This document shows, piece by piece, positions 1-64,000 of a DNA stretch of 64,000 nt. The stretch spans positions 19,700 to 83,699 of the IMG/VR virus record IMGVR_UViG_3300037042_003533; one strand, 5' to 3'. Source of the stretch: a virus. The notes under the pieces were generated by a model. It did not search any database. It was given only the letters and a program-made list of their open reading frames with translations, and was not told the origin of the DNA. The position numbers and the translations under genes were made by a program. Numbering within the stretch: position 1 is the stretch's first letter; the number at the start of each line of letters is the position of its first letter.

Positions 1-741
1 AATGCTAATTATCGGACAGTTGAAAGCCAGGCGGCTGACATTTTCAGTTATCTGACGATGATCTACCGTTATGTCAAGCATAACGCGCGTACCATGGGTT
101 TTGACCCGGTGAACTGGTTCTTGACCATGCGCGGGGACTTGTTCCAGCAACTGACTGACTACTGGCCCTGTGTGTTTGCAACCTATCGTTGTGCTGGGTC
201 AGCAGGAAATCCCAATGGGACTGATGCTCTGACCATGCGCCAGATGGCTATGGACATGCAGAACGGGTATTATCTGATGATTGATAATGTTCGTCTGCCA
301 GTTGTTATTGATGACTTCATTCCTGAAGCCACTAATACAAATAATGCTCGTGTTCCTAGTGGCTCGTTTGCTTCTGACATCTACCTTCTGCCACAGTCTG
401 TTCGTGGTGGGATTAGCACCCTGTTCTATGAGTATTTTGACTTCACCGGGGCTAATGCTGCACTTCAGGCTGTTCAGGAAGGTCGTCTGAGCAATACCTG
501 GACAACTGACGGCGGCAAGTTCTTGTGGACAAATCAACAGACTCTCTGGTGTGTTGAGTGGATGGCTAAGATTGAGCCTCGTCTGCGTTTGCTGACGCCT
601 CATCTAGCTGGTCGCCTCCAGAATGTTATGTATTCGCCGCTTCAGCACTTCCGTGATCCTGATCCTGCTTCTGCATACTTTGTGGACGGTGGTAACCAGA
701 CTGTGGCTAACAGTCCGTATTACTCGGATCGTTATCAATAG
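1..741 (+). CDS. Major capsid protein-like, C-terminal part (5' end outside window)
   Basis: The frame is open from base 1, so the true start lies left of the window; the internal ATG at 58 has no ribosome site. About 246 codons are visible, ending TAG. The product is soluble, rich in aromatic residues and without repeats or membrane segments. It is immediately followed by a strong terminator and then by two short decoration-type genes, the usual surroundings of a tailed-phage capsid gene. The capsid call rests on this context, not on a recognised motif; another abundant virion protein remains possible. Confidence 0.6.
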   Translation, partial: NANYRTVESQAADIFSYLTMIYRYVKHNARTMGFDPVNWFLTMRGDLFQQLTDYWPCVFATYRCAGSAGNPNGTDALTMRQMAMDMQNGYYLMIDNVRLPVVIDDFIPEATNTNNARVPSGSFASDIYLLPQSVRGGISTLFYEYFDFTGANAALQAVQEGRLSNTWTTDGGKFLWTNQQTLWCVEWMAKIEPRLRLLTPHLAGRLQNVMYSPLQHFRDPDPASAYFVDGGNQTVANSPYYSDRYQ

Positions 742-759
742 GTTTGGATGGATAATTGA

Positions 760-785
760 GGGGAGGGGGAAACCTCTCCCCTTTT
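760..785 (+). terminator. Intrinsic terminator after the capsid gene
   Basis: A 9-bp GC-rich stem (760-768 with 773-781, one G-U pair) closes a GAAA tetraloop and is followed by TTTTAATT. It would end or attenuate transcription after the capsid gene, keeping downstream virion genes at a lower level. Confidence 0.85.
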
Positions 786-803
786 AATTAGGAGTTAAAT
801 AGA

Positions 804-1109
804 ATGGGTCATTTTGCAAAAGGTGGGGTGCAGAATAGTTATAGCTTCCCGTTTCTAGCTACTGGTCAGTTTATTCCCGGAACAACGGCTAAGAGATTGG
901 ATAATATACCCTGTGAACAGGTATATATAAGAGCTGGAACTTCCAATACAGGGACAATTTATGTTGGGGGAAGTAATGTAAGTTCTGCACAAGGGATGAC
1001 ATTAGCTGCTGGAGAGTTTACTCCTTGGCTCCCGATACAGAATCTAAACATGCTTTATGCAATAGGTACAGTAGCTACGGATATAATTAAGTATTTCATT
1101 GTGAGATAA
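804..1109 (+). CDS. Small head-decoration-like protein
   Basis: 101 residues, preceded by AGGAGTTAAATAGA-ATG. The central segment YIRAGTSNTGTIYVG and the later LAAGE and IQNLNMLYAIG segments have the beta-rich pattern common in small phage virion proteins encoded near the capsid gene. Ends TAA with the next ATG two bases on, so the two are translationally coupled. Function as a capsid decoration or head-associated protein is inferred from position and pattern. Confidence 0.6.
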   Translation: MGHFAKGGVQNSYSFPFLATGQFIPGTTAKRLDNIPCEQVYIRAGTSNTGTIYVGGSNVSSAQGMTLAAGEFTPWLPIQNLNMLYAIGTVATDIIKYFIVR

Positions 1110-1110
1110 T

Positions 1111-2073
1111 ATGCCTGGGTCTTTGTTAAAGCATAATGGTTCTATATATGGTAATAGTCTAGTCGGCGTGGCGGGGGGTAGTGCAGCTTATAATATAGCA
1201 CTTCCAAGTGTTATCACACCTTCCACTGACGAGAAGTTGCTGAATGGAACTTTTGCATCCTGGACTGGTGACAATCCGACGAATTGGATTACCTCCGGTG
1301 AGGTAGGCACAAATCCAGAAGTGTCTGAGGTTGGCGCGGGAGAGGGTCACGGCGGCGCTGGAACTGGTATGTGTAATATTTACACTACTGGTGCTACAGT
1401 ACACATTCGGCAGGCCGTGTTAGTTGTTCACTCCTTTTATCGTGTGACTGGCGTGGTGGATAATACAACTGGCGCGGGTGTTACCAGATACGTGGGGGCT
1501 ACTGATTTTGCTAAGGCTGGAATTACATGGAGCGTTGCTGGATCATATCAGTCAGAGATGAGGTCGCAAGGCACGACGTTCAGTATTTATCGTCAAGGCG
1601 CAACAGACACTACAATTGATAATGTGTCTGCATTATTGCTGACAAATTTGTATTCTGCTATACACTCACACACTGATTCACTGAGTTATAACCAAATTAC
1701 CATGTCGATTGCCGCTAATAGTGCGGCAGGGGTGTGGCATCGACATGTTGCATCAGGTGATGAGGTGCTGGCATATATTGATAGAATTAAGTCAACACTT
1801 TGGTTGCTTAAAAAGGTAGGCGGCACAACAACTGAGGTAGCAAGTGTGGCTATCACATATGTGGATGGTAAGGCGATCAAATTACGTCATTCTGCCGCCG
1901 ACACGTGGGAGGTGTATTACGATACACCTGCGAATCTGAACGGTGGATTTGTTGCAGCACTGATTACCAACAACACACTTACTGATATTAACTTGGATTT
2001 ATGTGATGCGGATGGTTATTTTGCAGCTAACCCTGTTACGTCTTTTGTGGATTACCGTTATGCCCCAGGTTGA
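1111..2073 (+). CDS. Virion fibre/glycan-binding protein, ends at an in-frame TGA before the phosphoesterase
   Basis: 320 residues, no signal peptide. The N-terminal third contains LLNGTFASWTGDNPTNW (about residues 44-60), the usual opening of a carbohydrate-binding jelly-roll domain; the C-terminal part looks like a second beta-sandwich. The only stop separating it from the metallophosphoesterase is one TGA (2071-2073) in the same frame, directly followed by ATG. Likely a virion-surface protein binding host or capsid glycans. Readthrough would make a 568-residue fusion. Confidence 0.6.
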   Translation: MPGSLLKHNGSIYGNSLVGVAGGSAAYNIALPSVITPSTDEKLLNGTFASWTGDNPTNWITSGEVGTNPEVSEVGAGEGHGGAGTGMCNIYTTGATVHIRQAVLVVHSFYRVTGVVDNTTGAGVTRYVGATDFAKAGITWSVAGSYQSEMRSQGTTFSIYRQGATDTTIDNVSALLLTNLYSAIHSHTDSLSYNQITMSIAANSAAGVWHRHVASGDEVLAYIDRIKSTLWLLKKVGGTTTEVASVAITYVDGKAIKLRHSAADTWEVYYDTPANLNGGFVAALITNNTLTDINLDLCDADGYFAANPVTSFVDYRYAPG

Positions 2074-2817
2074 ATGCACGTCGTACCGGGGGAGGTGCTG
2101 GCTACGCTGACAATCTATGCACAAACAGATTGTCACGTAGAATACTTGGGACAAGTTGGTTATGACCCAGGCAATGCAGCAGGCGAAGCTAACTTTGTGA
2201 CGTGGATCGCACTGGCTAACGCAGCAGGGTGTGATGCGGCTATTAGCATGGGTGACATGGTACAAACGACAGAGAACGTGCCAGAGGCGGGCAATTATCT
2301 AGATACACTAAGCAACTCATATGCTGTCATGGGAAATCACGAGATGGCTGTGCCCTATGCAACTACAAAAGCAACAGCGGTTACTGAGTATAGTATGCCA
2401 TCTAGTTACTATGTTACGACGATTGGGTTCTTGAGACTTATTATCTTGGATGATCAATATGATGAGTTTGATGCTGATTACCCAGGACTTGCAGGATGTC
2501 TACCTGACACTGAGATAGCTTGGCTTGCTGGAGAGTTGAATGCTTGGCCGGGGCCTGTGCTGGTTTGTAACCATCACCCAATTGTATCAACACACTTCAA
2601 CACAGATGACATTGTGGCAATTTTGGCGGTGCTTGGTACTCGCAGCAATATATGGTTTCTTAATGGACACATACACCCAACCGCCAACGTGTTACGACCA
2701 CTGGCGAGTACATTCCAATGGACACTGGCGGCTACGGTGGATGGTAAGTATTCGATTATCACGATAACACAGTATTCACACGCTGTTAAGTTTGCGATTG
2801 CACAACAGACATTTTGA
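2074..2817 (+). CDS. Calcineurin-like metallophosphoesterase
   Basis: 247 residues with all the metal-binding motifs of the family in order: D19-x-H21, G60-D61, GNHE (87-90), H167/H168 and GH-x-H (198-201). Enzymes of this fold hydrolyse phosphomono- or diesters with a two-metal centre; the substrate here is unknown. The ATG follows the TGA of the fibre ORF without a gap and has no Shine-Dalgarno site, so it is made either by termination-reinitiation or by TGA readthrough. A virion-borne phosphatase or teichoic/glycerophosphate-cleaving activity at the cell surface fits the fusion to a glycan-binding part, but that is inference. Confidence 0.85.
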   Translation: MHVVPGEVLATLTIYAQTDCHVEYLGQVGYDPGNAAGEANFVTWIALANAAGCDAAISMGDMVQTTENVPEAGNYLDTLSNSYAVMGNHEMAVPYATTKATAVTEYSMPSSYYVTTIGFLRLIILDDQYDEFDADYPGLAGCLPDTEIAWLAGELNAWPGPVLVCNHHPIVSTHFNTDDIVAILAVLGTRSNIWFLNGHIHPTANVLRPLASTFQWTLAATVDGKYSIITITQYSHAVKFAIAQQTF

Positions 2818-2860
2818 TAAGCGATAAGCGTTATAATCAGTAAGTATTTTAGGAGATAAT

Positions 2861-3472
2861 ATGGCACGGGGAGTTTTAGGGGGGAATGCCACACCAGTTT
2901 ATATCACGGGGAGTGATGTAACTGAAACTGAGGCTATAAATGTTCAGATTACCTCCCCCTCCGGAGGGGAGATTTATGATGAACTGACAGGGGCTATGCT
3001 GTCTATAGATATTGCTCATCATGAAGTTCATGAAGGGCATAGTTTTGTAGCATCCACATATAACTCCGCTGTCGTGAACAGTGCTTCCTTAATCTTACTT
3101 ATTACAACGACCTCTAAGTCCCCACATCTGGTGTTCAGGTGTGCTGCTGGAGGAGATGCCACGGTCACCTTTTACGAGGGAGTAACAACAATAACAGATG
3201 GCACAGTTGTAGCAGTAGTTAATTTGAGCCGAATATCTACTGAGGTATCTTCGGTTACCGCACATCATACTCCCAACACTTCAGGTTTAGGAACAACCTT
3301 AGAAACACAATTCCTAGCAGGCGGAACGGGACCGAGCCAGTCTAGTGGTTCTGAAGTTAGACGTAATACAGAATGGATTCTAAGGACAAATACTAAATAT
3401 CAGATTACTGTCACTAATATATCTGGCAACAATCAACCAGTTTCCATCAACATAGAATTCTATACCCTTTAG
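2861..3472 (+). CDS. Virion structural protein, function unknown
   Basis: 203 residues, preceded by TTAGGAGATAAT-ATG. Beta-rich with many Ser/Thr/Val, and no membrane segment or signal peptide; the C-terminus EWILRTNTKYQITVTNIS resembles the closing strands of phage head-fibre or decoration folds. Last gene before a strong terminator, so it belongs to the capsid/decoration transcript. Not assigned to a named family. Confidence 0.6.
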   Translation: MARGVLGGNATPVYITGSDVTETEAINVQITSPSGGEIYDELTGAMLSIDIAHHEVHEGHSFVASTYNSAVVNSASLILLITTTSKSPHLVFRCAAGGDATVTFYEGVTTITDGTVVAVVNLSRISTEVSSVTAHHTPNTSGLGTTLETQFLAGGTGPSQSSGSEVRRNTEWILRTNTKYQITVTNISGNNQPVSINIEFYTL

Positions 3473-3502
3473 GGTTTATTTTCCTACGGGAAATTAACTA
3501 GA

Positions 3503-3540
3503 GCAGGCATAAGTCTCTCCCTATGCCTGCTTTTAATTTT
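3503..3540 (+). terminator. Intrinsic terminator closing the head-decoration block
   Basis: A perfect 9-bp stem (GCAGGCATA at 3503-3511 with its complement at 3522-3530), 10-nt loop, followed by TTTTAATTTT. Confidence 0.93.
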
Positions 3541-3545
3541 GGGGG

Positions 3546-3574
3546 TTGCAAAGGAGAGAAAAATGGTATACAAT
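3546..3574 (+). promoter_or_regulatory. Sigma-70-type promoter for the glycan-modification block
   Basis: TTGCAA at 3546-3551, a 17-nt spacer and TACAAT at 3569-3574, placed right after the terminator. The predicted start of transcription (about 3581) leaves just enough leader for the GGGAGAG ribosome site of the next gene. Confidence 0.6.
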
Positions 3575-3598
3575 TATAGGTATGGGAGAGAAATAAAC

Positions 3599-3946
3599 AT
3601 GACTTCAAACGACGGCTCAGAAAATAAAGCCCCAACAGAAAAAATTGAAGATTATTTGGGTTGGCTATTAGCAGGCAAACTTGCTGAATGGCTTGGTATG
3701 AAGGTTGGTGTAGAGCAGAGTGGGGACGGTGAAGTATTTATTCTAGTTATAGAATTGCCCTCTGGTCAGGTACACAAAGTTATCCCCGGCTATGCTGTGG
3801 AAGGTAAGTGGAAGAAGTTTAATTCAGAAGATTATCAAAACCGCAGACATTTTGATGAGGTTAGGTCTATTGAAGATTGCCTGAACGGGTTTTTAGTATT
3901 ACAACACAAGTTGGTTATTCCTGAGCAGAAAGAGGAAATTGAATAG
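3599..3946 (+). CDS. Hypothetical protein, first gene of the glycan block
   Basis: 115 residues from ATG 3599, which has GGGAGAG eight bases upstream. An upstream in-frame ATG at 3563 also has a GGAG site but would start inside the predicted promoter, so 3599 is preferred. The protein is acidic with an N-terminal Asn/Ser/Glu-rich tail and no recognised motif. Its stop TAG shares one base with the GTG of the dehydratase gene. Confidence 0.55.
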   Translation: MTSNDGSENKAPTEKIEDYLGWLLAGKLAEWLGMKVGVEQSGDGEVFILVIELPSGQVHKVIPGYAVEGKWKKFNSEDYQNRRHFDEVRSIEDCLNGFLVLQHKLVIPEQKEEIE

Positions 3947-4893
3947 TGTCTGAATATAGAGGACTAAAAGGGAAAGTTTGTATTTCTGGGGGCACAGGTT
4001 CTCTCGGAACTGCTATCTTATCCAGAGCAGAAAGAGAGAATTGGGATTGTTCGTTTAGTATTTTTGCAAGAAATGAATTAAAGATAAACCAAACAAAAGC
4101 TCGGTTTCCTGATGTAGAGTGCAGGGTTGGGGATGTCCAGGACATAGATTTTCTGCGTACTGCTTTCATAGATTGTGATTTGATAATTCATGCGGCTGCT
4201 GCCAAAGTTGTCCCTCTGTGTGAAAGCAATGTGCGTAATTCTATCTTGTCTAATGTGATGGGAACAATGACAGTTTGTCAAGCGGCTGTGGAGTGTGGAG
4301 TAGGGCGGGTTGTTACTATTCTAACTGACAAACTCGTAAAATCGACTACGGTATATGGTGCAGGGAAATTCTTAGCTGGAGCCATCACTAGAGAAGCAAA
4401 CGCTTGGGGAAACACTCAATTTAATTCGACGCGCTATGGAAACGTGGTTGGATCAGCGAACTCCATCCGGCCCAGACTACTAGAGTTGAGGGAGCAGGGC
4501 AAGCCATTTGTGATTACTGACTCACGTTGTACACGGTTCTGGCTAACCTACCAAGATGCTATTAACCTTATTTTAGTGGCTTCTGATTTAGAAGAGCCTG
4601 GAACTACAGTAGTTCCTAAAGCTCCGGCAAGTTTGGTATTGGACTTATTCAAGGCCGTTGACCCAGATTGGCCTGTTGTTGAAGAATCTATCCGGCCTGG
4701 CGAGAAGATTCATGAGCAACTTATAGATGAGGTTGAATCCAGGCAAACGTATGATAATGGGGAGTATTTTATAGTTTACCCACCGGATAGTAATAAGGGT
4801 ACAAACCTACCGGATGGTTACGGGTACTACAGCAACAATCCTGCCCATCAACTGACTGTAAAAGAGTTGAAGCACATGATGGAGAGTAACTAA
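3946..4893 (+). CDS. Nucleotide-sugar dehydratase/epimerase, CapD/PseB-like
   Basis: 315 residues, GTG start overlapping the previous stop, AGAGGA upstream. An N-terminal Rossmann motif GGTGSLG (about residues 16-22) binds NAD(P). The segment TDKLVKSTTVYGAGKF matches the catalytic region of UDP-GlcNAc 4,6-dehydratases, with Y-x3-K reading YGAGK. These enzymes start synthesis of unusual deoxy-amino sugars. With the methyltransferase and glycosyltransferases next to it, it probably makes a sugar for glycosylating phage or host-surface components. Confidence 0.82.
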   Translation: MSEYRGLKGKVCISGGTGSLGTAILSRAERENWDCSFSIFARNELKINQTKARFPDVECRVGDVQDIDFLRTAFIDCDLIIHAAAAKVVPLCESNVRNSILSNVMGTMTVCQAAVECGVGRVVTILTDKLVKSTTVYGAGKFLAGAITREANAWGNTQFNSTRYGNVVGSANSIRPRLLELREQGKPFVITDSRCTRFWLTYQDAINLILVASDLEEPGTTVVPKAPASLVLDLFKAVDPDWPVVEESIRPGEKIHEQLIDEVESRQTYDNGEYFIVYPPDSNKGTNLPDGYGYYSNNPAHQLTVKELKHMMESN

Positions 4894-5444
4894 TGTACCG
4901 TTATCAGGAACTGAACGGGAATTGCCCCTATGCTATGCCCGAAGAGTTGGAGTTTATCCGTCAAGAAGCTCTCAAACTCTCTCAGGATCAGCGACTAGTG
5001 ATGTTGGGTTGCGGGCCCGGCGTGATGGCAGTGAGTGCCCTAGAAGCCCACCCTCATCCACCCCTCACATCTATTGTAGATTTAGACACATTCTACTACT
5101 GTGAGGCCCACCTGCGCGGGGCTGGAGTAGATTTGACTAGAGTTGCCTTCCTGACTGGAGATTCATCTAAGATCGGCGAGTTGTGGGATATTCCAATTGA
5201 CTTTTTGATTGTTGACGGCGATCACACCTACAGTGGTGTCAAAAAGGACATCCGCGCCTGGTGGGGCACTGTCAAGGTAGGGGGAACAATATTTTTCCAC
5301 GACTCCCTTGAACGCGACGGCGGATTTAATGGCTCAGGAGATTGGGAGTTTGGCGGGGTTCATTGGGCAATCGAGGATAGCAAGGATAGTAGCTGGGAGT
5401 TTGTTTGTAGTGTAGGAATAAGTGAGGTTTACCGAAAGGTTTGA
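4893..5444 (+). CDS. Class I SAM-dependent methyltransferase (Methyltransf_24-like)
   Basis: 183 residues, ATG overlapping the previous TAA. Motif I is LGCGPG (about 48-53); DFLIVDGDHTYSGVKKDI followed by VGGTIFFHD is the typical second half of Methyltransf_24 and cephalosporin-hydroxylase-like enzymes, which often act on sugars in glycan clusters. O-methylation of the sugar made by the neighbouring dehydratase is a reasonable inference. Confidence 0.8.
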   Translation: MYRYQELNGNCPYAMPEELEFIRQEALKLSQDQRLVMLGCGPGVMAVSALEAHPHPPLTSIVDLDTFYYCEAHLRGAGVDLTRVAFLTGDSSKIGELWDIPIDFLIVDGDHTYSGVKKDIRAWWGTVKVGGTIFFHDSLERDGGFNGSGDWEFGGVHWAIEDSKDSSWEFVCSVGISEVYRKV

Positions 5445-5446
5445 GC

Positions 5447-6139
5447 GTGGGAGAGATACCTGCTGTTTATTGTTTGATAACAACCTATAACCGGCTAGAG
5501 ATGTGTCTACGAACGGTTCGGGGGATTAAAGAAAATCTCCGATGGCCGAATCTTGGATTTATTCTTGTAGATGATGGGTCTGGGCAGGAATATGTGGATA
5601 GGGTTGTTGAGGAAATTGGTGTAACTAACCACCTTTGGGTTTATCAGAGTAATCATAAGGGTGTTGGGCACAACATGAATGTGGGGTTGCAGCACATATT
5701 TGATCTAGGAGGTGAACTATTAATGCTCCTTGAAGATGATTGGGAGCTAACTACCCCCCTTGATTTAACTCCTTATGTCAATGTGGTGCTAAACAATGAT
5801 GTAGGACTTATTCGTATGGGCTACCTGAACGTAGGACTAAGGGCTGAATTGGTAAGTCACGAGAATATGCTGTGGTGGCAACTGGAAAGGAAACCAGAAG
5901 TTCAGCAGTACACATACACAGGCCACGCAGGACTCCGTCACAAGCGACTGTTTGATAGAGTTGGGATGTTCTCGGAGGGGCTTTCTCCAGGACAGAATGA
6001 GTTGGATTATTGCTCGAAGTATAACTATGCACAAAATCCCCCAGCAATTCTTTGGCCCGCAGAGTGGGGCGTGTGGGGAAAGTTTGAGCACATCGGCGGC
6101 GATAGTCTCTCCTCGATAGTCCCTGGGGGAGGTGGGTAA
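5447..6139 (+). CDS. Glycosyltransferase family 2 (GT-A fold)
   Basis: About 230 residues. The frame opens at TTG 5441, overlapping the previous stop, but GAAAGG at 5434-5439 is better placed for GTG 5447. The N-terminus YCLITTYNRLEMCLRTV and FILVDDGS are the GT2 nucleotide-sugar-binding strands; LLEDDW supplies the DxD-like metal site. Donor and acceptor unknown. Confidence 0.82.
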   Translation: MGEIPAVYCLITTYNRLEMCLRTVRGIKENLRWPNLGFILVDDGSGQEYVDRVVEEIGVTNHLWVYQSNHKGVGHNMNVGLQHIFDLGGELLMLLEDDWELTTPLDLTPYVNVVLNNDVGLIRMGYLNVGLRAELVSHENMLWWQLERKPEVQQYTYTGHAGLRHKRLFDRVGMFSEGLSPGQNELDYCSKYNYAQNPPAILWPAEWGVWGKFEHIGGDSLSSIVPGGGG

Positions 6140-6807
6140 TGGTGCTTCCGATTTCGGTAGTTATTCCAGTCGGCCCACAAGAAGCCTACAAGGATTACTT
6201 GGAGGAGTGCATACAAAGTGTATACGAGAACGATCCTGCCGAAGTAATCGTGATTGACGATTTAGCCAACCTGGGGCCGCGCTGGAAGCAGAAGCATTCT
6301 GAAATACAATACTATAGAAATGACTGGCTTACGGGCTGTTCAGATTCGTGGAACAGGGGGGTTGCCCGTGCTGAGAACGAGTTAGTGTTCCTAATGGGCA
6401 GCGATGATAAATTCACCTCCCCCCATTGCTTGGAAGCCTGTGTCAATGCCTATGAGACCAACAACTATCTGGATGCCTGGTACAATGTTACCTGCATTAC
6501 TCAGTCTGGGGAGATAGTTTCGGCGTTTAACAACGCAGCAGCAGTCACACGCGGTCTTTGGCAGCTTCTAGGGGGCTTTGGCCCTAGCGCCTTTGCCGCC
6601 CCCGATGCCTGGGCAGTATCGATCATGATGGTGCATATGTCAGAAAGACTGATACAGGTGGAAAAAGATGTGCCACACTACTGGGTAAGAGAACATTCCG
6701 AACAGGATACACCCAGACAGTTTGGTAGGTTCTTCGAGGCTGCTCACAGTATCCGCAATATCGCGACACGGGATTGGGTTCCGCCAACATGGAAAGGTTG
6801 GGAATGA
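6139..6807 (+). CDS. Glycosyltransferase family 2
   Basis: 222 residues, ATG overlapping the previous TAA. Starts LPISVVIPVGP, then VIVIDD and FLMGSDD, the usual GT2 N-terminal strands and metal-binding acidic cluster. Part of the same translationally coupled glycan operon; the next gene starts inside its last codons (ATGA). Confidence 0.8.
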   Translation: MVLPISVVIPVGPQEAYKDYLEECIQSVYENDPAEVIVIDDLANLGPRWKQKHSEIQYYRNDWLTGCSDSWNRGVARAENELVFLMGSDDKFTSPHCLEACVNAYETNNYLDAWYNVTCITQSGEIVSAFNNAAAVTRGLWQLLGGFGPSAFAAPDAWAVSIMMVHMSERLIQVEKDVPHYWVREHSEQDTPRQFGRFFEAAHSIRNIATRDWVPPTWKGWE

Positions 6808-7070
6808 TGGTAAACCGACGTAAAGAAATCACAGAAGAAGAAGCAAAACGGGTTATCCCTAATGGAGTTTATTGCTATGACTACGAAGGCGGAGAGTATA
6901 GGAGATGTCCCTTCTTGGAGATTATGACTAAGGAAGATGATGGTCAAACTTATGAAGAGGGCTGGTGCCATTATTTACACGAAACCGATCTCCTGCTGTG
7001 GGATGCTGTGAAACTGTGTGCTGTCAATGATGAAATTACGTGGGATGAAGAAGGAAACGAGGTAAAATAA
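6804..7070 (+). CDS. Small acidic hypothetical protein
   Basis: 88 residues from ATG 6804, which overlaps the previous TGA (ATGA) and has GGAAAGG upstream; the frame continues upstream to a TTG that lacks a ribosome site. Contains CYDYEGGEYRRCPF and a CHYLHE segment, so metal binding through Cys/His is possible. No family recognised. Confidence 0.65.
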   Translation: MMVNRRKEITEEEAKRVIPNGVYCYDYEGGEYRRCPFLEIMTKEDDGQTYEEGWCHYLHETDLLLWDAVKLCAVNDEITWDEEGNEVK

Positions 7071-8005
7071 TGGCGTGGAAGGAGGGCCGAAAGGATTTAA
7101 CTGGACAAGTGTTTGGCAGGTTGACTGTGATTGGGTTTAGTCATACAAATAATAAGCGTCTTTCATACTGGAAAGTCACCTGTTCTTGTGGGGCTCAGAA
7201 AGTTGTTCGTGGAGCAAGCTTAATTGCCGGTGAAATTAGAAGTTGTGGGTGTCTGCAAAAAGAATCTACTATAAAACAGCGCCTAGATTTAACAGGGGAA
7301 GTTTTTGGAAGACTGACCGTCTTAGAGTTTAGTCATATAAATAAAAATAGACAAACAATGTGGCGGGTACAATGCTCGTGTGGGAACCAAAAAATTATGG
7401 GTGGGAGTACAATTAAAAATGGGTATATCTTGAGTTGTGGTTGTCTAAACCATGAGTTAGAAAGTAAAGGGTGCTACAAAAATTTAGTGGGACAACGATT
7501 TGGTAGGTTGTTGGTGATGGAGCGAACAGAAAGAAGGCAAGGGAGGCAGATAATTTGGCGCTGTTTATGCTCCTGTGGCAAGGAAACCTTTGTTAGAACA
7601 GGAAGTTTAACAAGTTTATGGACACAAAGTTGTGGGTGTCTTAATAGAGATGTAATAACTACCCACGGTAAGAGTAAAACAAAGGAATATAATACAGCCA
7701 GAAATAGAATAAGATATGAACGAAAACGCAACCAAGACGGGGAGTGGACAATTTTAATGGAAATTTGTCTTAGGGATTACCAACCTGCTTGTGTGGTTTG
7801 TGGCTCAACTGATAGTTTATCTGTGGATCATGTTGTTCCTGTTGCTAAAGGAGGGGGGCTCAAACCTGGAACGGCTTGTATTCTCTGTAAACGACACAAC
7901 AGTATGAAGGGGGCCAAATCCTTGGATCAACTTCCCTTAGATATGGCAAACAAGATCAGGGATGCTGCTGAATCCTTTCGGGTTGCGTGGTCAGGGGGTT
8001 TTTAA
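7070..8005 (+). CDS. HNH endonuclease with three tandem zinc-finger-like DNA-binding repeats
   Basis: 311 residues. Residues 9-63, 73-127 and 138-192 are three copies of one module (LTG-x-FGRLTV ... W-x-V-x-CSCG ... SCGCL), each with a C-x-C...C-x-C set that should hold zinc. Residues 241-281 form the nuclease: CVVC, then VDHVVP with the catalytic His, then C-x2-C-x2-HN. This layout is typical of free-standing homing or mobility endonucleases of phages. It sits between two glycosyltransferase genes with overlapping ends, so it has been fitted into the operon without breaking it. Confidence 0.88.
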   Translation: MAWKEGRKDLTGQVFGRLTVIGFSHTNNKRLSYWKVTCSCGAQKVVRGASLIAGEIRSCGCLQKESTIKQRLDLTGEVFGRLTVLEFSHINKNRQTMWRVQCSCGNQKIMGGSTIKNGYILSCGCLNHELESKGCYKNLVGQRFGRLLVMERTERRQGRQIIWRCLCSCGKETFVRTGSLTSLWTQSCGCLNRDVITTHGKSKTKEYNTARNRIRYERKRNQDGEWTILMEICLRDYQPACVVCGSTDSLSVDHVVPVAKGGGLKPGTACILCKRHNSMKGAKSLDQLPLDMANKIRDAAESFRVAWSGGF

Positions 8006-10893
8006 TGCGAGTCTACCTTAATCCCAGTTTTGACCACGAAGAAAATGCAGATGGGGGAATCCGCCGTGTAGTGGAAGCTCAGAAGGCCCACTTCCCTAGT
8101 CTGGACATTGAAATAGTTAAAGACCCTAAACAGGCTGACATTGCTGCTTGCCATGGTACAGAACTTCTTCTTGATCATCCTTGCCTTGTTCATCACTTGC
8201 ATGGCCTCTACTGGAGTTCTTCAACCTGGAATGCTTGGGCGCACAAAGCCAACGAGCTTCTGGTTCAGGGCATAAAACGAGCCAAAATTATAACAAGCCC
8301 CAGCGATTGGGTAAGTAATAGTGTTATGCGTGGTACCCTTCGAACGTCACACACTTTATACCACGGTGTTGAAGTAGATGAGTGGGTTCCTGTAGACAAG
8401 AAGCCCTTTGCGCTGTGGGCAAAAAACAGAGTAGACTCTATATGTTCCCCCAAGGATATGAACAAATTAGCAGAACTTATTCCGGGGTATCAGTTTATTT
8501 CTACCTTTGGAAATGAGGCAGACAATGTGCTAATCATAGGCCCCCAAAAGTTAGCAGCTATGAAGCCTATTATTCAGGCGGCTTCACTCTACGTCTGCAA
8601 CGTCCTCGAAACTGGGTCAGTAACTCTGATGGAATGTATGTCATCGGGGGTTGTGCCGGTCGGTTGGGATTTTGGGGCTAATGCAGAAATCATCACTCAC
8701 GGCGTTGATGGTTGGTTGGCTAAGCCGGGGGACTTCACGGGGCTTTTAGAGGGGTTTAACTACTGCCTTAGCAATTTAACAGAGATGAGTTCTGCTGCAA
8801 GACATAAAATAGTTGAACGGTTCCAATGGAAAGATACAATCAAAAAGTACCGTGAGGTTTATGACCTTGCTCTCCAAGAACCTGCCACCGGCCCTGCTGT
8901 GAGTATAATTGTAACAGCCTACAATCTGGCAAGCTATCTACCAGACTGTCTAGAATCAGTTCTCAGTCAAGACTTCTCTGACTGGGAGTGCATCGTAATT
9001 GATGACGCAAGCCCTGATGAATGCGGGGCAATAGGAGAACATTATGCAGAAAAAGACAGACGAATTAAAGTCATTCACAATCAATCCAACGCTTACCTTT
9101 CCGAGGCACGAAACATCGGAATCCGTGCCTCTTCCGGTCGTTATATCTTGCCCTTGGATGCCGATGACCAGTTGGGCGCTGGTGCCCTCAAAACTCTGGC
9201 AGGAGCTTTGGACAGAAGCCTGGAACTCGACGTTGTCACCGGAAGCATGGAGTTGGTGGAAACAGACGGCAGAAGATGGGTCTCAACTTGGCCTCCAAGT
9301 AACCCTAACTATAACGAGCAGATAGCCGAGCATAACCAAGTACCATATTCCTCCATGTACCGCCGGTGGGTCTGGGAAAAAACAGGCGGATACCGACGAC
9401 GATACAAAACAGCAGAGGACGCAGAATTTTGGGCACGGGGTTTCAGCTACGGTGCTGTTCCCGCCAAAGTAACCAATAATCCAACTCTAATTTACTCTAA
9501 CCGCTCATCCTCTATGTCACACAAAGAGCCACCTATTTCGTGGACATCCTGGCTAACTTGGTCGAAATTCCCGGAACTCACGCCCTATGCAGCTTCAGGC
9601 GAGCCCCCGCGTGATCAACTGTTTTGGGACGTAAATAGCTATGGACCCGTTGAAGTCTCAGTGGTTATCCCTGTGGGGCCAGGACATGACTGGTATTTGC
9701 AAGATGCTTTAGACAGTTTGGTAGCCCAAACCTTCCTAAACTGGGAAGTTATACTGGTGAATGACACGGGCACTCCATGGATGGACGGCGACCAACTCAT
9801 TAACCCTTATCTTGCTGGCTTCCCTTGGGTCAAACTAATAGACTCGGACGGTACGAACCATGGTGTAGCTTGGGCTCGCACGCAAGGCACAATGATGGCA
9901 AAGGCTCCCCTTGTGTTCTACCTGGATGCAGATGATTATCTCCAGCCGCTGGCTCTGGATGCTTTTGTGAAGACCCAGAAGCAGTATGGTGGTTGGGTTT
10001 ATTCTGACTGGTTTGACCAAGACGGTCAGCTAAAGGAAGCCAAAGACTGGTCGGCAGACGGCTTAGTTGAAAAGATGCTTGGGCCTATGACGGGCCTGTA
10101 CCCACGCGATCACATGTTGGCAGTGATGTTTGAAGATTTCGGCGGCTGGGAAGATTGGGATGCTCAGTTGTCTTTGTTGGAACGAGGGGTTTGTGGCACA
10201 CACTTAGCTTATCCTCTGTTTACGTACCGCTATCACACAGGCACGCGCAGGGAAGATAATTTTGAAAATGCTGCAAATCTGTTAAAGTATGTTAGAACTA
10301 AACATAAAAATCTCTTGAGGGAGGAAGTCATGGCTGGATGTAGAAGTTGTGGAGGCGGGGGTGGAAAGCCCAAAGCGAGTTTAAGTGTAGCTGCTGGAAG
10401 AAAAGCAGTAGCACCCGCAGAGATGGCTCTTATTGAGTATATTGGGCCGATGACCCAGTTCCAACAGTTCAAAAGCAGGGTTAAAGCAGGAACTACCTAT
10501 CGCTTTGGGGGTGATCCTGGGGAGGACAGCAGGAAGTTTTATATCTACCAAGGGGATGCAGAATGGATAACATCCAATCCGGTCTACAGGATTGTGCCTG
10601 AAGTAGTTGAAAACACCACAGTACCTGATGTTCCTGTGCTGACAGCTTACACCCGCCCGGCTCCTGTGGATTTCAACGACTTTATGAGGCAAGCTGAGTT
10701 TATAAAGGCAGTTGAACCTGCTGCTATCGAAGCCCTCCCGCTTTCTCCTGAGACTGTTTCTATCCTGAATAGTGCCGGGTTTGATACTATCGAGCAAATT
10801 AAATCTCTGTCGGTGGCTCAACTCGTAACAATCAAGGGAATCGGGGCTACTAGAGCTAACAAGATTATGCAGGCAGTTAAGGAGTATAAATAA
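8005..10893 (+). CDS. Triple glycosyltransferase fusion (GT4-GT2-GT2) with a C-terminal HhH domain
   Basis: 962 residues from ATG 8005 (overlaps previous TAA; AGGGGG upstream). Residues 1-290 are GT4/GT-B-like, with the GSVTLMECMSSGVVPVGWDF donor-site helix. GT2 domains begin near 298 (VSIIVTAYNLASYL, LPLDADDQ) and 550 (VSVVIPVGPG, YLDADDYL). From residue 776 a Gly/Cys-rich start (CRSCGGGGG) leads a separate 187-residue region ending in a helix-hairpin-helix (about 912-962, LVTIKGIGATRANKI). An in-frame ATG at 10330 with a strong GGGAGGAA site could express that region alone. Such a fusion could build several linkages of one glycan. Confidence 0.85.
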   Translation: MRVYLNPSFDHEENADGGIRRVVEAQKAHFPSLDIEIVKDPKQADIAACHGTELLLDHPCLVHHLHGLYWSSSTWNAWAHKANELLVQGIKRAKIITSPSDWVSNSVMRGTLRTSHTLYHGVEVDEWVPVDKKPFALWAKNRVDSICSPKDMNKLAELIPGYQFISTFGNEADNVLIIGPQKLAAMKPIIQAASLYVCNVLETGSVTLMECMSSGVVPVGWDFGANAEIITHGVDGWLAKPGDFTGLLEGFNYCLSNLTEMSSAARHKIVERFQWKDTIKKYREVYDLALQEPATGPAVSIIVTAYNLASYLPDCLESVLSQDFSDWECIVIDDASPDECGAIGEHYAEKDRRIKVIHNQSNAYLSEARNIGIRASSGRYILPLDADDQLGAGALKTLAGALDRSLELDVVTGSMELVETDGRRWVSTWPPSNPNYNEQIAEHNQVPYSSMYRRWVWEKTGGYRRRYKTAEDAEFWARGFSYGAVPAKVTNNPTLIYSNRSSSMSHKEPPISWTSWLTWSKFPELTPYAASGEPPRDQLFWDVNSYGPVEVSVVIPVGPGHDWYLQDALDSLVAQTFLNWEVILVNDTGTPWMDGDQLINPYLAGFPWVKLIDSDGTNHGVAWARTQGTMMAKAPLVFYLDADDYLQPLALDAFVKTQKQYGGWVYSDWFDQDGQLKEAKDWSADGLVEKMLGPMTGLYPRDHMLAVMFEDFGGWEDWDAQLSLLERGVCGTHLAYPLFTYRYHTGTRREDNFENAANLLKYVRTKHKNLLREEVMAGCRSCGGGGGKPKASLSVAAGRKAVAPAEMALIEYIGPMTQFQQFKSRVKAGTTYRFGGDPGEDSRKFYIYQGDAEWITSNPVYRIVPEVVENTTVPDVPVLTAYTRPAPVDFNDFMRQAEFIKAVEPAAIEALPLSPETVSILNSAGFDTIEQIKSLSVAQLVTIKGIGATRANKIMQAVKEYK

Positions 10894-11222
10894 TGACAGA
10901 GTGTTGTTGTCCACAATGCAGACTCGGAAGGGGTGAAATAACTTTTGAGGAAGCCTTAGAAATAAATTCTAGCACCAGACGAGGTACTAAAGAACAACCC
11001 AGTGTTGGTAGAGTTGTACATTATGTAGCCTATGGAACTCCTGGAGGAGAGTTTCCTGCTGGGGCTCATCGGGCAGCAGTAATAACCGAAGTAGAGGATG
11101 AAGGAAAACACATCGTGTCTCTTTGTGTTATGAATCCAACAGGACTGTTCTTTAACCAACATATTAAATATGATAGTACAGTCCAGATGCCTGGTACATG
11201 GCACTGGCCGGAGATAGTTTAA
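10893..11222 (+). CDS. Conserved phage protein of unknown function
   Basis: 109 residues, ATG overlapping the previous stop. The stretch VVHYVAYGTPGGEFPAG, then AAVITEV, VSLCVMNPTGLFFNQ and GTWHWPE matches a small beta-rich protein family I recognise from many actinophage and related genomes, with no known role. The N-terminus adds CCCPQC, a possible metal site. Confidence 0.75.
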   Translation: MTECCCPQCRLGRGEITFEEALEINSSTRRGTKEQPSVGRVVHYVAYGTPGGEFPAGAHRAAVITEVEDEGKHIVSLCVMNPTGLFFNQHIKYDSTVQMPGTWHWPEIV

Positions 11223-12964
11223 TGTCACAAATATCACTAAGTGGGATCGGTTTTCTGCTGGGCGATAATCAGCAAGCCGTAGATCGGATCAACGGAAATA
11301 CTGCTACAACGGGCATTGAACCACGGTGGGTCAAAGTTCACAACTCTATGATTCACCTTCAACAGTTGCGAATTGGCAACCCTCACACTAACTTGATGTG
11401 TCGTCTAACAGCAATCGAGCCTTATTTCGAGAACTACATTCGTAGGATGCAAAACGGCGAGACTGTTGACCCGGCTGCTTCGGCTCGTGAATACTACTCT
11501 TATATGAAGGCAGTAATGGGTGGTGCAGCTCCTCCAGGAACGTACATGGAAGTTTGCCCTCCAGGGTTTGCCACCTGGCAATACTCTACATGGCTGAACA
11601 GCTATTTCCTAACCATTATGCCCCTGCTGGAAGCTGACGGCCTGTTTGCTGTTATTTGCAACTGGTACACAGGTAATCCTCATACAATATCAGATGGTAC
11701 CGACGGCTGGTCACCTTTCCTGCCTGCTATCCAATACGCGGCGGCTCATGGACATATTGTGGGGGCACAAGCTTACTGGGAGAACCCTGACAAAGCTATG
11801 GAAGACTTGGGGCACTGGACAGCCTACCGCCCACTGCGAGTAAACAGCGACTATGTTCTGCCTGCTAATCTAAAGTGGGTGCCCTCGGAGTTCGGGTTTG
11901 ACGGCCCTGGAGGATACAAAGCTAACAGCATCGATGATGGTCAGTATCGAGCAGCTATTAACAGAGCGGATTTGGCTTTCCGAGGGACGCTGGTAGATGG
12001 GTTCACAATCTTTATCTTGCAGGAATATGGCACTGAGTGGGACGATTTCCTCTTCTGGGGTATCTTTGATGGCTTGCTGGCTGATATAGCTGCTGCTGGC
12101 CCTGATACTGGCTCGCCTCCTCCTCCACCCCCACCGCCGCCTCCTCCCCCGCCTCCACCACCTTCTGGGGAAAACCTTATTCTCAACGGGTCTTTCGAGA
12201 ATGGCTCTACCAAAATCACGGCGGATTTAGATGTACCCACTGATTGGCATGTTTGGTTGGGAAGTGGAAGTAATATAATTCATAGTGAGATCGAACATCA
12301 CCCCCCACACGTAGTAGAGGGTGTGTCTGCTGGTAGACTGTGGCAGGGAGATCACGGAACTAGAGCATCAGCTTACTATCAACAGGTAGATGTTGAAGAG
12401 GGTGCTGAATATCAACTTTCTGCTCAGGCTTTTGGGATGAGCACAAACACACCGATTGTGGGGACTCCCTCCGAATCTGGGATGGTTGTTATGGTTGGTA
12501 TTGATCCTGATGGGGGAACTAACGCGACCCTCCCTTCTGTAATATGGTCTACTATCTGCAATCCACAAGATATGTATACCTCTCTATCTGTGAAGTCTGC
12601 GGCCTTTAATGACTTTATTACTGTGTTTCTGTATGCTTACCCGATGGAAGCTCGTTTGAGGAGTGACATCTTCTGGGATGTTGTTAGTTTGGTAAAGACC
12701 CAAGATGCTCCTGAGCCAGAAATCATGGTGACTACTGGTAACCTAAACTTACGTACAGGCCCTGGCGCTACATTTAGCAAGATGACTATCATCCCTAAAG
12801 ACACTGAAGTCTTTGTGTATGAGATCGAAAACGGTTGGGCTTTTGTAGAAGTGACGTTGGATATTTGGCCGTTGGCAATGGAAGTAGCTGCGTCAAACTA
12901 CAAGACATGGGTAAAGGGTGAAGCAACCCTGATTGGTTACTGTTCAGCAGACTACTTGGAATAG
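11222..12964 (+). CDS. Glycosidase-like protein with poly-Pro linker, carbohydrate-binding domain and SH3b domain
   Basis: 580 residues from ATG 11222 (TAATG overlap). Residues 1-295 look like a TIM-barrel glycoside hydrolase (WVPSEFGFDG would carry a barrel-end acid). A run of about 16 prolines follows near 300-316, then a carbohydrate-binding jelly roll (LILNGSFENG ... DWHVW, about 320-490) and a C-terminal SH3b domain with LNLRTGPGATFSKM. SH3b and CBM parts bind cell-wall glycans, so this is a candidate endolysin or virion depolymerase. No signal peptide, so it would need a holin or be virion-borne. Confidence 0.72.
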   Translation: MSQISLSGIGFLLGDNQQAVDRINGNTATTGIEPRWVKVHNSMIHLQQLRIGNPHTNLMCRLTAIEPYFENYIRRMQNGETVDPAASAREYYSYMKAVMGGAAPPGTYMEVCPPGFATWQYSTWLNSYFLTIMPLLEADGLFAVICNWYTGNPHTISDGTDGWSPFLPAIQYAAAHGHIVGAQAYWENPDKAMEDLGHWTAYRPLRVNSDYVLPANLKWVPSEFGFDGPGGYKANSIDDGQYRAAINRADLAFRGTLVDGFTIFILQEYGTEWDDFLFWGIFDGLLADIAAAGPDTGSPPPPPPPPPPPPPPPPSGENLILNGSFENGSTKITADLDVPTDWHVWLGSGSNIIHSEIEHHPPHVVEGVSAGRLWQGDHGTRASAYYQQVDVEEGAEYQLSAQAFGMSTNTPIVGTPSESGMVVMVGIDPDGGTNATLPSVIWSTICNPQDMYTSLSVKSAAFNDFITVFLYAYPMEARLRSDIFWDVVSLVKTQDAPEPEIMVTTGNLNLRTGPGATFSKMTIIPKDTEVFVYEIENGWAFVEVTLDIWPLAMEVAASNYKTWVKGEATLIGYCSADYLE

Positions 12965-12984
12965 TTGACAGTTTGAGGTAAAAT

Positions 12985-13021
12985 ATACCCAGATGTCTCT
13001 AGGAATGGGGTGTCTGGGTAT
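12985..13021 (+). repeat. Inverted repeat between the glycosidase gene and the small-gene block
   Basis: ATACCCAGA at 12985-12993 pairs perfectly with 13013-13021 across a 19-nt loop. There is no T-run after it, so a classic terminator is unlikely; it could be an operator, an RNA stability hairpin or a Rho-dependent pause. A TTGACA at 12965 lacks a properly spaced -10. Confidence 0.6.
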
Positions 13022-13044
13022 AGGAAATGTTGAGGGAGAGAGAG

Positions 13045-13254
13045 ATGGCAGAAATAGTTTACGAACAATGGCAATGTGATTTCTGCAAGACAGTCAGTCT
13101 ACCTATAAAAGACAAAGCCAACCCACCAGACTCATGGATGATGGTTAGTCTAGCTCCGGTATTTAGTGGTATCTATTATTTTTGTAGTAAAACCTGTTTT
13201 CGTTGCTATGGGGATTCCAAGTTAATAAGTTTAGCAGAAAGTAGGGAGAGATGA
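13045..13254 (+). CDS. Small zinc-binding hypothetical protein
   Basis: 69 residues from ATG 13045, with GGGAGAGAGAG directly upstream; ATG 13027 lacks a site. Two Cys pairs (CDFC near the start, FCSKTC in the second half) suggest a zinc ribbon. Its last codons are made of the shared AGAAAGTAGGGAGAG junction sequence that serves as ribosome site for the next gene, and ATGA links the two. Confidence 0.65.
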   Translation: MAEIVYEQWQCDFCKTVSLPIKDKANPPDSWMMVSLAPVFSGIYYFCSKTCFRCYGDSKLISLAESRER

Positions 13255-13454
13255 TTAAAATTATTTGCAATCTTTGTGGGGAAACACAAGAAATGGAGTA
13301 TGATGCTTCTGAAGGTTTTGAGTGTCTATCCCCCGTCGTTCCAGAGGGATGGTCTTGTTTTAAGGGTAATGGAAAAATTTTGCATTTCCACGACAAAGAA
13401 GAGGGAAGTTGTTTAGAACTGTGGATGCAACAGGAGAGAGATCAAAATGTATAG
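13251..13454 (+). CDS. Small zinc-binding protein, paralogue of genes at 33.6 and 34.0 kb
   Basis: 67 residues. Pattern IKIIC-x2-C ... PEGW ... HFHDKEEGSCLELW. The minus-strand genes at 34019-34204 and 33590-33844 share the (I/V)KI-x-C-x2-C start, the P-x-GW or HFHD centre and the G-x-C-(L/Y) end, so all three are one family. Probably zinc-bound; role unknown. Confidence 0.68.
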   Translation: MIKIICNLCGETQEMEYDASEGFECLSPVVPEGWSCFKGNGKILHFHDKEEGSCLELWMQQERDQNV

Positions 13455-13713
13455 TCCAGAACCCTTCCGTATCTATGTACATGATTTTTATTGTGGGAAC
13501 GGAGAATATCCTTGGGAGGGTAAACAAGTAATAACTGTAGGAACCTTTGGTTGCGCGTGGGCACAAACCTACGAGTTGAATAAAATGCACCCCCCTTGTG
13601 GGGTTACTTGCTACCAATTAGATTTATGGGTATTAGGTAGATTTATTAAGTGTTTATTTTCAGGCAACTTAGTTTTGTGTTTTAATGAGTGGTGGTTAAA
13701 CCCTAACGCTTAG
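13447..13713 (+). CDS. Hypothetical protein ending in the shared junction repeat
   Basis: 88 residues, ATG 13447 overlapping the previous gene by 8 nt with GGAGAGAG upstream. Several Cys and Trp; a C-terminal hydrophobic stretch around WVLGRFIKCLFSGNLVLCF could be one membrane helix. Its last codons, AACCCTAACGCTTAG, are the repeated 3'-junction also found at 15.0, 33.2 and 33.6 kb. Confidence 0.55.
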   Translation: MYSPEPFRIYVHDFYCGNGEYPWEGKQVITVGTFGCAWAQTYELNKMHPPCGVTCYQLDLWVLGRFIKCLFSGNLVLCFNEWWLNPNA

Positions 13714-13733
13714 TGTAGAAAGTAGGGAGAGAG

Positions 13734-13942
13734 ATGTAAATTTTGAAGTTGGTGGAACAATCTTCGATTTGGCGTTCTTTATAGATCAGGGAGTAAATAT
13801 AAACAGAGAACCACAAGAAAAAGCTGTAGACGATGCGATTAATCTATTCCTGCAACTATACCCTCGATGGAAATCTATTCCGAGAGAAGAGTTGGTTGCA
13901 AGAAGTGTGACTACATTTAACTCATGGCACGATGAAAGGTAG
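13734..13942 (+). pseudogene. Start-disrupted small gene (one base missing after the ATG)
   Basis: A perfectly placed ribosome site (AGTAGGGAGAGAG) precedes ATG 13734, but the next codon is TAA. Shifting the frame by one base gives an uninterrupted, protein-like frame of about 67 codons to TAG 13940-13942 (containing FEVGGTIFDLAFFIDQ and WKSIPREELVARSVTTFNSW) with no start codon of its own. The simplest reading is loss of one base right after the start codon, either a real inactivation or a sequencing error. Confidence 0.65.
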
Positions 13943-13952
13943 GGAGAGAGAT

Positions 13953-14153
13953 ATGATCTTATGGATAGTAGGGAGGATTCACGGAGATGATTGGGAGTTG
14001 CAAGGAGTGTGTGAGTCTGAGCAACTAGCAAAAACTTTTTGCCACCACGATGAATACTGGTCTTATTTTATTGGGCCGGTTGAATCCAATAAAGAATTAC
14101 CTATCAAAACGGAATCATGGCCTGGAGCATATTTTCCGTTGGATAATAATTAA
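13953..14153 (+). CDS. Hypothetical protein
   Basis: 66 residues from ATG 13953 with the junction ribosome site GTAGGGAGAGAG. Soluble; begins MILWIVGRIHGDDWELQGV with a predicted beta-alpha start and ends in a Pro/Gly-rich tail. Not recognised. Confidence 0.55.
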   Translation: MILWIVGRIHGDDWELQGVCESEQLAKTFCHHDEYWSYFIGPVESNKELPIKTESWPGAYFPLDNN

Positions 14154-14170
14154 AGAAAGTAGGGAGCCTA

Positions 14171-14380
14171 ATGTTAGCTTGGAGAGAAGAGTTAGACAAA
14201 GCAATATGTAAGGAAATTGCCTCACATACACCATTCTCGATAGAGGATGTTCGTACTGCTTATAAGAAAAGTAAGTCTTTTGATAAGGTTCTTGAGGCTG
14301 TTGATGTTTGTGGTCAGTGGGGACTGCATAGCATTGAATTTGCACTGGATTTCAAAACAGATGAGCTAAACGTTGAATAG
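14171..14380 (+). CDS. Small helical hypothetical protein
   Basis: 69 residues, preceded by AAAGAAAGTAGGGAGCCTA-ATG. Mostly helical and charged (ISIEDVRTAYKKSKSFDKVLEAV-like centre),with no metal site. The centre FSIEDVRTAYKKSKSFDKV resembles short phage helix-turn-helix-like proteins, but no specific family is recognised. Confidence 0.55.
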   Translation: MLAWREELDKAICKEIASHTPFSIEDVRTAYKKSKSFDKVLEAVDVCGQWGLHSIEFALDFKTDELNVE

Positions 14381-14397
14381 AGAGTAGGGAGAGAGAG

Positions 14398-14784
14398 ATG
14401 ATAGAAAATAGAATAACAGATATAAAGAATTTTATTCCCAAAAATCTTGGGGGGCATTGCTGGCACTTAACCAACCCTCATATGACATTATCAGACGGTA
14501 TATCTAAATTTCCAGATTACACCTGTTGCTATTGTGGTGTTAGATCAGTTGCGGCAATTCCTTTTGAAAAGAGACCAACGGATCACGGGGAATTTTATCC
14601 TGGTGCTTTATTGAAACAGGAAGACTACTGGGAGTTTACTGGTAATCACTATAAATGCCAAAAGGGTATAACAGGGGCTTGTAAAGGACTTGTATTTTAT
14701 GTACCTACTCCCAGACCAGAACCCCCCAAACCGGAGTTCTATGATTCGGGCGGGCGAAATAATCCTAATCTATATCCAAGGTAG
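14398..14784 (+). CDS. Hypothetical Cys/His-rich protein
   Basis: 128 residues, ribosome site AGTAGGGAGAGAGAG. GGHCWHLTNPHMT followed by YTCCYCG and a later C-x4-AC pair suggests a zinc-bound fold. The C-terminal 30 residues are Pro-rich and likely disordered. No family recognised. Confidence 0.58.
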   Translation: MIENRITDIKNFIPKNLGGHCWHLTNPHMTLSDGISKFPDYTCCYCGVRSVAAIPFEKRPTDHGEFYPGALLKQEDYWEFTGNHYKCQKGITGACKGLVFYVPTPRPEPPKPEFYDSGGRNNPNLYPR

Positions 14785-14807
14785 GATTTAACAGAAAGTA
14801 GGGAGAG

Positions 14808-15020
14808 ATGATTTTTGAAGGCAGACATTCAATGACTGTGGGTGAGCTTTTGGATGAACTAAATTTGTTACCCTCTGATGCTATTGTCATAACGGCGGGA
14901 TGTGACTGTATGGGCGATGTGGCAGAGGTTAGTTATGATAGCAGTAACAACACAGTTTATTTAGATAGAACTGATAACCATTATGGTCATTGTTTCAGTT
15001 TTAGTGAAATCATAGAATAA
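14808..15020 (+). CDS. Conserved small phage protein (MTVGELL-type)
   Basis: 70 residues, ribosome site AGTAGGGAGAG. After a short lead it reads MTVGELLDELNLLPSDAIV, then GDVAEVSYD and VYLD, the pattern of a widespread small phage protein family of unknown role. A shorter relative lies at 36201-36374. The ORF is followed by AACCCTAACGCTTAGTCTTAG, a copy of the shared junction. Confidence 0.62.
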   Translation: MIFEGRHSMTVGELLDELNLLPSDAIVITAGCDCMGDVAEVSYDSSNNTVYLDRTDNHYGHCFSFSEIIE

Positions 15021-15078
15021 CCCTAACGCTTAGTCTTAGAATACCGAAGGTAATATGCTAGAAATCAAAGGAGATCAT

Positions 15079-15267
15079 ATGACCACACCAGACCCAAGAC
15101 ACCCAGTCAAAACTTCTCAGGATACTTGTCAAGGGTGTAAACACTCTATGACCGTTGACTACATGTTACTAACCTGCATGTGTGAGTTATGTGACCACTA
15201 TAATCACCTCTTGATTAAGACTCATCCAAAATGCTCTTGGTCGGAGGATAAACAAATTGGGGAGTAG
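15079..15267 (+). CDS. Small Cys-rich hypothetical protein
   Basis: 62 residues from ATG 15079, which has a strong AAGGAGAT site; the upstream ATG 15055 has only a weak one. Cys pairs (C-x2-C, C-x-C-x2-C) point to zinc binding. Overlaps the next gene by 11 nt. Confidence 0.6.
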   Translation: MTTPDPRHPVKTSQDTCQGCKHSMTVDYMLLTCMCELCDHYNHLLIKTHPKCSWSEDKQIGE

Positions 15268-15481
15268 CCTTAGAGATTTAGTTGCCTTTGCCTTGTTTGA
15301 GGGTGATCGAGGAAGTGGGCATAAACATATTAAAACTGATATGTCTATGTGGGAAACCTTTTATGTTAATACTGAACACAACAAAGGGCAAGGCCGTAAG
15401 TGCTTTGATAATTGTGGTCGATGTGAGATGGATAGATTTTATAAGTTAGCAGACGAAATATTGTTTACTTGGAAAGGTTAG
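15257..15481 (+). CDS. Hypothetical protein (TTG start)
   Basis: 74 residues from TTG 15257, ten bases after GGAGG. Contains C-x3-C-x2-C (CFDNCGRC) in the second half and many charged residues. The start is the only one near a ribosome site. Function unknown. Confidence 0.5.
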   Translation: MGSSLRDLVAFALFEGDRGSGHKHIKTDMSMWETFYVNTEHNKGQGRKCFDNCGRCEMDRFYKLADEILFTWKG

Positions 15482-15485
15482 GGTT

Positions 15486-15644
15486 ATGAAGAAAGTATCT
15501 CATACAACAGAATATATAGCCTTCGGTTGTGGAGTAGCAACCTTGTGCTTTGTGATGAATCTACCCCTTGAATCAATTGCACTCTTTTCTATTTTATCTG
15601 TGTTTGGTGTTTGGTTTATAATAAAACTAAGTGGGGGTATTTGA
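15486..15644 (+). CDS. 52-residue two-helix membrane protein, holin candidate
   Basis: ATG 15486 to TGA 15644. A short charged N-terminus (KKVSH) is followed by two hydrophobic segments (about residues 10-25 and 30-47) separated by a short Pro-containing turn, ending IKLSGGI. Size and two-helix hairpin fit a small holin, and it lies near other membrane genes downstream of the glycosidase/SH3b gene. The ribosome site is weak (TTAGGGTT). Confidence 0.5.
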   Translation: MKKVSHTTEYIAFGCGVATLCFVMNLPLESIALFSILSVFGVWFIIKLSGGI

Positions 15645-15868
15645 TGTGGAATATAACGTTTCCTCAACCAATTCAAGGATGGGAGTGCCCTAGATGTCAT
15701 TTGATCAATTCACCACAACGGATGTCGTGTCCATGCTCAGCGAAAAATATGCCCAGCATCTCCACGACAAGCAGCGCCGCGCCCTACGGTACCGAAGGAA
15801 CAACTTGCGACGGCGGGATGGGGTGCAAGTGTTCGAGCTACAAAGAAGACGGCGATACCAAAGAGTAG
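15644..15868 (+). CDS. Zinc-ribbon hypothetical protein
   Basis: 74 residues from ATG 15644, overlapping the previous stop (TGATG). WECPRCHLINSPQRMSCPC is a compact C-x2-C...C-x-C zinc ribbon near the N-terminus; the rest is Ser/Gly-rich with a further Cys pair. A different frame (15694-15942) overlaps it but lacks a plausible ribosome site. Confidence 0.55.
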   Translation: MWNITFPQPIQGWECPRCHLINSPQRMSCPCSAKNMPSISTTSSAAPYGTEGTTCDGGMGCKCSSYKEDGDTKE

Positions 15869-15901
15869 TACAAAAGCAAGAAGCTAGAAGGGAAATTGAC
15901 C

Positions 15902-16255
15902 ATGCTGGACTGGATTTTATCGAATCTCTCAGAGAATATTAACTGGTTCTGGTTGGTAGCAGGCTGTATTGCAACCTGGCGAATAACTTCTATCATTCAT
16001 GTAGAAGGGATAGCCGCCCCAATTCGAAAGTTCTTTGGTGGTGTTCATGATGCAGAAGGAAACATTAAATACCATCCTCTTAAGATACTAGGAAAACAAA
16101 CTACATTCTTCGCTGAACTCATGTCCTGTTTTTGGTGTCTATCTGTTTGGGTGGGGGGAGCAGTCACTGTAATTGTTTTGATTTGCCCCTATATTCTGTT
16201 ACCATTTGTTATGAGCGCTGTTGCAATCATACTAGAGAAGATTTGGGATAATTAA
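15902..16255 (+). CDS. DUF1360-like membrane protein
   Basis: 117 residues from ATG 15902 (GAAGGGAAA upstream). A first hydrophobic segment contains ATWRITSIIHVEG, then ELMSCFWCLSVWVGGAVTVIV, the signature of the DUF1360 family found in Gram-positive genomes and phages, then a third hydrophobic segment. Three membrane helices predicted. In this position it may help lysis or membrane remodelling; function unproven. Confidence 0.7.
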   Translation: MLDWILSNLSENINWFWLVAGCIATWRITSIIHVEGIAAPIRKFFGGVHDAEGNIKYHPLKILGKQTTFFAELMSCFWCLSVWVGGAVTVIVLICPYILLPFVMSAVAIILEKIWDN

Positions 16256-16257
16256 TC

Positions 16258-16707
16258 ATGAGTGATAATGAACTAACAATGGATGAAAAATATTTTGACT
16301 TGCAGAATAGGCTGATTGAAACCAAATTATCCGCGATTGCAAGCGCGGTGGAGAATTTTGGCAAGGATATTAAGAAAGTTTTGGATGACCACGAGTTACG
16401 ACTGAGAGAACAGGCTAAATCATCTACTATCAATGCTCAGGAGATTATTGCCCTGAGTGCTGTTAATGCCCAAAAGCTTGTAGTCATGGAGAATGGGCAG
16501 AAAGAACTTAAATGTTCTATTATTGCTCTGGAAGCAGAAGCAATGAAACGGTTGGATGCTCTTGCTAAAGAGCGTGAGGAAAACTCCCGCAAAGAACTTA
16601 CTCTCTGGCAAACAATAGCAATTGAAGCAATCAAGTTCACCTTCTTGGGAGCTGGTGGTGGTGGTGTCATCATAGCAATAGTTAAACTATTTGGGATCAC
16701 ACTCTAA
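16258..16707 (+). CDS. XhlA-like coiled-coil protein with C-terminal membrane helix
   Basis: 149 residues. A long charged helical coiled coil (residues 8-120) leads to one C-terminal hydrophobic helix with a Gly run (FTFLGAGGGGVIIAIV). This order is that of XhlA/haemolysin-type phage lysis accessory proteins, which anchor to the membrane and cooperate with a holin. Directly followed by the connector gene with no gap. Confidence 0.65.
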   Translation: MSDNELTMDEKYFDLQNRLIETKLSAIASAVENFGKDIKKVLDDHELRLREQAKSSTINAQEIIALSAVNAQKLVVMENGQKELKCSIIALEAEAMKRLDALAKEREENSRKELTLWQTIAIEAIKFTFLGAGGGGVIIAIVKLFGITL

Positions 16708-17955
16708 ATGGCCTACGCAAGTGTTCGTACTCTTATCCCCCTCGATAATTGGGCTAGGGTTATTCAACTAGACCCAATTCATTTCAATTCTATCCTGACT
16801 GACCTCAGACCAGAGACCAGCGCCTGTGATAGTGTTTATGCACAGCACGACTGGCAGGACACGGGCAGAGTCTCGCGAGAGGCTGTGGCGATGGCACTGA
16901 AGCAGGCAGAGGATACAGTAACTATCTATCTGGGGTATTTTCCTGTTCCTACTTGGGTTGAAGAGGAAGAGCACGAGCTGACCCGGCCCTTTAAGCCGGA
17001 ACTTTCTTATGCTGTTAATTTGGACATAAGAGGTAAAAAACAGTCTATTGCTACGAGAAGGGGCTACTTCATCGAGGGAGGCAGAAAAGCCAAAGTCCTC
17101 ATTGAAGCAGGAAGTGTAGTAACCTACTCGGATTCAAACGGGGACGGGTATAATGATCTGGCTACAGTCACTGTAGTCACACCTATCACAGAACCATCTG
17201 AAATTTGTGTCTTCTACCCAGGGAAATCTGGCGCTGATATATGGGAGATAAGACCAACAACGGTAACATTCGCAGCAGGTGTGGCTACAATAACTTTCCA
17301 GAAGTACCAGGTTCCCCTTGAAGTGCTAATTGAGAAACTAGCAAACTCCCCCGGTGATCCCAACTTCAGAGCAATTGATGGAGATGTGGATACTAACTTT
17401 ATCCGAACCGCTGACGTGTACAGGGTGTACAACGACCCATCACAGCAACTGAACTTCCTATCAGAAGATAGTTGTGTGTCCTGTGGGGGAACAGGTTGTA
17501 TAGCATGTAATGAGTATTCTGAATCGGGTTGCATGTATCCTAGAAACAGCCGTCTAGGAGTTGTGGCTGTATCTCGGTCAACTTGGGATGCTGTCACAGA
17601 AACATTTGTGTCCACCAGTTTTACTAACTGCTTGCTGCCGGATAAAGTAAAAATCTGGTATCGTTCCGGTTATCAGAATAGAGACATGGATGTGCCTTTA
17701 ATAAACATGGACCCGACGTGGGAACGTTTGATTGTATATTACAGCTTAACTCTGATTGATACAGAAATCTGTGGCTGTGATAACACCAAGCGTATCATCT
17801 CCTCTATGCGGCAAGACTTAGCTAGACCAACTACCCAAGGGGCTTTTGCAATGACTTCCAGAGACCTGGACTGCCCTCTTGGTACAAGCCGCGCGGGGCT
17901 CATGCTGTGGAAGAAAATAATCTCGCCGGGCACCCGGCTGGTACAAGCCAGGTGA
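16708..17955 (+). CDS. Head-tail connector/adaptor-like virion protein
   Basis: 415 residues, starting on the base after the previous stop. The N-terminal stretch SREAVAMALKQAEDTVTIYLGYFPVPTW resembles the helical core of head-tail adaptor proteins. A central beta-rich region and a Cys-rich insert (CVSCGGTGCIACNEYSESGC, a DnaJ-like C-x2-C-x-G repeat that could bind zinc) follow. Position between head and tail-tube genes supports the call. Confidence 0.6.
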   Translation: MAYASVRTLIPLDNWARVIQLDPIHFNSILTDLRPETSACDSVYAQHDWQDTGRVSREAVAMALKQAEDTVTIYLGYFPVPTWVEEEEHELTRPFKPELSYAVNLDIRGKKQSIATRRGYFIEGGRKAKVLIEAGSVVTYSDSNGDGYNDLATVTVVTPITEPSEICVFYPGKSGADIWEIRPTTVTFAAGVATITFQKYQVPLEVLIEKLANSPGDPNFRAIDGDVDTNFIRTADVYRVYNDPSQQLNFLSEDSCVSCGGTGCIACNEYSESGCMYPRNSRLGVVAVSRSTWDAVTETFVSTSFTNCLLPDKVKIWYRSGYQNRDMDVPLINMDPTWERLIVYYSLTLIDTEICGCDNTKRIISSMRQDLARPTTQGAFAMTSRDLDCPLGTSRAGLMLWKKIISPGTRLVQAR

Positions 17956-17972
17956 TTTTAAGGAGAGTTTGA

Positions 17973-18281
17973 ATGCGTGTAAACTATAGTGAAGAAAATG
18001 GAGATATTCAGATCAGGGAAGTTCCCGACAAAGCCGATCCTAAAAGCTATAAATATGGGGTAGTGATCGGCCCACCTGATCTGAGTGATCTTAGTCTTTC
18101 CAGCAAACTTATAAAACAATTATCCAGAGAACTAGCTTTAGCTGGTTTTGGTAATTATAAAGATACGATGAGCAGGAGAGGGGAGCTTCTTGATGTTGTT
18201 AGGAAGGTAACGGGGAATAAAGACAAAACCCTTCTTAAACAAATTTTGTATATCTATCAAAAGAATTACTTTGAGGACTAG
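17973..18281 (+). CDS. Hypothetical tail-region protein
   Basis: 102 residues, strong AAGGAGAG site. Mixed alpha/beta; the last 50 residues are basic and helical. Placed between connector and tail-tube genes, where head-closure or tail-completion proteins usually lie, but no motif confirms this. Confidence 0.58.
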   Translation: MRVNYSEENGDIQIREVPDKADPKSYKYGVVIGPPDLSDLSLSSKLIKQLSRELALAGFGNYKDTMSRRGELLDVVRKVTGNKDKTLLKQILYIYQKNYFED

Positions 18282-18292
18282 GGAGTAAAATT

Positions 18293-19807
18293 ATGCCAAA
18301 CGAAGGTGTTATTATAACGGGCGGAAAAAGCCGCGTTTTCTCGATTGAAGGTCAGGCTGGCCCTGACAATGTGCCGTTTTACCACAGTTGGGCGGCTGCT
18401 GGCTCTGTAGAACAGCCCGTAGGGGATATTACCAGGGTTGAAGCCCCCTCTGTGACAGAGTATGGTGGGTTTGATGTTGTGGGTGAAGTGCTGGGAGCAG
18501 AAGAGAATGCTACCATTACCCTGACCCTGCAAGATCGTATGTCGGTCTCGGAAGTGTTGGGTTATGCTCGCCGTCGTTGTCCTTTTGACCTGCAAATCCA
18601 TCAGGGTTCTTGTCAAGACCCTCGTGACTTTGATGCAGGCTGGGATAAGATTCGTGTGTTCGAGCGTGCCCGCGCAACTGGGTATAGCACGGATGATCTC
18701 GGTTCGCTGGAATCAGGGGACGTGGGCAAGGTAACTGAGAGTCTGGATGTTTCTGCTCTTCGGTACTACGAAATCCTGCCAATGACTTATGCTGAGAAAG
18801 CCACAACCGAAGTAACCAATGAAATCATTGCCATCTCGGTCTGTGACAAGCCGTCCTGCGGTGATTGCAACAACGCTTCTAATGGTTGTAGCAAGGTTTT
18901 TGCTATCTCCGCTCCTGCTGGGAGTTCTCCTGGGCTTGGCTCGGAAGTTATCTTTACGGATGATGGCTTTGCTACTGCTGGAGATTCTCCTATCACTACG
19001 CTGGCTGCTGGGCAAGACCCTGACGACGCCACCTGTGTTGGGCCTAACCTGGTAGTTGTGTCTAATTCTGCTACTGGCTTCGGTATTCACTGGGCTCCTA
19101 GCGCGGACATCCTGGATGGAACAGAAGTTTGGACAAAGGTAACTACTGGACTGGTTGCAGCCCACTATCCTACCTGCATTACTTCTGCTTCTCCAAGAGA
19201 TACCTGGATGGGTGGTGACGGTGGCTATATTTACTTTGCCACTGACCCAACCAACGGGGTTACGGTGCAGGAAGCTGGTGCTTTGTCGGTTCAGAACATC
19301 AATGACATCTATGCCTTCTCAACCAAGCTCGTGGTAGCGGTGGGGGCTTTGAACACTATCCTGTACACCACCAATGGTTCGGATTGGTCTCTAATCGCAG
19401 GCCCTGCTGCTCTTGCGGCAGTTAACCTTAATTGTGTAACTATCCGGGGTGAAACTGAGTGGTGGATTGGTGCTGCTAACGGCAGTGTCTACTATACCAC
19501 AGACTCAGGTGCTCACTGGAGTTTGAAAGCCTTCCCTGGCTCTGGCGCTGGTTCTATCGAAGCTATCGCGTTTGCTAGTGACACGGTTGGTTATATTTCT
19601 CACAAGACAGCCGCTCCCAAGGGAGTTATCCTACGCACGATTTCTGGTGGAAACACCTGGTACATCGTTCCCGAAGGAACTTCTACGGTACCGGCTGCTG
19701 ACGCCTTTAATAGTATTGCAGTTTGCATCGACGAAGCCAATATCCTGTACGCAGGTGGGCTGGCCGACAACGCTGCTGATGGCATTATTATCAAGGGCTC
19801 TTACTAA
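18293..19807 (+). CDS. Major tail (tube) protein with C-terminal Asp-box beta-propeller
   Basis: 504 residues. Residues 1-185 resemble a tail-tube domain (beta-rich, one copy, in the tail-tube position before the chaperones). After a Cys-rich linker (CDKPSCGDCNNASNGC) the C-terminal 300 residues carry repeated YTTNGSDW, YYTTDSGAHW and RTISGGNTW motifs, i.e. Asp-box/BNR-type propeller blades, which would project from every tube ring. Such an extension may bind glycans on the host surface. Confidence 0.72.
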   Translation: MPNEGVIITGGKSRVFSIEGQAGPDNVPFYHSWAAAGSVEQPVGDITRVEAPSVTEYGGFDVVGEVLGAEENATITLTLQDRMSVSEVLGYARRRCPFDLQIHQGSCQDPRDFDAGWDKIRVFERARATGYSTDDLGSLESGDVGKVTESLDVSALRYYEILPMTYAEKATTEVTNEIIAISVCDKPSCGDCNNASNGCSKVFAISAPAGSSPGLGSEVIFTDDGFATAGDSPITTLAAGQDPDDATCVGPNLVVVSNSATGFGIHWAPSADILDGTEVWTKVTTGLVAAHYPTCITSASPRDTWMGGDGGYIYFATDPTNGVTVQEAGALSVQNINDIYAFSTKLVVAVGALNTILYTTNGSDWSLIAGPAALAAVNLNCVTIRGETEWWIGAANGSVYYTTDSGAHWSLKAFPGSGAGSIEAIAFASDTVGYISHKTAAPKGVILRTISGGNTWYIVPEGTSTVPAADAFNSIAVCIDEANILYAGGLADNAADGIIIKGSY

Positions 19808-19831
19808 ATAGAATAGGCTCAGGCCCTATCT

Positions 19832-19897
19832 ATCCTCTGGTGAGAGGATGTAACAATCTGAGCATACGGGCTACCGAACAAGGGACTAAGGTAGCCC
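19832..19897 (+). terminator. Two hairpins after the tail-tube gene, possible attenuator
   Basis: ATCCTCT-GGTG-AGAGGAT (19832-19849) and GGGCTACC at 19868-19875 pairing with 19890-19897 over a 14-nt loop. The second is followed only by ACCTTTAGTTT, so termination would be partial. It probably lowers transcription into the chaperone and tape-measure genes relative to the abundant tube protein. Confidence 0.6.
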
Positions 19898-19921
19898 ACC
19901 TTTAGTTTATGGGAGAGAGAA

Positions 19922-20482
19922 ATGTCAGATAATTATAATGAAACACTTGGTATTGCCCTAGATAGTGTAAAAGAGACAGAAACTGTTCAGGATGATGGGT
20001 ATATTCATCTTAGTTCTGGGGTTGTGCTGGCCCCCCGCAAAATTAACCCCCTTGTTTTCCAGCAAGTAGCTTCCCAGTTCAAAGACCCTGTTGTACCTTA
20101 CGTATGGGATGAGAAAAAACAACGTAAAGAATACAACCCAATGAATCCAGAATATCTTGAGGAAAAGAAACGGGTTGAAGCTGAGCGTAGCATGGCAACC
20201 ATCGATGCGGTGATTGCTCTGGGGACAAAACTTAGTTCAGAGCACCCTATGCCCCCGGATATTAGTTCACTGGAAGATGATGATTGGATATATGATTTAG
20301 AAGCTGCTGGTCTTGTCTTCGATACAGACAACAAACGTATGCGCTATCGCACATGGGTTAAATTTATTGCTTGCCCGGAAGTTAAGGACATTGAAATTCT
20401 TACCAATAAGGTGCTTAAATACATCGGGGTGCTAGAGGAGAATGTCGGCGCTGCCGTGGACTCCTTTCAATATAAAACGTAA
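19922..20482 (+). CDS. Tail assembly chaperone (gpG-like)
   Basis: 186 residues, GGGAGAGAGAA-ATG. Lies between tail tube and tape measure, the invariant place for this chaperone. Helical and charged, beginning with a beta segment GYIHLSSGVVLAPRKINP. Its 3' end overlaps the next ORF by 41 nt in another frame, as in G/GT chaperone pairs that use a programmed frameshift. Confidence 0.72.
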   Translation: MSDNYNETLGIALDSVKETETVQDDGYIHLSSGVVLAPRKINPLVFQQVASQFKDPVVPYVWDEKKQRKEYNPMNPEYLEEKKRVEAERSMATIDAVIALGTKLSSEHPMPPDISSLEDDDWIYDLEAAGLVFDTDNKRMRYRTWVKFIACPEVKDIEILTNKVLKYIGVLEENVGAAVDSFQYKT

Positions 20483-20753
20483 TGGGGTTCTGCTTACCCA
20501 AGCGGAAATAAAGACAACGATTGATACCGGGATTACTATGTCTGGTTTTCCTGGCATAGTTAATCCCTTCTATGAGATAGCTGCTTGCAACGCAGCTAAT
20601 TATAAATACTATCACGACTGGCAAGACCTGTCTTCAGAACAAAAGGAAGTTTTAGTTGGGCACTACTTTGCTGGTACACTGTTAGAGAATCATAAATCAG
20701 ACGCTCAAAATCGTGCATCGGAAAAGGCTAGTAAGGGACGAGGCAAGAAGTAG
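20442..20753 (+). CDS. Tail assembly chaperone second ORF (gpT-like, probable frameshift product)
   Basis: 103 residues if started at ATG 20442, but the GAGGAG site ends one base before the ATG, too close for good initiation. Relative to the upstream ORF it is in the +1 (or -2) frame, so a frameshift within 20442-20482 is a likely way to make a fusion. The C-terminus is helical and strongly basic (SDAQNRASEKASKGRGKK), as in gpT domains. The slip site cannot be fixed by eye. Confidence 0.62.
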   Translation: MSALPWTPFNIKRNGVLLTQAEIKTTIDTGITMSGFPGIVNPFYEIAACNAANYKYYHDWQDLSSEQKEVLVGHYFAGTLLENHKSDAQNRASEKASKGRGKK

Positions 20754-20756
20754 AGA

Positions 20757-23700
20757 ATGCCCGAACAGATTGGTGTTGAGGTTGTTGCAGTGGGAGTTGC
20801 GGCTTTTAGCCGCGCTTTGCGTACTGCCCAAGATGATCTTGAACGGTTTCAAGGGTCTATACTTACATCTGCCAATTCTGCTACCACGTTAGGAAACAAC
20901 CTTATTTCCATTGGTGGAAATATGGAGCGTCTTGGGAGGGCAATGACTATTGGAATCACAGCCCCCTTGGGTATTTTAGCAGGCACTCTCATTAGTGCTG
21001 GTATTGCCTTCGAAGACTCTTTCGCAGGTATCACCAAAACAGTTGATGGACTTGGTGTTGGTTTTGACGAGATTAGAAATGCAGCTCAAAGTCAACTTGG
21101 AATTGTTGTTACCAATATGGATGAGGCTAGAGATGCCGCCGCTAAAATGGGAATATCTTTTGGTGACCTAACCCCATTAGGGGAGGAGGTTAGAAAACAG
21201 TTCCGGGAGATGGCTCTTGAAATCCCTCTAACTGCCTCGGAGTTAAATAAGTTTGGAGAAACGGCTGGGCAATTTGGTGTGGCAGCTTCTGAGATCGAGG
21301 GAGTTACACGATCTATGGCCGCTCTTGAGGTAGCCACTAACTTAGCAGGTGACGCCGCCGGTTCTCAGATAATCCAACTTAGAAACATTACTAAATCTAG
21401 CATGGATATGTCAGAATTTGTTAATAGAGCTGGCTCTGCCTTGGTTTACTTGGGGAACAGTTCTGTTTCGACAGAAAGTCAGATATTAGATGCCACCATG
21501 AGAATTGCGGCTGCTGGTGACGCTGCAAACTTCACTGAACAGGAGATGTTTGCTTGGGGAACCACTATTTCTGACTTAGGGGTCAGAGCAGAAAAAGGTG
21601 GTACTGCTGTTAGTCGTATGATCAATGAAATGTTGATTGCAGTAGAAACTGGTAGTGATAATCTTGGCACCTTTGCTGGCGTGATGGGAATTAGTGTTGA
21701 AGACTTACAAAAGATGTTTGAAGAAGATGCTTCAAATGCTATCTTTACCTTTACACAAGCTTTAACTACTAATATTAAAGCCGGTAATGTTTCTAAGAAG
21801 ATGCTGACTGAGTTGGGTCTTGGTGGTGTGAGAGCTATTGATGTTGTTCAAAGGCTTTCTGGGGCCCAAGATATGTTTACTACTAACTTGGATAATGCTA
21901 ATAAATCTTGGGCCGAAGGAGTTGCTCTTCAAGAAGAGGCGGAGAAACGTTATAACACAGTTAAAAGTCAGATTCAATTAACCAAGAACGCTTTCAATGA
22001 TTTAGGGATTACTATCTTTGATTTAGTGAAGGGAGATATTAGCAACCTTCTCGAAAAAATACGAGAAGGCATAACTTGGTTTAAGAACTTAGATGCTGGT
22101 CTTATAAAAACAATCCTAAAGTTTGCCGGAATTGCAGCAGCAATCGGGCCAGTGCTAGTTGTACTGGGAGCACTTATATCGGCAGTCGGAACTGTATTTA
22201 CAGCTATAGGGGGTATTCCTACTGCGCTGAAGTTAATAAGCCGGACTCTACTTAGCACACTTGGCCCCGTGGGGCTTCTGATCTCTGGACTTATGCTGTT
22301 AATCCCCCTCCTTTCAGGTACTGGGTTCAAGCTTAATATAGATTTCTCAGAAATTATAGATAAATTTAATGGTCTCGTAGAAACAGTTAAAACAAGTTTA
22401 GGGGAAATTGTCTCAGCTTTCGCAAATCTTAAAATTGGGGATACGGGTCTGCTTGAGTCTTTACAAGGTTTACTAGACACCCTCATCAACAGTATTATAA
22501 ATAAAATTACTAGTGTAATGGAATTCTTCCAAGACATGGCTAAAGGATTCTCTGACACTTTTACACCCTTTATAGTTGACAAAGGCCCCCAAATAGAGCG
22601 TATTCTAATCAACGTGAAAACTATTGTAGACGAAGTTAGAACAGCTTTTGAAAAAGCAGGAGCTGCTATCGCTGCTGCTTTAGGGTTAAATACTAATGGA
22701 ACGGGAGTAGGGGAATTTCTTGGGGCCTTAGCTGGTCTAGCTTTCGAGGAGCTACTAAATGGTCTTGAGGCAGTTACTGGTTTTATTGCTAAGTTAGATG
22801 AGGGTATTACCAAAATCGCAGAGAACCAGGCAGTAAAGGATGTTATAAGTGGGATTGCTGATTCTTTTATTAGAATAAGGGACGCCGCTGCGGGAATATC
22901 TGTTTCTTGGATTAACGGAGTTGCTAGTGGATTCCAAAATATCACTAATTCTATAGCAAATTCAGAAACATTACAGAGTTTTGTGTCTTTAATAAAAACA
23001 TTGTTTGATATAATTTCTAAGTTTGCTTGGCAAGCAATAAACGATAACGTGAATAATCTAAAAGATGCTGTTAGAGGATTCATTGAGGGTATTACACCTT
23101 TTATTCAATCACAGGGCCCCAGGCTGCAACAAATCTGGGAAAATCTAGCAACAGTTTGGGAAAGATTAGGGCCCCTGTTTGAGGCGATAGAAAAACTAGC
23201 CCAAGCCTTTGAGAAACTAGGCGCGGCGGCTGGTATTAATGTTGATTGGGAAACTATCGGAAAATTCTTTGGGTTTTTGGCTGGTCTAGTTCTCGATGGA
23301 ATTATTCGTGGGATTGAGTGGTTCACAAAATCCTTAATTGATGCTGTCAGTATAATGACAATTTTAGTAAACGCGGGTACACGGTTTGTTTTATTTCTTC
23401 AAAATTCTTCTGGAACTATAAGCGGTGTAGCTGCAAATATAGGTAGTGCTATAAGCAGAGCTTTTAGTCCGATAGTAAATTTATTTGATGCTGCCCGAAA
23501 TAGTATAGACCGGATGAAAGAAACTTTTTATGGAGTCCAGAACACAATTAATAATGTTATGTGGTCATTTGATATGTTACAATGGAAGATTGGAAACGTT
23601 GTAAATACTGCCAAATGGTATCTCGACCAACTAGGATCAAAAGTACAAGAAGTTCTCAGAATGATCACAGGATCACCGGAACTAATCATTCAGCACCCCT

Positions 23701-23942
23701 TCGAGAAATTTGAAGGTTATTTGAAAGCAGTTGATTTTAGCAAGCTTATAGAAGGCTCCATGGCTCTAAACAGTATGAATCAAATATCAATGGTAGCCCC
23801 CTCTGCTTCTAGTAATCAACAAACTATTACCAACGACCGCCGTGTACAGGCCAATATTACCGGTGTTCCCATGGACACTGCTAGTGGTATAGTAGACATC
23901 TTGCAGCGTCAAACTAGGATGGCAGAGGTATTCCAGTCATGA
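20757..23942 (+). CDS. Tape measure protein
   Basis: 1061 residues, the longest frame in the window, directly after the chaperones. The N-terminal region contains the TP901-like core (SLISAGIAFEDSFAGITKT-type segment, then repeated AAKMG/ETAGQFGV helices). Hydrophobic segments near 445-510 (IAAAIGPVLVVLGALISAV and following) could insert in the host membrane during DNA entry. It sets tail length and is ejected with the DNA. About 1060 residues predicts a tail near 160 nm by the usual 0.15 nm per residue rule. Confidence 0.9.
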   Translation: MPEQIGVEVVAVGVAAFSRALRTAQDDLERFQGSILTSANSATTLGNNLISIGGNMERLGRAMTIGITAPLGILAGTLISAGIAFEDSFAGITKTVDGLGVGFDEIRNAAQSQLGIVVTNMDEARDAAAKMGISFGDLTPLGEEVRKQFREMALEIPLTASELNKFGETAGQFGVAASEIEGVTRSMAALEVATNLAGDAAGSQIIQLRNITKSSMDMSEFVNRAGSALVYLGNSSVSTESQILDATMRIAAAGDAANFTEQEMFAWGTTISDLGVRAEKGGTAVSRMINEMLIAVETGSDNLGTFAGVMGISVEDLQKMFEEDASNAIFTFTQALTTNIKAGNVSKKMLTELGLGGVRAIDVVQRLSGAQDMFTTNLDNANKSWAEGVALQEEAEKRYNTVKSQIQLTKNAFNDLGITIFDLVKGDISNLLEKIREGITWFKNLDAGLIKTILKFAGIAAAIGPVLVVLGALISAVGTVFTAIGGIPTALKLISRTLLSTLGPVGLLISGLMLLIPLLSGTGFKLNIDFSEIIDKFNGLVETVKTSLGEIVSAFANLKIGDTGLLESLQGLLDTLINSIINKITSVMEFFQDMAKGFSDTFTPFIVDKGPQIERILINVKTIVDEVRTAFEKAGAAIAAALGLNTNGTGVGEFLGALAGLAFEELLNGLEAVTGFIAKLDEGITKIAENQAVKDVISGIADSFIRIRDAAAGISVSWINGVASGFQNITNSIANSETLQSFVSLIKTLFDIISKFAWQAINDNVNNLKDAVRGFIEGITPFIQSQGPRLQQIWENLATVWERLGPLFEAIEKLAQAFEKLGAAAGINVDWETIGKFFGFLAGLVLDGIIRGIEWFTKSLIDAVSIMTILVNAGTRFVLFLQNSSGTISGVAANIGSAISRAFSPIVNLFDAARNSIDRMKETFYGVQNTINNVMWSFDMLQWKIGNVVNTAKWYLDQLGSKVQEVLRMITGSPELIIQHPFEKFEGYLKAVDFSKLIEGSMALNSMNQISMVAPSASSNQQTITNDRRVQANITGVPMDTASGIVDILQRQTRMAEVFQS

Positions 23943-24892
23943 CAGTAAGAAACTTCCGCCGTGCTGTTACTGAGTTAATCCAGTACATCACGCCAGACGG
24001 CATTGTAGTTAATCTACACGATCCTCCTGGTGGGAGGTCTATCTTGCTCTACGAGGGCGACGGCTTACCCTCGCTTTCCTATGATACTACTAGAGGCCCC
24101 TTCCAACACGGTTCAAGTGTTCTGGGGGCTAAAGAACCAGAACGGGAAATAAATCTAGCGGTTCGCTGGAATGCCTGTGACCGTGATGAATATTGGGATA
24201 TGCGTCATGAGTTTGGAAACTACATGCGCCCTAATCGTACAGATATGAACAACCCAGAGCCTGGGATTATCCGAAGAGTTCTCAGTAATGGCGAAATCTA
24301 TGATCTAGACGTTTATCTTGTAGAAGGGCCAAAATATGTTTTTCCAGCAGAGTGGGATCATTTCTCTTTCCAAGAAGCTTTATCTTTTATTGCTTACAAC
24401 CCTATTCTCTACAAGCCAGAGGATATAACTTGTACTTTAACTGACTTTGATCCCGGCGTTTTGCCAGATATTGTTTTTCCTTTCGAGTTTCCTTTTGAGT
24501 TTGCAGAAGAAGACCCGACGGTAGCCAAGTCCTGTGTTATTAACTATGATGGTAACTGGGAATCGTTCCCCATCATCACTGTGGAAGGCCCATGGACAAA
24601 TCTACTAATAACTCACACCAACACTGGGGATGTGATCGAGATAGTAGGCTACACATCGCCAGCAGCCGAGATAACAACATTTGACCTGACCTACAACGTG
24701 AAAACTATTCAAACGGGAGCTGGTATATCATTGATGGGCTATCTGGTCAACCCCAACGATCTGGGAACTTTCAGTATAGAGCCGGAACCAACTGTTGCGG
24801 GGGGTATCAATACCATCAGTATAACTGTAGAGGGTGGCACGGCTGCCACAGAAGCTATCATAACGTATAAAGAGAGGTTTATCACAATCTAA
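23939..24892 (+). CDS. Distal tail protein (Dit-like)
   Basis: 317 residues, ATG overlapping the tape-measure stop (ATGA). The N-terminal half shows SLSYDTTRGPFQHGSSVLGAKEP and later RHEFGNYM, the pattern of Dit/SPP1 gp19.1-like proteins that form the ring at the tail tip. The C-terminal half is beta-rich and may be an accessory carbohydrate-binding domain. Confidence 0.75.
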   Translation: MTVRNFRRAVTELIQYITPDGIVVNLHDPPGGRSILLYEGDGLPSLSYDTTRGPFQHGSSVLGAKEPEREINLAVRWNACDRDEYWDMRHEFGNYMRPNRTDMNNPEPGIIRRVLSNGEIYDLDVYLVEGPKYVFPAEWDHFSFQEALSFIAYNPILYKPEDITCTLTDFDPGVLPDIVFPFEFPFEFAEEDPTVAKSCVINYDGNWESFPIITVEGPWTNLLITHTNTGDVIEIVGYTSPAAEITTFDLTYNVKTIQTGAGISLMGYLVNPNDLGTFSIEPEPTVAGGINTISITVEGGTAATEAIITYKERFITI

Positions 24893-27270
24893 TGGCTGAA
24901 GACTCTGCATATTGGGGAGGACATTTAATAGGGGACGCCGCTTCCGCAACTTTGTGGCAAGCTCCCTACTCGTCTGCCGAGTGGTCAGATGTACTGTCAA
25001 AACTCCTTACCTCTAATAATACGCTTGGTGGTTATATTGTTCCTGACTGTGATAGTGAGTTAGTTGTTACAGAAGCTAACCCTGCTGCTATGTCAGTGCG
25101 AGTCTTTGCTGGGGTCATGAACATCCACGGGCGAGTGTATGAGAATACCACTACTGAGACACTAGTCATTGGAGCTAACGCCACAGGCAACCCTCGAATT
25201 GATAGGGTTGTAGTTAGAATAAGTGTTGCTGCCCAAACTATTCGTCTGGCGGTTTTGCCGGGAGCTGCTGCTGCCTCTCCTTCTCTGCCTGCTTTAACCC
25301 AGACTGCCGCAACCTATGAAATATCCCTGGCCTACATTTGGGTAGCAAACGGGGCAGCTACTATTGTAGATGAAGACATCCATGACGAGAGATTGTTTCT
25401 TGCCAGTTCCGGCAACAGTGAAGATGTTACTCCTGTCGATAACCTGATCCGGAACAGTGAGTTTTATGGTTACAGCAAGATGAGTGGATTTGCTGTTGCT
25501 ACTGATCCCCCGGATGGTTGGAGTTTGGTGTCTACTCCTGCATCTATTGGGTTCTATGCTAAACCTGCTCAAATGGTTCGAGGGAGAGCTTTAGAAATAA
25601 TTGCTAATGGTGCTTCAGAAGGAATTTCTTACACCTTCTCTGTGCTGGCTTCTACTTCCTATGTTATTAAATTATTGACGCAGGTCACTGCTGGGGATAT
25701 TGGGTCAATTGTGGTAACAACAAATGCTGCTGCTCCCACCACGATAACTCGCTACACTAGAAGAACTGCCGCCTGGATAGAAGAGTTAATTTATTACACG
25801 ACAGAAGCCGACGCTACTACCATGACAGTTCAGTTACTAGCTTTAGCAAACACCGATGTGATTCAATATGGGCAGGTACTTGCCGTCAAAGGCCATATTC
25901 CAGGGCCCTTTAGAATGTGTAAGGAAGTTATCTACCACATTAAGGGTGTAACTGATACCAACTGGGCGGCGGATACTAAGTCGGATGGAACTACTACCAT
26001 CGATCTAGATGCGGACTTCCAAGCAATTATTCCCGGTGGGGCAAAGAAAGTTTTAGTTGGGTTAAAGGCCCAAGATTCTACTGTTGCAGGAGATAATATT
26101 CTAACTGAATATGCTGTTGCTAATCAAGATGTAGGAGTTCCTCTGCGGGGCCCTTCTGGAGCGGGGGGAACAGCCGCTATAACTGGAACCGGGACTCCTA
26201 TTCGTATAGGCGATAGTGCTAATTTAGACTATTGGGAGGCCCAATCCTTTACAACAATTACATCTGGTAGATTATCTCAACTGACATTTACTTTACTAGC
26301 CAACACCGGAACACCAGTTGGGGACATTACTTGGGAAATCTGTACCAACAATGTATCAGTGCCATCTGCAACAATTTTGCAGACTGGCACAATTACTCCC
26401 ACTGCAAGTGCAGTTAACACAGTAACTATTACTAATGGAGTATTTCTTAGCACAGGTACTACATATTGGCTTGTATTGCATCTTCCGGATCAAACCACAA
26501 ATAATGGTTGTAATTTGGATTGTCAAGATTCTTCCGACCCTGATGGTAACATGGCCTACAGTACAAATGGGGGAGGTTCTTGGACAGCCACTACGTATGA
26601 TTGTGCCTGTACTATTACTACCAACCCCGTTAGTGTCGGGGATAAATTAGCTCAATCCTTCCAAATAGCTGCTGACTCTTCCGTAACAGGAGTTAAACTA
26701 TACTTACTCAAGGTTGGTTCGCCTGTCGGAACAATGACCTTACGCATCGAAACTAACAATGCAGGGTCGCCTTCGGGGAACTTAGCTCATGCCAATGCTA
26801 CAATAACTTTGGCTGAGAGTGGGCTGGGGGCTGCTTATGCTCTAACAACATTTGCTTTTGCCACGGCTGCTTCCTTATCAGCAGCTACAACATACTGGAT
26901 AGTTCTATCGACAGACCGTGTTGCTAGTACAAGTAACTATGTCCTGTGGGGAAGTGATGCTTCGGCTCCCGGATATGCTTCTGGAGAACTGAAGTCTCAA
27001 GTTGGAGCAGCTTGGAGTGCTGAGTCTAAGGATGGGTGCTTCCAAGTTTACTTAACTATTGTAGCTTTAACTTCCAGTTTATCAGCGAGGGCAAAATCTG
27101 GTACAATTGATTTTGCAAAAGTAAGTCTAGCTGGGTTGGTGGGTAGTACAAATTATTATGGGCAGGGATGGGTTCCGGTAGACTCACTTAACAGATTTGA
27201 TCTTTATGTTGTTGATACCATAGCTAGTTCACTTATTTGTACTGTGTTGCTGTTAGGATTGGAGATATAG
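24892..27270 (+). CDS. Receptor-binding/tail fibre protein A with two tandem beta domains
   Basis: 792 residues, ATG overlapping previous TAA. The first 170 residues (SAYW at the start, GRVYENTT, PRIDRVVVR, IHDERLF) are shared with the next two genes and should be the tail-attachment domain. Residues 170-410 are shared in pattern too. A C-terminal region, absent from the paralogues, holds two copies of a beta-sandwich module (AQSFT...TTYWLVL near 450 and AQSFQ...TTYWIVLS near 600), a layout typical of glycan-binding modules. Confidence 0.72.
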   Translation: MAEDSAYWGGHLIGDAASATLWQAPYSSAEWSDVLSKLLTSNNTLGGYIVPDCDSELVVTEANPAAMSVRVFAGVMNIHGRVYENTTTETLVIGANATGNPRIDRVVVRISVAAQTIRLAVLPGAAAASPSLPALTQTAATYEISLAYIWVANGAATIVDEDIHDERLFLASSGNSEDVTPVDNLIRNSEFYGYSKMSGFAVATDPPDGWSLVSTPASIGFYAKPAQMVRGRALEIIANGASEGISYTFSVLASTSYVIKLLTQVTAGDIGSIVVTTNAAAPTTITRYTRRTAAWIEELIYYTTEADATTMTVQLLALANTDVIQYGQVLAVKGHIPGPFRMCKEVIYHIKGVTDTNWAADTKSDGTTTIDLDADFQAIIPGGAKKVLVGLKAQDSTVAGDNILTEYAVANQDVGVPLRGPSGAGGTAAITGTGTPIRIGDSANLDYWEAQSFTTITSGRLSQLTFTLLANTGTPVGDITWEICTNNVSVPSATILQTGTITPTASAVNTVTITNGVFLSTGTTYWLVLHLPDQTTNNGCNLDCQDSSDPDGNMAYSTNGGGSWTATTYDCACTITTNPVSVGDKLAQSFQIAADSSVTGVKLYLLKVGSPVGTMTLRIETNNAGSPSGNLAHANATITLAESGLGAAYALTTFAFATAASLSAATTYWIVLSTDRVASTSNYVLWGSDASAPGYASGELKSQVGAAWSAESKDGCFQVYLTIVALTSSLSARAKSGTIDFAKVSLAGLVGSTNYYGQGWVPVDSLNRFDLYVVDTIASSLICTVLLLGLEI

Positions 27271-27271
27271 A

Positions 27272-28663
27272 ATGGCTGAAGGTTCTGCTTATTGGGAAGG
27301 TGTAACCACAGGGGATGCAGGAACTTCGGCTGTTTGGGATGCTCCTTATACACATTCGGAATGGTCAAGCATTAAAAATTATCTTCTCGCTAATAGTGGA
27401 GAAGGTGGGTTTGTCCTTCCGGGGTACAACAATAACTTAGTAGTATTAGCATCAGCTCCTGGTGCTATGACAGTTGAAGTTGGGTCGGGAGCGATGTTTT
27501 CCCAAGGCAGAATTTACGAAAACACCACTACCCTAGTATTAAATATAGCTGCAAATACTTCGGGTTACAATCGAATAGACCGGATTGTTGTACGAACTAC
27601 ATTTGCTTCTCAAACAATCCGAACGGTAGTAATAGAAGGAACTCCTGCTGTAGTTCCGGCCTTGCCCGCTTTGGTTGATTCAATCACTTACTATGATGTA
27701 CCCTTGGCCTATGTTTGGGTAGATAACGCGGCAGTTGCAATAGCAGACACAGCAATTCATGACGAGCGATTGTTTGCAAGTAATCATCTATCTTTGAATA
27801 GCTACTATGATAAATCAAACCTTCTTAAAAACTCTGAGTTCATGGCATTTAGCCAACTAAATGGGGGGGCTACCACCAATCCACCAGAGTGCTGGGATTT
27901 GGTTGGTACACCATCCGATATTGCTTCTTACTCACGACCTTACCAAATGAGTCGGGGGCGAGCAGTACAAGTAACAGCCGATGGAGCCTCAGAAGGTATA
28001 TCCCAGACAGTTACAGTGAAGCCCTCGACTCCTTACGCGATAAGACTGCTTACCAGAGGAACTTCAGGAGATGTTGGACTTATTTCAGTTACAACTAACT
28101 CAGGGGCCCCAGGCACAATTTCCAGATATACTAGGAGATCAGATTCTTGGGTGGAAGAAACCCTTGTCTACATAACTGAAGCTGATGCTTCAACACTAAC
28201 AGTAAGTTTGCTTGCTCTTAATAGTGGGGATATTATTCGCTACGGTCAGGTAATTCTTGTGGAAGGTTATATCTCAGGGCCGTACAGAAAATGTCACGAG
28301 AAAATAGAATTCACTGAAGCTGTTACAGACTTCTTTTGGACTGTTTCCACTCGCGCAAATTATATATATACCGTGGATTTAACTACAGAATTTCAGGGGA
28401 TAATACTAGAAAACACCAAAGGGATTCTTGTGCAGCTATCTGGCTATGATGCAGTTGCCGCCGACAGCACTATATATGTAGGTCTAGGGCAAGCTACTGT
28501 CTCAACTGCTAACGTAGCAGAAAATATAACATTATACTCTACAGCTTGGGTGGGACTACAGACAAATGATGTTTCTGATTATCACACGTTCTATGTTTTT
28601 AGTTACTCTAACCCTGTATCCTCTTTTCGTATTACTATCAAAATATTAGGGATTGTGATCTAA
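27272..28663 (+). CDS. Receptor-binding/tail fibre protein B
   Basis: 463 residues, one base after the previous stop. Same N-terminal blocks as protein A (SAYWEG, GRIYENTT, YNRIDRIVVR, IHDERLF) and the same middle domain (NLLKNSEFMAFSQ, RGRAVQV, SRYTRR, YISGPYRKCHE), then a short different C-terminal end. A tandem paralogue with its own tip sequence. Confidence 0.72.
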   Translation: MAEGSAYWEGVTTGDAGTSAVWDAPYTHSEWSSIKNYLLANSGEGGFVLPGYNNNLVVLASAPGAMTVEVGSGAMFSQGRIYENTTTLVLNIAANTSGYNRIDRIVVRTTFASQTIRTVVIEGTPAVVPALPALVDSITYYDVPLAYVWVDNAAVAIADTAIHDERLFASNHLSLNSYYDKSNLLKNSEFMAFSQLNGGATTNPPECWDLVGTPSDIASYSRPYQMSRGRAVQVTADGASEGISQTVTVKPSTPYAIRLLTRGTSGDVGLISVTTNSGAPGTISRYTRRSDSWVEETLVYITEADASTLTVSLLALNSGDIIRYGQVILVEGYISGPYRKCHEKIEFTEAVTDFFWTVSTRANYIYTVDLTTEFQGIILENTKGILVQLSGYDAVAADSTIYVGLGQATVSTANVAENITLYSTAWVGLQTNDVSDYHTFYVFSYSNPVSSFRITIKILGIVI

Positions 28664-30024
28664 TGTCTGAAAATTCTGCCTTCTGGGATGGTATTGCTGT
28701 AGGAGATGCTGCTTCAGGAACAGGCTGGAAAGCAAAATACTCTAGTTCTAATATGAGTGATATTCTGTCTAAGGTTTTATCTAATGATAGTATATCGGGA
28801 TATGTTGTTCCTGAGTACGAAGACGAGCTAATGGTGCAGAGTAGCACACCTTATAGCATGAATGTTGTTGTTGGGGTAGGAAAAGCTCTTGTTAGCGGCA
28901 GGATTTATGCCAATACAGCTAATAAAACACTAGCTTTAGCCCCTAACGTTTCAGGTCAGGCTCGTTTAGATAGGGTTGTTTTACAAGTTGCCATAGCTCC
29001 TCAAACTTGCCGTCTTATTATACTAGAAGGAACACCGGGGGCTCCTCCTGTCCTCCCAACATTAACCCAAGATGCTAATATATTTGAGGTTCCCCTAGCC
29101 TATGTTTGGGTTCCTGCGGCGGCTGCTAATGTAGTAGATGCTGATATACACGATGAGAGATACTTCTTACAAACATTCTCAACCCTAAATAAGTATGCGG
29201 GAGCAGACACAGAAATTTGCAACTCTGAGTACATGATCACAGATAGGCTTGCCGCAGCAGGCCCTAAATATTACTACTACCCTACAAATTGGATTGGTGA
29301 TACCAAAACAGAAGCTATTTATAGTGCTGCTCCATCTCAAATGACGAGAGGGAGGGCCATAACTTTAACAGCCATAACAACTTCTACTACAGGTATCTAC
29401 CAAGACTTCCCAATAAAAGCTAGTACCCACTATGCAATCAAAGTTTTAGTCAAAGTAGCCATAGGTTCAGTCGGTTATATTACTGTAACTACAAACTCCT
29501 CTTCCCCAGTTACTATAACCAAGACTATCCGAAGAACAAATCTGTGGATAGAAGAAACAATCTACTATACTTCCGAATATGATTCTTCTAATATGACTAT
29601 AGCATTTTATCTCCCGGCTGTTAATGGACAGGTAATGTATGCTGGGCAAGTTTTAGCTGTAGAAGGGTATCATCCTGGGCCTTTTCGACCGATACACGAA
29701 ACTATCTTGTGTAGTTCAGAAATGGCATTCCATATAGACTTGCCTGGTTCTCATAGCTCCTCAACCGACACAGAAGATTGGAGTACAGTGTTTCCGGGGG
29801 CCAAAAGTCTTTTCCTACGGTCAAGTGCTGATGATACCTTAGACACAACAGGAGCCTTTTACAAACAATATGGTGGAACAGATGTATGGGTTGGTTGTGT
29901 GGGGGGTAGATCGCACAACAACGGCGAGATAGCCTTGATTGACAACAAATATGATGTAGAATATGTTGCTTCAGGGGTAAACACTATTTCAGCCTACTTG
30001 TACATAGACGGGATTCAAACATGA
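28663..30024 (+). CDS. Receptor-binding/tail fibre protein C
   Basis: 453 residues, ATG overlapping the previous TAA. Third tandem paralogue: SAFWDG start, GRIYANTA, ARLDRVVLQ, IHDERYF, then RGRAITLTA and YHPGPFRPIHE. The last 90 residues are unlike those of A and B. Three co-expressed fibres with different tips could widen host range or form a hetero-oligomeric tip. Confidence 0.72.
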   Translation: MSENSAFWDGIAVGDAASGTGWKAKYSSSNMSDILSKVLSNDSISGYVVPEYEDELMVQSSTPYSMNVVVGVGKALVSGRIYANTANKTLALAPNVSGQARLDRVVLQVAIAPQTCRLIILEGTPGAPPVLPTLTQDANIFEVPLAYVWVPAAAANVVDADIHDERYFLQTFSTLNKYAGADTEICNSEYMITDRLAAAGPKYYYYPTNWIGDTKTEAIYSAAPSQMTRGRAITLTAITTSTTGIYQDFPIKASTHYAIKVLVKVAIGSVGYITVTTNSSSPVTITKTIRRTNLWIEETIYYTSEYDSSNMTIAFYLPAVNGQVMYAGQVLAVEGYHPGPFRPIHETILCSSEMAFHIDLPGSHSSSTDTEDWSTVFPGAKSLFLRSSADDTLDTTGAFYKQYGGTDVWVGCVGGRSHNNGEIALIDNKYDVEYVASGVNTISAYLYIDGIQT

Positions 30025-31157
30025 GTGCTCTCTACGAGATTACTTTCTATGATGAAAACCTGGTTCCTCAAGGTATTCTGCAAGGCTGGGAATATTTGGA
30101 ACTTACCCAACGAGTTAACTCTCCTTGGAATATAAATATACGCTTAAAAACTAGCAACAGTAGTACCATGACCAGTTTTTTACGTAACACCGACGGCATG
30201 GTGGACTGGATATTCCTTGTTCGAAGAATAGACCCAGTTGCAAATATTAGTCATCTTGTTTATGAGGGGTTCAATCGTACTGTAGTAGATCAGTTTGATA
30301 GCCATGGTAACATTATCTTCAATTTATATGGGGTGGGATTCACAGAATTACTGCAAAGACGGATAGTTGTTCCTCCCACAGGATCAGAGACACTGGTGTA
30401 TTCTGGGTATGCGGAAACTGCTATGAAAGATTTTGTAAACTCACAGTGTATTAACCCGGCTGATCTTGCTAGAAGGGTGCCGGGGCTTACAAATGAAGTT
30501 AATAGCTCAACAGGGAATCCTGTGACTTACTCTGCCCGTTATACAGTTTTAGGAACTGTAATAAACAAATGTGCAGTAGACGGCGAGGTAGATTATGGGA
30601 TTGTCGGGGGTGATCCTGCTGTTGGAGGAACAGTAGGTGACCTTGAGTTTCAGGTTAGACCCACATGGGGGACAGATAAGCGAGTCGGAAACACCTTTGG
30701 CAACATCCCCACCATATTTGATGCTAGTTATAACAACATGGCTATCCCCATATACTCTGTAAACTCATCGGGGGAGAAAAACTACGTATATGTAGGGGGG
30801 CAGGGCCAAGGTGTTGATAGAATTATCAGACAAAATAGCAATGTAGATGGATTAGCAAAATCCCCTTGGAACAGACGAGAGGACTTTGCTGACGCTAGAC
30901 TCGAAAATACAACTTCTGCCCTCGATCTGTATGCTTCTGATTTGCTGAATACTTACAAAATAAAACGATCCCTGACATTTAATGTCATTCAAACTATAGG
31001 CACTCGTTGGGGGGTTAATTGGAACTTGGGAGATATTATCACCTCCCGATATTATGAAGTTCAGACAGACCAAAAAATTGTGGAAATAACTGCTAGAATA
31101 AGTCCTAACCAGAACACCGAAACAATTTCTGCCGAGTTCGAGCAACTAGAGGTATAA
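30021..31157 (+). CDS. Tail hub/baseplate protein, ReqiPepy6 Gp37-like
   Basis: 378 residues, ATGA overlap. Start YEITFYDENLVPQGILQGWEYLELTQRVNSPWNINIRL, then GVGFTELLQRRIV and the C-terminal WNLGDIITSRYYEVQTDQKIVEI follow the Siphovirus ReqiPepy6 Gp37-like family, related to the tail-hub proteins that close the tube and carry the fibres. Confidence 0.8.
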   Translation: MSALYEITFYDENLVPQGILQGWEYLELTQRVNSPWNINIRLKTSNSSTMTSFLRNTDGMVDWIFLVRRIDPVANISHLVYEGFNRTVVDQFDSHGNIIFNLYGVGFTELLQRRIVVPPTGSETLVYSGYAETAMKDFVNSQCINPADLARRVPGLTNEVNSSTGNPVTYSARYTVLGTVINKCAVDGEVDYGIVGGDPAVGGTVGDLEFQVRPTWGTDKRVGNTFGNIPTIFDASYNNMAIPIYSVNSSGEKNYVYVGGQGQGVDRIIRQNSNVDGLAKSPWNRREDFADARLENTTSALDLYASDLLNTYKIKRSLTFNVIQTIGTRWGVNWNLGDIITSRYYEVQTDQKIVEITARISPNQNTETISAEFEQLEV

Positions 31158-31158
31158 T

Positions 31159-31668
31159 ATGTCTCAGGAAAGAGAAGTTAAAGGGATACTTCAATCCCTA
31201 AACAAAACCCCGGCTGAGCTTGAAAAACGTCTTGCCTACTTAGAGAAGGCTGAGTATTCAAAACTTAACTACTATGCAGCTATTTACTTAGCAGTAGGAC
31301 AAATATTAGATACCACTGCTGGACTAACTATAATTCCAAGTATGACCTCCACTTATCTGAAGGGGTTTACACTAGCTTCTTCGGCTCTAACCTGCACAGA
31401 AGCTGGGGTGTATGTGCTAAATTACAGCATAAGTGTTTCTACAGCAGTCAGCACTACTTTGGCTAGTCTTGTGTACAAAACTGGAGTTTTTGCCCCTGGA
31501 AGCTATATGCAGCTTAATGCTGCTGCGTCGGCCATTAGTGTTTTATCAGCTCCCTTAATTGTATCTTTGGAAGTTGGTGACACAATCAGCTTAATGATGG
31601 ATTCTACCCCTAACAATATTGTAGTGGGGCAAGCTTCCTTGGTTCTAAACCGTGTTGGTGATAACTAG
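31159..31668 (+). CDS. Small fibre with N-terminal coiled coil and C1q/TNF-like head
   Basis: 169 residues. A short N-terminal coiled coil (LNKTPAELEKRLAYLEKAE) leads to a beta-rich C-terminal head with CTEAGVYVLNYSISVS and VSLEVGDTISLMM, like trimeric C1q/BclA-type tip domains. Last gene of the late operon. Confidence 0.65.
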   Translation: MSQEREVKGILQSLNKTPAELEKRLAYLEKAEYSKLNYYAAIYLAVGQILDTTAGLTIIPSMTSTYLKGFTLASSALTCTEAGVYVLNYSISVSTAVSTTLASLVYKTGVFAPGSYMQLNAAASAISVLSAPLIVSLEVGDTISLMMDSTPNNIVVGQASLVLNRVGDN

Positions 31669-31884
31669 CTTATAATACAGGAAAAGAATAATTTTCAAAT
31701 AATAAGAGGAGGGCTGAACTAACAGCGCCTCCTCTTTACCATATAAACACCAGTCTGTGCCAGTAGATGGCTCTACTACTGTGAGATCATCCTGCAAGGC
31801 ATTGTAGATGATCAATGCGTGCTGAGGCTCTTCCAAGACATCAATTTTCGAGCATGAGGGAAAGTCCCAAAAAGATTCTTTCAT
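31645..31884 (-). CDS. Small leaderless hypothetical protein
   Basis: 79 residues from ATG 31884, which has no ribosome site but lies exactly six bases after the -10 of a near-consensus promoter, as expected for a leaderless message. Its 3' end overlaps the small-fibre gene by 24 nt and contains a 9-bp terminator-like stem, so the last third may not be expressed. Soluble, acidic N-terminus; no family recognised. Confidence 0.45.
   Translation of the reverse strand: MKESFWDFPSCSKIDVLEEPQHALIIYNALQDDLTVVEPSTGTDWCLYGKEEALLVQPSSYYLKIILFLYYKLVITNTV
31704..31740. terminator. Hairpin at the convergent end of the late operon
   Basis: AAGAGGAGG (31704-31712) pairs perfectly with 31728-31736 across 15 nt, with A/T-rich sequence on both sides (AATAATAAG before, TTTACC after). 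Likely ends the late + transcripts; T-runs are short, so efficiency is uncertain. Confidence 0.65.
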
Positions 31885-31890
31885 GACCAA

Positions 31891-31919
31891 AGTATACTAA
31901 ACTTTACCTGGTTTGTCAA
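31891..31919 (-). promoter_or_regulatory. Strong sigma-70-type promoter
   Basis: Reading leftwards: TTGACA (31919-31914), 17-nt spacer, TATACT (31896-31891). Start of transcription falls at or next to ATG 31884. It lies over the 3' end of the RuvC-like gene. Confidence 0.75.
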
Positions 31920-32373
31920 GATTGCCCCAGTCCAGTGTTTTTGCTACACCAAACCCCCATATACCAACAGCTATCGCGTCACATTCATCCTCTGACAGCT
32001 TCTCATCAGGCAGAATCATAGTTGCTAAGTTTCTGATGTGTAGTTTACGACCTTTGTGGGTGATCCCACAAGCAGAATCTATGGCAGTTGTCATCCCAGC
32101 AAATGTCCTGGGGCCTATTACTGAGCACCAACCTTCAACCCAGCCAACAAGCCACTTTGTTTGGCCGAAGTTTCGAATGTTTTTGCCATAGTAGCAATCT
32201 TCAATAGCAACCCAATCGGGAGCAATCTCCCGAAGCCATTCCGTGGTCTTGTGAGCCATCTCTAAGGGGGTTTTTGCTGTGTACACACAATGATACACAG
32301 GCTCTTCATCATGCCAGACCACTAGCCCCGTATGAGTTGGGGCTAGGTCTAGGCTTACTCCGATTGTGGTCAT
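31897..32373 (-). CDS. RuvC/RNase H-fold Holliday-junction resolvase-like protein
   Basis: 158 residues from ATG 32373 (GGGAGAG upstream, ATGA overlap). TIGVSLDLAPTHTGLVV is the first strand with its catalytic Asp, WVAIEDCYYGKN carries the Glu, and LSEDECDAIAVGIWG the C-terminal acidic pair: the RuvC layout. It would resolve branched DNA before packaging or in recombination. Confidence 0.8.
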   Translation of the reverse strand: MTTIGVSLDLAPTHTGLVVWHDEEPVYHCVYTAKTPLEMAHKTTEWLREIAPDWVAIEDCYYGKNIRNFGQTKWLVGWVEGWCSVIGPRTFAGMTTAIDSACGITHKGRKLHIRNLATMILPDEKLSEDECDAIAVGIWGFGVAKTLDWGNLDKPGKV

Positions 32374-32618
32374 CTGCTCTCCCACTGACCCGGTAGCGGT
32401 ATAGCCTCACTAACGGGGGGATAGATAAGACCATCTTTTGTCTCAATTTTTATAAGGCTACAATCTTTTGACAAAGTTCTCTCTTTGATAAATGTTATTG
32501 GGTCAGTAATGTTTGTTCTCACCTCTTTAACTAAGTACCCAAGTACACAATATGGATCACCATATTCCTCTTCGAACGCTAATAGACAACAATCATCGCA
32601 AGCTTTATAAGTGATCAT
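32370..32618 (-). CDS. Small Cys-rich hypothetical protein
   Basis: 82 residues from ATG 32618 with AAGGAAAG upstream; the frame runs further but without a site. CDDCCLLAFEEEYGDPYC suggests a metal-bound N-terminal knot. Coupled to the resolvase gene by ATGA. Confidence 0.55.
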   Translation of the reverse strand: MITYKACDDCCLLAFEEEYGDPYCVLGYLVKEVRTNITDPITFIKERTLSKDCSLIKIETKDGLIYPPVSEAIPLPGQWESR

Positions 32619-32818
32619 TTTACTTTCCTTGTACTGTCTACCATCCCATACACCATAGGGTACACAGCAAACAATGTTGTAAACACAGCACAACTAAAAC
32701 TTTCCTCCACTGTTATTGGGAGAGAAAATATTCTAACAACAAGAAATATAATTGTTGTAATGACAGCAACTATTCCTAAGTTAAGAACCAGCATTCCGAG
32801 GGCTGTTTTGTAGCTCAT
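32615..32818 (-). CDS. Two-helix membrane protein
   Basis: 67 residues with two hydrophobic segments (about 8-30 and 40-60), GGGAGTT upstream, ATGA overlaps on both sides. Function unknown; could be a small inner-membrane effector. Confidence 0.58.
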   Translation of the reverse strand: MSYKTALGMLVLNLGIVAVITTIIFLVVRIFSLPITVEESFSCAVFTTLFAVYPMVYGMVDSTRKVK

Positions 32819-33141
32819 GTTTTAATAACTCCCACAGTTTTATACTTCCCAAAGTGATCTGGGTCAGAAATCTCAATCTTTGTTGAATCTTCTTCTTGTT
32901 TTTCTGTTACTTCTTGATCGGTCATCCTATTATGAAATTTCTTTATCTGCTTCGCTGTTTTTATCCCCAAGTCCTCTACCAACTCCCAGAAATTACCACA
33001 CAGCTCTTCATGTACACATATAAGATCAGCAGTGCCCTTGAATTTTACTACTAAATTTCTGCCTGTGCTAGTATCTTGAGATAAACGAGCCCATACTATT
33101 TCATCTTTGTTGATTATAACTTCAGTAAGATTATCAACCAT
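32815..33141 (-). CDS. Hypothetical protein
   Basis: 108 residues, GGGAGAGAA-ATG. N-terminal 70 residues look like a compact alpha/beta domain (EVIINKDEIVWARLSQD, NLVVKFKGTADLI) followed by an acidic, disordered tail. Ends overlapping the membrane-protein start. Confidence 0.58.
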   Translation of the reverse strand: MVDNLTEVIINKDEIVWARLSQDTSTGRNLVVKFKGTADLICVHEELCGNFWELVEDLGIKTAKQIKKFHNRMTDQEVTEKQEEDSTKIEISDPDHFGKYKTVGVIKT

Positions 33142-33177
33142 TTCTCTCCCTTTTCCTAATGTCCTATAACACTTATT

Positions 33178-33390
33178 CTAGTAGCGAGCGTTAGGGTTAA
33201 AAACTTCTAAACAATCTTCCTTAGAAATTTCCAGCCCCTCTAAAAAATCTTTTAGAGAAAAGGATTCTTGACCAAGCATAAACCCGCTATCATGTGTGCC
33301 TTCTACCAAGATTCTCTTAGTCTGTTGATCATAATCTATTAGGATATGATCTTGGTATTTAGTTCCTTTTGGTATATAAAGTCTAGACAT
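33178..33390 (-). CDS. Hypothetical protein ending in the shared junction repeat
   Basis: 70 residues, ribosome site GAAAGTAGGGAGAG-ATG. The end of the gene reads AACCCTAACGCT, the repeated junction also at 13.7 and 15.0 kb on the other strand. Soluble alpha/beta protein of unknown role. Confidence 0.58.
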   Translation of the reverse strand: MSRLYIPKGTKYQDHILIDYDQQTKRILVEGTHDSGFMLGQESFSLKDFLEGLEISKEDCLEVFNPNARY

Positions 33391-33577
33391 CTCTCCCTAC
33401 TTTCTCAAGAGCTTTTCTGGCAATTTCTCTCATGTAGTCACGTTCCCCATTGGACCCATACAGAGTACCATAACTAATAGGATCACCGCTGGGCCAAGTT
33501 TCCCCTGTCTCAGGAAACTCTCCAAACCACTTTGTAATACATCGAAGAGCTTCTACCAAGATAGTTTCGTTGGTCAT
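33383..33577 (-). CDS. Hypothetical protein
   Basis: 64 residues, TTAGAAAGGATTTGAA-ATG. Contains AGEFPETGETWPSGDPISYG-like turn-rich centre (FGEFPETGETWPSGDP) and an RDYMREIARKALEKVG helix. Its last codons form the AGAAAGTAGGGAGAG junction used as ribosome site by the next gene. Confidence 0.57.
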   Translation of the reverse strand: MTNETILVEALRCITKWFGEFPETGETWPSGDPISYGTLYGSNGERDYMREIARKALEKVGRDV

Positions 33578-33589
33578 TTCAAATCCTTT

Positions 33590-33844
33590 CTAAGACTGAG
33601 CGTTAGAGTTATTTGTTTCAAAATAACTCGCTATAAAATCAGGGTAGGATTCTAACCATCTTCCGTAACAACCATTACCTGAGCAAAAATTGTAGTAATG
33701 ATCCGCCCCGTCTTGGTCAGTATACAAAACACCACACCAACCAATAGGCAAAAGTATGTTTTGAGTCTTACACCCAGATTCAGTTATGAAATACCGGGCA
33801 GGCTCAACCAGTCTACAACCATCACAAATTATTTTAACTGACAT
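33590..33844 (-). CDS. Zinc-binding protein, paralogue of 13251-13454
   Basis: 84 residues from ATG 33844 with AGCAGGGAGAG; the upstream extension of the frame overlaps another gene. VKIICDGCRL at the start, LPIGW in the centre and FCSGNGCYGRWLE near the end match the paralogues at 13.3 and 34.0 kb. Ends in the junction repeat (AACTCTAACGCTCAG). Confidence 0.65.
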   Translation of the reverse strand: MSVKIICDGCRLVEPARYFITESGCKTQNILLPIGWCGVLYTDQDGADHYYNFCSGNGCYGRWLESYPDFIASYFETNNSNAQS

Positions 33845-33857
33845 CTCTCCCTGCTTT

Positions 33858-34022
33858 CTAATAGTCAAATTTGTTCGGGCTGAAAACCCACAAAAGATAC
33901 AAGGCACCTAAACCTATAGTTAGTCCATGAACAAATCTTTCCCAAGTTAATTTTCTGTCTCGAATAACCTCCATAATAATCCAACCCACCATAAAAGCTG
34001 TAAGCTAAGTTAGCGCCTTCAT
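33858..34022 (-). pseudogene. Small membrane-protein gene interrupted by TAG at codon 6
   Basis: ATG 34022 has an AGGATTTGAA ribosome site and overlaps the previous stop as ATGA, but codon 6 is TAG. The frame then stays open for 48 codons (LTAFMVGWIIMEV ... LTIGLGALYLLWV), which form two hydrophobic helices, ending TAG 33858. Either a nonsense-inactivated gene, amber readthrough, or a re-start at ATG 33992, which has no ribosome site. Confidence 0.55.
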
Positions 34023-34204
34023 TTCAAATCCTCTCCATCCTCAACTTCAATCTCGTTCTCTTCATCGGGGGGTCGCAGTAACCACAAGTCCAGACAATCC
34101 CCCAATTCACGATCATGGAAGTGTCCTCTGTCTGAAAAATACATATTCCCGTCTGAGGGATTAACAATTTCTTCCAGACAATAATCACAGAATATTTTAA
34201 TCAT
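34019..34204 (-). CDS. Zinc-binding protein, paralogue of 13251-13454
   Basis: 61 residues, TTAGAAAGGATTTGAA-ATG. IKIFCDYC, then GHFHDRELGDCLDLW, clearly the same family as the + gene at 13251 (HFHDKEEGSCLELW), and an acidic tail. Confidence 0.65.
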   Translation of the reverse strand: MIKIFCDYCLEEIVNPSDGNMYFSDRGHFHDRELGDCLDLWLLRPPDEENEIEVEDGEDLK

Positions 34205-34216
34205 TTCAAATCCTTT

Positions 34217-34438
34217 CTAATGATGCCATCCATTATGTAACTTAGCCTCAATCCATATTTCCAGCCGTCTGAGCCAGGACTTTGGTTGAATTAAAAATCC
34301 CTGAGCTACTTCATAAGTACTCCCATCTACACTAACAATCACATGATAGCGTGTGCCAGCCTCTAGGGTTTCAACCACTTTACCGGAGGGGTAGCCGTTT
34401 TTATCTGTTTCAACATGACCGTGTAGTTTATCCAACAT
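34217..34438 (-). CDS. Hypothetical beta-rich protein
   Basis: 73 residues from ATG 34438 (TGATG overlap with previous gene). SH3-like strand pattern (GKVVETLEAGTRYHVIVSVDGSTYEV) and a C-terminal amphipathic helix. Function unknown. Confidence 0.55.
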   Translation of the reverse strand: MLDKLHGHVETDKNGYPSGKVVETLEAGTRYHVIVSVDGSTYEVAQGFLIQPKSWLRRLEIWIEAKLHNGWHH

Positions 34439-34623
34439 CAAAACCCACCTTTCTTCTCTTTATCATACTCCACTACGATCTGCCAAAACCTATCAATTAT
34501 TTTCTCTAGCTCTTTGGCATCCTTAGAACTCATGCAGGGAGCAACCCGCTGGTCATGCAGGTTCAGCAGCGCCCGCAGGTAAGGAATGGTAGCCCGCATC
34601 AGTTCGATGCTGTCTTCGCTCAT
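34438..34623 (-). CDS. Small helical hypothetical protein
   Basis: 61 residues from ATG 34623 with GGGGAGA. All-helical, charged at the end. ATGA overlap with the lipoprotein gene upstream. Confidence 0.55.
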   Translation of the reverse strand: MSEDSIELMRATIPYLRALLNLHDQRVAPCMSSKDAKELEKIIDRFWQIVVEYDKEKKGGF

Positions 34624-35210
34624 TCTCCCCACCCTAAATATAGCGTGCCCCAAACATTATCCCCTGTCAAGTAAGCTGCTACCTCTTTGCATTCAGTGCT
34701 GACGTACAGTGCTGGAGGGGGGTCAAGACAAACCCAAACATCTTTCTGGGGATAGACATATAACAAGCTGTAAACCTTAACCAACTCCCCTTCCTTAATC
34801 TGCCTTATTACAGGACAAACATTCCCAACTGCCGCACACTTACGCACGTTACGTAAGCTGTTCGGAACATAGATACCCTCGTAGTCCTGAGCAAGAAGCC
34901 CGCTGGTTTGTTCTGTTGGGTATCCACCTAAAGGTGTTGCCTCTATAATGGACAAGGTAGTTATCTGGGTCGGCGTAGGCCCTGGGAAAGGTATCTCTGT
35001 GGGAGTCACTGTGGTAGTAGGCATATCAGTTGCTGTCGGTACCACCACAGGCTCAGGAGAAGGTGTGGTAGTAAGTATGGGGGCCTGAGTAGGCTCCTGG
35101 GTCTGGGTAGCAGACGGAGTCTGGGTAGCAACTGGCTCTACAGGGATATAGTTTAGGTTACAAGCCCCCAACACGATTATTATAATCAGGATTAGTATTT
35201 TATTCTTCAA
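34620..35210 (-). CDS. Phage-encoded lipoprotein with Thr/Pro-rich linker
   Basis: About 196 residues from TTG 35210 (GAGGAAGG upstream; GTG 35216 possible). A short basic start and hydrophobic core end in the lipobox LGAC, so Cys is lipidated and the protein sits outside the membrane. A linker of about 60 residues rich in Thr, Pro and Gln follows, then a C-terminal domain with VCPVIRQIKEGELVKVYSLLYV, SH3-like. Small phage lipoproteins often act in superinfection exclusion; that role here is inference. The linker style resembles Chloroflexota secreted proteins. Confidence 0.78.
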   Translation of the reverse strand: MKNKILILIIIIVLGACNLNYIPVEPVATQTPSATQTQEPTQAPILTTTPSPEPVVVPTATDMPTTTVTPTEIPFPGPTPTQITTLSIIEATPLGGYPTEQTSGLLAQDYEGIYVPNSLRNVRKCAAVGNVCPVIRQIKEGELVKVYSLLYVYPQKDVWVCLDPPPALYVSTECKEVAAYLTGDNVWGTLYLGWGE

Positions 35211-35454
35211 AATCACCTTCCTCGGCCCACAAAGGTTTGGTTGTGTCAACTTCACTCTCATCCAGTACCTTGTGATTCCGCGCATCCTGTGCGATATGTT
35301 CAATGTCCACCAGCAATTCCTCCAAGTCTGAGGAGGATAGTACAACTGGACTAAGGGTAAAGGCCACAGGCACACCTTTGTTGTAATAGACCTCGCGAAC
35401 GCTATAAGTAATTTTGTTGTCAACGTTCTGACGTAAGACTCTGTAATTCCACAC
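35200..35454 (-). CDS. Conserved small phage protein (GTG start)
   Basis: 84 residues from GTG 35454, eight bases after GGAGGA; the frame is open further up but without a site. WNYRVLRQNVDNKITYSVREVYYNKGVPVA and later SSSDLEELLVDIEHIAQDA follow a pattern seen in many small phage proteins of unknown role. Confidence 0.62.
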   Translation of the reverse strand: MWNYRVLRQNVDNKITYSVREVYYNKGVPVAFTLSPVVLSSSDLEELLVDIEHIAQDARNHKVLDESEVDTTKPLWAEEGDFEE

Positions 35455-35719
35455 TGTTTGGGTCCTCCAAATATTTAAGATACTCTTCATCGGCAAACTG
35501 TTTCAATGCTTCTCTCACATCTTTAAGTGTAGCACATAAAGCACAATTTGTGCCAACCAATTCCCTCTTCTCACCTCGATAGGACACAAGCACCTCAGCA
35601 CATCTTATGAAAGGCTGGGCTTCAATATACCAGGCAACTATTCTACCCTTCTTGGAGCTGTGAAAGACCTTGCAGCCATCATCCAGGTAAAATAGTGTCA
35701 GATAGTAGTCTAGTTGCAT
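35420..35719 (-). CDS. Hypothetical protein, tandem paralogue of the next gene
   Basis: 99 residues, ATG 35719 overlapping the previous gene by 10 nt; weak ribosome site. CAEVLVSYRGEKRELVGTN and DVREALKQFADEEYLKYL align with VNLEVVYNKNDRELGTN and DLVQSLDQFTETELMGYF of the neighbour, indicating a duplicated gene. Confidence 0.6.
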   Translation of the reverse strand: MQLDYYLTLFYLDDGCKVFHSSKKGRIVAWYIEAQPFIRCAEVLVSYRGEKRELVGTNCALCATLKDVREALKQFADEEYLKYLEDPNSVELQSLTSER

Positions 35720-35982
35720 GAGTCAAAGTATCCCATCAGTTCTGTTTCTGTAAATTGATCCAGCGATTGAACTAAGTCATATTTGCTGTGGCAAAAACTA
35801 GAGTTAGTTCCTAATTCCCGGTCATTCTTATTGTAAACTACCTCTAGGTTGACCCACATGAAATTTTCCCCGCATAAACTTAGGACTCTTCTGCGTTTTC
35901 GGGTGTAGAAGGTCATAACGGGCATGGTGGCATCTTTTTGTAAATCTACCCGAAAGATCGCCTTGATATTGTTTAGTATCAT
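35710..35982 (-). CDS. Hypothetical protein, tandem paralogue of 35420-35719
   Basis: 90 residues from ATG 35982 with GGGGGAAG and an ATGA overlap. Shares the RELGTN centre and the QF-x-E-x-YF end with the neighbouring gene. Function unknown. Confidence 0.6.
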   Translation of the reverse strand: MILNNIKAIFRVDLQKDATMPVMTFYTRKRRRVLSLCGENFMWVNLEVVYNKNDRELGTNSSFCHSKYDLVQSLDQFTETELMGYFDSCN

Positions 35983-36191
35983 TCTTCCCCCATCTCTAAC
36001 ACATGAAAAACACAAGCATCACAATCACAGCCTATTTCCAGCCGTGCCTCATCCTGTGCCTCATCCCAAGTGACCCAAGACCCATTAAGCTTAAAGACCT
36101 TAACAACGTCTGGGCAACATCGGTCTGCTTCTGATCTAGTGGTATAAATATCTCCACAGACATTACACATATATCTACATGCAGGTGTCAT
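35979..36191 (-). CDS. Zinc-finger hypothetical protein
   Basis: 70 residues, AGGAGAACAAG-ATG. YMCNVCGDIYTTRSEADRCCP is a short zinc-finger-like motif, with a further C-x-C-x2-C near the end. Confidence 0.6.
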   Translation of the reverse strand: MTPACRYMCNVCGDIYTTRSEADRCCPDVVKVFKLNGSWVTWDEAQDEARLEIGCDCDACVFHVLEMGEE

Positions 36192-36200
36192 CTTGTTCTC

Positions 36201-36374
36201 CTATGCTACTTGAATTACATCCCCCTGGTACCAAGGAGTGTGAATATAAGTAACAGAAACTTTATCAATCCCATTAGGGTAGTGTGGTAGTTCATCATCT
36301 GGATAGACTACTTCTAAGTTTCCGTGAATTACTTCTAGTTCTTGCAGATGTATGATCAGTTCTGATACGTTCAT
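36201..36374 (-). CDS. 57-residue protein related to 14808-15020
   Basis: ATG 36374 directly follows the previous stop and has GGGGAGGGG upstream; ends TAG 36201. MNVSELIIHLQELEVIHGNLEVVY has the same layout as the MTVGELLDELNLLPSDAIV protein at 14.8 kb. Function unknown. Confidence 0.6.
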   Translation of the reverse strand: MNVSELIIHLQELEVIHGNLEVVYPDDELPHYPNGIDKVSVTYIHTPWYQGDVIQVA

Positions 36375-36629
36375 TTATTTTCCCCTCCCCTTAACCCATT
36401 CTATAAGTTCCTTGTCTAAGTCGTCACCCCAATCTATTGCATCTTGCAATAGATCATTAAAATCTTGTGGAAATACTTTCCCATATAAGATGGTGTGACC
36501 AATGAAGGGAGTATTCTCGAAACATCCCCAATGATCTGTTAATTCAATTGACACACTAAAACCGCCTTCAGACTTTATTATAAAGTCCCATTGTCTGTTT
36601 ATTCTCTGAATCTTTCTATCAAAGTTCAT
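36375..36629 (-). CDS. Hypothetical protein
   Basis: 84 residues, GAGGAGAGATAA-ATG; the previous stop TAA abuts the start. Alpha/beta, acidic second half. No recognised motif. Confidence 0.55.
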   Translation of the reverse strand: MNFDRKIQRINRQWDFIIKSEGGFSVSIELTDHWGCFENTPFIGHTILYGKVFPQDFNDLLQDAIDWGDDLDKELIEWVKGRGK

Positions 36630-36848
36630 TTATCTCTCCTCTTCCATGTCCGCTCTAATTGTCCACACTAACTCACATACAAGTTTCCCGGTTTCTTCTG
36701 CATCCCAAAAATCAAATTTAGGCGTGCAAGGCAAATCCTGAAGTGAGGGGGTTTTGGAAACTTCAGTCAATAATGCTCTCTTAATATCTTCTTGATTAAA
36801 AGTTACAGTAACTTTCTTGAGTCCAACGAACTCTTTTTCTATCTCCAT
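36630..36848 (-). CDS. Hypothetical protein
   Basis: 72 residues, AGAGGATTAA-ATG. Soluble, one strand-helix-strand unit. Its C-terminal codons EEER provide the ribosome site of the following gene. Confidence 0.55.
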   Translation of the reverse strand: MEIEKEFVGLKKVTVTFNQEDIKRALLTEVSKTPSLQDLPCTPKFDFWDAEETGKLVCELVWTIRADMEEER

Positions 36849-36885
36849 TTAATCCTCTAGCTTTCTATAAGGCAAATTCTAATAC

Positions 36886-37266
36886 CTAGCCTTCGGTCTT
36901 GGGCATTATTCCATAGGCTAGATAACCAAAACGATTATCATCACTCATATCTGATTTCCGTAGCACTGCCCCCCCATTGATGTCTACACACTTTATAGTG
37001 TCAGCCAAAAACGGGAAAAGCCACAAGGGGATCAGAAATATTGGATCATCTGACCATAACCCAAAACCGAGTATCTGCATTTCATCTTTAGTTAACTCTG
37101 CTGGGTTGATGTCCCTGTACCAATCAGACCCCTTTATGCGTGCTGGAAGGTCTCGAATTTGTGAAACAGAAAAAGACTCAGACCATGAAGAGTAATTCAT
37201 AACTTCCGCTGTGGTCGATAGAATAACCAACTTAATGTGCTTGGCAATCTCAAATGTACTTTCCAT
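36886..37266 (-). CDS. Hypothetical protein
   Basis: 126 residues from ATG 37266 (AAGGAGATAAAGTG upstream). Contains NPAELTKDEMQILGFGLW and a moderately hydrophobic stretch IFLIPLWLFPFLADTI that could be one membrane segment. Not recognised. Confidence 0.57.
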   Translation of the reverse strand: MESTFEIAKHIKLVILSTTAEVMNYSSWSESFSVSQIRDLPARIKGSDWYRDINPAELTKDEMQILGFGLWSDDPIFLIPLWLFPFLADTIKCVDINGGAVLRKSDMSDDNRFGYLAYGIMPKTEG

Positions 37267-37270
37267 CACT

Positions 37271-37489
37271 TTATCTCCTTATGAATTTAATCTTACCTTC
37301 GGCAATAGCTTTTAGCAGACCTATATACAAAATTTGTGTTGCTACAGCGCTTATGGTAGCAGCTAATTCAGAAGACTCTGCTTTGGAAGCAATCTTAATT
37401 ATGTTGTTCATCTCAAGATTAAGAAAGGCTGTTAAAAATTCTGACCTATCTGTTGGGCCGTGTAGAATAAGATCTTCTAAGTCACTCAT
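37271..37489 (-). CDS. Small hypothetical protein next to the integrase
   Basis: 72 residues from ATG 37489, TGGAGAAGATA upstream, overlapping the integrase stop by 8 nt. Helical; the C-terminal half is fairly hydrophobic (AATISAVATQILYIGLLKAIA). Position suggests a link to integration or excision, but it does not look like a typical excisionase. Confidence 0.55.
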   Translation of the reverse strand: MSDLEDLILHGPTDRSEFLTAFLNLEMNNIIKIASKAESSELAATISAVATQILYIGLLKAIAEGKIKFIRR

Positions 37490-38432
37490 TATCTTCTCCA
37501 AAATCATCCCACATCTCAGCCATCTCACCCAAATCCCCCCTCTTGCCGATGTATTTCTCGGTGACGACAGAGGAACTGTGACCCAAATCATCTCTCACCG
37601 TCTCAATGCTCGCTCCCCCTAACCTGCTGACCAGAGCATGACTACGCCGCAGGTCGTGAGGAGCAACACCAAATCCACACAGGGTTGAGTATTCTGTTAC
37701 AATACGGTAAATGGTCTGAGTCGTAATCTTGCCTCTCTTATTCCCATGGCGGTCATAAGACTGAATAATCCGTGCATCCTTGTCCCATGGCTCTATACAG
37801 TATTCCACCAACATTTTATACACCCAAGCAGGCAGATTGACTGTTCTGATCCGCCCGTGTTTGCCTCGGATGTCAGCAATAACGAACAACTCTCCATCTC
37901 TGCGTATCTGGCCCCAAGTCAGGTTGCAAACTTCCGACCGTCGCAAGCCACAGCCCACCAGCAACCCTAGCACTGCTCGATCCCGCAGGCCAAGCGCTGT
38001 AGTAGGGTCTGGAGCAAAACACAGGATTTCTAGTTGACTTTTAGATAGCCGCGTCCCATAAACATCCCCATGCTGGGGGATATTGCGGATGTTTTTGATG
38101 GCTATGCTGACTTCATGGTTGAAGGGCCAGCCGGTCTTGCCAATACCTAACGTAGCAGCAACTTCGAACAGCCGCCGAATGGAGGACAGTTTCTTGTTGA
38201 CAGTTGCCGGTTTGAGCTTCATATCCTCAGAGAGATACTTCCGATAGCCGGTAACAGCCGCGATGGGGTTATTAGTTCCTGATCGTAGCCACCACTGAAG
38301 AAACTCATCCACTGAAGGGCCATAGGAAAGACCAGTCAAGGCACTCACACTGTTAAGTAGAGTTTCCTTGACTGGCTCCCAGAAGGTTAAAAAGTTCTGT
38401 TCTTGTTCTGATTCGTAAACGGTGATGCTCAT
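37482..38432 (-). CDS. int: Tyrosine recombinase (phage integrase, XerC/D-like)
   Basis: 316 residues. N-terminal SAM-like core-binding domain (about 40-115), then the catalytic domain with R164 (GLRRSE), K191, H259 and R262 (PHDLRR), H285 (DLGHSS) and nucleophile Y294: the full set. AAGGAATTT upstream. It would integrate the phage or resolve genome dimers. A 48-bp palindromic region with the promoter lies immediately upstream; no attP core was identified with certainty. Confidence 0.92.
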   Translation of the reverse strand: MSITVYESEQEQNFLTFWEPVKETLLNSVSALTGLSYGPSVDEFLQWWLRSGTNNPIAAVTGYRKYLSEDMKLKPATVNKKLSSIRRLFEVAATLGIGKTGWPFNHEVSIAIKNIRNIPQHGDVYGTRLSKSQLEILCFAPDPTTALGLRDRAVLGLLVGCGLRRSEVCNLTWGQIRRDGELFVIADIRGKHGRIRTVNLPAWVYKMLVEYCIEPWDKDARIIQSYDRHGNKRGKITTQTIYRIVTEYSTLCGFGVAPHDLRRSHALVSRLGGASIETVRDDLGHSSSVVTEKYIGKRGDLGEMAEMWDDFGEDNE

Positions 38433-38440
38433 GATAAATT

Positions 38441-38488
38441 CCTTGTATGTTATAGATTTATTATCTATTTACAGTATAACATACAAGG
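38441..38488. repeat. 14-bp inverted repeat upstream of the integrase
   Basis: CCTTGTATGTTATA (38441-38454) and its exact complement (38475-38488), 20 bp apart. One arm covers the -10 of the integrase promoter. Candidate operator for autoregulation, or arm/core sites for the recombinase. Confidence 0.75.
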
Positions 38489-38501
38489 GCCAGCTTGTCA
38501 A
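38473..38501 (-). promoter_or_regulatory. Strong promoter of the integrase gene
   Basis: TTGACA (38501-38496), 17-nt spacer, TATACT (38478-38473), reading towards the integrase. The -10 overlaps one arm of the inverted repeat. Confidence 0.82.
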
Positions 38502-38665
38502 GAATCTTCTATTTCCTTAGTTTCTTTTTCAAGAGCTTCTTTAATCACAGCAATCAACCAGAAAGCATTTACAGGCTCCGTAAACCTAACTTCATATTCA
38601 TAACAAAGGTTGTCAGAGGTTGCTTGAAATGGGCTTGCGGATACCTCAAACAATATCTTAGCCAT
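38498..38665 (-). CDS. 55-residue hypothetical protein
   Basis: ATG 38665 with GTGAGGAAATA upstream, TGA 38498. One alpha/beta unit ending in a charged helix (KEALEKETKEIEDS). Lies just after the RelE-like gene but does not resemble a known antitoxin; a partner role is only a guess. Confidence 0.58.
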   Translation of the reverse strand: MAKILFEVSASPFQATSDNLCYEYEVRFTEPVNAFWLIAVIKEALEKETKEIEDS

Positions 38666-38672
38666 TATTTCC

Positions 38673-38969
38673 TCACTTAGTCTTCAGAAACTTCTCCATA
38701 GCATCATGGTCAAGTAGCCGTTCAATAATCAACACACCAGAGCTGCTGATGTTAAACAGGAACCGCCAGCCCTGATTTCCCTGTGTGACATAGCCCAACC
38801 AAGCTGTTTCCATACTGTGCTTGACCTTATGGGCGCACACTGAGGGAAGTAGGGTCTTAGTCAGTACAATATTCCTAATAGCTTTGTTGAAGCGCTTCTG
38901 AATATCGTCTGGCACACGATCCCAATCTGTCCAAAATTCATCACTAAAAATAATATCTTTAATCTTCAT
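38673..38969 (-). CDS. RelE/ParE-superfamily toxin-like protein
   Basis: 98 residues, about the usual length of the fold. FSDEFWTDWDRVPDDIQKRFNKAI, then GNQGWRFLFNISSSGVLIIERLLDHDAMEKFL follow RelE-like helices and final strands. Such proteins cut mRNA at the ribosome or inhibit gyrase. No convincing antitoxin is adjacent. The start overlaps the methyltransferase gene by 11 nt. Confidence 0.65.
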   Translation of the reverse strand: MKIKDIIFSDEFWTDWDRVPDDIQKRFNKAIRNIVLTKTLLPSVCAHKVKHSMETAWLGYVTQGNQGWRFLFNISSSGVLIIERLLDHDAMEKFLKTK

Positions 38970-39567
38970 TGTTATAATTCCAATCTAACCAATATAACTG
39001 AGTAGGGTACTTGTTCCGTAAGCCAGAACACCATTTTATTAACATGTATGCGGTAGCGTCTGTTCTACGATCCCCTGTGAAAGAAGGTCGCTTGCTTAGC
39101 ACCCAAACTTCTGAAGGGGGGAACTCTTTCCACAATCCCCCTCCCCTCTTTTGCCCTTCCAAGAAGTTCAGCCGCAGTAGGAAGATAATGTCACCATTTC
39201 TTCGAAGAAGGCTGTGACTCTTCCAGATAAACTCCTCTGCCAACCTGTAGGGAGGATTTCCTACAATCAAATCATAAGGCGCATTAAACTTAGATTTTTC
39301 TTCTAGGAAGTCCTGTTTGAATATTGCGTTGTAAATTTTCCCCATCTCAATTTGAGGAGATATGTCAACGCCGTCTATGTAAACTTGGGAATATATCTCT
39401 CTGGCAGCTTGCCCCCAAACACCTGTCCCACAACCTGGGTCTAGAACGTTACGAGGGGAAGTGAGTGTTGATAAATCCACCCCTGCCCGGCACAACTCAA
39501 TGGGCGTGGGGTAGTGATCGTTTTTTTCTCTAGGTCTCAAAGTTTTGGTCGTCTGAATAATAGACAT
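38959..39567 (-). CDS. DNA adenine-N6 methyltransferase-like protein
   Basis: 202 residues. NDHYPTP (16-22) is the usual lead of phage adenine methyltransferases; LDPGCGTG (42-49) binds SAM and NPPY (104-107) is the catalytic motif for amino-methylation. No restriction enzyme is adjacent, so it is an orphan, probably protecting phage DNA from host restriction. Confidence 0.82.
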   Translation of the reverse strand: MSIIQTTKTLRPREKNDHYPTPIELCRAGVDLSTLTSPRNVLDPGCGTGVWGQAAREIYSQVYIDGVDISPQIEMGKIYNAIFKQDFLEEKSKFNAPYDLIVGNPPYRLAEEFIWKSHSLLRRNGDIIFLLRLNFLEGQKRGGGLWKEFPPSEVWVLSKRPSFTGDRRTDATAYMLIKWCSGLRNKYPTQLYWLDWNYNNED

Positions 39568-40402
39568 CGTTTAATTCCTCGCTTTCTCGGATCATAGTTA
39601 CATGTTCATCTAAAGTTATCCCCAGCATCTCCATCAGTTTATCCAGGGCTCTGTGTTTCAGTCCATAACTATCCTCAAAATACCCTTGCCAGTTCAATTC
39701 ACCTATCTCGGCTTCATTACCATTCTCGTAAGCCACCAGAACTGGCCCCTCCATCCTGAACCGTAAGCTGAGCTGGATAGGCCGATCTGCCTGCTCGTTC
39801 ACCTCGTAAACACTCTTTACCATCTGAGAAGAACTTACATGATCATCTGACATCATGGTCCACAATTGTCGGGTCATTTTACCCTGCTCAGCCAGGGGCA
39901 CTGCTACCTTCAGTTTAGCCAGGGTAGATTTGGTAGGGTCCCACTCTACTTGGGTGGTAAGGGCCCTGCCGTTCTCATCTTTCTGAATCTGCCCGGACAC
40001 ATCCCGCATGGGCACATCAATCATCCCAAAGGGTTTGACTGTGTTATTGTTGAGCAGAAAGACCCGCACGGCCCGTAGGTCAGACCGGATAGTAGATGGG
40101 CGGCGCGAATATCTTCGAAAGGCCAGAGTTAAAAAATCACCACCATATTGTGCTTTCCACTCCTCATCCAACTCGGCCCAATGATCCTCCACAATGGCTA
40201 ACAAAACAGCCTCAATAACCGAGAGGCCATTCCCTAGTCCATGTATAGTATCGAGTATCGAGATACATTCATCTCGCCATGCTACTGTAGGCTCAAAGGT
40301 GCTGTTAAATCGCAAAACATCAGATAGAACTCGTTTTGTTATTAACTCCGAACCCTGTGTGTAAAGTGCTCTACCTAAGATTTCTTTTACGTTGCGATCC
40401 AC
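39530..40402 (-). CDS. Hypothetical replication-region protein
   Basis: 290 residues from GTG 40402 (AAGGTAT upstream), overlapping the methyltransferase start by 38 nt. Helical N-terminus with FLTLAFRRYSRRPSTIRSDL, possibly DNA-binding; the C-terminal half is mixed. It sits directly after the polymerase gene, but no family is recognised. Confidence 0.65.
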   Translation of the reverse strand: MDRNVKEILGRALYTQGSELITKRVLSDVLRFNSTFEPTVAWRDECISILDTIHGLGNGLSVIEAVLLAIVEDHWAELDEEWKAQYGGDFLTLAFRRYSRRPSTIRSDLRAVRVFLLNNNTVKPFGMIDVPMRDVSGQIQKDENGRALTTQVEWDPTKSTLAKLKVAVPLAEQGKMTRQLWTMMSDDHVSSSQMVKSVYEVNEQADRPIQLSLRFRMEGPVLVAYENGNEAEIGELNWQGYFEDSYGLKHRALDKLMEMLGITLDEHVTMIRESEELNDVYYSDDQNFET

Positions 40403-40407
40403 GATTT

Positions 40408-42159
40408 TTATACCTTATCCCAAGTTTTAGCAACCCCAGCATCTGCCGGAATAGATACATCCGGGCATATTTCGTGAGCTGCGCTTTCCATAGCCCCTAC
40501 TAAGTTATACATCACTTCATCTGCAATTTTATCAGGAGCTTCCAATACAATCTCGTCATGAATGACAAGCACGGGTTTTACACCTTCTATACCTTTATAA
40601 TACTCCCGAATCTTGATAAGCGCAAGCTTCCCGATGTCCGCCGAAGTACCCTGCACAGGGGTATTAACTGCCTGGCTTGCAAATTTCCAGTATTCATCCG
40701 GCCTTGTTCCTGTAACCTCTGGGAAGTACCGCCGCCTACCCCACAGGGTTGTAACGTAACCAGATTTAATCAAATTCTCTAACTGTTTGTCAGCATATAT
40801 CCTCATACCTGGGTAAGTAGAAAAAATCATCATACGTAACTTCTCTGCTTCGTCTTCTGTTGTACCCAGCACTGCTGCCAGTTTTGTTTTCCTCGCGCCA
40901 TAAGCACAGGCTAGAACCGCTGTCTTTACCAAGAACCTACGCTCAGAACCTTTTTCCACATCCTCATTGAACACTTGTTTGGCAATCATGGTATATACAT
41001 CACCAGATTCACAGGCTGTTCGAAGATTAGGATCACCACATATTTGAGCAAAGACCCTTGCTTCCTGTTGGCTATAATCTGCTATAATTAGATTACAGCC
41101 CTCGGCACCTTTGAAAAGGTGTCTGAAATTAGGATCACCCTCTTTAGGTCTTGGTGTCTGCTGTAAGTTGGGCCCGGAACAACTAAACCTACCGGTTTCC
41201 GCGTTTAAGGGGTTCCAAGACGGGTGAATTCTCCCAGTAACCGGGTTTACATCTTGATCATAGCCCCAACTTACTTTCTTGCGCCAGTCTTTCCATGCAA
41301 TCACCTGCCCCAGTAAATTAGCCTGCTCAGTGCCCGCGTGCTTCTCTACGTAAGCTTGGAAGGTTGCTTCACGAGTATCCTTGACGTTAATTCCATGCTT
41401 ATCCAGCAACCCCTTAAGTTGCTTCACAGAATTCAGATTGATGTCTAACTCTACCTCGCCGAAGAAAGAGGTTGCGTACCCGCAACCGGTAATCCCCATG
41501 ATACTCTTTTTTATCTCTTCTAGCCTTCGGTTAATCCACTCCATGTGGGAAGCCCACAACTCTTTATCAAACCCCACACCGGCCAGATACATATCCACCA
41601 CAGTCAGCATAGCCTTGTTCTCAAGCCCGGCAATCTTGCCCAAGCCCGCACTACTGATCTCCTTGACCTGCTGCTCTCGCAGGGCAGGGAGGTGAATAAC
41701 ATCGTTTGCAGCATAGGCTATCTGCTCCTCAGTCAGTTCCCCTCTGTGGGACATAAACTGAGACCGGGTGGATTTATCCATGTAAATGCCTAGCTGAGCC
41801 AGGCAATCATCCAGACCATGCCTCATGCCTCTTCCCGCATGAATCATACGACTCATCAGCAGGCTATCTGAGATATTGACCGGATCAGCTTCTAGCTGAT
41901 AGACAAGAAATGAAGCGTCGAATATGGCATTGTGAATTATTTTCTTCTTGGTTGGGTCATTAACCAGTCCCACTACTGACCTAAAATTACCGTCAGGCGG
42001 GATAATCCACACATCCGTGCCATCACTGACCGCAATGCTTACGATCCTATCTTGGAATGGGTTCGAGATAGAGTTGCCAGGTGTGCTGGTGGTCTCGATG
42101 TCTAACGCCACCACCCTACTCTCGATATTGGGTAAATCATGAACAACTTGTATAGTCAT
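40408..42159 (-). CDS. polA: Family A DNA polymerase with 3'-5' exonuclease
   Basis: 583 residues. Exonuclease domain: D20-x-E22 (ALDIETT), D81 and YAAND (149-153). Polymerase: motif A DYSQQEAR (D361), motif B with R407/R408, K412 and Y420, and motif C IHDE near the C-terminus. No 5'-3' exonuclease domain, as usual for phage replicases. The residue equivalent to E. coli Phe762 is L416, the variant associated with temperate phages in viral ecology surveys. Strong AGGAGAG ribosome site. Confidence 0.95.
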   Translation of the reverse strand: MTIQVVHDLPNIESRVVALDIETTSTPGNSISNPFQDRIVSIAVSDGTDVWIIPPDGNFRSVVGLVNDPTKKKIIHNAIFDASFLVYQLEADPVNISDSLLMSRMIHAGRGMRHGLDDCLAQLGIYMDKSTRSQFMSHRGELTEEQIAYAANDVIHLPALREQQVKEISSAGLGKIAGLENKAMLTVVDMYLAGVGFDKELWASHMEWINRRLEEIKKSIMGITGCGYATSFFGEVELDINLNSVKQLKGLLDKHGINVKDTREATFQAYVEKHAGTEQANLLGQVIAWKDWRKKVSWGYDQDVNPVTGRIHPSWNPLNAETGRFSCSGPNLQQTPRPKEGDPNFRHLFKGAEGCNLIIADYSQQEARVFAQICGDPNLRTACESGDVYTMIAKQVFNEDVEKGSERRFLVKTAVLACAYGARKTKLAAVLGTTEDEAEKLRMMIFSTYPGMRIYADKQLENLIKSGYVTTLWGRRRYFPEVTGTRPDEYWKFASQAVNTPVQGTSADIGKLALIKIREYYKGIEGVKPVLVIHDEIVLEAPDKIADEVMYNLVGAMESAAHEICPDVSIPADAGVAKTWDKV

Positions 42160-42170
42160 ATTCTCTCCTA

Positions 42171-42196
42171 TAATTACACCTCATGAGTCGTAATTA
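42171..42196. promoter_or_regulatory. 26-bp dyad, candidate operator upstream of polA (copy 1)
   Basis: TAATTAC-N3-TCATGA-N3-GTAATTA, a near-perfect dyad between the helicase stop and the polymerase ribosome site. The same element recurs at 57401-57426, 15 kb away, upstream of a different gene. Shared binding site for a phage regulator is inferred. Confidence 0.7.
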
Positions 42197-43705
42197 GAAA
42201 TCTCCAAAACTAGTATCTCTTATCGCCACCACCTTAGCAGACGTGCCATTGATGCTTTCGGTAACTTCCTTCAGGTGGTCAAACACCAAATCACTCCGAA
42301 CCAGTGGGTCTGTGTACTGAGTGCATTCAGGATTCCAGTTTAGCCTCACAGAGCCCAAACTCCCGTAACGACACTTCTGAACAAACAACGTTACATGATG
42401 CTCACTTACACCTTCTATTTGAGCATATTTCATGCCAGCAGCCTTCATATAAAGAGGATTCCAAACTTCCATAATAGAATCTGCTGCATGTTGTATAGCT
42501 TTTGAATATCTTGGGCCTCCTGGACCCGCAGGATAGATGGTTTTAGACTCCCCGCTGTATGTTGTTTGACTAATGATTGTTACATTAGCTCCTGTTACTC
42601 TGGCTAAACGTAAATGCTCGTGAATAATATGATCGAGTTTCTGTTCTTTATTGTCCCCCTTGTCACTATCAAATAACTCAATATAGTCGGCGGAACATTT
42701 CCGAACAGGCCCCCATTCTGATGTATGAAGACCCTCAGTTGCAAACTGCATGGCTGAAGTGGTTAAAAAATTTGTCTGGTCTATATAAACAGGCAAAGTA
42801 GCTACGAACTCCAGCCATTTTGATAATCTATTAAAATCCTCGTCAGATAATCCGTCTAGGTAATTAAGTTTACTAGTATCTACTCCCGCTAGTAGAGCAG
42901 CAAACCTTCCAGTAAGCCGCTCTTGTGGCATTTCTAAAGAGAACTCAGCCACACAGCCAGGAATGTTATTCATCCTAAGCCCAATAGCAATACCTAAATC
43001 ACTTTGATGCACAAGAGCACTTTTTCCCGCCCCACTCAAGCCGTGTACTACAGTTAAATCACCAGCAGCAAAAAATCCTGCTCCGATCAAACTAGGCATC
43101 CCAGAGGGTAAAAATGTCATTTGCTCCCCTCGGCGTTTCCTATTCCATATTTCTTGAACATTGTTAGCAGCTACTGATATATGTTGTAAACCCCCTGTGC
43201 TGACCTTGAGGGTATTGCGAAAGGCGGCCAGCTTTGTGTTAGCCCAACCATCTATATCATCGATGTGAAGAACTTCCTTCTCGAATCTATCCTGATTACT
43301 AAGACCATCCGCTATATCTGAAGCCTTAGCCATCAGAGCATAAGCACTGCCTACTTTGTCAATAATCTCAGCCCAATGCCGGATGGTTGGTTCATCTACA
43401 TCATACACATGGTATCTATCAGTAACCTGCCCCGCCAGTGCCTGTAAATATAGACGAATATCGTCTGATTTATCTTGTATATGTGACAAGACATTGGGTA
43501 TGTTGACGGTTGATCGGTCTACTAGATAGGTAGTCTCGATTGCCCTCCAGATGTCCCTGTGCTGGTAAGAGCCAAACTTACCATCAGTCCCATAGATATA
43601 GCGATCTGGTGTCAGAGCAGGCAGTACAAGGTTAGCTGCCTCATTGCCATAACGCAGGACGGTTCCGATTAGAAGGCTTTCTATGTCAAACGGTGTTAGA
43701 TTCAC
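42194..43705 (-). CDS. dnaB: Replicative DNA helicase, DnaB-like
   Basis: 503 residues from GTG 43705 (GTGA overlap). N-terminal helical domain (ESLLIGTVLRYG) and C-terminal RecA-fold motor with Walker A HGLSGAGKSAL (221-231), the FSLEMP motif H1a/Walker-B region and a C-terminal arginine region (QKCRYGSLG). Unwinds DNA at the phage fork with the adjacent primase and PolA. Confidence 0.9.
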   Translation of the reverse strand: MNLTPFDIESLLIGTVLRYGNEAANLVLPALTPDRYIYGTDGKFGSYQHRDIWRAIETTYLVDRSTVNIPNVLSHIQDKSDDIRLYLQALAGQVTDRYHVYDVDEPTIRHWAEIIDKVGSAYALMAKASDIADGLSNQDRFEKEVLHIDDIDGWANTKLAAFRNTLKVSTGGLQHISVAANNVQEIWNRKRRGEQMTFLPSGMPSLIGAGFFAAGDLTVVHGLSGAGKSALVHQSDLGIAIGLRMNNIPGCVAEFSLEMPQERLTGRFAALLAGVDTSKLNYLDGLSDEDFNRLSKWLEFVATLPVYIDQTNFLTTSAMQFATEGLHTSEWGPVRKCSADYIELFDSDKGDNKEQKLDHIIHEHLRLARVTGANVTIISQTTYSGESKTIYPAGPGGPRYSKAIQHAADSIMEVWNPLYMKAAGMKYAQIEGVSEHHVTLFVQKCRYGSLGSVRLNWNPECTQYTDPLVRSDLVFDHLKEVTESINGTSAKVVAIRDTSFGDF

Positions 43706-43977
43706 TTTAATCCTGTCCCTTCAATCCAAAATTTAACCTCATCTTCAACTATCTCTTTTGCTGCTTCAATAGATGAGTATAGTTGGTATTCTAAATTAAC
43801 CCCAGGTAAGTGAACCATAGCCTGATACTTATCATCAGGTGTAACTTTCATATAATACCAACTCCACCCAACTTCTCCCACCTTAACTGTTCCTAGTATA
43901 TACTCGTATAAACACTCCCCGTTGCCACTAAATTCCGTTGGGGTATTCTGTAGATATTCAACCCATTTTAGCTTCAT
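43702..43977 (-). CDS. Hypothetical protein between primase and helicase genes
   Basis: 91 residues from ATG 43977 (TAATG overlap with primase stop, AAGGAAATTTTT site). Beta-rich, one C-terminal helix (SSIEAAKEIVEDEVKFWIE). A replication accessory role is suggested only by position. Confidence 0.62.
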   Translation of the reverse strand: MKLKWVEYLQNTPTEFSGNGECLYEYILGTVKVGEVGWSWYYMKVTPDDKYQAMVHLPGVNLEYQLYSSIEAAKEIVEDEVKFWIEGTGLK

Positions 43978-45221
43978 TAAAAATTTCCTTTCGCTAATGA
44001 CCAACTCTCAGCCGTCTGTAACAACACGACAGCCATAGTAGAATAAGAATGTGCTAACTCTAACTGCCTGATTAAATCCTGCCACTCAGAAGCCGTCGTC
44101 ACCTCGAAAGGGTAACTCGAAGCCACACACTGCATCTTGTGACTTACTGACCACCACTTATATCCAGTCTCTTCTAAGATAACCAGCAACTCAATTGCCT
44201 TCTCCCCCTGCCCCAGCGAGACATACTCTAAGATGTCTTTAACCGTTTGGGCATGAGCAGTGTTTTCTATGAATGGGCTTTTACTCACCTGTAACACCTC
44301 TTCTATGAATTGCTCTGCTGTATGAGCTAACCTAAAGTCCGTATAATCTTTTCCTGACTCCATCTCCGGCAAGTACCTGATCTTTGCTCCTAAAGCATTA
44401 GCCAACCTCATACTTTCAATGGTCTCACTTCTGGTATTATCAGGAACAAAGTATAGTTCCTTAATGTCCCCAATGATCCACTTTAACTCATCCAATCTCT
44501 TTGACCAGACAGTAAGACCGTTGGGGCTCACTGCCGGTATGCCGTCTTGCCCGGCCAACACACAATCTAACGTCCCCACAAAGAACACCAGGAACTCACT
44601 GTTCATGGTGTGTCTGCCAATTAACCCGGCAAACCCATGGTTGTCCAAGCTGATGTATCGGGACTTCCTTCCCTCTTTAGGTGCAAATCTAAACTGAAGG
44701 ATGTCTACCTCTGACATCCCTGGAACACCCTTCCAGAATGGTATGCTATAAGCATCCATGTCTGGCCGCCAGCCGATCTTCAGGTAATCAATCGTCTGGT
44801 CATTTAACAACCGTGCTTCTTTGAGCCACAATCTACGCGCGGTTGTAAGTTGACTATGAAAGAACTCTATCAGTTCTGGATTAACTGGCTCACGACGTAT
44901 CTTTTTTGGTACATCCTTGACCTTGGTAGCCGGGATGTAAACTTCTCCTGGCTTTCTTTCGGCTATCCCAAACCACTGAGCCAGCAGTTCAAGGGCCTTG
45001 GTGAAGTAGGCACTCTCCCGGTCAATAACAAACTGGATGATGTCACCAGTCCACCCACAGCCACCATAACAATGCCCCCCGTTGTCATAGACATGAAAAC
45101 TGGGGGTATCTTCCTTGTGAAACGGACAGCATATCTTACGAGCATGGTTAATCTTGTACCCATAGTGGCTCATCAGTTGGGGGAAATCTATACGTGCCTT
45201 TATTTCCTCTGGTTGATACAT
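43977..45221 (-). CDS. dnaG: DNA primase, DnaG-type (CHC2 zinc finger and TOPRIM-like domain)
   Basis: 414 residues. The N-terminal zinc finger is C32-PF-H35 ... C51-x3-C55 in CCPFHKEDTPSFHVYD, typical of CHC2 primases. The catalytic half is divergent: FFVGTLDCVLAGQDG and LYFVPDN take the place of the TOPRIM Glu and Asp motifs. A C-terminal helical region may contact the helicase. GGAGGAGAT ribosome site. Confidence 0.88.
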   Translation of the reverse strand: MYQPEEIKARIDFPQLMSHYGYKINHARKICCPFHKEDTPSFHVYDNGGHCYGGCGWTGDIIQFVIDRESAYFTKALELLAQWFGIAERKPGEVYIPATKVKDVPKKIRREPVNPELIEFFHSQLTTARRLWLKEARLLNDQTIDYLKIGWRPDMDAYSIPFWKGVPGMSEVDILQFRFAPKEGRKSRYISLDNHGFAGLIGRHTMNSEFLVFFVGTLDCVLAGQDGIPAVSPNGLTVWSKRLDELKWIIGDIKELYFVPDNTRSETIESMRLANALGAKIRYLPEMESGKDYTDFRLAHTAEQFIEEVLQVSKSPFIENTAHAQTVKDILEYVSLGQGEKAIELLVILEETGYKWWSVSHKMQCVASSYPFEVTTASEWQDLIRQLELAHSYSTMAVVLLQTAESWSLAKGNF

Positions 45222-45556
45222 ATCTCCTCCACCAGCTTGAAGCTACAAGGATGATTTGACGTATCCACAGCAATTTTTACTGCCCGTTTCAGCTCCCCAA
45301 CCTCATACTTCTCCATCAGTTGTTTAGCATGGTGTTGAAGAGCAGTGAAACTCAATGAGCCGATGATAGCCTTCCCAAACTTCTTCACTTCCAGAGCAAT
45401 CAGGTAATTTACTAAGTCCTTTGGTTTATAAATTCCGCCCTCATCAAACTGGTCTGAGTGAGGGTTGGAAAGTAAAACAGAGGCAGGCCCCTCTGATTGA
45501 GAGACCTGCTTGATGGTACCAAGGGACTGTGGATTGAGACGATTCCACAGTGGCAT
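45200..45556 (-). CDS. Hypothetical replication-operon protein
   Basis: 118 residues, four bases after the previous stop and overlapping the primase start by 22 nt. Mostly helical, basic (YEVGELKRAVKIAVDTSNH). Could be a helicase loader-type accessory by position; no motif supports that. Confidence 0.6.
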   Translation of the reverse strand: MPLWNRLNPQSLGTIKQVSQSEGPASVLLSNPHSDQFDEGGIYKPKDLVNYLIALEVKKFGKAIIGSLSFTALQHHAKQLMEKYEVGELKRAVKIAVDTSNHPCSFKLVEEICINQRK

Positions 45557-45559
45557 GGC

Positions 45560-46756
45560 TTAGAACTCGCTCGTGCCTAACTTAGCCTGGATAGCATCAA
45601 TCAATGCTGATGCTTGTGTGCTGGATAGGACACCAAAATTGCGAGGCATCCCGTAGCCCAAACTATCCCAAACAGGTGCTACGTTTTCCTTACACCAACC
45701 AGCCCCCTTCTCACTCAGGTGGTAGGGGTTCTCTGGGGTGGCTTCAAAGACGTTACCGTTTATGTCTGGGTAAGCATGATCATTGATAACCTTAATCAAG
45801 TTCATGTGCATCTTGACAGTAGGCTCAGCCGCCGGAGCTGCTTTAGGTGTAACCCCAACCAGAGGAGCACCCTTAGCTGGTTTCAAATCCAGCAAATCCA
45901 TCTTGGTATAACCCTGCTCGGTTAGTTCCAACTGACAAAGGGCCTGTTTCCCACTGGCACGAGCTTTATCCACAATAACCACGATAGGATTAGCTGCCTC
46001 ATCAACCCCATAGATGCTATCCTCTGGGTCAGAAACCCATTTGTAGTCTTCCACATCAGGCCAGAAGATGCTTAAGAAGCTCCGAAGTCTGCGCTCCGGC
46101 TTATACATAGGCATATTCTTAGCTTTATTGAAAGAAGGTTCGCCGTTTTCAACCCCATTAAAAGGATTATAAAGGTTTACTAAGAAATTATTACCTGCAT
46201 AGCCAGTATCGCCCTCTATGTCCGAAACAACTTCGAACTGAAGCCTGACAACCTCATTGTTGCCCTCGAACTTGCTGTTGGGCATTGCTTGGAAAGTCAA
46301 GGGTTCAGTTTTATCCAGAGAGAAAGCATTCTTGAAAGTGATCCGATAAAATCCAGAAGGGGGTTGGAGAGCGTCAATTTTCTTGACCCACCCCTTATCA
46401 TTTGTGGCACAACGAGAACTACAATTAGCCCCGTCAATACGTGCCTGAATTTTACCGAGATATTCCGTGGTAGGTTCAACCTTCAGTCCCTCTACATTGG
46501 CTCCCAGAGCCTTTGCCAAGTTATAAAAACTTTCCTTAGTTCCTTGCCAGGCCGGAAGAGCACTGCTATTCTCTGTAATTGAAAAATGACAGCGAGCTTG
46601 AAGCTCATTGCCAACAGGAATAAAGCAGGGGTAACCTAGATCATCCTTACTGAAATAATCAGCAATACCTGTGATTGTATATGTTCCTGCGGGTAGGTTC
46701 TCAAAACTACCTTCACGAGGATCAAGCTTTGGATCACCACTATTTGCGAACGGCAT
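45560..46756 (-). CDS. Replication-associated protein, possibly ssDNA-binding
   Basis: 398 residues, AGGAGAATTAAAC-ATG. Starts with LPAGTYTITGIADYFSKDD and a beta-rich first 250 residues, then a Lys/Ala/Pro linker (KPAKGAPLVGVTPKAAPAAEP) and a helical C-terminal domain. First of the primase-helicase-polymerase series, the usual place of a single-stranded DNA-binding or recombination protein. The assignment is by context. Confidence 0.5.
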   Translation of the reverse strand: MPFANSGDPKLDPREGSFENLPAGTYTITGIADYFSKDDLGYPCFIPVGNELQARCHFSITENSSALPAWQGTKESFYNLAKALGANVEGLKVEPTTEYLGKIQARIDGANCSSRCATNDKGWVKKIDALQPPSGFYRITFKNAFSLDKTEPLTFQAMPNSKFEGNNEVVRLQFEVVSDIEGDTGYAGNNFLVNLYNPFNGVENGEPSFNKAKNMPMYKPERRLRSFLSIFWPDVEDYKWVSDPEDSIYGVDEAANPIVVIVDKARASGKQALCQLELTEQGYTKMDLLDLKPAKGAPLVGVTPKAAPAAEPTVKMHMNLIKVINDHAYPDINGNVFEATPENPYHLSEKGAGWCKENVAPVWDSLGYGMPRNFGVLSSTQASALIDAIQAKLGTSEF

Positions 46757-46791
46757 GTTTAATTCTCCTGTTTATATGTTGTATATGTTAG

Positions 46792-47142
46792 TTAGAACGT
46801 TTGTTGATCGGTTAGTTTTGTGTATGTGTTTATGCGTATCTTTTCGTTAGCTCCTGTAACTGCCATCACAGCAAAAACAAACTCATCCAATGTGATTACC
46901 TTCAACCCTTCAACCTCTTCGGGAGGATCAGGGGGTTCCTCTCGTGTTGGCAAAGCTACCAGAACATTTCCGATAGCTGCACTGGAGAAGCTAATATTAG
47001 ACCGTCTGTCATCTGTACCAATTCTGTACCGCAAATCCGACCAGACCTGCTTAGCCTCTAGAATAACCCACCCATCAAAAGATAAGCTGATGGGTGTCAT
47101 GATCGAGGTGGTTATCTCTCCGGGTTCCATGAACTCATCCAC
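46792..47142 (-). CDS. Hypothetical protein (GTG start)
   Basis: 116 residues from GTG 47142, with GGAGGAGG just upstream inside the preceding gene; ATG 47130 is an alternative with poorer spacing. Beta-rich; PISLSFDGWVILEAKQVW and a C-terminal strand-helix. Function unknown. Confidence 0.6.
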   Translation of the reverse strand: MDEFMEPGEITTSIMTPISLSFDGWVILEAKQVWSDLRYRIGTDDRRSNISFSSAAIGNVLVALPTREEPPDPPEEVEGLKVITLDEFVFAVMAVTGANEKIRINTYTKLTDQQTF

Positions 47143-47452
47143 TGCCCACCTCCTCCAACAACCAGCGCACGGCATCTGGGTGCTTACGAGCCACTTCCAC
47201 CATAGTCATAAAACACCGGCGGCTGTGCTCAGTCATGATGTGGTACCGGCTGTCTGATGTCAAAGGCTTGCCGGTGTTCTCATCGAAAAGCTGTCCCTTG
47301 CCCTCTAAATAACCCCGTCGCATGGGCCCCTGCCACTCATCTGGCATGGAGTCTATGACATCTGAGGTAAACTGGAGAAATTCCAATGGGGGAGCAGCTT
47401 CCATGTGAAGTCGTTCCTTGAGTTCTTGTATTTTCGTTCCTGACTTTTTCAT
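47135..47452 (-). CDS. Hypothetical protein
   Basis: 105 residues, two bases after the membrane-HTH gene stop; no clear ribosome site, so probably translated by coupling. Helical, charged, C-terminal WLLEEVGSG supplies the next ribosome site. Confidence 0.6.
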   Translation of the reverse strand: MKKSGTKIQELKERLHMEAAPPLEFLQFTSDVIDSMPDEWQGPMRRGYLEGKGQLFDENTGKPLTSDSRYHIMTEHSRRCFMTMVEVARKHPDAVRWLLEEVGSG

Positions 47453-47454
47453 GA

Positions 47455-48216
47455 TTAAAATTGACTTTCTATGTCCGCTTTATTTTGTTTGAGTTCTTTA
47501 ACATCGTTCAAGATGGTCGTTGTGCTGACCCCGAACGTCTCTGCCAATTTTGATTTATTAAGTGATTCACCACGCTCTAATTGTTCCTGAATAGCTGCTC
47601 TGCGGGTTTGCTTATCACAAACAATCCCAGGTGTCACAGAGGTTTTGTTATCCTCAGCCTTCCAAGCAACTTCTAATTCCTCGTTCCACTTAGCTAACTG
47701 TTGGTAGTATTCTACCTTAGCTTGCCTGAACTCGTCAAAATATTCTGGTATGGTCACCGACAAGTTCTCTAAATTGATGACTACCAGCACGGGGATCATC
47801 ATCCCCAGAAAGAACACCAGTACAATCTTGAGTGACTCTTCTGAGATAGCCAGTCCAACTTGCCTAATCTCGTAACTGGCATTGGTAACGATCAAGATCA
47901 GCAACAGGATAACGATGGTTATCCACTTGGCACTTGATCGTAGAAAGTTAGTAAACCACCCCTGGTTCTTGTGGGTTCCACTCAGGATAAGCCCTGCCAG
48001 TGAAAACTCCAGCGCCAGAACTGCAAAGGCGGCAATACTAGAACCGCTCTGCTCAGCAATCAGAGTAAACGTCCTGGAGGCTGAGAAAATAACCCCGCCC
48101 AGTGCGGCCAGAATGAGCAGCAACAGATCAACCCGTAAAACATAATTCCTGAGCCGGGGTTGCTCAGGGAGAGGATTGAAAGTTTTGAATTGTTCTGTGA
48201 AATTGTCTAAGCTCAT
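47455..48216 (-). CDS. Four-helix membrane protein with C-terminal helix-turn-helix
   Basis: 253 residues. Hydrophobic helices at about 28-46, 60-80, 97-113 and 128-148; then a cytoplasmic region with a charged stretch and a DeoR/MarR-like HTH at about 205-243 (RRAAIQEQLERGESLNKSKLAETFGVSTTTILNDVKEL in outline). This order would tether a DNA-binding domain to the membrane, either as a membrane sensor-regulator or to anchor phage DNA for replication. AAAGGCACTT-ATG. Confidence 0.75.
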   Translation of the reverse strand: MSLDNFTEQFKTFNPLPEQPRLRNYVLRVDLLLLILAALGGVIFSASRTFTLIAEQSGSSIAAFAVLALEFSLAGLILSGTHKNQGWFTNFLRSSAKWITIVILLLILIVTNASYEIRQVGLAISEESLKIVLVFFLGMMIPVLVVINLENLSVTIPEYFDEFRQAKVEYYQQLAKWNEELEVAWKAEDNKTSVTPGIVCDKQTRRAAIQEQLERGESLNKSKLAETFGVSTTTILNDVKELKQNKADIESQF

Positions 48217-48224
48217 AAGTGCCT

Positions 48225-48410
48225 TTATGCCGGATAAACGGGCGTATCCAAATCTTGTAGGTATTCAGGAATGTCATCCCAGTCGTTGGTTCCTTCTGCC
48301 CCAATTGAAGCACCTAGAGGAGTTTCTGGTTCAGTCTCGTGCCATTGACACAACGGCTTAGGGGTTAAAATTATGACTTCAGGATTTCCACAAACATAGC
48401 ACCTTAACAT
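48225..48410 (-). CDS. Small zinc-binding protein
   Basis: 61 residues from ATG 48410 (GAGGATTACAAA upstream). CYVCGNPEVIILTPKPLCQWH forms a C-x2-C...C-x2-H site; the rest is acidic and Pro-rich. First coding gene after the leader that starts at the 48.97 kb promoter. Confidence 0.62.
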   Translation of the reverse strand: MLRCYVCGNPEVIILTPKPLCQWHETEPETPLGASIGAEGTNDWDDIPEYLQDLDTPVYPA

Positions 48411-48430
48411 TTTGTAATCCTCAGAAGAAT

Positions 48431-48502
48431 AGTGCCCGAACTCCCTAACGAAACAAAACACACAGCACACAAGGAGTTCAATCTACTAAACGAGAGTTCG
48501 GG
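48431..48502. repeat. Inverted repeat at the end of the untranslated leader
   Basis: GTGCCCGAACTC (48432-48443) and its exact complement at 48489-48500, 45 nt apart. On the leftward transcript this would form a long-range hairpin just before the zinc-binding protein gene. Confidence 0.6.
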
Positions 48503-48585
48503 CACTTCGGTGCGGTACTACTACCCCATCAAACCACCTCTTGCTCGCCTAACCCGCTTCCGCACCTTGGGGCTACCAACCCCAG

Positions 48586-48654
48586 ACCAGGCTCAGGATT
48601 TGAACCTGTTCTTCCCCCACATATGAGGGCGTGCTGCCATTACACTAAGCCCAG
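48586..48654 (-). tRNA. tRNA-like sequence, anticodon not assignable (possibly degenerate)
   Basis: 69 nt reading leftwards: 7-bp acceptor (CTGGGCT with AGCCTGG), TA, D-arm GTGT-AATGGCA-GCAC, a GC-rich anticodon stem, and T-arm CAGG-TTCAAAT-CCTG. The D- and T-loops are excellent, but the anticodon loop is only six bases (ATATGT) if the best stem is used and the T-stem is four pairs, so no codon can be assigned. CCA is not encoded. Either a decayed tRNA or a tRNA mimic. Confidence 0.55.
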
Positions 48655-48886
48655 AAGAAAAACCACGACGGTGCCGGTATACCGGACATTTAACTCGCCT
48701 GTAAAGTAAGGTTGCCGTCCCAACCTGGCTCTTACATTTGCTGGACTGGTGGAGCAGACCAGCGATATAAATATACTACAGTCTTTCAGTCTGACCTTAG
48801 CTTCAACCCTTCCCATGCTCCCTCATTGTGAGGTCTAACGCAATCCAGTCGGCTAAGGAAAAACTGTCTATAATAAGGGGCATGTC

Positions 48887-48901
48887 GGTGACACTATAGA
48901 A
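48887..48901 (+). promoter_or_regulatory. Exact match to the SP6 RNA polymerase promoter core
   Basis: GGTGACACTATAGAA is identical to the core of the phage SP6 promoter, preceded by ATGTC. No single-subunit RNA polymerase gene is visible in the window, so it may be chance, a relic, or served by a polymerase encoded elsewhere. Confidence 0.35.
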
Positions 48902-48970
48902 ATCATCTCACATGCTATGTTTATCCGAGGTCTTCTTGTTTCGACCATTCGCTGCCCCGTTCTTAACTTC

Positions 48971-48999
48971 AGAATACCACGCTAATTAAAGTTTGTCAA
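48971..48999 (-). promoter_or_regulatory. Sigma-70-type promoter for the replication operon leader
   Basis: TTGACA (48999-48994), 17-nt spacer, TATTCT (48976-48971), reading leftwards through the structured leader and tRNA-like sequence towards the replication genes. Confidence 0.72.
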
Positions 49000-49023
49000 T
49001 AGCAATTTGAAAAGTCATGACAA

Positions 49024-49782
49024 CTAGTTGCAGTCGCACATCTCAGGGGGCAGCAGCAAAGCATACTTCATCCCCCTGCCCCACAGTCGATCAGTCACAT
49101 CCGCCAGCCAGTAATAGTCAACTCCCCCTAACTCCAGGCTTCTCTGCCCAATCCTGAGATGTCCGTAGAAATCATTGACACTCTCCCCGAAGTACATCCA
49201 ATCATGCCTACCCGCAACTCCTCCCACAATCACCTTTCCCAAGACCCTGCGGGAGGGAAAATCAATCATGCAGAACTCCCGGCCAATATCGTTGGGACTC
49301 TTGACCGAGATTATCCCAGCATATTCCCTATCAATATATGCGCGTGCTTGCTCAGGGGACATCATGGATAGCTTCAAGAGATTGAGTTGATTGGAGTTGT
49401 GATTTGGGAAGGGCTCGCTAATTTTGTCTGCCATCATCCAGTAGCCGTCTGAAGCCCTGTTGTCAATCAGGTACTCCCTGCCTCCTATCCACCTGTACCC
49501 GTAGCCCCCGCCCAGCAGACCATAACCACGAGTAATCTGAGACCTATATTCCTGGGAGAGGTTGTACAGCTCACGGAAGGCTAAGTCATCTGAGCCATAA
49601 CGTGTAACATGACCGTAGACCGCTTCAGGATAGGTCTGGTAGTAAAGTTCTGCTGCTTGTCGGAACTCAAGGCCGTCGGGCAGATAAGTTGCCGGGGCTA
49701 CTGTGACGCGCTGATAAGCCCCACAGATAAGCAGCAGGAATGTGAGAGAGACTTGGAGGGTTGCCTGTAGCAATGTTTCCAT
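49024..49782 (-). CDS. Secreted or membrane-anchored hypothetical protein, probably leaderless
   Basis: 252 residues from ATG 49782. No ribosome site; a -10 TATACT lies exactly six bases upstream of the ATG, the geometry of a leaderless message (the -35 is weak). N-terminal hydrophobic helix (about 7-21, SLTFLLLICG), then a soluble domain of 230 residues rich in Tyr and Gly with GGGYGYRWIGGREYLIDN. Base composition is more GC-rich than its neighbours, suggesting transfer. Extracytoplasmic; function unknown. Confidence 0.62.
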   Translation of the reverse strand: METLLQATLQVSLTFLLLICGAYQRVTVAPATYLPDGLEFRQAAELYYQTYPEAVYGHVTRYGSDDLAFRELYNLSQEYRSQITRGYGLLGGGYGYRWIGGREYLIDNRASDGYWMMADKISEPFPNHNSNQLNLLKLSMMSPEQARAYIDREYAGIISVKSPNDIGREFCMIDFPSRRVLGKVIVGGVAGRHDWMYFGESVNDFYGHLRIGQRSLELGGVDYYWLADVTDRLWGRGMKYALLLPPEMCDCN

Positions 49783-49875
49783 GTGAGCAGTATAGCAGGG
49801 TTTGGGTGAGAGAAAAACTGGCGGCTGGTTGGTGTCCTGAGAATTTCCAAAACAAAGGGTTCTTCTTTCCCCCAT

Positions 49876-50175
49876 ACCCCCTATTAACTCCTAAATTCAA
49901 GCATGAGGAATAGAATTAGTGTTTAAGATTTATAATTAAGACTTTATATTTATATTATATTAATCTTGTTACTATTATAATCACCTAGAGATTTTACGTA
50001 TACCATTCGGACAGATAATTAGAAACGTACAGGAGATAGGCGGCGACGAATTGGGTGGGAATTGTCTGGTATTACCTGCCTGGTATCTCTGCCTGGGGAA
50101 AGGTGGAAAATTATAGGGTGGTATTTAGAAAAAGAAAAATCTATCATTCAATTTCTAAGAAATGAATTCAATTTC
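49876..50175. other. AT-rich non-coding region
   Basis: 49.91-49.98 kb is almost pure A/T with many TATATT/TTAAT steps, next to the strand switch between the leftward and rightward genes. Such a stretch could serve as an unwinding element or regulatory region; no ORF with a ribosome site is present. Confidence 0.4.
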
Positions 50176-50204
50176 TTGACAACAAAATGGATGTGGTATA
50201 TACT
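50176..50204 (+). promoter_or_regulatory. Strong sigma-70-type rightward promoter
   Basis: TTGACA (50176-50181), 17-nt spacer, TATACT (50199-50204). Drives the structured leader and the three + genes up to the 52.1 kb terminator. Confidence 0.85.
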
Positions 50205-50210
50205 AAGGTT

Positions 50211-50362
50211 AGTAGAAGAGTTCATTTGTAGGGTGGTGCCCTGCAATTAACATTAAGTCTGCAAGGGAAATGAAGCTCCCCAGATGGGAGCGGGCGTGTG
50301 TTCTAACCAAACACATTTGTGCCTTGCAGCCGCCCGTTGCCATTTGTGGAGCTTTTTGCTTT
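50211..50362 (+). ncRNA. Structured leader or small RNA ending in a terminator-like stem
   Basis: Between the promoter and the first gene. GCTCCC-CAGAT-GGGAGC (near 50276-50292) can form locally, but the same GCTCC can instead pair with GGAGC at 50348-50352, which is followed by TTTTTGCTTTT. Inside lie CGGGCG/CGCCCG (50290 and 50330) and a TGTGTT/AACACA hairpin. Two exclusive folds suggest attenuation; alternatively it is a free 150-nt RNA. Confidence 0.55.
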
Positions 50363-50410
50363 TAGAGAAAAGAATTCAAATGACATTATAAAATAAAAGG
50401 AGACACTCAA

Positions 50411-51265
50411 ATGAACATTTTTAGATCGGAAGTTAAGTTTCAAAAGTTTATCAACTGGTTAGTTAAGGGGGCCACACTTATTGTAAGTGCCCCAGCTACA
50501 ATTGCCGTCGCAAAGAAAGCTTATTCCGATGTAACGGGGATAGCTCAAATTGTAGTCATTGCTGCATGTGTTGTATTGGTTGAAGCTTCATTCATTTACT
50601 TCTGGATTCGTGTTGAACAAAAGAGCACGAATGTGAGCAAGGATGAACAGCTTCAAATGACCAACGTTTTAGGTTGCTGGGTGATGTACGGAGTTCTTTT
50701 GTATGCGGGGTTTTTGCACAATGAAGGAATGATGACTCTTTTGTTTCGAGCTTCAATTGGGCTTCTTTTGTTTATAGCCACTCGTGATAGATTGGTTCAA
50801 ACAAAAGTAAGAATTGAAGAGATGGTGGCAAATGGAGACTACCGTAACAGAAGAATTCAATCGGCACAAGGGAAATCAAAAGAAAAGGTTGCCCTTGCTA
50901 GAATTAAGAAGGATTTTGAGCTTCAAATGAGTTTAGTAAAGAATGACCCAGATGGGATGTTGGCAAAGCAAGCAGAAGAAGGTGTGTATGTAATGTTGGT
51001 TGAGCATGAGCAAAGTATTCCGAAGATTTCAAAACCTTCTGTCAAAAGAAGCGGAGAAATGATGGAAAATGAATACTACAAAATCAGTTCAATTGATGAT
51101 CAATTTGAAGTTTCGTGCTTACGATGTTCGTTTCATATGTTGAAACCAACAAGAAAAGCAGCAGCTTTATCTGGGAACTCACATCAACGAGTTCATACAA
51201 TTCCCAATCATAATGGGTATCATGGAAAAGAAGCGGCTGAATCTATTTTGAAAGCGAAAGAATAG
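50411..51265 (+). CDS. Multi-helix membrane protein with cytoplasmic zinc-finger-like tail
   Basis: 284 residues, AAAAGGAGACACTCAA-ATG. Three or four hydrophobic helices within residues 20-125 (AQIVVIAACVVLVEASFIYFWI is the clearest), then a long charged helix and a C-terminal region with SCLRC...HQRVH that could hold zinc. Its plan mirrors the membrane-HTH protein at 47.5 kb. Function unknown; first gene under the strong rightward promoter. Confidence 0.65.
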   Translation: MNIFRSEVKFQKFINWLVKGATLIVSAPATIAVAKKAYSDVTGIAQIVVIAACVVLVEASFIYFWIRVEQKSTNVSKDEQLQMTNVLGCWVMYGVLLYAGFLHNEGMMTLLFRASIGLLLFIATRDRLVQTKVRIEEMVANGDYRNRRIQSAQGKSKEKVALARIKKDFELQMSLVKNDPDGMLAKQAEEGVYVMLVEHEQSIPKISKPSVKRSGEMMENEYYKISSIDDQFEVSCLRCSFHMLKPTRKAAALSGNSHQRVHTIPNHNGYHGKEAAESILKAKE

Positions 51266-51278
51266 AGTATAAAAGAAG

Positions 51279-51312
51279 GGGGTAACATCCGTTGTTACCC
51301 CTCTTTTCGTTT
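51279..51312 (+). terminator. Intrinsic terminator
   Basis: GGGGTAAC-(7 nt)-GTTACCCC (51279-51301) followed by TCTTTTCGTTT. Closes the membrane-protein transcript; the two following genes probably depend on partial readthrough. Confidence 0.88.
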
Positions 51313-51335
51313 ATAATTATAGGAAAGGATTTGAA

Positions 51336-51890
51336 GTGGACAGAGTATTTGTTTATTTTATTATGAATTTAGAGACTAAAGAAATAAAAATTGGGCAGTC
51401 ACAACAACCTCTTATGAGATTAAATCAATTAAGAGAAGAGGAGAAAGCCCCCCTGCTTTTACTTGGTGTTGTTGAAGATGTAGTTCCTCTTGAGAAAAAA
51501 TTACATAGAAAATTTGAAGGTTGCAGAACGAGGGGGGAATGGTTCAAAGCCAGCACTTCTTTACTGGATTATGTTAGTAAATTAAATGGAGATATTTCAT
51601 CACCAACTATGCCAGTTTTAGAAACTTATCCTCCCTCTATAGTTCGAGGGTGGAACTCAATGAAAGCCACTTTGAAGCATGGGGAGTTATTCAAACGTTC
51701 TGACATTGAACAACATATGGATTGTAGTCGGCAGTGGGCTTGCAGTGTACTTCTCTATGGGCGTTCCCAGAATGAAATAGAAGAACAAGAACGTGGGATA
51801 TATGTTTATATTTCCTCTGAGGAGAGTTTTGAGAGCGAGATCAACGAGGAAATATTAAATAGGTTGGAGGAGGATGAAGAGGATGATTGA
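51336..51890 (+). CDS. GIY-YIG/T5orf172-type nuclease-domain protein
   Basis: 184 residues from GTG 51336 with GGAAAGGATTTGAA, the same ribosome-site cassette seen on the minus strand at 33-34 kb. VYFIMNLETKEIKIGQS, then LREEEKAPLLLLGV, KKLHRKFEGCRTRGEWFKAS match the T5orf172/MUG113 branch of the GIY-YIG family (the YIG part reads IKIG). C-terminal part is helical with an acidic end. Possible DNA-cutting or DNA-binding role. Confidence 0.75.
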   Translation: MDRVFVYFIMNLETKEIKIGQSQQPLMRLNQLREEEKAPLLLLGVVEDVVPLEKKLHRKFEGCRTRGEWFKASTSLLDYVSKLNGDISSPTMPVLETYPPSIVRGWNSMKATLKHGELFKRSDIEQHMDCSRQWACSVLLYGRSQNEIEEQERGIYVYISSEESFESEINEEILNRLEEDEEDD

Positions 51891-51891
51891 T

Positions 51892-52107
51892 ATGACCGAA
51901 GAAGACTCCGGAACCTGTTACCTCTGCGGGGGCCCAACCTATATAGTTCGACCGGGGCACTATCAGTGTGATAGATGCTCTGATGCCTTCTGTCGGGACT
52001 GTGGGTGGGTTCACACAGACATCACAAAGTTCTGTGATGAGTATCAAGCACTGCTTCAGAAGTATGACCTTGATGAGAGAAGACTGCTAAAATCCATCCG
52101 GGAATAG
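51892..52107 (+). CDS. Small protein with three Cys pairs (RING-like or zinc ribbon)
   Basis: 71 residues from ATG 51892 (AGAGG upstream, just after the previous TGA). CYLC, CDRC and CRDC plus His and Cys nearby form a two-zinc treble-clef or B-box-like fold, followed by a C-terminal helix. Confidence 0.62.
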   Translation: MTEEDSGTCYLCGGPTYIVRPGHYQCDRCSDAFCRDCGWVHTDITKFCDEYQALLQKYDLDERRLLKSIRE

Positions 52108-52114
52108 AATCAAA

Positions 52115-52175
52115 AAAGAGCCCCCTGTGTACCAAACTTACATGCTAAGTAAGCCTAGTACACAGGGGGCTCTTT
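52115..52175. terminator. Bidirectional terminator with an 18-bp perfect stem
   Basis: 52115-52132 and 52158-52175 are exact complements (AAAGAGCCCCCTGTGTAC arm), with a 25-nt loop and A-rich and T-rich flanks. Lies exactly between convergent genes. Confidence 0.92.
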
Positions 52176-52188
52176 ACGTCTACCTCCA

Positions 52189-52386
52189 TTATCTTCTCAA
52201 AACATATTGTGGGTTGCTCTTAATACACGCAGGGCACAACCACCCCAGTGCTGCTGACCGTAACCAATTCTTTCCTGCCAGATGTTTTTCAGCAGCCAGG
52301 GGGCTACCGATAGCAGCCTCCCTGTTCCGACAGTTACCAGCCCCACAACACACAAACCATCCAGCTTCCAGTTGACCCTTAGCCAC
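52189..52386 (-). CDS. Small zinc-binding protein (GTG start)
   Basis: 65 residues from GTG 52386 with a perfect AAGGAGG site; the ATG 52422 further up has none. CCGAGNC and LCPAC at the two ends make a four-Cys zinc site around a helical centre. Confidence 0.62.
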   Translation of the reverse strand: MAKGQLEAGWFVCCGAGNCRNREAAIGSPLAAEKHLAGKNWLRSAALGWLCPACIKSNPQYVLRR

Positions 52387-52479
52387 AGTGAATCCTCCTT
52401 GGTGGATCAGTAAATACCCCATACCCCGTTTTTGCAGAACCTTTCAAATCTTTTTGAAATATTAAAGGGGCTTAAAGGG

Positions 52480-52647
52480 AGTGGTCAAACCTTTAGTAAG
52501 CAACGACCAAACCCTTTGACTCTATTGTACAAGGAATAGCCAAAGGGTTACACTAAATCCCATGAAATCTTTGTGAAGGTTTTCAAGCAACGACCAAAGA
52601 TATAAAAGCAACGACCAAACCCTTTGCAAGGAGTGATCAAAACTTTC
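52480..52647. repeat. Iteron-like repeat cluster (origin or operator candidate)
   Basis: GCAACGACCAAA occurs three times (52500, 52587, 52608), twice extended to ...CCCTTTG; the last two are 21 bp apart, two helical turns. Weaker copies lie at 52481 and 52633 and an inverted CAAAGGGTT at 52541. An A/T-rich stretch (52441-52465) borders it. The 330-nt gap has no convincing gene. Iterated sites beside an A/T-rich element are typical of replication origins. Confidence 0.6.
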
Positions 52648-52719
52648 AATGGACCTGCCACTATTGCAAGTGGGTCTCCTCCTGCCGGGTGTACCCCGGT
52701 CTTACAAAAGATCGATTCT

Positions 52720-52935
52720 TTACAGGCCCGTGACACAATTTTCACACACAGGCACCCATACCCCATTTAGCGAAGACTTGATTAATTGATTGACCTTTGC
52801 TCCACATAAGGGACAGGTAAGGAGAACTATTTCTGAAGGACATTCTTCAGGAGCAGGGAGATTCTTCCAGCGGGTTTCCCAGCCGGATTTGTGCCATCCC
52901 CACCACTTGTTTTCTTCACTCCTATGTTGTCTCAT
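52720..52935 (-). CDS. Zinc-ribbon protein
   Basis: 71 residues, GAGGTAATCC-ATG. A Trp-rich basic start (KWWGWHKSGWETRW) and a C-terminal four-Cys ribbon (LTCPLCGAKV ... VPVCENC). Its ribosome site lies inside one arm of the inverted repeat that brackets the neighbouring gene, so its translation may be masked by RNA pairing. Confidence 0.62.
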   Translation of the reverse strand: MRQHRSEENKWWGWHKSGWETRWKNLPAPEECPSEIVLLTCPLCGAKVNQLIKSSLNGVWVPVCENCVTGL

Positions 52936-53533
52936 GGATTACCTCTTCATAGCTGGCAAGTAGAATTACTTGTTAGAAATCTTAACCTTCATCTTCAAAG
53001 TCATCAAACCAGGTAGAACCCTTCAATTCCTTGCCGAGTTCTACCTTGTTTGACGGGTTTTTGAAATCTTTACTTGTTCTCTTAATCTGATCAGGGTTAT
53101 GATTTCCGAAGTCATATTTCTCAATTCCCCAGAAATTTTCTCCCTCATCAAAGTATTTAAGCTCAAAAGAAATATTGAACTTGTTTATAAAGGCCGCTAT
53201 GATGGGATATGGAACAGACCAAGCCGTGTCAAATTTGATGAAGGCTTTGCCATTTTCCTCTCCACAAGATTGATCATAGCAATTCCACTTTGTGCCCCAG
53301 TGTGTATTATTCCAAGTGTTCCAGTTAATAGGGAAGTCCTTCTCATCAGTTGCGGATAAATCTCCCCGATAGACTTCAAGGGGGGTCGGAACTAGTGTTT
53401 TGAAGTCAAATTTCCCTTTGGGGCACACCGAGTCGAAAACCTTCTGAGACTCGTCTAAGCTGAATGTTATTTTATTCGTAACATGGTTAGGCATTTTTTA
53501 TCCTTTAGCTTGCCAGCTATGAAGAGATAATCC
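52936..53533. repeat. 25-bp inverted repeat bracketing the YubB-like gene
   Basis: 52936-52960 and 53509-53533 are complementary at 24 of 25 positions. The 5' arm ends 14 nt before the start codon, the 3' arm begins 21 nt after the stop. Confidence 0.85.
52982..53494 (-). CDS. DUF1281/YubB ferredoxin-like-domain protein
   Basis: 170 residues, AAAGGATAAAAA-ATG. MPNHVTNKITF at the start, FDFKTLVPTP, WGTKWN, FDTAWSVPYPII and a final DEG-x-NFWG segment are the hallmarks of the Api92/YubB family common in phages and plasmids. Function unknown. It is one of six genes enclosed by a private inverted repeat. Confidence 0.8.
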   Translation of the reverse strand: MPNHVTNKITFSLDESQKVFDSVCPKGKFDFKTLVPTPLEVYRGDLSATDEKDFPINWNTWNNTHWGTKWNCYDQSCGEENGKAFIKFDTAWSVPYPIIAAFINKFNISFELKYFDEGENFWGIEKYDFGNHNPDQIKRTSKDFKNPSNKVELGKELKGSTWFDDFEDEG

Positions 53534-53540
53534 CCTCTCG

Positions 53541-53567
53541 CCAGCATAGCAACTTCTGCTATGCTGG
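53541..53567. repeat. Local hairpin, 11-bp perfect stem
   Basis: CCAGCATAGCA (53541-53551), 5-nt loop, exact complement 53557-53567, just downstream of the stop-proximal side of the gene at 53578. No T-run. Confidence 0.7.
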
Positions 53568-53577
53568 AGGCAAGAGA

Positions 53578-53760
53578 CTAGCTTCCACAATCGATATGAT
53601 CTTCAATGAGACTAAGAGTTGCCTCAAGAGCATCCTTGAATGCTACTTCCTGCCAGAATAATTCTAACTGCCTGTTGGCTTTGTACTCATTCATTCGCTC
53701 CGAGGATGAGTTGAGCCATTCTTTAATCCGACCACGACACTCTTCAATACAGTTGTGCAT
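53578..53760 (-). CDS. Small helical hypothetical protein
   Basis: 60 residues from ATG 53760, AAAGGAAT upstream, about 25 nt behind a strong promoter. Charged, all-helical, begins with C-x3-C. Function unknown. Confidence 0.6.
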   Translation of the reverse strand: MHNCIEECRGRIKEWLNSSSERMNEYKANRQLELFWQEVAFKDALEATLSLIEDHIDCGS

Positions 53761-53782
53761 TTTAGTATTCCTTTCTACTTTC

Positions 53783-53811
53783 AGTATAACATGCTCTTGC
53801 ATTAGGGTCAA
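53783..53811 (-). promoter_or_regulatory. Strong sigma-70-type promoter
   Basis: TTGACC (53811-53806), 17-nt spacer, TATACT (53788-53783). Transcribes leftwards into 53578-53760 and on. Confidence 0.78.
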
Positions 53812-53822
53812 CACAGTTATTA

Positions 53823-54073
53823 GCTGTCAACTGGCGAGAAGGTTTCCTACGGTTTGTAAATCCCGTTCCCTGAGTTTCGAGACCATTGCTCATCAAGGGG
53901 AGGGGAACCATTCAGATAGTGAACTCGCTCTGCTGCTTTATCTTTGCTTTCATGGTCACTCTCAGGTTCCCATCTACCATCAGGCTGATAGAAACCAACT
54001 GTCCATAGACCAGGCTCAGATTGAACATAAACATACATAGTATCTACCTCTCTTCTCTCACCAGTTGACAGCC
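53823..54073. repeat. Inverted repeat bracketing the gene at 53847-54038
   Basis: 53823-53841 and 54053-54073 are complementary except for one mismatch and a 2-nt bulge (GCTGTCAACTGG core). The 3' arm begins 5 nt after the stop, the 5' arm ends 14 nt before the start. Confidence 0.75.
53847..54038 (-). CDS. Small hypothetical protein
   Basis: 63 residues from ATG 54038, AGAGGTAGATACT upstream. Beta hairpin start (YVYVQSEPGLWTVGFYQPDG) then a charged helix (DKAAERVHYLNG); resembles small phage proteins of the single-domain 'ERVHYLNGG' type. Enclosed by an inverted repeat. Confidence 0.62.
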   Translation of the reverse strand: MYVYVQSEPGLWTVGFYQPDGRWEPESDHESKDKAAERVHYLNGSPPLDEQWSRNSGNGIYKP

Positions 54074-54119
54074 AAAAACACCCCCTATCCATCACTGAGT
54101 AGGGGGTTCAGTTTCCCGA

Positions 54120-54368
54120 TTAGGTACGGGTCATGCCAGCTACCCGCGCTTCACGAAGGATGCGTTGATCAAACCGGACAGCTTTGCCAGCTTCCTTGAT
54201 GATCTCAATCCGTCGGGTCGGGTTTGCTTTTGCATACCACAGTTCCTTCAACTTTGAGCGAAACTGGCTATCCCATTCCACCAGATAATCCGGGGCAGCA
54301 TAACCAGCTAACCGCTCGTGCAACTGGTAAAACTCATCCTGCGGTATTCCATTACTCCATCGTTCCAT
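54120..54368 (-). CDS. Hypothetical helical protein
   Basis: 82 residues, GAGGAGTTTTACC-ATG. Helical and basic near the end (RRIEIIKEAGKAVRFDQRILREAR). A CCCCCTA...TAGGGGG hairpin lies just after its stop (54085-54110). Confidence 0.6.
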   Translation of the reverse strand: MERWSNGIPQDEFYQLHERLAGYAAPDYLVEWDSQFRSKLKELWYAKANPTRRIEIIKEAGKAVRFDQRILREARVAGMTRT

Positions 54369-54384
54369 GGTAAAACTCCTCTAT

Positions 54385-54445
54385 TTTAGGTATACCCCGT
54401 TTGGGCCGATCTGATCTTCAATGATCCGATTCATCAAAAGGGGAA
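54385..54445 (-). repeat. Intergenic element with GGGGTATACC and GATC repeats
   Basis: Reading leftwards: GATC-rich imperfect hairpin, AAACGGGGTATACCTAAAA, then the ribosome site of 54120-54368. A member of the GGGGTATA cassette family without the long outer stem. Confidence 0.5.
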
Positions 54446-54446
54446 A

Positions 54447-54635
54447 TTAAACGCTTTGTGACACAGAATTTTGTGGGGGTGTTACGGGCCAGTGAACGGG
54501 TGCGTTCTTGTGGTCAACCCAAGCAACGGCTGTTACCAGAGCACATATCCAGATGCCCACCAGAATGATAGCCAGGCATACTGCTGTGAGGCACCATTCA
54601 GAAATTGTTTTGTAGGTTTGTTTTGTTTTAGACAT
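54447..54635 (-). CDS. Single-helix membrane protein
   Basis: 62 residues, AAAGGAGCTTGTC-ATG. One hydrophobic helix (about 15-40, LTAVCLAIILVGIWICALVTA), then a short Pro-rich tail (HWPVTPP). A similar 48-residue protein lies at 57633-57779 with the same AAGGAGCTT-type start region. Confidence 0.65.
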   Translation of the reverse strand: MSKTKQTYKTISEWCLTAVCLAIILVGIWICALVTAVAWVDHKNAPVHWPVTPPQNSVSQSV

Positions 54636-54671
54636 GACAAGCTCCTTTTATAGTAGTTAATCCTACACAAC

Positions 54672-54694
54672 TGATCCTATACAAGATAGGATCA
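54672..54694. repeat. Local GATC hairpin
   Basis: TGATCCTAT (54672-54680), loop ACAAG, exact complement 54686-54694. No T-run. Confidence 0.7.
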
Positions 54695-54717
54695 GATGGT
54701 CTAGGATGAACTGAAGT

Positions 54718-54984
54718 TTATTCCACCTCATCCCGCATCGACAAGGGAATGTAGCAAGGGGCAATCATCTTCTCAGTTTCCCACTCTGACCAGCGCGTGC
54801 CGGTCATATGAGAAGTTACTCTCTCAACCTTGCCATGCAGGGTGATGATACCACAGCGCTGGTTGCCGGTGGTGTTTGTGATGGTCACAATCCGGGCGGC
54901 GATCTGGCGGTTAGGTACAATTCCATGCCCATCGTAAAACGTTGTTACAAGGCTTTCCTTCTTGATTTCTACATTGTATTTCAT
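54718..54984 (-). CDS. Hypothetical beta-rich protein
   Basis: 88 residues from ATG 54984 (AGAGACACACC upstream). Antiparallel strand pattern (ARIVTITNTTGNQRCGIITLHGKVERVTS). Function unknown. Confidence 0.6.
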   Translation of the reverse strand: MKYNVEIKKESLVTTFYDGHGIVPNRQIAARIVTITNTTGNQRCGIITLHGKVERVTSHMTGTRWSEWETEKMIAPCYIPLSMRDEVE

Positions 54985-55027
54985 GGTGTGTCTCTTTTCT
55001 TTTGTATAAGATAATTTATCCAACCAT

Positions 55028-55057
55028 GCAGCTTACACACTCATCATTGTAAGCTGC
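55028..55057. repeat. Local hairpin, 9-bp perfect stem
   Basis: GCAGCTTAC (55028-55036) and its exact complement 55049-55057, 12-nt loop. Followed by a 17-bp tandem duplication (CCTACGCCTACCGGTTA-type) at 55075-55108 that spans the stop codon of the next gene. Confidence 0.7.
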
Positions 55058-55088
55058 CGGGCGGGAGAAATATACCTACGCCTACCGG

Positions 55089-55301
55089 TTACCTACGCCT
55101 GCCGGTTACTTCAATCTTCCCATCCTGTGGGGAAACTTCCCACATGAATGGGTCACCGCTTTGTGCCTTAGTGTCATAGATTGAAGCAGGCTGACCAGTT
55201 TTTCCCGCCAGGAAACTCCCTTTCTGGAAAGCTTCCCAGCGGTTAGGCGTGGTAACAAACTGATCCCGACCTACGTTGATCTCGTATCGATGTTCGTTCA
55301 C
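55089..55301 (-). CDS. Hypothetical protein (GTG start)
   Basis: 70 residues from GTG 55301, GAGGTATAAA upstream, directly after the previous TAA. Ends VTGRRR inside the duplicated 17-bp unit. Soluble; no family recognised. Confidence 0.57.
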   Translation of the reverse strand: MNEHRYEINVGRDQFVTTPNRWEAFQKGSFLAGKTGQPASIYDTKAQSGDPFMWEVSPQDGKIEVTGRRR

Positions 55302-55302
55302 T

Positions 55303-55563
55303 TTATACCTCGTATCTTGGAAGGTAGATAACCGTACCCTTACCCAAATTATCAGTAAGGGCAGACACCATAACATCACCTATCTGGTGGCGTAGCTCAC
55401 TGTCTTCTATGCCAACTATAATCTTGGCAGTAGCAGCCGATGGGCTTTCGTTGGTGGAGAATGCCAGGCATTGTTTGCCGAACATCATTCGACCAGAATA
55501 GGGGTACACCTGGTATCCTGCATTTTCAATAGCTTCCTTGAGTAGGTCAATAAAGAACTTCAC
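55303..55563 (-). CDS. Hypothetical protein (GTG start)
   Basis: 86 residues from GTG 55563, AAGAGGTGTATC upstream. An alpha/beta fold with FFIDLLKEAIENAGYQVYPY and GKQCLAFSTNES. Function unknown. Confidence 0.6.
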   Translation of the reverse strand: MKFFIDLLKEAIENAGYQVYPYSGRMMFGKQCLAFSTNESPSAATAKIIVGIEDSELRHQIGDVMVSALTDNLGKGTVIYLPRYEV

Positions 55564-55591
55564 GATACACCTCTTTTCTGCAAGGGGATAA

Positions 55592-55910
55592 CCCTGCTCA
55601 AACGGCGAGAGATATGTTCAGTTAGACAAACAACGAGCGAAACCAGGCTTTAGGACATGCGGTATCAATCCAAGCCAATGTGTGATCACAAACAGATAAC
55701 CATATCACTGCTAGGATAGCAGCAGGATAATCTTCTGTATTATCTAACCACCTGCTGGACATCTCACTGTTGGCTGGATCATCCCTCACTGCTTGGAAGA
55801 TCGCTTCTGCTTGATTAGGGAATAACCCATTATTGACCAGCTTGTCTTTAACAGCTTCCTCAAATGTCATTTTACTTTATCTCTTTTCTACTCTCGCCGT
55901 TTGAGCAGGG
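55592..55910. repeat. 20-bp perfect inverted repeat bracketing 55622-55870
   Basis: 55592-55611 and 55891-55910 are exact complements. The arms lie 10 nt after the stop and 20 nt before the start of the enclosed gene. Confidence 0.9.
55622..55870 (-). CDS. Hypothetical protein inside an inverted repeat
   Basis: 82 residues, AAGAGATAAAGTAAA-ATG. Helical start (FEEAVKDKLVNNGLFPNQAEAIFQAV), a central hydrophobic stretch (AAILAVIWLSVCDHTLAWI) and a short tail. The pattern resembles small phage proteins of the 'MTFEEAVRERLVSNGMF' type. Function unknown. Confidence 0.65.
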   Translation of the reverse strand: MTFEEAVKDKLVNNGLFPNQAEAIFQAVRDDPANSEMSSRWLDNTEDYPAAILAVIWLSVCDHTLAWIDTACPKAWFRSLFV

Positions 55911-55937
55911 GGCGATTCAGGTACACCCCGAATCGCC
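55911..55937. repeat. Hairpin carrying the GTACACCCC variant of the cassette motif
   Basis: GGCGATTC (55911-55918) pairs exactly with 55930-55937; the loop holds GGTACACCCC, i.e. GGGGTGTACC on the coding strand. Confidence 0.7.
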
Positions 55938-55946
55938 GCTGCTTTT

Positions 55947-56270
55947 CTACATATTTGTTAAGTATTGCCTCAGAAGGGGGGTAGGTTGGTCAATTTCTTC
56001 TTGCTGCAACACATCATCAAGGGATAGGTTGGCCGGTGGTGGGGTTCTTTTGATGTGGGCGGGGGTAAATTCTCCATCGACGTAATTCCACACTGACACA
56101 TCACCCACACAAGCCATATCCACAATAACTTGGGTGTATTGATACTTCCCAGCACAGCGCTGGCAAATATCAGCAGCTTCAAAGAGATGATCAACCTGTT
56201 TGATTGTTTCATCCAGACCGGTTTCTGCATTGTAGCCGGTTACTGTATAACGACCTTTTATTGTTCTCAT
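55947..56270 (-). CDS. Hypothetical Cys-containing protein
   Basis: 107 residues, AAAGGATTCAAC-ATG. First half alpha/beta with ADICQRCAGKY; C-terminal third acidic and Pro-rich. No family recognised. Confidence 0.6.
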   Translation of the reverse strand: MRTIKGRYTVTGYNAETGLDETIKQVDHLFEAADICQRCAGKYQYTQVIVDMACVGDVSVWNYVDGEFTPAHIKRTPPPANLSLDDVLQQEEIDQPTPLLRQYLTNM

Positions 56271-56298
56271 GTTGAATCCTTTCTTATACTAAGGTTAT

Positions 56299-56564
56299 TA
56301 CCTGCTGAGCGGTGGGAAACTAAGTTAGATTATCTTTAGCAAATTTTCTAAGGAGTAAATTTCTATGATGAGATCGTTTGCCTCATCTGATATTTCTACC
56401 AGACAGGCAACAGGAGTATTTTCATCCTTCATCAAATCCTCTGCCATCTGGCACAACTGCAAATGTTCTACTTTCTTGTTTGCAATGGTTTGCTTGATGG
56501 CTTCTATGTCTAATCTTAGGTTATCCATTGTTGCTCTTTTCTGTTTCCCACCACTCAGCAGGTA
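56299..56564. repeat. 22-bp inverted repeat bracketing 56325-56528
   Basis: 56299-56320 and 56543-56564 are complementary at 21 of 22 positions; 4 nt after the stop and 14 nt before the start of the gene. Confidence 0.88.
56325..56528 (-). CDS. Small coiled-coil-like protein inside an inverted repeat
   Basis: 67 residues from ATG 56528 (AAAGAGCAAC upstream). Nearly all-helical and acidic. The upstream part of the frame overlaps the repeat arm and is not likely translated. Confidence 0.6.
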   Translation of the reverse strand: MDNLRLDIEAIKQTIANKKVEHLQLCQMAEDLMKDENTPVACLVEISDEANDLIIEIYSLENLLKII

Positions 56565-56630
56565 GCAACCCACACCCCGTTTTGAGACTGTTTGAAATTG
56601 AGATATGGGTTGCAATAAGAGGGAAGGGGG

Positions 56631-57365
56631 TTATTTTATTCCCCAGTTAAGGAGATAGTGAGCATTTGCTTCCTGCTCTGCGTAGTCCTTCCCTTGCTGT
56701 GCTGCTGCTGCCCGTGATTTGATAAGGGGTACAACATCCAGATAGAAGCTGTGAGGCATAATAGCCTCATCTTCTTCGATCAAGCTGGTATAGCTGTTAT
56801 CCATATACCACTCATCTTCATTATGACGGGCAATCTTATACAGTTCCAGTGCTTCAATCGGATTAGTGTTGCTCAGGATTGAAGCCTTCTCATACTGATT
56901 CTTAATCCGAGCTTTTTCTTCCAGTATATCCCTAAGAAGATCGGCCCGGTCATCTTTGCGGGAGAGGTTGAATCGCTCTGCTGCGAAGTCCACACACTCC
57001 CAAAAATCTTCCATCGTGCCCTCGTTGCCACCCAGGTAGCCCGCGATCTCTCGCATTCTGCGGTCACTCAGGTTCGAGGCATCCCAACCCTTTTCCTCAA
57101 AGTCATCACGGGATACCCGTGTAACATCAAAGAATTCCTGTTGGGTTGGCTTGGGCTCATAGTGCAAAGTTACAGCACCATTGTTAATCTGAACAAAGGG
57201 CTGAGAGTAACTATTGCTCAGCAGAAAACTGATGTGACCAAGCCTCCCAAAATAGCGGGGGGTGTAGGTTTTCTCAGTATGCCAGTTGTCCTTTGTTTCT
57301 CTCACAAAGGTTATTTCATACTTTGTACTGTGGCAAATTCTCACTTCGATAATCTTGTTTTTCAT
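56631..57365 (-). CDS. Hypothetical protein, largest of the cassette array
   Basis: 244 residues, AAAGGTAAGAAC-ATG. First 70 residues form a beta-rich domain, then a long helical charged part (FDVTRVSRDDFEEKGWDASNLSDRRM) and an EQEANAHYLLNWGIK end. No membrane segment. The sequence resembles no family I can name. The dyad element at 57401-57426 lies 35 nt upstream. Confidence 0.65.
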   Translation of the reverse strand: MKNKIIEVRICHSTKYEITFVRETKDNWHTEKTYTPRYFGRLGHISFLLSNSYSQPFVQINNGAVTLHYEPKPTQQEFFDVTRVSRDDFEEKGWDASNLSDRRMREIAGYLGGNEGTMEDFWECVDFAAERFNLSRKDDRADLLRDILEEKARIKNQYEKASILSNTNPIEALELYKIARHNEDEWYMDNSYTSLIEEDEAIMPHSFYLDVVPLIKSRAAAAQQGKDYAEQEANAHYLLNWGIK

Positions 57366-57400
57366 GTTCTTACCTTTCTTTGTGTATAGGTTGTGATATG

Positions 57401-57426
57401 TAATTACATCTCATGAGACGTAATTA
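57401..57426. promoter_or_regulatory. 26-bp dyad, candidate operator (copy 2)
   Basis: TAATTAC-N3-TCATGA-N3-GTAATTA, matching the element upstream of polA (42171-42196) except for two of the spacer bases. Lies upstream of 56631-57365. Confidence 0.7.
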
Positions 57427-57446
57427 TACTTCAGAGAGATAACTCT

Positions 57447-57491
57447 CTCATAAGACCACACCCCGTTTTGTGTGGATTGTGATCTTATGAG
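57447..57491. repeat. Two-part hairpin with ACCCCGTTTT loop
   Basis: CTCATAAGA (57447-57455) pairs with 57483-57491, with an inner CACAC/GTGTG stem around CCCGTTTT. A small AGAGAG-ATAA-CTCTCT hairpin precedes it. Confidence 0.65.
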
Positions 57492-57536
57492 AAAGCCTTT
57501 CTATTTGTGTTGTATGACGTTATTATACTATTTTCC

Positions 57537-57602
57537 TGCCAACTGAAGTGTACCCGTTTTTAGGTACACCCCAATTGGCAGAAAGTGATCTTCGTTGATC
57601 AC
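57537..57602 (-). repeat. Paired-hairpin cassette, copy 1
   Basis: Hairpin 1: 57537-57580, outer arms TGCCAA/TTGGCA and inner GTGTACC/GGTACAC (other copies have GTATACC, a compensated change). Hairpin 2: GTGATC-6 nt-GATCAC (57585-57602). No terminator T-run on either strand. Confidence 0.85.
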
Positions 57603-57632
57603 CTTCTGGAGATAAGGTAGTTAATTTCAGCA

Positions 57633-57779
57633 TCACACTTGCTGAGTATATTCTGGCAGGGGGAAGTGATGAGGTGTATGTTTCAAGGTTACTGCAAGAT
57701 ACCCCACCCAGATTGTACCGGCAATAGTGGCGACCAGGATTATCACCCCGCACCATTTTATAGCAGTAGCAAATGACAT
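57633..57779 (-). CDS. 48-residue single-helix membrane protein
   Basis: ATG 57779, AAAAAGGAGCTTTTATC upstream, TGA 57633. One hydrophobic helix (about 9-30, WCGVIILVATIAGTIWVGYL) then KHTPHHFPLP, like the membrane protein at 54447-54635. Function unknown. Confidence 0.65.
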   Translation of the reverse strand: MSFATAIKWCGVIILVATIAGTIWVGYLAVTLKHTPHHFPLPEYTQQV

Positions 57780-57831
57780 GATAAAAGCTCCTTTTTAGCT
57801 ATACCCCGTTTCGTAGGGGTTTGAAATTGTT

Positions 57832-58038
57832 ATGATTGTTTCTCATAAGAAGGGCAAAGGGTTACTAAAATTCTACCCTAAAATTAAACCACAGCCAATG
57901 GTAAACACCAGGGCTAGAACTAAGGGTCAATTTTCTAGGCAACCAAGAGAATTTTACATAGACCGATCTTGCTATTTGAAATCTCATTGTAGTCTTTATC
58001 CTTTTCTATCCGTTGCCCTTCTTATGAGACACAATCAT
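57832..58038. repeat. 29-bp inverted repeat bracketing a 40-codon gene
   Basis: 57832-57860 and 58010-58038 are complementary at 27 of 29 positions; the enclosed gene 57865-57987 begins 22 nt from one arm and ends 4 nt from the other. Confidence 0.88.
57865..57987 (-). CDS. 40-residue hypothetical protein inside an inverted repeat
   Basis: ATG 57987 with AAAAGGATAAAGACTACA upstream, TAG 57865. Basic, aromatic (VYVKFSWLPRKL, VYHWLWFNF). Its reality rests mainly on the ribosome site and on sitting exactly where a gene is expected between the repeat arms. Confidence 0.5.
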   Translation of the reverse strand: MRFQIARSVYVKFSWLPRKLTLSSSPGVYHWLWFNFRVEF

Positions 58039-58044
58039 CTTAAA

Positions 58045-58105
58045 ACCTACCATACCCCGAATCGCGCGATCTGATCCGAGGTATGATAGGGTGGTATGGT
58101 GGTAA
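58045..58105. repeat. Intergenic hairpin with CCATACCCC/GGTATGG arms
   Basis: ACCATACC near 58048 pairs with GGTATGGT near 58093; GGGGTATGG on the coding strand is the cassette motif, and GATC repeats lie in the loop. Confidence 0.55.
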
Positions 58106-58112
58106 GGGAAAG

Positions 58113-58478
58113 CTAATAGGCTTTCTTTGTGCGCTTGCAATGGCATATCTGAGTCCATTCACCATACTGGACTCCGTGCCACCAGTAACCATCAAACACA
58201 AACCAAACATCGACTCTACTGCCCGCAATGTTGTGCTTTCCCGTGTGGTAGCTCGTTGGCTCGAATTTAAGGGTACCCGACCAGTTTGTGATCTTGTAGG
58301 TATCCCGCTCTTTGGTGAGATACAGATCGATCTTGCCGGTTTCCCTCATGTCCTTCTGATCTTCAATTGCACAACAAGCATAGCATATCGGGCCGGTCTT
58401 AGATATACCGTACCCCATGCCACCACTATTCGCGAGGGACATAATTTCCTTCTTACAACTACTGCAAACGATATTCAT
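58113..58478 (-). CDS. Conserved phage zinc-binding protein
   Basis: 121 residues from ATG 58478 (AAGGGGCTTTACA upstream). CSSCKK and CYACC early on, then GKIDLYLT, ITNWSGTLKF, HNIAGSRVDVWF and WHGVQYGEWTQICHCKRTK: a family I recognise from many unrelated phages, function unknown. Probably zinc-bound. Confidence 0.8.
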   Translation of the reverse strand: MNIVCSSCKKEIMSLANSGGMGYGISKTGPICYACCAIEDQKDMRETGKIDLYLTKERDTYKITNWSGTLKFEPTSYHTGKHNIAGSRVDVWFVFDGYWWHGVQYGEWTQICHCKRTKKAY

Positions 58479-58506
58479 TGTAAAGCCCCTTTTTGATTTT
58501 ATTTTG

Positions 58507-58814
58507 TTTGTTACCTGCTCATAGGCCAGCAATGTTACTAGAAGATACTATCTTCCACCTGCTCGGCTAGTGCCTCGTTGTATTCCCTTAATTCGTCTAG
58601 TATCTCATCGTATGCTTTCACGATTTGTCTATCTTCCCACGACATCGCCTTGCCGCTTACCTTTACCTCATAATAGAGTAATTGGGTATCAACATCGCCG
58701 CACGATATAAAATCGTTCATGCTTACCGAATACCCGAAAAACTTTTTGAACGCTTCACCTACTATCATTGCCATTGCTTTACTCTTTCCTGCTGGCCTAT
58801 GAGCAAGTAACAAA
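58507..58814. repeat. 25-bp inverted repeat bracketing 58538-58774
   Basis: 58507-58531 and 58790-58814 are complementary at 24 of 25 positions; 6 nt after the stop and 15 nt before the start. Confidence 0.9.
58538..58774 (-). CDS. Hypothetical protein inside an inverted repeat
   Basis: 78 residues from ATG 58774 (GGAAAGAGTAAAGC upstream). Helix-strand-helix, acidic end (DELREYNEALAEQVEDS). Function unknown. Confidence 0.62.
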   Translation of the reverse strand: MAMIVGEAFKKFFGYSVSMNDFISCGDVDTQLLYYEVKVSGKAMSWEDRQIVKAYDEILDELREYNEALAEQVEDSIF

Positions 58815-58823
58815 TTGATCCTA

Positions 58824-58858
58824 CTCTTTGACCACCATAAGATATGATGGTCAAAGAG
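58824..58858. repeat. Local hairpin, 15-bp stem
   Basis: 58824-58838 pairs with 58844-58858 with one mismatch. Followed by CCATACCCCAAAACG, another copy of the GGGGTATGG motif, and a GATC-TTGT-GATC hairpin. Confidence 0.72.
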
Positions 58859-58919
58859 CAGTATCCTACCATACCCCAAAACGTGCGATCTTGTGATCAC
58901 AATCTGCAATAGTAAGGGG

Positions 58920-59213
58920 TTACTCCTCAACTAACTTTCCAGTGATGACTCCACAAGTATTGATGTAATACAGTGTCCATGGTTGCCCATAAGCATCATA
59001 GAGATCATCATGATCGGGTATACATTCCCCCCACTCCTCCACCCCCATCATACTCATGTTATCAATGCGCTTGTATGCTCGCGCAATAAGCCTTGCAATA
59101 TCTGCTTTCCAAGCTTGGCGAATTTTCCCGCGCTTAGTATACTTTGATGGATTCCAAGCATACCTTTGTGAATTTACCGGGAGAGTTTCCGGCTTTTGAT
59201 ATAATATTCGCAT
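58920..59213 (-). CDS. Hypothetical protein
   Basis: 97 residues, AAAGGATTAAACAATC-ATG. Basic N-terminal half (WNPSKYTKRGKIRQAWKADIARL), acidic centre (CIPDHDDLYDAYG) and a beta-strand end. Not recognised. Confidence 0.6.
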   Translation of the reverse strand: MRILYQKPETLPVNSQRYAWNPSKYTKRGKIRQAWKADIARLIARAYKRIDNMSMMGVEEWGECIPDHDDLYDAYGQPWTLYYINTCGVITGKLVEE

Positions 59214-59258
59214 GATTGTTTAATCCTTTTCTCTAAAACTGCTATACGTTATTTCCTA

Positions 59259-59326
59259 CTATTTGGGGTATAAGCATATTTTACCTATACCCCAAATAGC
59301 AGGAGTCGATCTGAATTGATCGACTC
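59259..59326 (-). repeat. Paired-hairpin cassette, copy 2
   Basis: Hairpin 1: CTATTTGGGGTATA (59259-59272) with its exact complement 59286-59299. Hairpin 2: GAGTCGATC-6 nt-GATCGACTC (59303-59326). Both stems differ in sequence from the other copies but remain perfectly paired. Confidence 0.85.
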
Positions 59327-59343
59327 TCTGTTAGGGGAGGCGA

Positions 59344-59733
59344 TTATCCAACCAAGCATACGTTGCAGCACTTGGCAAGGTACCGAATGTATCTTATCTG
59401 ATGTTGGGTGTAGTTGATCGAGTCAACGTCAACACTAGGATCACCATAGTTGTATATGGGCCGATTATGCTTTCCTCGGAAGATCGGTATCAATTCGGCT
59501 CGATGATATTTGTACTGCAAATTGTTGTGGTACCGTTGGCGGTACAGATCAAGATCGTTTGTCAATCGCTCATACTCAAATTGTAGTTGATCATAGGGTA
59601 TAGCGAATCGACCGGGCGCGTGCTTTGTGCAATCAATAGTGGGCCAGATCGGTCTATTTTGACGCCTAAAGGCCGCCGTCTGATAATCCCAAGGTGTAAG
59701 TCGCCAGTGTCCTTGTTTGTCCTTATATCCCAT
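59344..59733 (-). CDS. Hypothetical protein rich in Tyr, Arg and Asn
   Basis: 129 residues, AAAGGATTATAAG-ATG. Extended start (YKDKQGHWRLTPWDYQTAAF), a long charged helix (DQLQFEYERLTNDLDLYRQRYHNN) and a Cys pair at the end (CCNVC). Function unknown. Confidence 0.58.
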   Translation of the reverse strand: MGYKDKQGHWRLTPWDYQTAAFRRQNRPIWPTIDCTKHAPGRFAIPYDQLQFEYERLTNDLDLYRQRYHNNLQYKYHRAELIPIFRGKHNRPIYNYGDPSVDVDSINYTQHQIRYIRYLAKCCNVCLVG

Positions 59734-59781
59734 CTTATAATCCTTTGCTGATAACTAGTAGAACGTTATTTACTGCTTTCC

Positions 59782-59847
59782 TGCCAACTGAGGTATACCG
59801 GTTTTCGGGTATACCCCAATTGGCAGAAAGTGATCTCATCAGATCAC
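59782..59847 (-). repeat. Paired-hairpin cassette, copy 3
   Basis: Hairpin 1 at 59782-59825 (TGCCAA/TTGGCA outer, GGTATACC twice as inner arms). Hairpin 2 GTGATCT-CATC-AGATCAC at 59830-59847. Confidence 0.88.
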
Positions 59848-59867
59848 GATCTGCTATGGGAAGGGGA

Positions 59868-60101
59868 TTAGGACTCAGCATATCTCAGTAGATCAAGTGT
59901 GGTGCTATTCAGTGGTTTGTCACACTCAAGAATACGCATGTTACAATCCCATGATCCCGGCTGACATCTTTTGTCTTGCGCGATCTCAAGCTTTCTTAGC
60001 GCGGCATAAGCGCATTTCAGCTTGCGATGTTTGCTCACTGTCTCATAAGCACTATCTGGCGCATGAACGTGCGCCCACTTGGTTTGTTGTACTTCGAACA
60101 T
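59868..60101 (-). CDS. Hypothetical protein
   Basis: 77 residues, AAGGAGTCTAGA-ATG, the same start region as 61541-61750. Basic, two short helices, four Cys. Function unknown. Confidence 0.58.
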   Translation of the reverse strand: MFEVQQTKWAHVHAPDSAYETVSKHRKLKCAYAALRKLEIAQDKRCQPGSWDCNMRILECDKPLNSTTLDLLRYAES

Positions 60102-60137
60102 TCTAGACTCCTTCTATGCTATCTTTACGTTATTTCC

Positions 60138-60204
60138 TGCCAATTGTGGTATAAGTATACTTTACCTATACCCCAATTGGCAGAAAGTGATCTTTTCAGA
60201 TCAC
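60138..60204 (-). repeat. Paired-hairpin cassette, copy 4
   Basis: Hairpin 1 at 60138-60182 with CCAATTG outer and GGTATA/TATACC inner arms. Hairpin 2 GTGATCT-TTTC-AGATCAC (60187-60204), which in the transcript has a GAAA tetraloop. Confidence 0.88.
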
Positions 60205-60229
60205 GATCTGCTAAGGTAAGGGGGAAAAT

Positions 60230-60850
60230 CTAGTCGGTTTCTTTTTCTAGCCAACCAAGATCGCCCAAAGCCTCTAAAATATCCTCTTTGTACAACCAAC
60301 CCTCATTATCCCAAGCCGAGTCAAACTCGGATTCCATCTGAGTCTTGATATAGTCAACGACGATCTCAACCCAGGACTCCGGCTTATCATCGATGGTGGC
60401 ACGAGACTCACACTTGATCGACTCTTCCATATTGCTAGAATATTCCTCATATTCCATATTGGAATAGTGATCCTCATCAGCCGCAGGATAGCCGTCAAGC
60501 TTATCTAGCCAATACAAAACACGCCTTCCGGCTTTCGTGATCCGCCCGTTCTTGGTGATCATCTTAACGGATAGGTGATCCTCCCACCCACAAGCCCAAT
60601 GGCTACAGTGATCAATGATAGTGTTTTTGGGGTGGCGCGTGATCATATCCTCACTAATTACTTCCCAGTTTGAGCGCTCCAAAACATCAGAGTCGCGATT
60701 GACTGAGAAAGTAAAGGCCCAAGTCTCACCAAGATCGGCTTCCCCGTGATAACCAAAATCGGGGATATTCTTGCTTTCTTTGACGATCTGGCGGGCGATC
60801 TCACTGTCGGTCTTATCTTGTTTGAATTGATAGAAATCTTTGTGATTCAT
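60230..60850 (-). CDS. Hypothetical acidic protein
   Basis: 206 residues, AAAGGAAAACAAAA-ATG. WAFTFSVNRDSDVLERSNWEVI, then HWACGWEDHLSVKMI in the centre and an acidic helical C-terminal half (KEDILEALGDLGWLEKE). Resembles proteins of unknown role in several phages. No catalytic motif seen. Confidence 0.62.
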   Translation of the reverse strand: MNHKDFYQFKQDKTDSEIARQIVKESKNIPDFGYHGEADLGETWAFTFSVNRDSDVLERSNWEVISEDMITRHPKNTIIDHCSHWACGWEDHLSVKMITKNGRITKAGRRVLYWLDKLDGYPAADEDHYSNMEYEEYSSNMEESIKCESRATIDDKPESWVEIVVDYIKTQMESEFDSAWDNEGWLYKEDILEALGDLGWLEKETD

Positions 60851-60875
60851 TTTTGTTTTCCTTTATTAGCTATAG

Positions 60876-60969
60876 GGTATTTTCTGCTATACCCCAATTT
60901 CCGTGCCTTAAGCTTTGCATATAGGTTATGCAAGGCTTAAGGCAAGGGGCGATCTATCCTGAGATCGCC
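60876..60969 (-). repeat. Intergenic hairpin group, variant cassette with a 15-bp stem
   Basis: Small GGTAT/ATACC hairpin (60876-60893), then 60905-60943 with GCCTTAAGC/GCTTAAGGC and TTGCAT/ATGCAA arms, then GGCGATCT-6 nt-AGATCGCC (60948-60969). The last is the GATC hairpin with compensated outer pairs. Confidence 0.82.
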
Positions 60970-60999
60970 GCTTGTCTGGTATTACAGCCCATGAGACAA

Positions 61000-61410
61000 C
61001 TACAGCCATTCACTTCTGAGAGCATATCCGCCCGACTTGTGCATGTGCGGAGTCCGATCAGTATCCCCGTTGTGGTGCTCATTGCTGGGGCAGTGTCCAC
61101 CAGTACACTCAAAGCCATCAGGATATAGAATTGATCCCAGGGTATACACCAAGTGAAACCCCATATCCATCCCACACCCTTCCATTTTAACCCCATCATA
61201 GCTACGATTGATCGCCTTGCCAAGCAGTACACTCGCAGCATAGTTAGGGTGAATAGGGTAGCCGTCTTTGGTGATAATGACTAGTCCGATATGACGAGTC
61301 ATACCAGATCGGCTACAATGGCGCAAAATGCAGTAGATTGTATCGCCCGGCTTGACTACTGACCGTAAGAATTCCTTTTGTTCCTCTATTTCCTTATCTG
61401 AGTATTTCAT
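61000..61410 (-). CDS. Conserved phage protein of the SRSGM family
   Basis: 136 residues. VKPGDTIYCILRHCSRSGMTRHI, GCGMDMGFHLVY and C-terminal GGYALRSEWL are the hallmarks of a family seen in many phages and prophages, function unknown. His/Cys residues in ECTGGHCPSNEHHN may bind metal. AGGAATAGACG-ATG region shares its upstream sequence with 59344-59733. Confidence 0.8.
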   Translation of the reverse strand: MKYSDKEIEEQKEFLRSVVKPGDTIYCILRHCSRSGMTRHIGLVIITKDGYPIHPNYAASVLLGKAINRSYDGVKMEGCGMDMGFHLVYTLGSILYPDGFECTGGHCPSNEHHNGDTDRTPHMHKSGGYALRSEWL

Positions 61411-61453
61411 CGTCTATTCCTTTGCTGATAACTAGTAGAACGTTATATTTTCC

Positions 61454-61520
61454 TGCCAACTGAGGTATACCCGAAAAACAAGTATACCCCAATTGGCAGA
61501 AAGTGATCTTTTCAGATCAC
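61454..61520 (-). repeat. Paired-hairpin cassette, copy 5
   Basis: Hairpin 1 at 61454-61498 (inner GGTATAC/GTATACC), hairpin 2 GTGATCT-TTTC-AGATCAC at 61503-61520. Confidence 0.88.
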
Positions 61521-61540
61521 GATCTGTTATGGTAAGGGGA

Positions 61541-61750
61541 TTAGATATAGAATAATCCCGCGCAACCAGTAGGGCGAATCTGTGTATGTTGTTCATAAGC
61601 ACAATATCCCGCCATTTGAGCAATCAAGCAAGCTCTTTTGTATGTTATAGAATTATATTCTCTGATCCCGTTTGATCGTTCTATGTTGCAAAAATAACCA
61701 TTAGTGTAGTTGCTATACCCTACTTCAATCGCGCAAATTCTATTTTTCAT
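61541..61750 (-). CDS. Small hypothetical protein
   Basis: 69 residues from ATG 61750 with AAGGAGTCTAGA; the upstream part of the frame runs into the hairpin and has no site. Mixed strand-helix protein with four Cys. Function unknown. Confidence 0.6.
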   Translation of the reverse strand: MKNRICAIEVGYSNYTNGYFCNIERSNGIREYNSITYKRACLIAQMAGYCAYEQHTQIRPTGCAGLFYI

Positions 61751-61786
61751 TCTAGACTCCTTGCTTGCTATCTTTACGTTATTTCC

Positions 61787-61852
61787 TGCCAACTGAGGTA
61801 TACCGGTTTTCGGGTATACCCCAATTGGCAGAAAGTGATCTTTTCAGATCAC
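61787..61852 (-). repeat. Paired-hairpin cassette, copy 6
   Basis: Hairpin 1 at 61787-61830, nearly identical to copy 3; hairpin 2 GTGATCT-TTTC-AGATCAC at 61835-61852. Confidence 0.88.
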
Positions 61853-61871
61853 GATCTGCTATGGTAAGGGA

Positions 61872-62141
61872 TTATACACTTCTGGCACAAGTACACTCAG
61901 CAATACCCATACAGGAGCAATGGCAATCGGCCAGTGTTTTGTAGTTGTGATCCCTAAACAAAGTTTGACGCGCTTCCCATCTATGCGCTTGGCAATGCCA
62001 CAATGACACACTGATCGGCTTTCCTTCTATATCGGCTTGACTCCAATAGTGTGCAATTTTGGCATCGTAACAAAACAAACAGAAATGTCTTTCTTTTGAC
62101 AAATCCTTGAAAAACTCCCGATGTGTTTTGATGTTTATCAT
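61872..62141 (-). CDS. Cys/His-rich hypothetical protein
   Basis: 89 residues from ATG 62141 (GGAAGGATAAACTC upstream). FCLFC, WHCQAH and a C-terminal CHCSCMGIAECTC suggest binding of two zinc ions. Confidence 0.62.
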   Translation of the reverse strand: MINIKTHREFFKDLSKERHFCLFCYDAKIAHYWSQADIEGKPISVSLWHCQAHRWEARQTLFRDHNYKTLADCHCSCMGIAECTCARSV

Positions 62142-62181
62142 GAGTTTATCCTTCCATACTATCTTTACGTTATTTGTTTCC

Positions 62182-62247
62182 TGCCAATTGCGGTATACCA
62201 GTTTCCAGGTATACCCCAATTGGCAGAAAGTGATCCTTTCAGATCAC
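62182..62247 (-). repeat. Paired-hairpin cassette, copy 7
   Basis: Hairpin 1 at 62182-62225 (CCAATTG outer, GGTATACC inner). Hairpin 2 at 62230-62247, where the pair next to the loop is T-G instead of T-A, so the stem is kept. Confidence 0.88.
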
Positions 62248-62272
62248 GATCTGCTATGGTAAGGGGGGAGTA

Positions 62273-62542
62273 TTATCTAAATGTATCTTCATAGGCAAGG
62301 GCCGTCAGAGAGTCCTGGGCTTCTTGCCACTCGTTCTCACGGTTTGACCAGCGCTTAAAGCTATTTACCCTCATTCCTATTTGGCGGGGAGTTTGACCTA
62401 TAAACTCAGGATTACCGTCCCCAGTATACCAGCCATTAGTTTTTGATCTGATATCTTGAGTAATACAAACACCATCGACAAAAACAAGTTGCTGGATACC
62501 ATGCCCACAATCTATATCTCGTTCATACACCTTGCAGTTCAT
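62273..62542 (-). CDS. Hypothetical protein
   Basis: 89 residues, AAGGAGTAAAC-TTAAA-ATG. Strand-rich N-terminal half with C-x-C-like positions (YERDIDCGHG), helical C-terminal half. Function unknown. Confidence 0.6.
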   Translation of the reverse strand: MNCKVYERDIDCGHGIQQLVFVDGVCITQDIRSKTNGWYTGDGNPEFIGQTPRQIGMRVNSFKRWSNRENEWQEAQDSLTALAYEDTFR

Positions 62543-62580
62543 TTTAAGTTTACTCCTTGCTTACTATCCGAACGTTACCC

Positions 62581-62675
62581 TACCCTATACGCCAATTTAC
62601 CGATGTTTGATCTTGATCCAATTGGCGCATAGGGTAAGGGGGAAATGACACAATAAATTGTGCCAGGCTTTCCCC
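62581..62675 (-). repeat. Two intergenic hairpins, divergent cassette
   Basis: 17-nt arms 62581-62597 and 62620-62636 (one G-U pair in the transcript) share AATTGGCG and the CCCTTACC border with the other cassettes. A second hairpin (62639-62675) has nested GGGGAAA/TTTCCCC and CACAAT/ATTGTG stems. Confidence 0.78.
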
Positions 62676-62745
62676 TTACCAGCAAATTGGCTATCGCTTT
62701 GCTAGACTGGCCGTATGATCGTAGTATGACCTACTGATCACCCAA

Positions 62746-63078
62746 CTACGCGCAATGCTCATTGTACCATACGCAGAAAAACTCAATTTCCTTGCGAGTG
62801 TTGAACATATCAATCTCGCCCGGATAACCTGATAGGTCAATATCCCCAGCATTCTGATCGTCAATTCTGATCGAATGATGGTATGACTCATCTTGCAATA
62901 CCTCAAAACTCCAATGCTTTCGAATGTTTCCCAACACTCTGATCTTCCCATCAATGTCATTGAGATCGTTTTGTTTTTCGTCAATTGCTGCTTGGCGTGC
63001 CTCTCTCAGTGTTGGGTAAGCACTAACACTATCGGGCAAGTATCCATCTTGCCCTACTTGCACAAAATATACTTTCAT
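62746..63078 (-). CDS. Hypothetical protein
   Basis: 110 residues, GTGAGATAAG-ATG. Starts with VYFVQVGQDGYLPDSVSAYPTLREARQAAIDE, a strand-helix start like those of small phage regulators; acidic C-terminal half. Another frame (62691-62984) overlaps it but has no ribosome site. Confidence 0.62.
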   Translation of the reverse strand: MKVYFVQVGQDGYLPDSVSAYPTLREARQAAIDEKQNDLNDIDGKIRVLGNIRKHWSFEVLQDESYHHSIRIDDQNAGDIDLSGYPGEIDMFNTRKEIEFFCVWYNEHCA

Positions 63079-63119
63079 CTTATCTCACTTTCTTGTGATA
63101 TGTTTCACAAACTCCAAAC

Positions 63120-63212
63120 ATGAGCAATTGCTCATATTCCCGGTATACCCTAGAAGGGGAATACCTTACCATACCCCAAAACGTACAAAAGTGTTTTGAG
63201 CTATGGTAAGGT
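63120..63212. repeat. 16-bp perfect palindrome and an 11-bp-stem hairpin
   Basis: ATGAGCAATTGCTCAT (63120-63135) is a perfect palindrome. ACCTTACCATA (63163-63173) pairs exactly with 63202-63212, around an inner CAAAAC/GTTTTG stem and a GGGGTATGG motif. Confidence 0.78.
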
Positions 63213-63263
63213 GAGAAGGGTATTACTCTGCCCTTCTCTATCCTTACTGATGGCCGAATGATG

Positions 63264-63731
63264 CTATGCAACCTTGGCTACTTTCTTTGCCTCATTGTTA
63301 CGCATATTTAGCAACCATTTCACCATGTCCGATTCAGACCGGCTATCCTTGTGCCACTTATCAATCAATCGTTGTTCTGTTGCACTAAGTGCTCCCAGGG
63401 TGACGATTGTGGACACTGTAGACACTGTGGCAGGCTTGGCTACTGCTGGGGTTACTTCAGTTTTGGCAGCCACAACAACAGGCTTGGCGATCTTTGCTGG
63501 CATTAGGGGGAGAGTGTATTGTTTCCCGTCAAGCTTGATCGTCAGAGTCTCGATTGTACTCTGATATGCCAAATTTTGGGCTTCCAGGTACTTAATGTAG
63601 GTTTCAGCCTTGCTACCCCAGCGGTGAAGCGCCTTACCCTGTTTTTGTGCTCTGTAGAGCTTATCTTGCGTATCCAGCAAAGCACCAAGCAGAGCTAAAC
63701 TGACTATGACTAAAATAACGTTTGCGATCAT
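63264..63731 (-). CDS. Membrane-anchored hypothetical protein
   Basis: 155 residues, AAGGAGTTTACA-ATG. N-terminal membrane helix (ANVILVIVSLALLGALL), then a charged helix that may be a coiled coil, a Val/Ala/Pro-rich linker and a C-terminal helical domain (SATEQRLIDKWHKDSRSESDMVKWLL). Function unknown; spanin-like topology is possible but no partner is seen. Confidence 0.62.
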   Translation of the reverse strand: MIANVILVIVSLALLGALLDTQDKLYRAQKQGKALHRWGSKAETYIKYLEAQNLAYQSTIETLTIKLDGKQYTLPLMPAKIAKPVVVAAKTEVTPAVAKPATVSTVSTIVTLGALSATEQRLIDKWHKDSRSESDMVKWLLNMRNNEAKKVAKVA

Positions 63732-63773
63732 TGTAAACTCCTTGTGTTTTAATAATTTAGGACGTTATTATTT

Positions 63774-63798
63774 AAGATACTTAATTTTATAGTATCTT
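63774..63798. repeat. Local A/T-rich hairpin upstream of 63264-63731
   Basis: AAGATACT (63774-63781) pairs exactly with 63791-63798; followed on the coding strand by AATAACGT, the short sequence that follows hairpin 1 in the paired cassettes. Confidence 0.7.
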
Positions 63799-63822
63799 GG
63801 CAGTAGACAAACACTAGAAAGA

Positions 63823-63972
63823 TCAAAACTCAGCTAACCATAGGCGATATAGGTCAATCTGACTCTGGTAATACTCAATCGCTGGTAAGTTTTGCACTTG
63901 CTGCGAATGAGCTAACAGAGTCTCAAAATTGGCTAGACTGTCGACTATCATGGTCTTTGTGTAGATTGTCAT
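63823..63972 (-). CDS. 49-residue helical hypothetical protein
   Basis: ATG 63972, TGA 63823. Helical with Gln/Leu-rich stretches (ANFETLLAHSQQVQ). No clear ribosome site is seen in the 28 bases before the window ends, so the start is less certain. Confidence 0.5.
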   Translation of the reverse strand: MTIYTKTMIVDSLANFETLLAHSQQVQNLPAIEYYQSQIDLYRLWLAEF

Positions 63973-64000
63973 TTTGCTACACCCAAAAGTAGGCTAAAAA

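Follow-up and report, generated by a model that had tools for sequence, protein, structure and literature searches.

Near-perfect RNA stems at most junctions of a putative early gene block in an unclassified bacterial virus: candidate sites for cutting or insulating the early mRNA

Five RNase III sites divide the ~7,000-nt early mRNA of phage T7 (PMC4858673); in mimivirus the 'hairpin rule' describes variable palindromes at gene ends that are read by an RNase III-type enzyme (PMC4402537), and one-way intergenic sites are the hallmark of the L5 stoperators (PMC9283540). The locus described here belongs to an unclassified bacterial virus, of which a window of 64,000 nucleotides, the whole stretch of DNA analysed, carries a block of minus-strand genes, the putative early region, at about 52-64 kb. 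Stems sit at most junctions of this block: in most gaps there is either a long hairpin or an arm of a stem closing around the whole neighbouring gene, and the gaps devoid of a local hairpin are mostly those occupied by such an arm. The pattern is probably the one already known from T7 on a larger scale, with the early mRNA being cut or shielded gene by gene.

With minus-strand genes, the RNA has to be read on that strand, where the order of elements is GATC hairpin, long hairpin, Shine-Dalgarno and gene. The original prediction of paired hairpins in seven gaps was borne out at all seven places, and a covariance model trained on these copies recovered them together with an eighth, diverged one at 60.95 kb which did not belong to the training set. 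On the minus strand the copies extend over 57516-57620 (long stem of 23 bp with the GTGTACC/GGTACAC change; 89.2 bits), 59240-59339 (the most diverged of the seven, with GAGTCGATC..GATCGACTC and TGCTATTTGGGG..CCCCAAATAGTA; 23 bp stem, 83.8 bits), 59762-59862 (22 bp stem, 103.4 bits), 60121-60219 (inner stem GGTATAGG..CTTATACC; 108 bits), 61439-61535 (24 bp stem, 100 bits), 61770-61867 (22 bp stem, 114.7 bits) and 62161-62262 (21 pairs and one mismatch, 104.3 bits); the eighth (60885-60982; E=3.2e-5) has a GGCGATCT..AGATCGCC hairpin and a 17-pair stem at 60904-60944. The TGCCAA/TTGGCA outer arms proposed for every copy are replaced by TGCTATTT/AAATAGTA in the 59.26 kb copy, and the inner arm GGTATACC is missing from the 59.26 and 60.14 kb copies (GGTATAGG/CTTATACC); in each case the partner arm has changed too. 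A GAAA tetraloop is confined to the 60.14, 61.45, 61.79 and 62.18 kb copies, which are near-identical to each other, and is not supported as a general feature of the cassettes, whose other loops read GATG, AACGAA, AATTCA, CAGGAT and ACAA. These loops do not conform to the conserved GNRNA-type loop of lambda nut boxB, and a boxB/N-type tetraloop signal was ruled out because the loop is not conserved. No Rfam family matched above its gathering score within the window.

The seven pairs hold up as cassettes but do not account for the gaps in full: they belong to a set of stems that extends over the whole region, the first inspection having missed six gene-enclosing stems and several unrelated long hairpins. 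Stems of unrelated sequence occupy equivalent gaps, with main helices of 17-26 bp. Local hairpins on the minus strand, besides the cassettes, comprise GGCGATTCGGGGTGTACCTGAATCGCC around GGGGTRTR (55911-55937), a 14-bp helix with GGGGTGTGGGTTGC as its 3' arm (56565-56613), a long hairpin enclosing AAAACGGGGTGTGG (57446-57492), an 18-bp hairpin whose 3' arm holds GGGGTATG (58046-58090), two hairpins of unrelated sequence with 19 bp (58817-58865) and 20 bp (62578-62639), and one of about 20 bp formed by CCTTACCATAGC..GGGGTATGGTAAGG (63163-63212). In addition, six small genes lie each inside its own long-range stem of 20-26 bp, with a sequence private to each, which is predicted to form in transcripts of 270-900 nt with mean pair probabilities of 0.90-1.00; the Shine-Dalgarno and the start codon stay outside the helix. 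On the minus strand these stems span 52936-53533 (arms 52936-52960 and 53509-53533, gene 52982-53494, base-pair probability 0.90), 53816-54079 (arms 53816-53839 and 54056-54079, gene 53847-54038, 0.93), 55592-55910 (arms 55592-55611 and 55891-55910, pairing perfectly at 20/20 positions, gene 55622-55870, 1.00), 56299-56564 (arms 56299-56320 and 56543-56564, gene 56325-56528, 1.00), 57832-58038 (arms 57832-57857 and 58013-58038, with a 40-aa ORF between them at 57865-57987, 0.95) and 58507-58814 (arms 58507-58531 and 58790-58814, gene 58538-58774, 0.98). The literature searched contains no report of gene-enclosing stems in phages.

Such a density of stems is not expected by chance. The 11.9 kb of the early region contain 13 local stems scoring at least 12 and 6 long-range stems scoring at least 19; at the same thresholds 60 dinucleotide shuffles yielded none of either kind, each equal segment of the remaining contig 0-1 local and no long-range stems, and 61 other viral loci a mean of 0.57 local and no long-range stems. 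Folding z-scores of the gaps reach down to -6 to -10.7. The claim that pairing itself is selected gained support from five stem pairs with changes on both sides, against a shuffle mean of 1.5 (a count as high as five did not occur in any of 500 shuffles). This covariation amounts to a few events only, because no more than three or four of the seven copies have truly diverged and the searches turned up no hairpin-bearing relative; further support comes from the unrelated stems in equivalent positions and from the mismatches. When stems were called in a strand-blind manner and homologous copies removed, the minus strand showed 15 G·U against 1 A·C (one-sided p=2.6e-4), A-C mismatches on the plus strand being G-U pairs on the minus strand, and the asymmetry holds for local and gene-enclosing stems alike. 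Therefore, selection acts on the RNA, although a strand-biased mutation process could contribute to the G-U excess.

The same asymmetry on the coding strand bears on a role of the palindromes in the DNA, as cruciforms, in replication or packaging, or as ends of mobile elements. In favour of such a role, the palindromes are GATC-rich and the region shows a three- to fourfold enrichment of GATC. Against it, the elements track the gene junctions of one gene block, and each gene has flanking arms of its own, unlike the ends of a transposon; transposon ends were ruled out on this ground. We consider a DNA-level explanation highly improbable.

A second feature shared by many stems is the motif GGGGTRTR, with 18 minus-strand sites in the early region (52420, 52757, 54391, 55922, 56571, 57457, 57565, 57800, 58051, 58870, 59286, 59810, 60167, 60888, 61483, 61815, 62210 and 63170, within 52420-63177) versus 2 on the plus strand. 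This strand bias, the location of nearly all sites in gaps and the 11 sites outside the seven homologous copies would suit a regulator binding the motif either as DNA, in the manner of a stoperator, or as RNA, as an operator or antiterminator, with the stems serving for its presentation. However, the motif is nearly always paired, as one side of varying stems in which it lies now in the 5' arm, now in the 3' arm; some stems are devoid of it, and a DNA site would not predict the G-U asymmetry seen at the RNA level. Binding of a regulator is thus a very unlikely reason for the stems as a whole. Nonetheless, RNase III alone does not explain a conserved GGGGTRTR side, which may point to a second, sequence-specific function.

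The assertion that the hairpins are not ordinary terminators proved right: no T-run follows the long hairpins on either strand, and they depart from the intrinsic-terminator form of a GC-rich stem of moderate length plus U-tract. A conserved AATAACGT follows the hairpin, with no -35 element seen, and sigma-70 promoter-like sites occur at chance level (33 found, 29.4 expected), so that a sigma-70 promoter in each gap was ruled out. N4-type hairpin promoters were likewise discarded, there being no giant virion RNA polymerase as judged from ORF sizes and general knowledge. These observations weigh on the reading of the gaps as recombination cassettes akin to the promoter early stem-loop cassettes (PeSLs), in which repeated gap sequences with regulatory signals would allow genes to be inserted or shuffled while the hairpins ride along. 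The cassettes are homologous between gaps whereas the genes that they separate are not, two downstream sub-types (AACGTAAAGATAGC and AACGTTCTACTAGTTATCAGC) are common to distant gaps, and the T4-type PeSLs and the similar HGTV-1 motifs are the nearest published parallels. Against this stand the missing U-tract terminator, the chance-level promoters, the private sequences of the six gene-enclosing stems, which homologous recombination leaves unexplained, and the compensated changes, which indicate that the structure is kept. We find such cassettes quite unlikely as the main explanation, but a reuse of this kind may hold alongside it.

Homology searches reached one genuine relative through the early protein at 60230, a phage (L139/G001) that shares syntenic core genes, with a terminase 54% identical, and has nothing comparable to the hairpins. 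Because this phage lacks the stems, viruses of this kind can do without them, and the contrast between the two phages opens a way to study how such a system is gained or lost. Relatives traced by the helicase, the terminase, the nucleotidase and the early proteins at 58113 and 61000 were absent or distant, none with such stems. Neither Megablast nor distant BLAST produced a meaningful match among phages and plasmids (a single weak phage match at E=0.9), and a search of genome contigs retrieved only Paracoccus matches at 27% identity. Everything that exact-pattern hairpin scans of viral contigs picked up was a chance match, coding or tRNA DNA, or an ordinary terminator with a U-tract.

What can be read from the sequence is that the stems exist, that they are selected at the RNA level, that they are confined to the early region and that a U-tract is lacking. 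A near-perfect helix of around two helical turns is a typical RNase III substrate, and the local (17-24 bp) and long-range (20-26 bp) stems are near-perfect helices of about that length. We favour, at roughly even chances, an explanation in which the stems would be substrates of an RNase III-type double-strand-specific enzyme, or punctuation marks, splitting or insulating a polycistronic early mRNA. The minus-strand early region would be transcribed into a long polycistronic RNA with helices of 17-26 bp kept at most junctions, either as a local gap hairpin or as a stem around one gene; a host RNase III-type enzyme would cut this RNA, or the stems would insulate it, leaving gene-sized RNA units with protected ends. 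The RNase III domain PF00636 was not detected in the contig (8 of 14 control genomes match it), so the enzyme must be assumed to come from the host. The same structural evidence, with translation start signals left outside the helix, would also fit stems that are never cut and that act between genes as barriers to 3' exonucleases, to ribosome run-through or to Rho, those around genes joining the two ends of a cistron; in a host with RNase III, as general knowledge has it, near-perfect helices would then require protection, and we regard this alternative as unlikely. Circular mRNAs, an idea prompted by a T4-like RNA ligase, found no evidence.

If the stems are cut, most of the junctions in an early region would come under T7-style processing, with gene-enclosing stems as an addition; structure rather than a fixed sequence would set single-gene dosage and mRNA lifetime, and the swapping of small early genes without breaking the operon would be explained. 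It is tempting, if rather doubtful, to think of a 'hairpin rule' for a bacterial virus, with interchangeable cassettes and sequence-variable stems delimiting genes, single-gene RNAs excised like rRNA and GGGGTRTR as the handle of a dedicated factor. Processing predicts that RNA ends map to the computed helices, about 20 in number, and that compensatory mutants are indistinguishable from wild type.

Compared with the T7 R sites, the stems are likewise RNA structures between early genes without a U-tract, those of T7 yielding gene-sized mRNAs; however, T7 has five per ~7 kb and this virus about 14 local stems plus six around genes within about 11 kb, with a conserved GGGGTRTR side, a preceding GATC hairpin and a cleavage that we infer. 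The mimivirus palindromes are similarly variable in sequence, located at gene ends and kept for structure, whereas here the virus is bacterial, encodes no RNase III, uses a two-hairpin cassette and does not involve polyadenylation. As described in papers that cite the original accounts, the T4-type PeSLs and haloarchaeal HGTV-1 motifs resemble our locus in that small early genes unrelated to each other are separated by homologous, repeated gap sequences containing a stem-loop; unlike PeSLs, the gaps described here belong to another virus family, have no intrinsic terminator or convincing promoter, and carry longer stems, some of them gene-enclosing. The stoperators of mycobacteriophage L5 are also short one-way motifs in intergenic gaps, but in our virus the motif forms part of RNA stems, and RNA-level selection argues against a DNA repressor site. 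Finally, pre-rRNA stems and the 5'-3' UTR pairing of S. aureus icaR, both cut by RNase III, offer the precedent of a long-range helix joining the ends of an RNA unit; in this virus such an arrangement recurs around six small genes, every one of which has a separate stem that leaves the Shine-Dalgarno outside the helix.

The window spans bases 19700-83699 of an 83,699-bp viral contig from IMG/VR. The contig encodes a tape measure protein, a terminase, a family-A DNA polymerase, a DnaB-like helicase, a primase, an integrase-family protein and a homologue of T4-type RNA ligase 1 (L008:2862-3926, L008 being the stretch that includes the left contig end; phrog_562, RNA_lig_T4_1), the latter notable given the stem-rich gene block described here. 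The virus is a siphovirus-like phage, and phage records contained no near relative of the contig. Its genes at ~52-64 kb are small, mostly orphan and on the minus strand throughout; the name early, as used here for this block, reflects only where it lies and what it contains. Since the gaps discussed lie between minus-strand genes, it is the minus-strand RNA that matters. A 27-bp inverted repeat with a T-rich tail between convergent gene blocks (52115-52175) is probably an ordinary terminator, and good sigma-70-type promoters lie upstream of two genes, 53578-53760 (promoter at 53811-53783, minus) and the one at 50411 on the plus strand (promoter at 50176-50204, plus).

The original prediction placed the same two hairpins, with stems changing together, in seven gaps of this region, and our analysis found the pair in all seven. 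A typical gap runs, 5' to 3' along the transcript strand: stop codon, CCCTTACCATAGCAGATC, GTGATCT-GAAA-AGATCAC, TTT, CTGCCAATTGGGGTATACC-loop-GGTATACCTCAGTTGGCAG, GAAATAACGT, Shine-Dalgarno and ATG. When the seven cassette copies were aligned with MAFFT, 97.4% of cells were paired, falling to ~45% when the partner was shifted by one column, and both-sided changes occurred at 5 pairs versus 1.5 +/- 0.9 with partners shuffled, the first-hairpin helix being under-counted because the aligner partly misplaced it in the 59.3 kb copy. As compensated events come only from the 57.5, 59.3 and 60.1 kb copies and the remaining four are close copies, this covariation is good rather than abundant. From the copies we built a covariance model, the check proposed at the outset; it recovered all seven at 84-115 bits and, at 60.95 kb, an eighth that has diverged (E=3e-5). 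The opposite strand of the same hairpins scored far lower (33-44 bits), and across 748 kb of other loci, viral and bacterial, no match was better than E=0.22. The GAAA tetraloop seen in the GATC hairpin did not prove general, leaving a boxB-type signal unsupported. The stems carry no U-tract, which led us to reject intrinsic terminators, and no Rfam family matched. Identity with the T4-type promoter early stem-loop cassette (PeSL) fits the homology of gaps between unrelated genes, but the promoter and terminator features tested for were not found.

At the left contig end the model gave a weak match (L008:274-366, minus; E=0.046), and a promoter-like minus-strand sequence near L008:660-700 could head the early operon if the contig ends adjoin; the two look as if this operon ran across them. 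A perfect 15-bp stem, GAGAACTAACCAACA/TGTTGGTTAGTTCTC, surrounds ~90 nt at L008:1444-1562 (minus).

The cassettes are only part of a wider set, since a strand-blind search for Watson-Crick stems retrieved long stems all along 52-64 kb. These include non-cassette hairpins of unrelated sequence at 57.45, 58.82, 60.90, 62.58 and 63.16 kb, with another at 58.05 kb when G-U pairs were allowed, and six long-range stems, 20-26 bp in length, that each surround a single small gene or ORF (52982-53494, 53847-54038, 55622-55870, 56325-56528, 57865-57987 and 58538-58774). One arm of each enclosing stem lies in the gap preceding the gene and the other directly past its stop codon, the arm sequences are private to each pair, and RNA partition functions over 270-900 nt gave mean pair probabilities of 0.90-1.00. 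Local helices of at least 17 pairs occur in 13 of the 26 gaps and the long-range arms occupy 12; weakly structured gaps are mostly those carrying the 3' arm of an enclosing stem. Overall, 11.9 kb of the early region holds 13 strong local and 6 very strong long-range stems, against none in shuffles and 0-1 in each other equal segment of the contig; 61 other viral loci averaged 0.57 and 0, respectively, a control erring on the safe side because most were chosen for holding a hairpin-like match.

A G-U pair is tolerated in RNA and becomes A-C on the opposite strand. With homologous copies entered once, mismatches in stems from the strand-blind finder comprised, on the transcript strand, 15 G-U, 1 A-C and 8 others (one-sided p=2.6e-4 versus strand symmetry), the excess being seen in local and gene-enclosing stems alike. 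Part of the excess could come from strand-biased mutation, which makes this evidence strong, not absolute. That selection acts at the RNA level on this set of stems, whose density is unusual, is well supported, and we hold it with high confidence.

A purely structural function explains neither of two further motifs. GGGGTRTR has 20 minus-strand sites in the contig, 18 of them within 52-64 kb (seven in homologous cassettes, eleven elsewhere) and nearly all in gaps, versus 2 plus-strand sites in that block; it forms the 5' arm in some stems and the 3' arm in others, thus the motif is kept while its partner varies. As a second function, it may have a role like that of the stoperator, the one-way intergenic site of mycobacteriophage L5. 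In most cassettes the long hairpin is followed by AATAACGT, of which the early region has seven minus-strand copies (57517-63769), mostly directly after that hairpin; the one at 57517 overlaps the end of a TATAAT. GATC reaches 9.1/kb in coding sequence and 13.9/kb in gaps at 56300-64000 versus 2.8/kb in the rest of the contig, the two sites of the short hairpin usually lying 10 nt apart. In the parts of the contig compared, GGATCC and CGATCG were absent, AGATCT occurred once and TGATCA 28 times, a pattern suggesting that certain restriction sites are avoided. A DNA methyltransferase-family protein is encoded at L008:1805-2410.

A viral contig of 78.6 kb encodes a relative, at 38% identity, of the early protein at 60230-60850. 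The two contigs have their core genome in common, similarly ordered, with identities of 54% for terminase, 38% for DNA polymerase, 36% for helicase and 34% for primase. Gaps around the shared gene there hold helices of just 4-13 bp, with folding z-scores mostly of 0.7 to -3 (one at -5.5) and no covariance-model match, and the stems are absent from other phages with single proteins in common. Therefore, the system is lineage-specific, gained here or lost there.

In the architecture of this phage early region, most junctions carry either a hairpin or a stem private to the gene it encloses. Such helices of about two turns would be substrates for RNase III-type processing of mRNA. Structure-coded helices of this length, lacking U-tracts and placed at most junctions, correspond to what such enzymes require, which makes processing the most likely role; we regard it as the best explanation, at about even confidence, and infer the cleavage, the cotranscription and the enzyme alike. 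The contig encodes no RNase III domain, so a host enzyme is assumed. The stems resemble the five RNase III sites on the ~7,000-nt early mRNA of phage T7 (PMC4858673), while the gene-enclosing ones recall the stems on either side of rRNA within its precursor, as well as the S. aureus icaR 5'-3' UTR duplex, which is cut by RNase III (PMC3868564).
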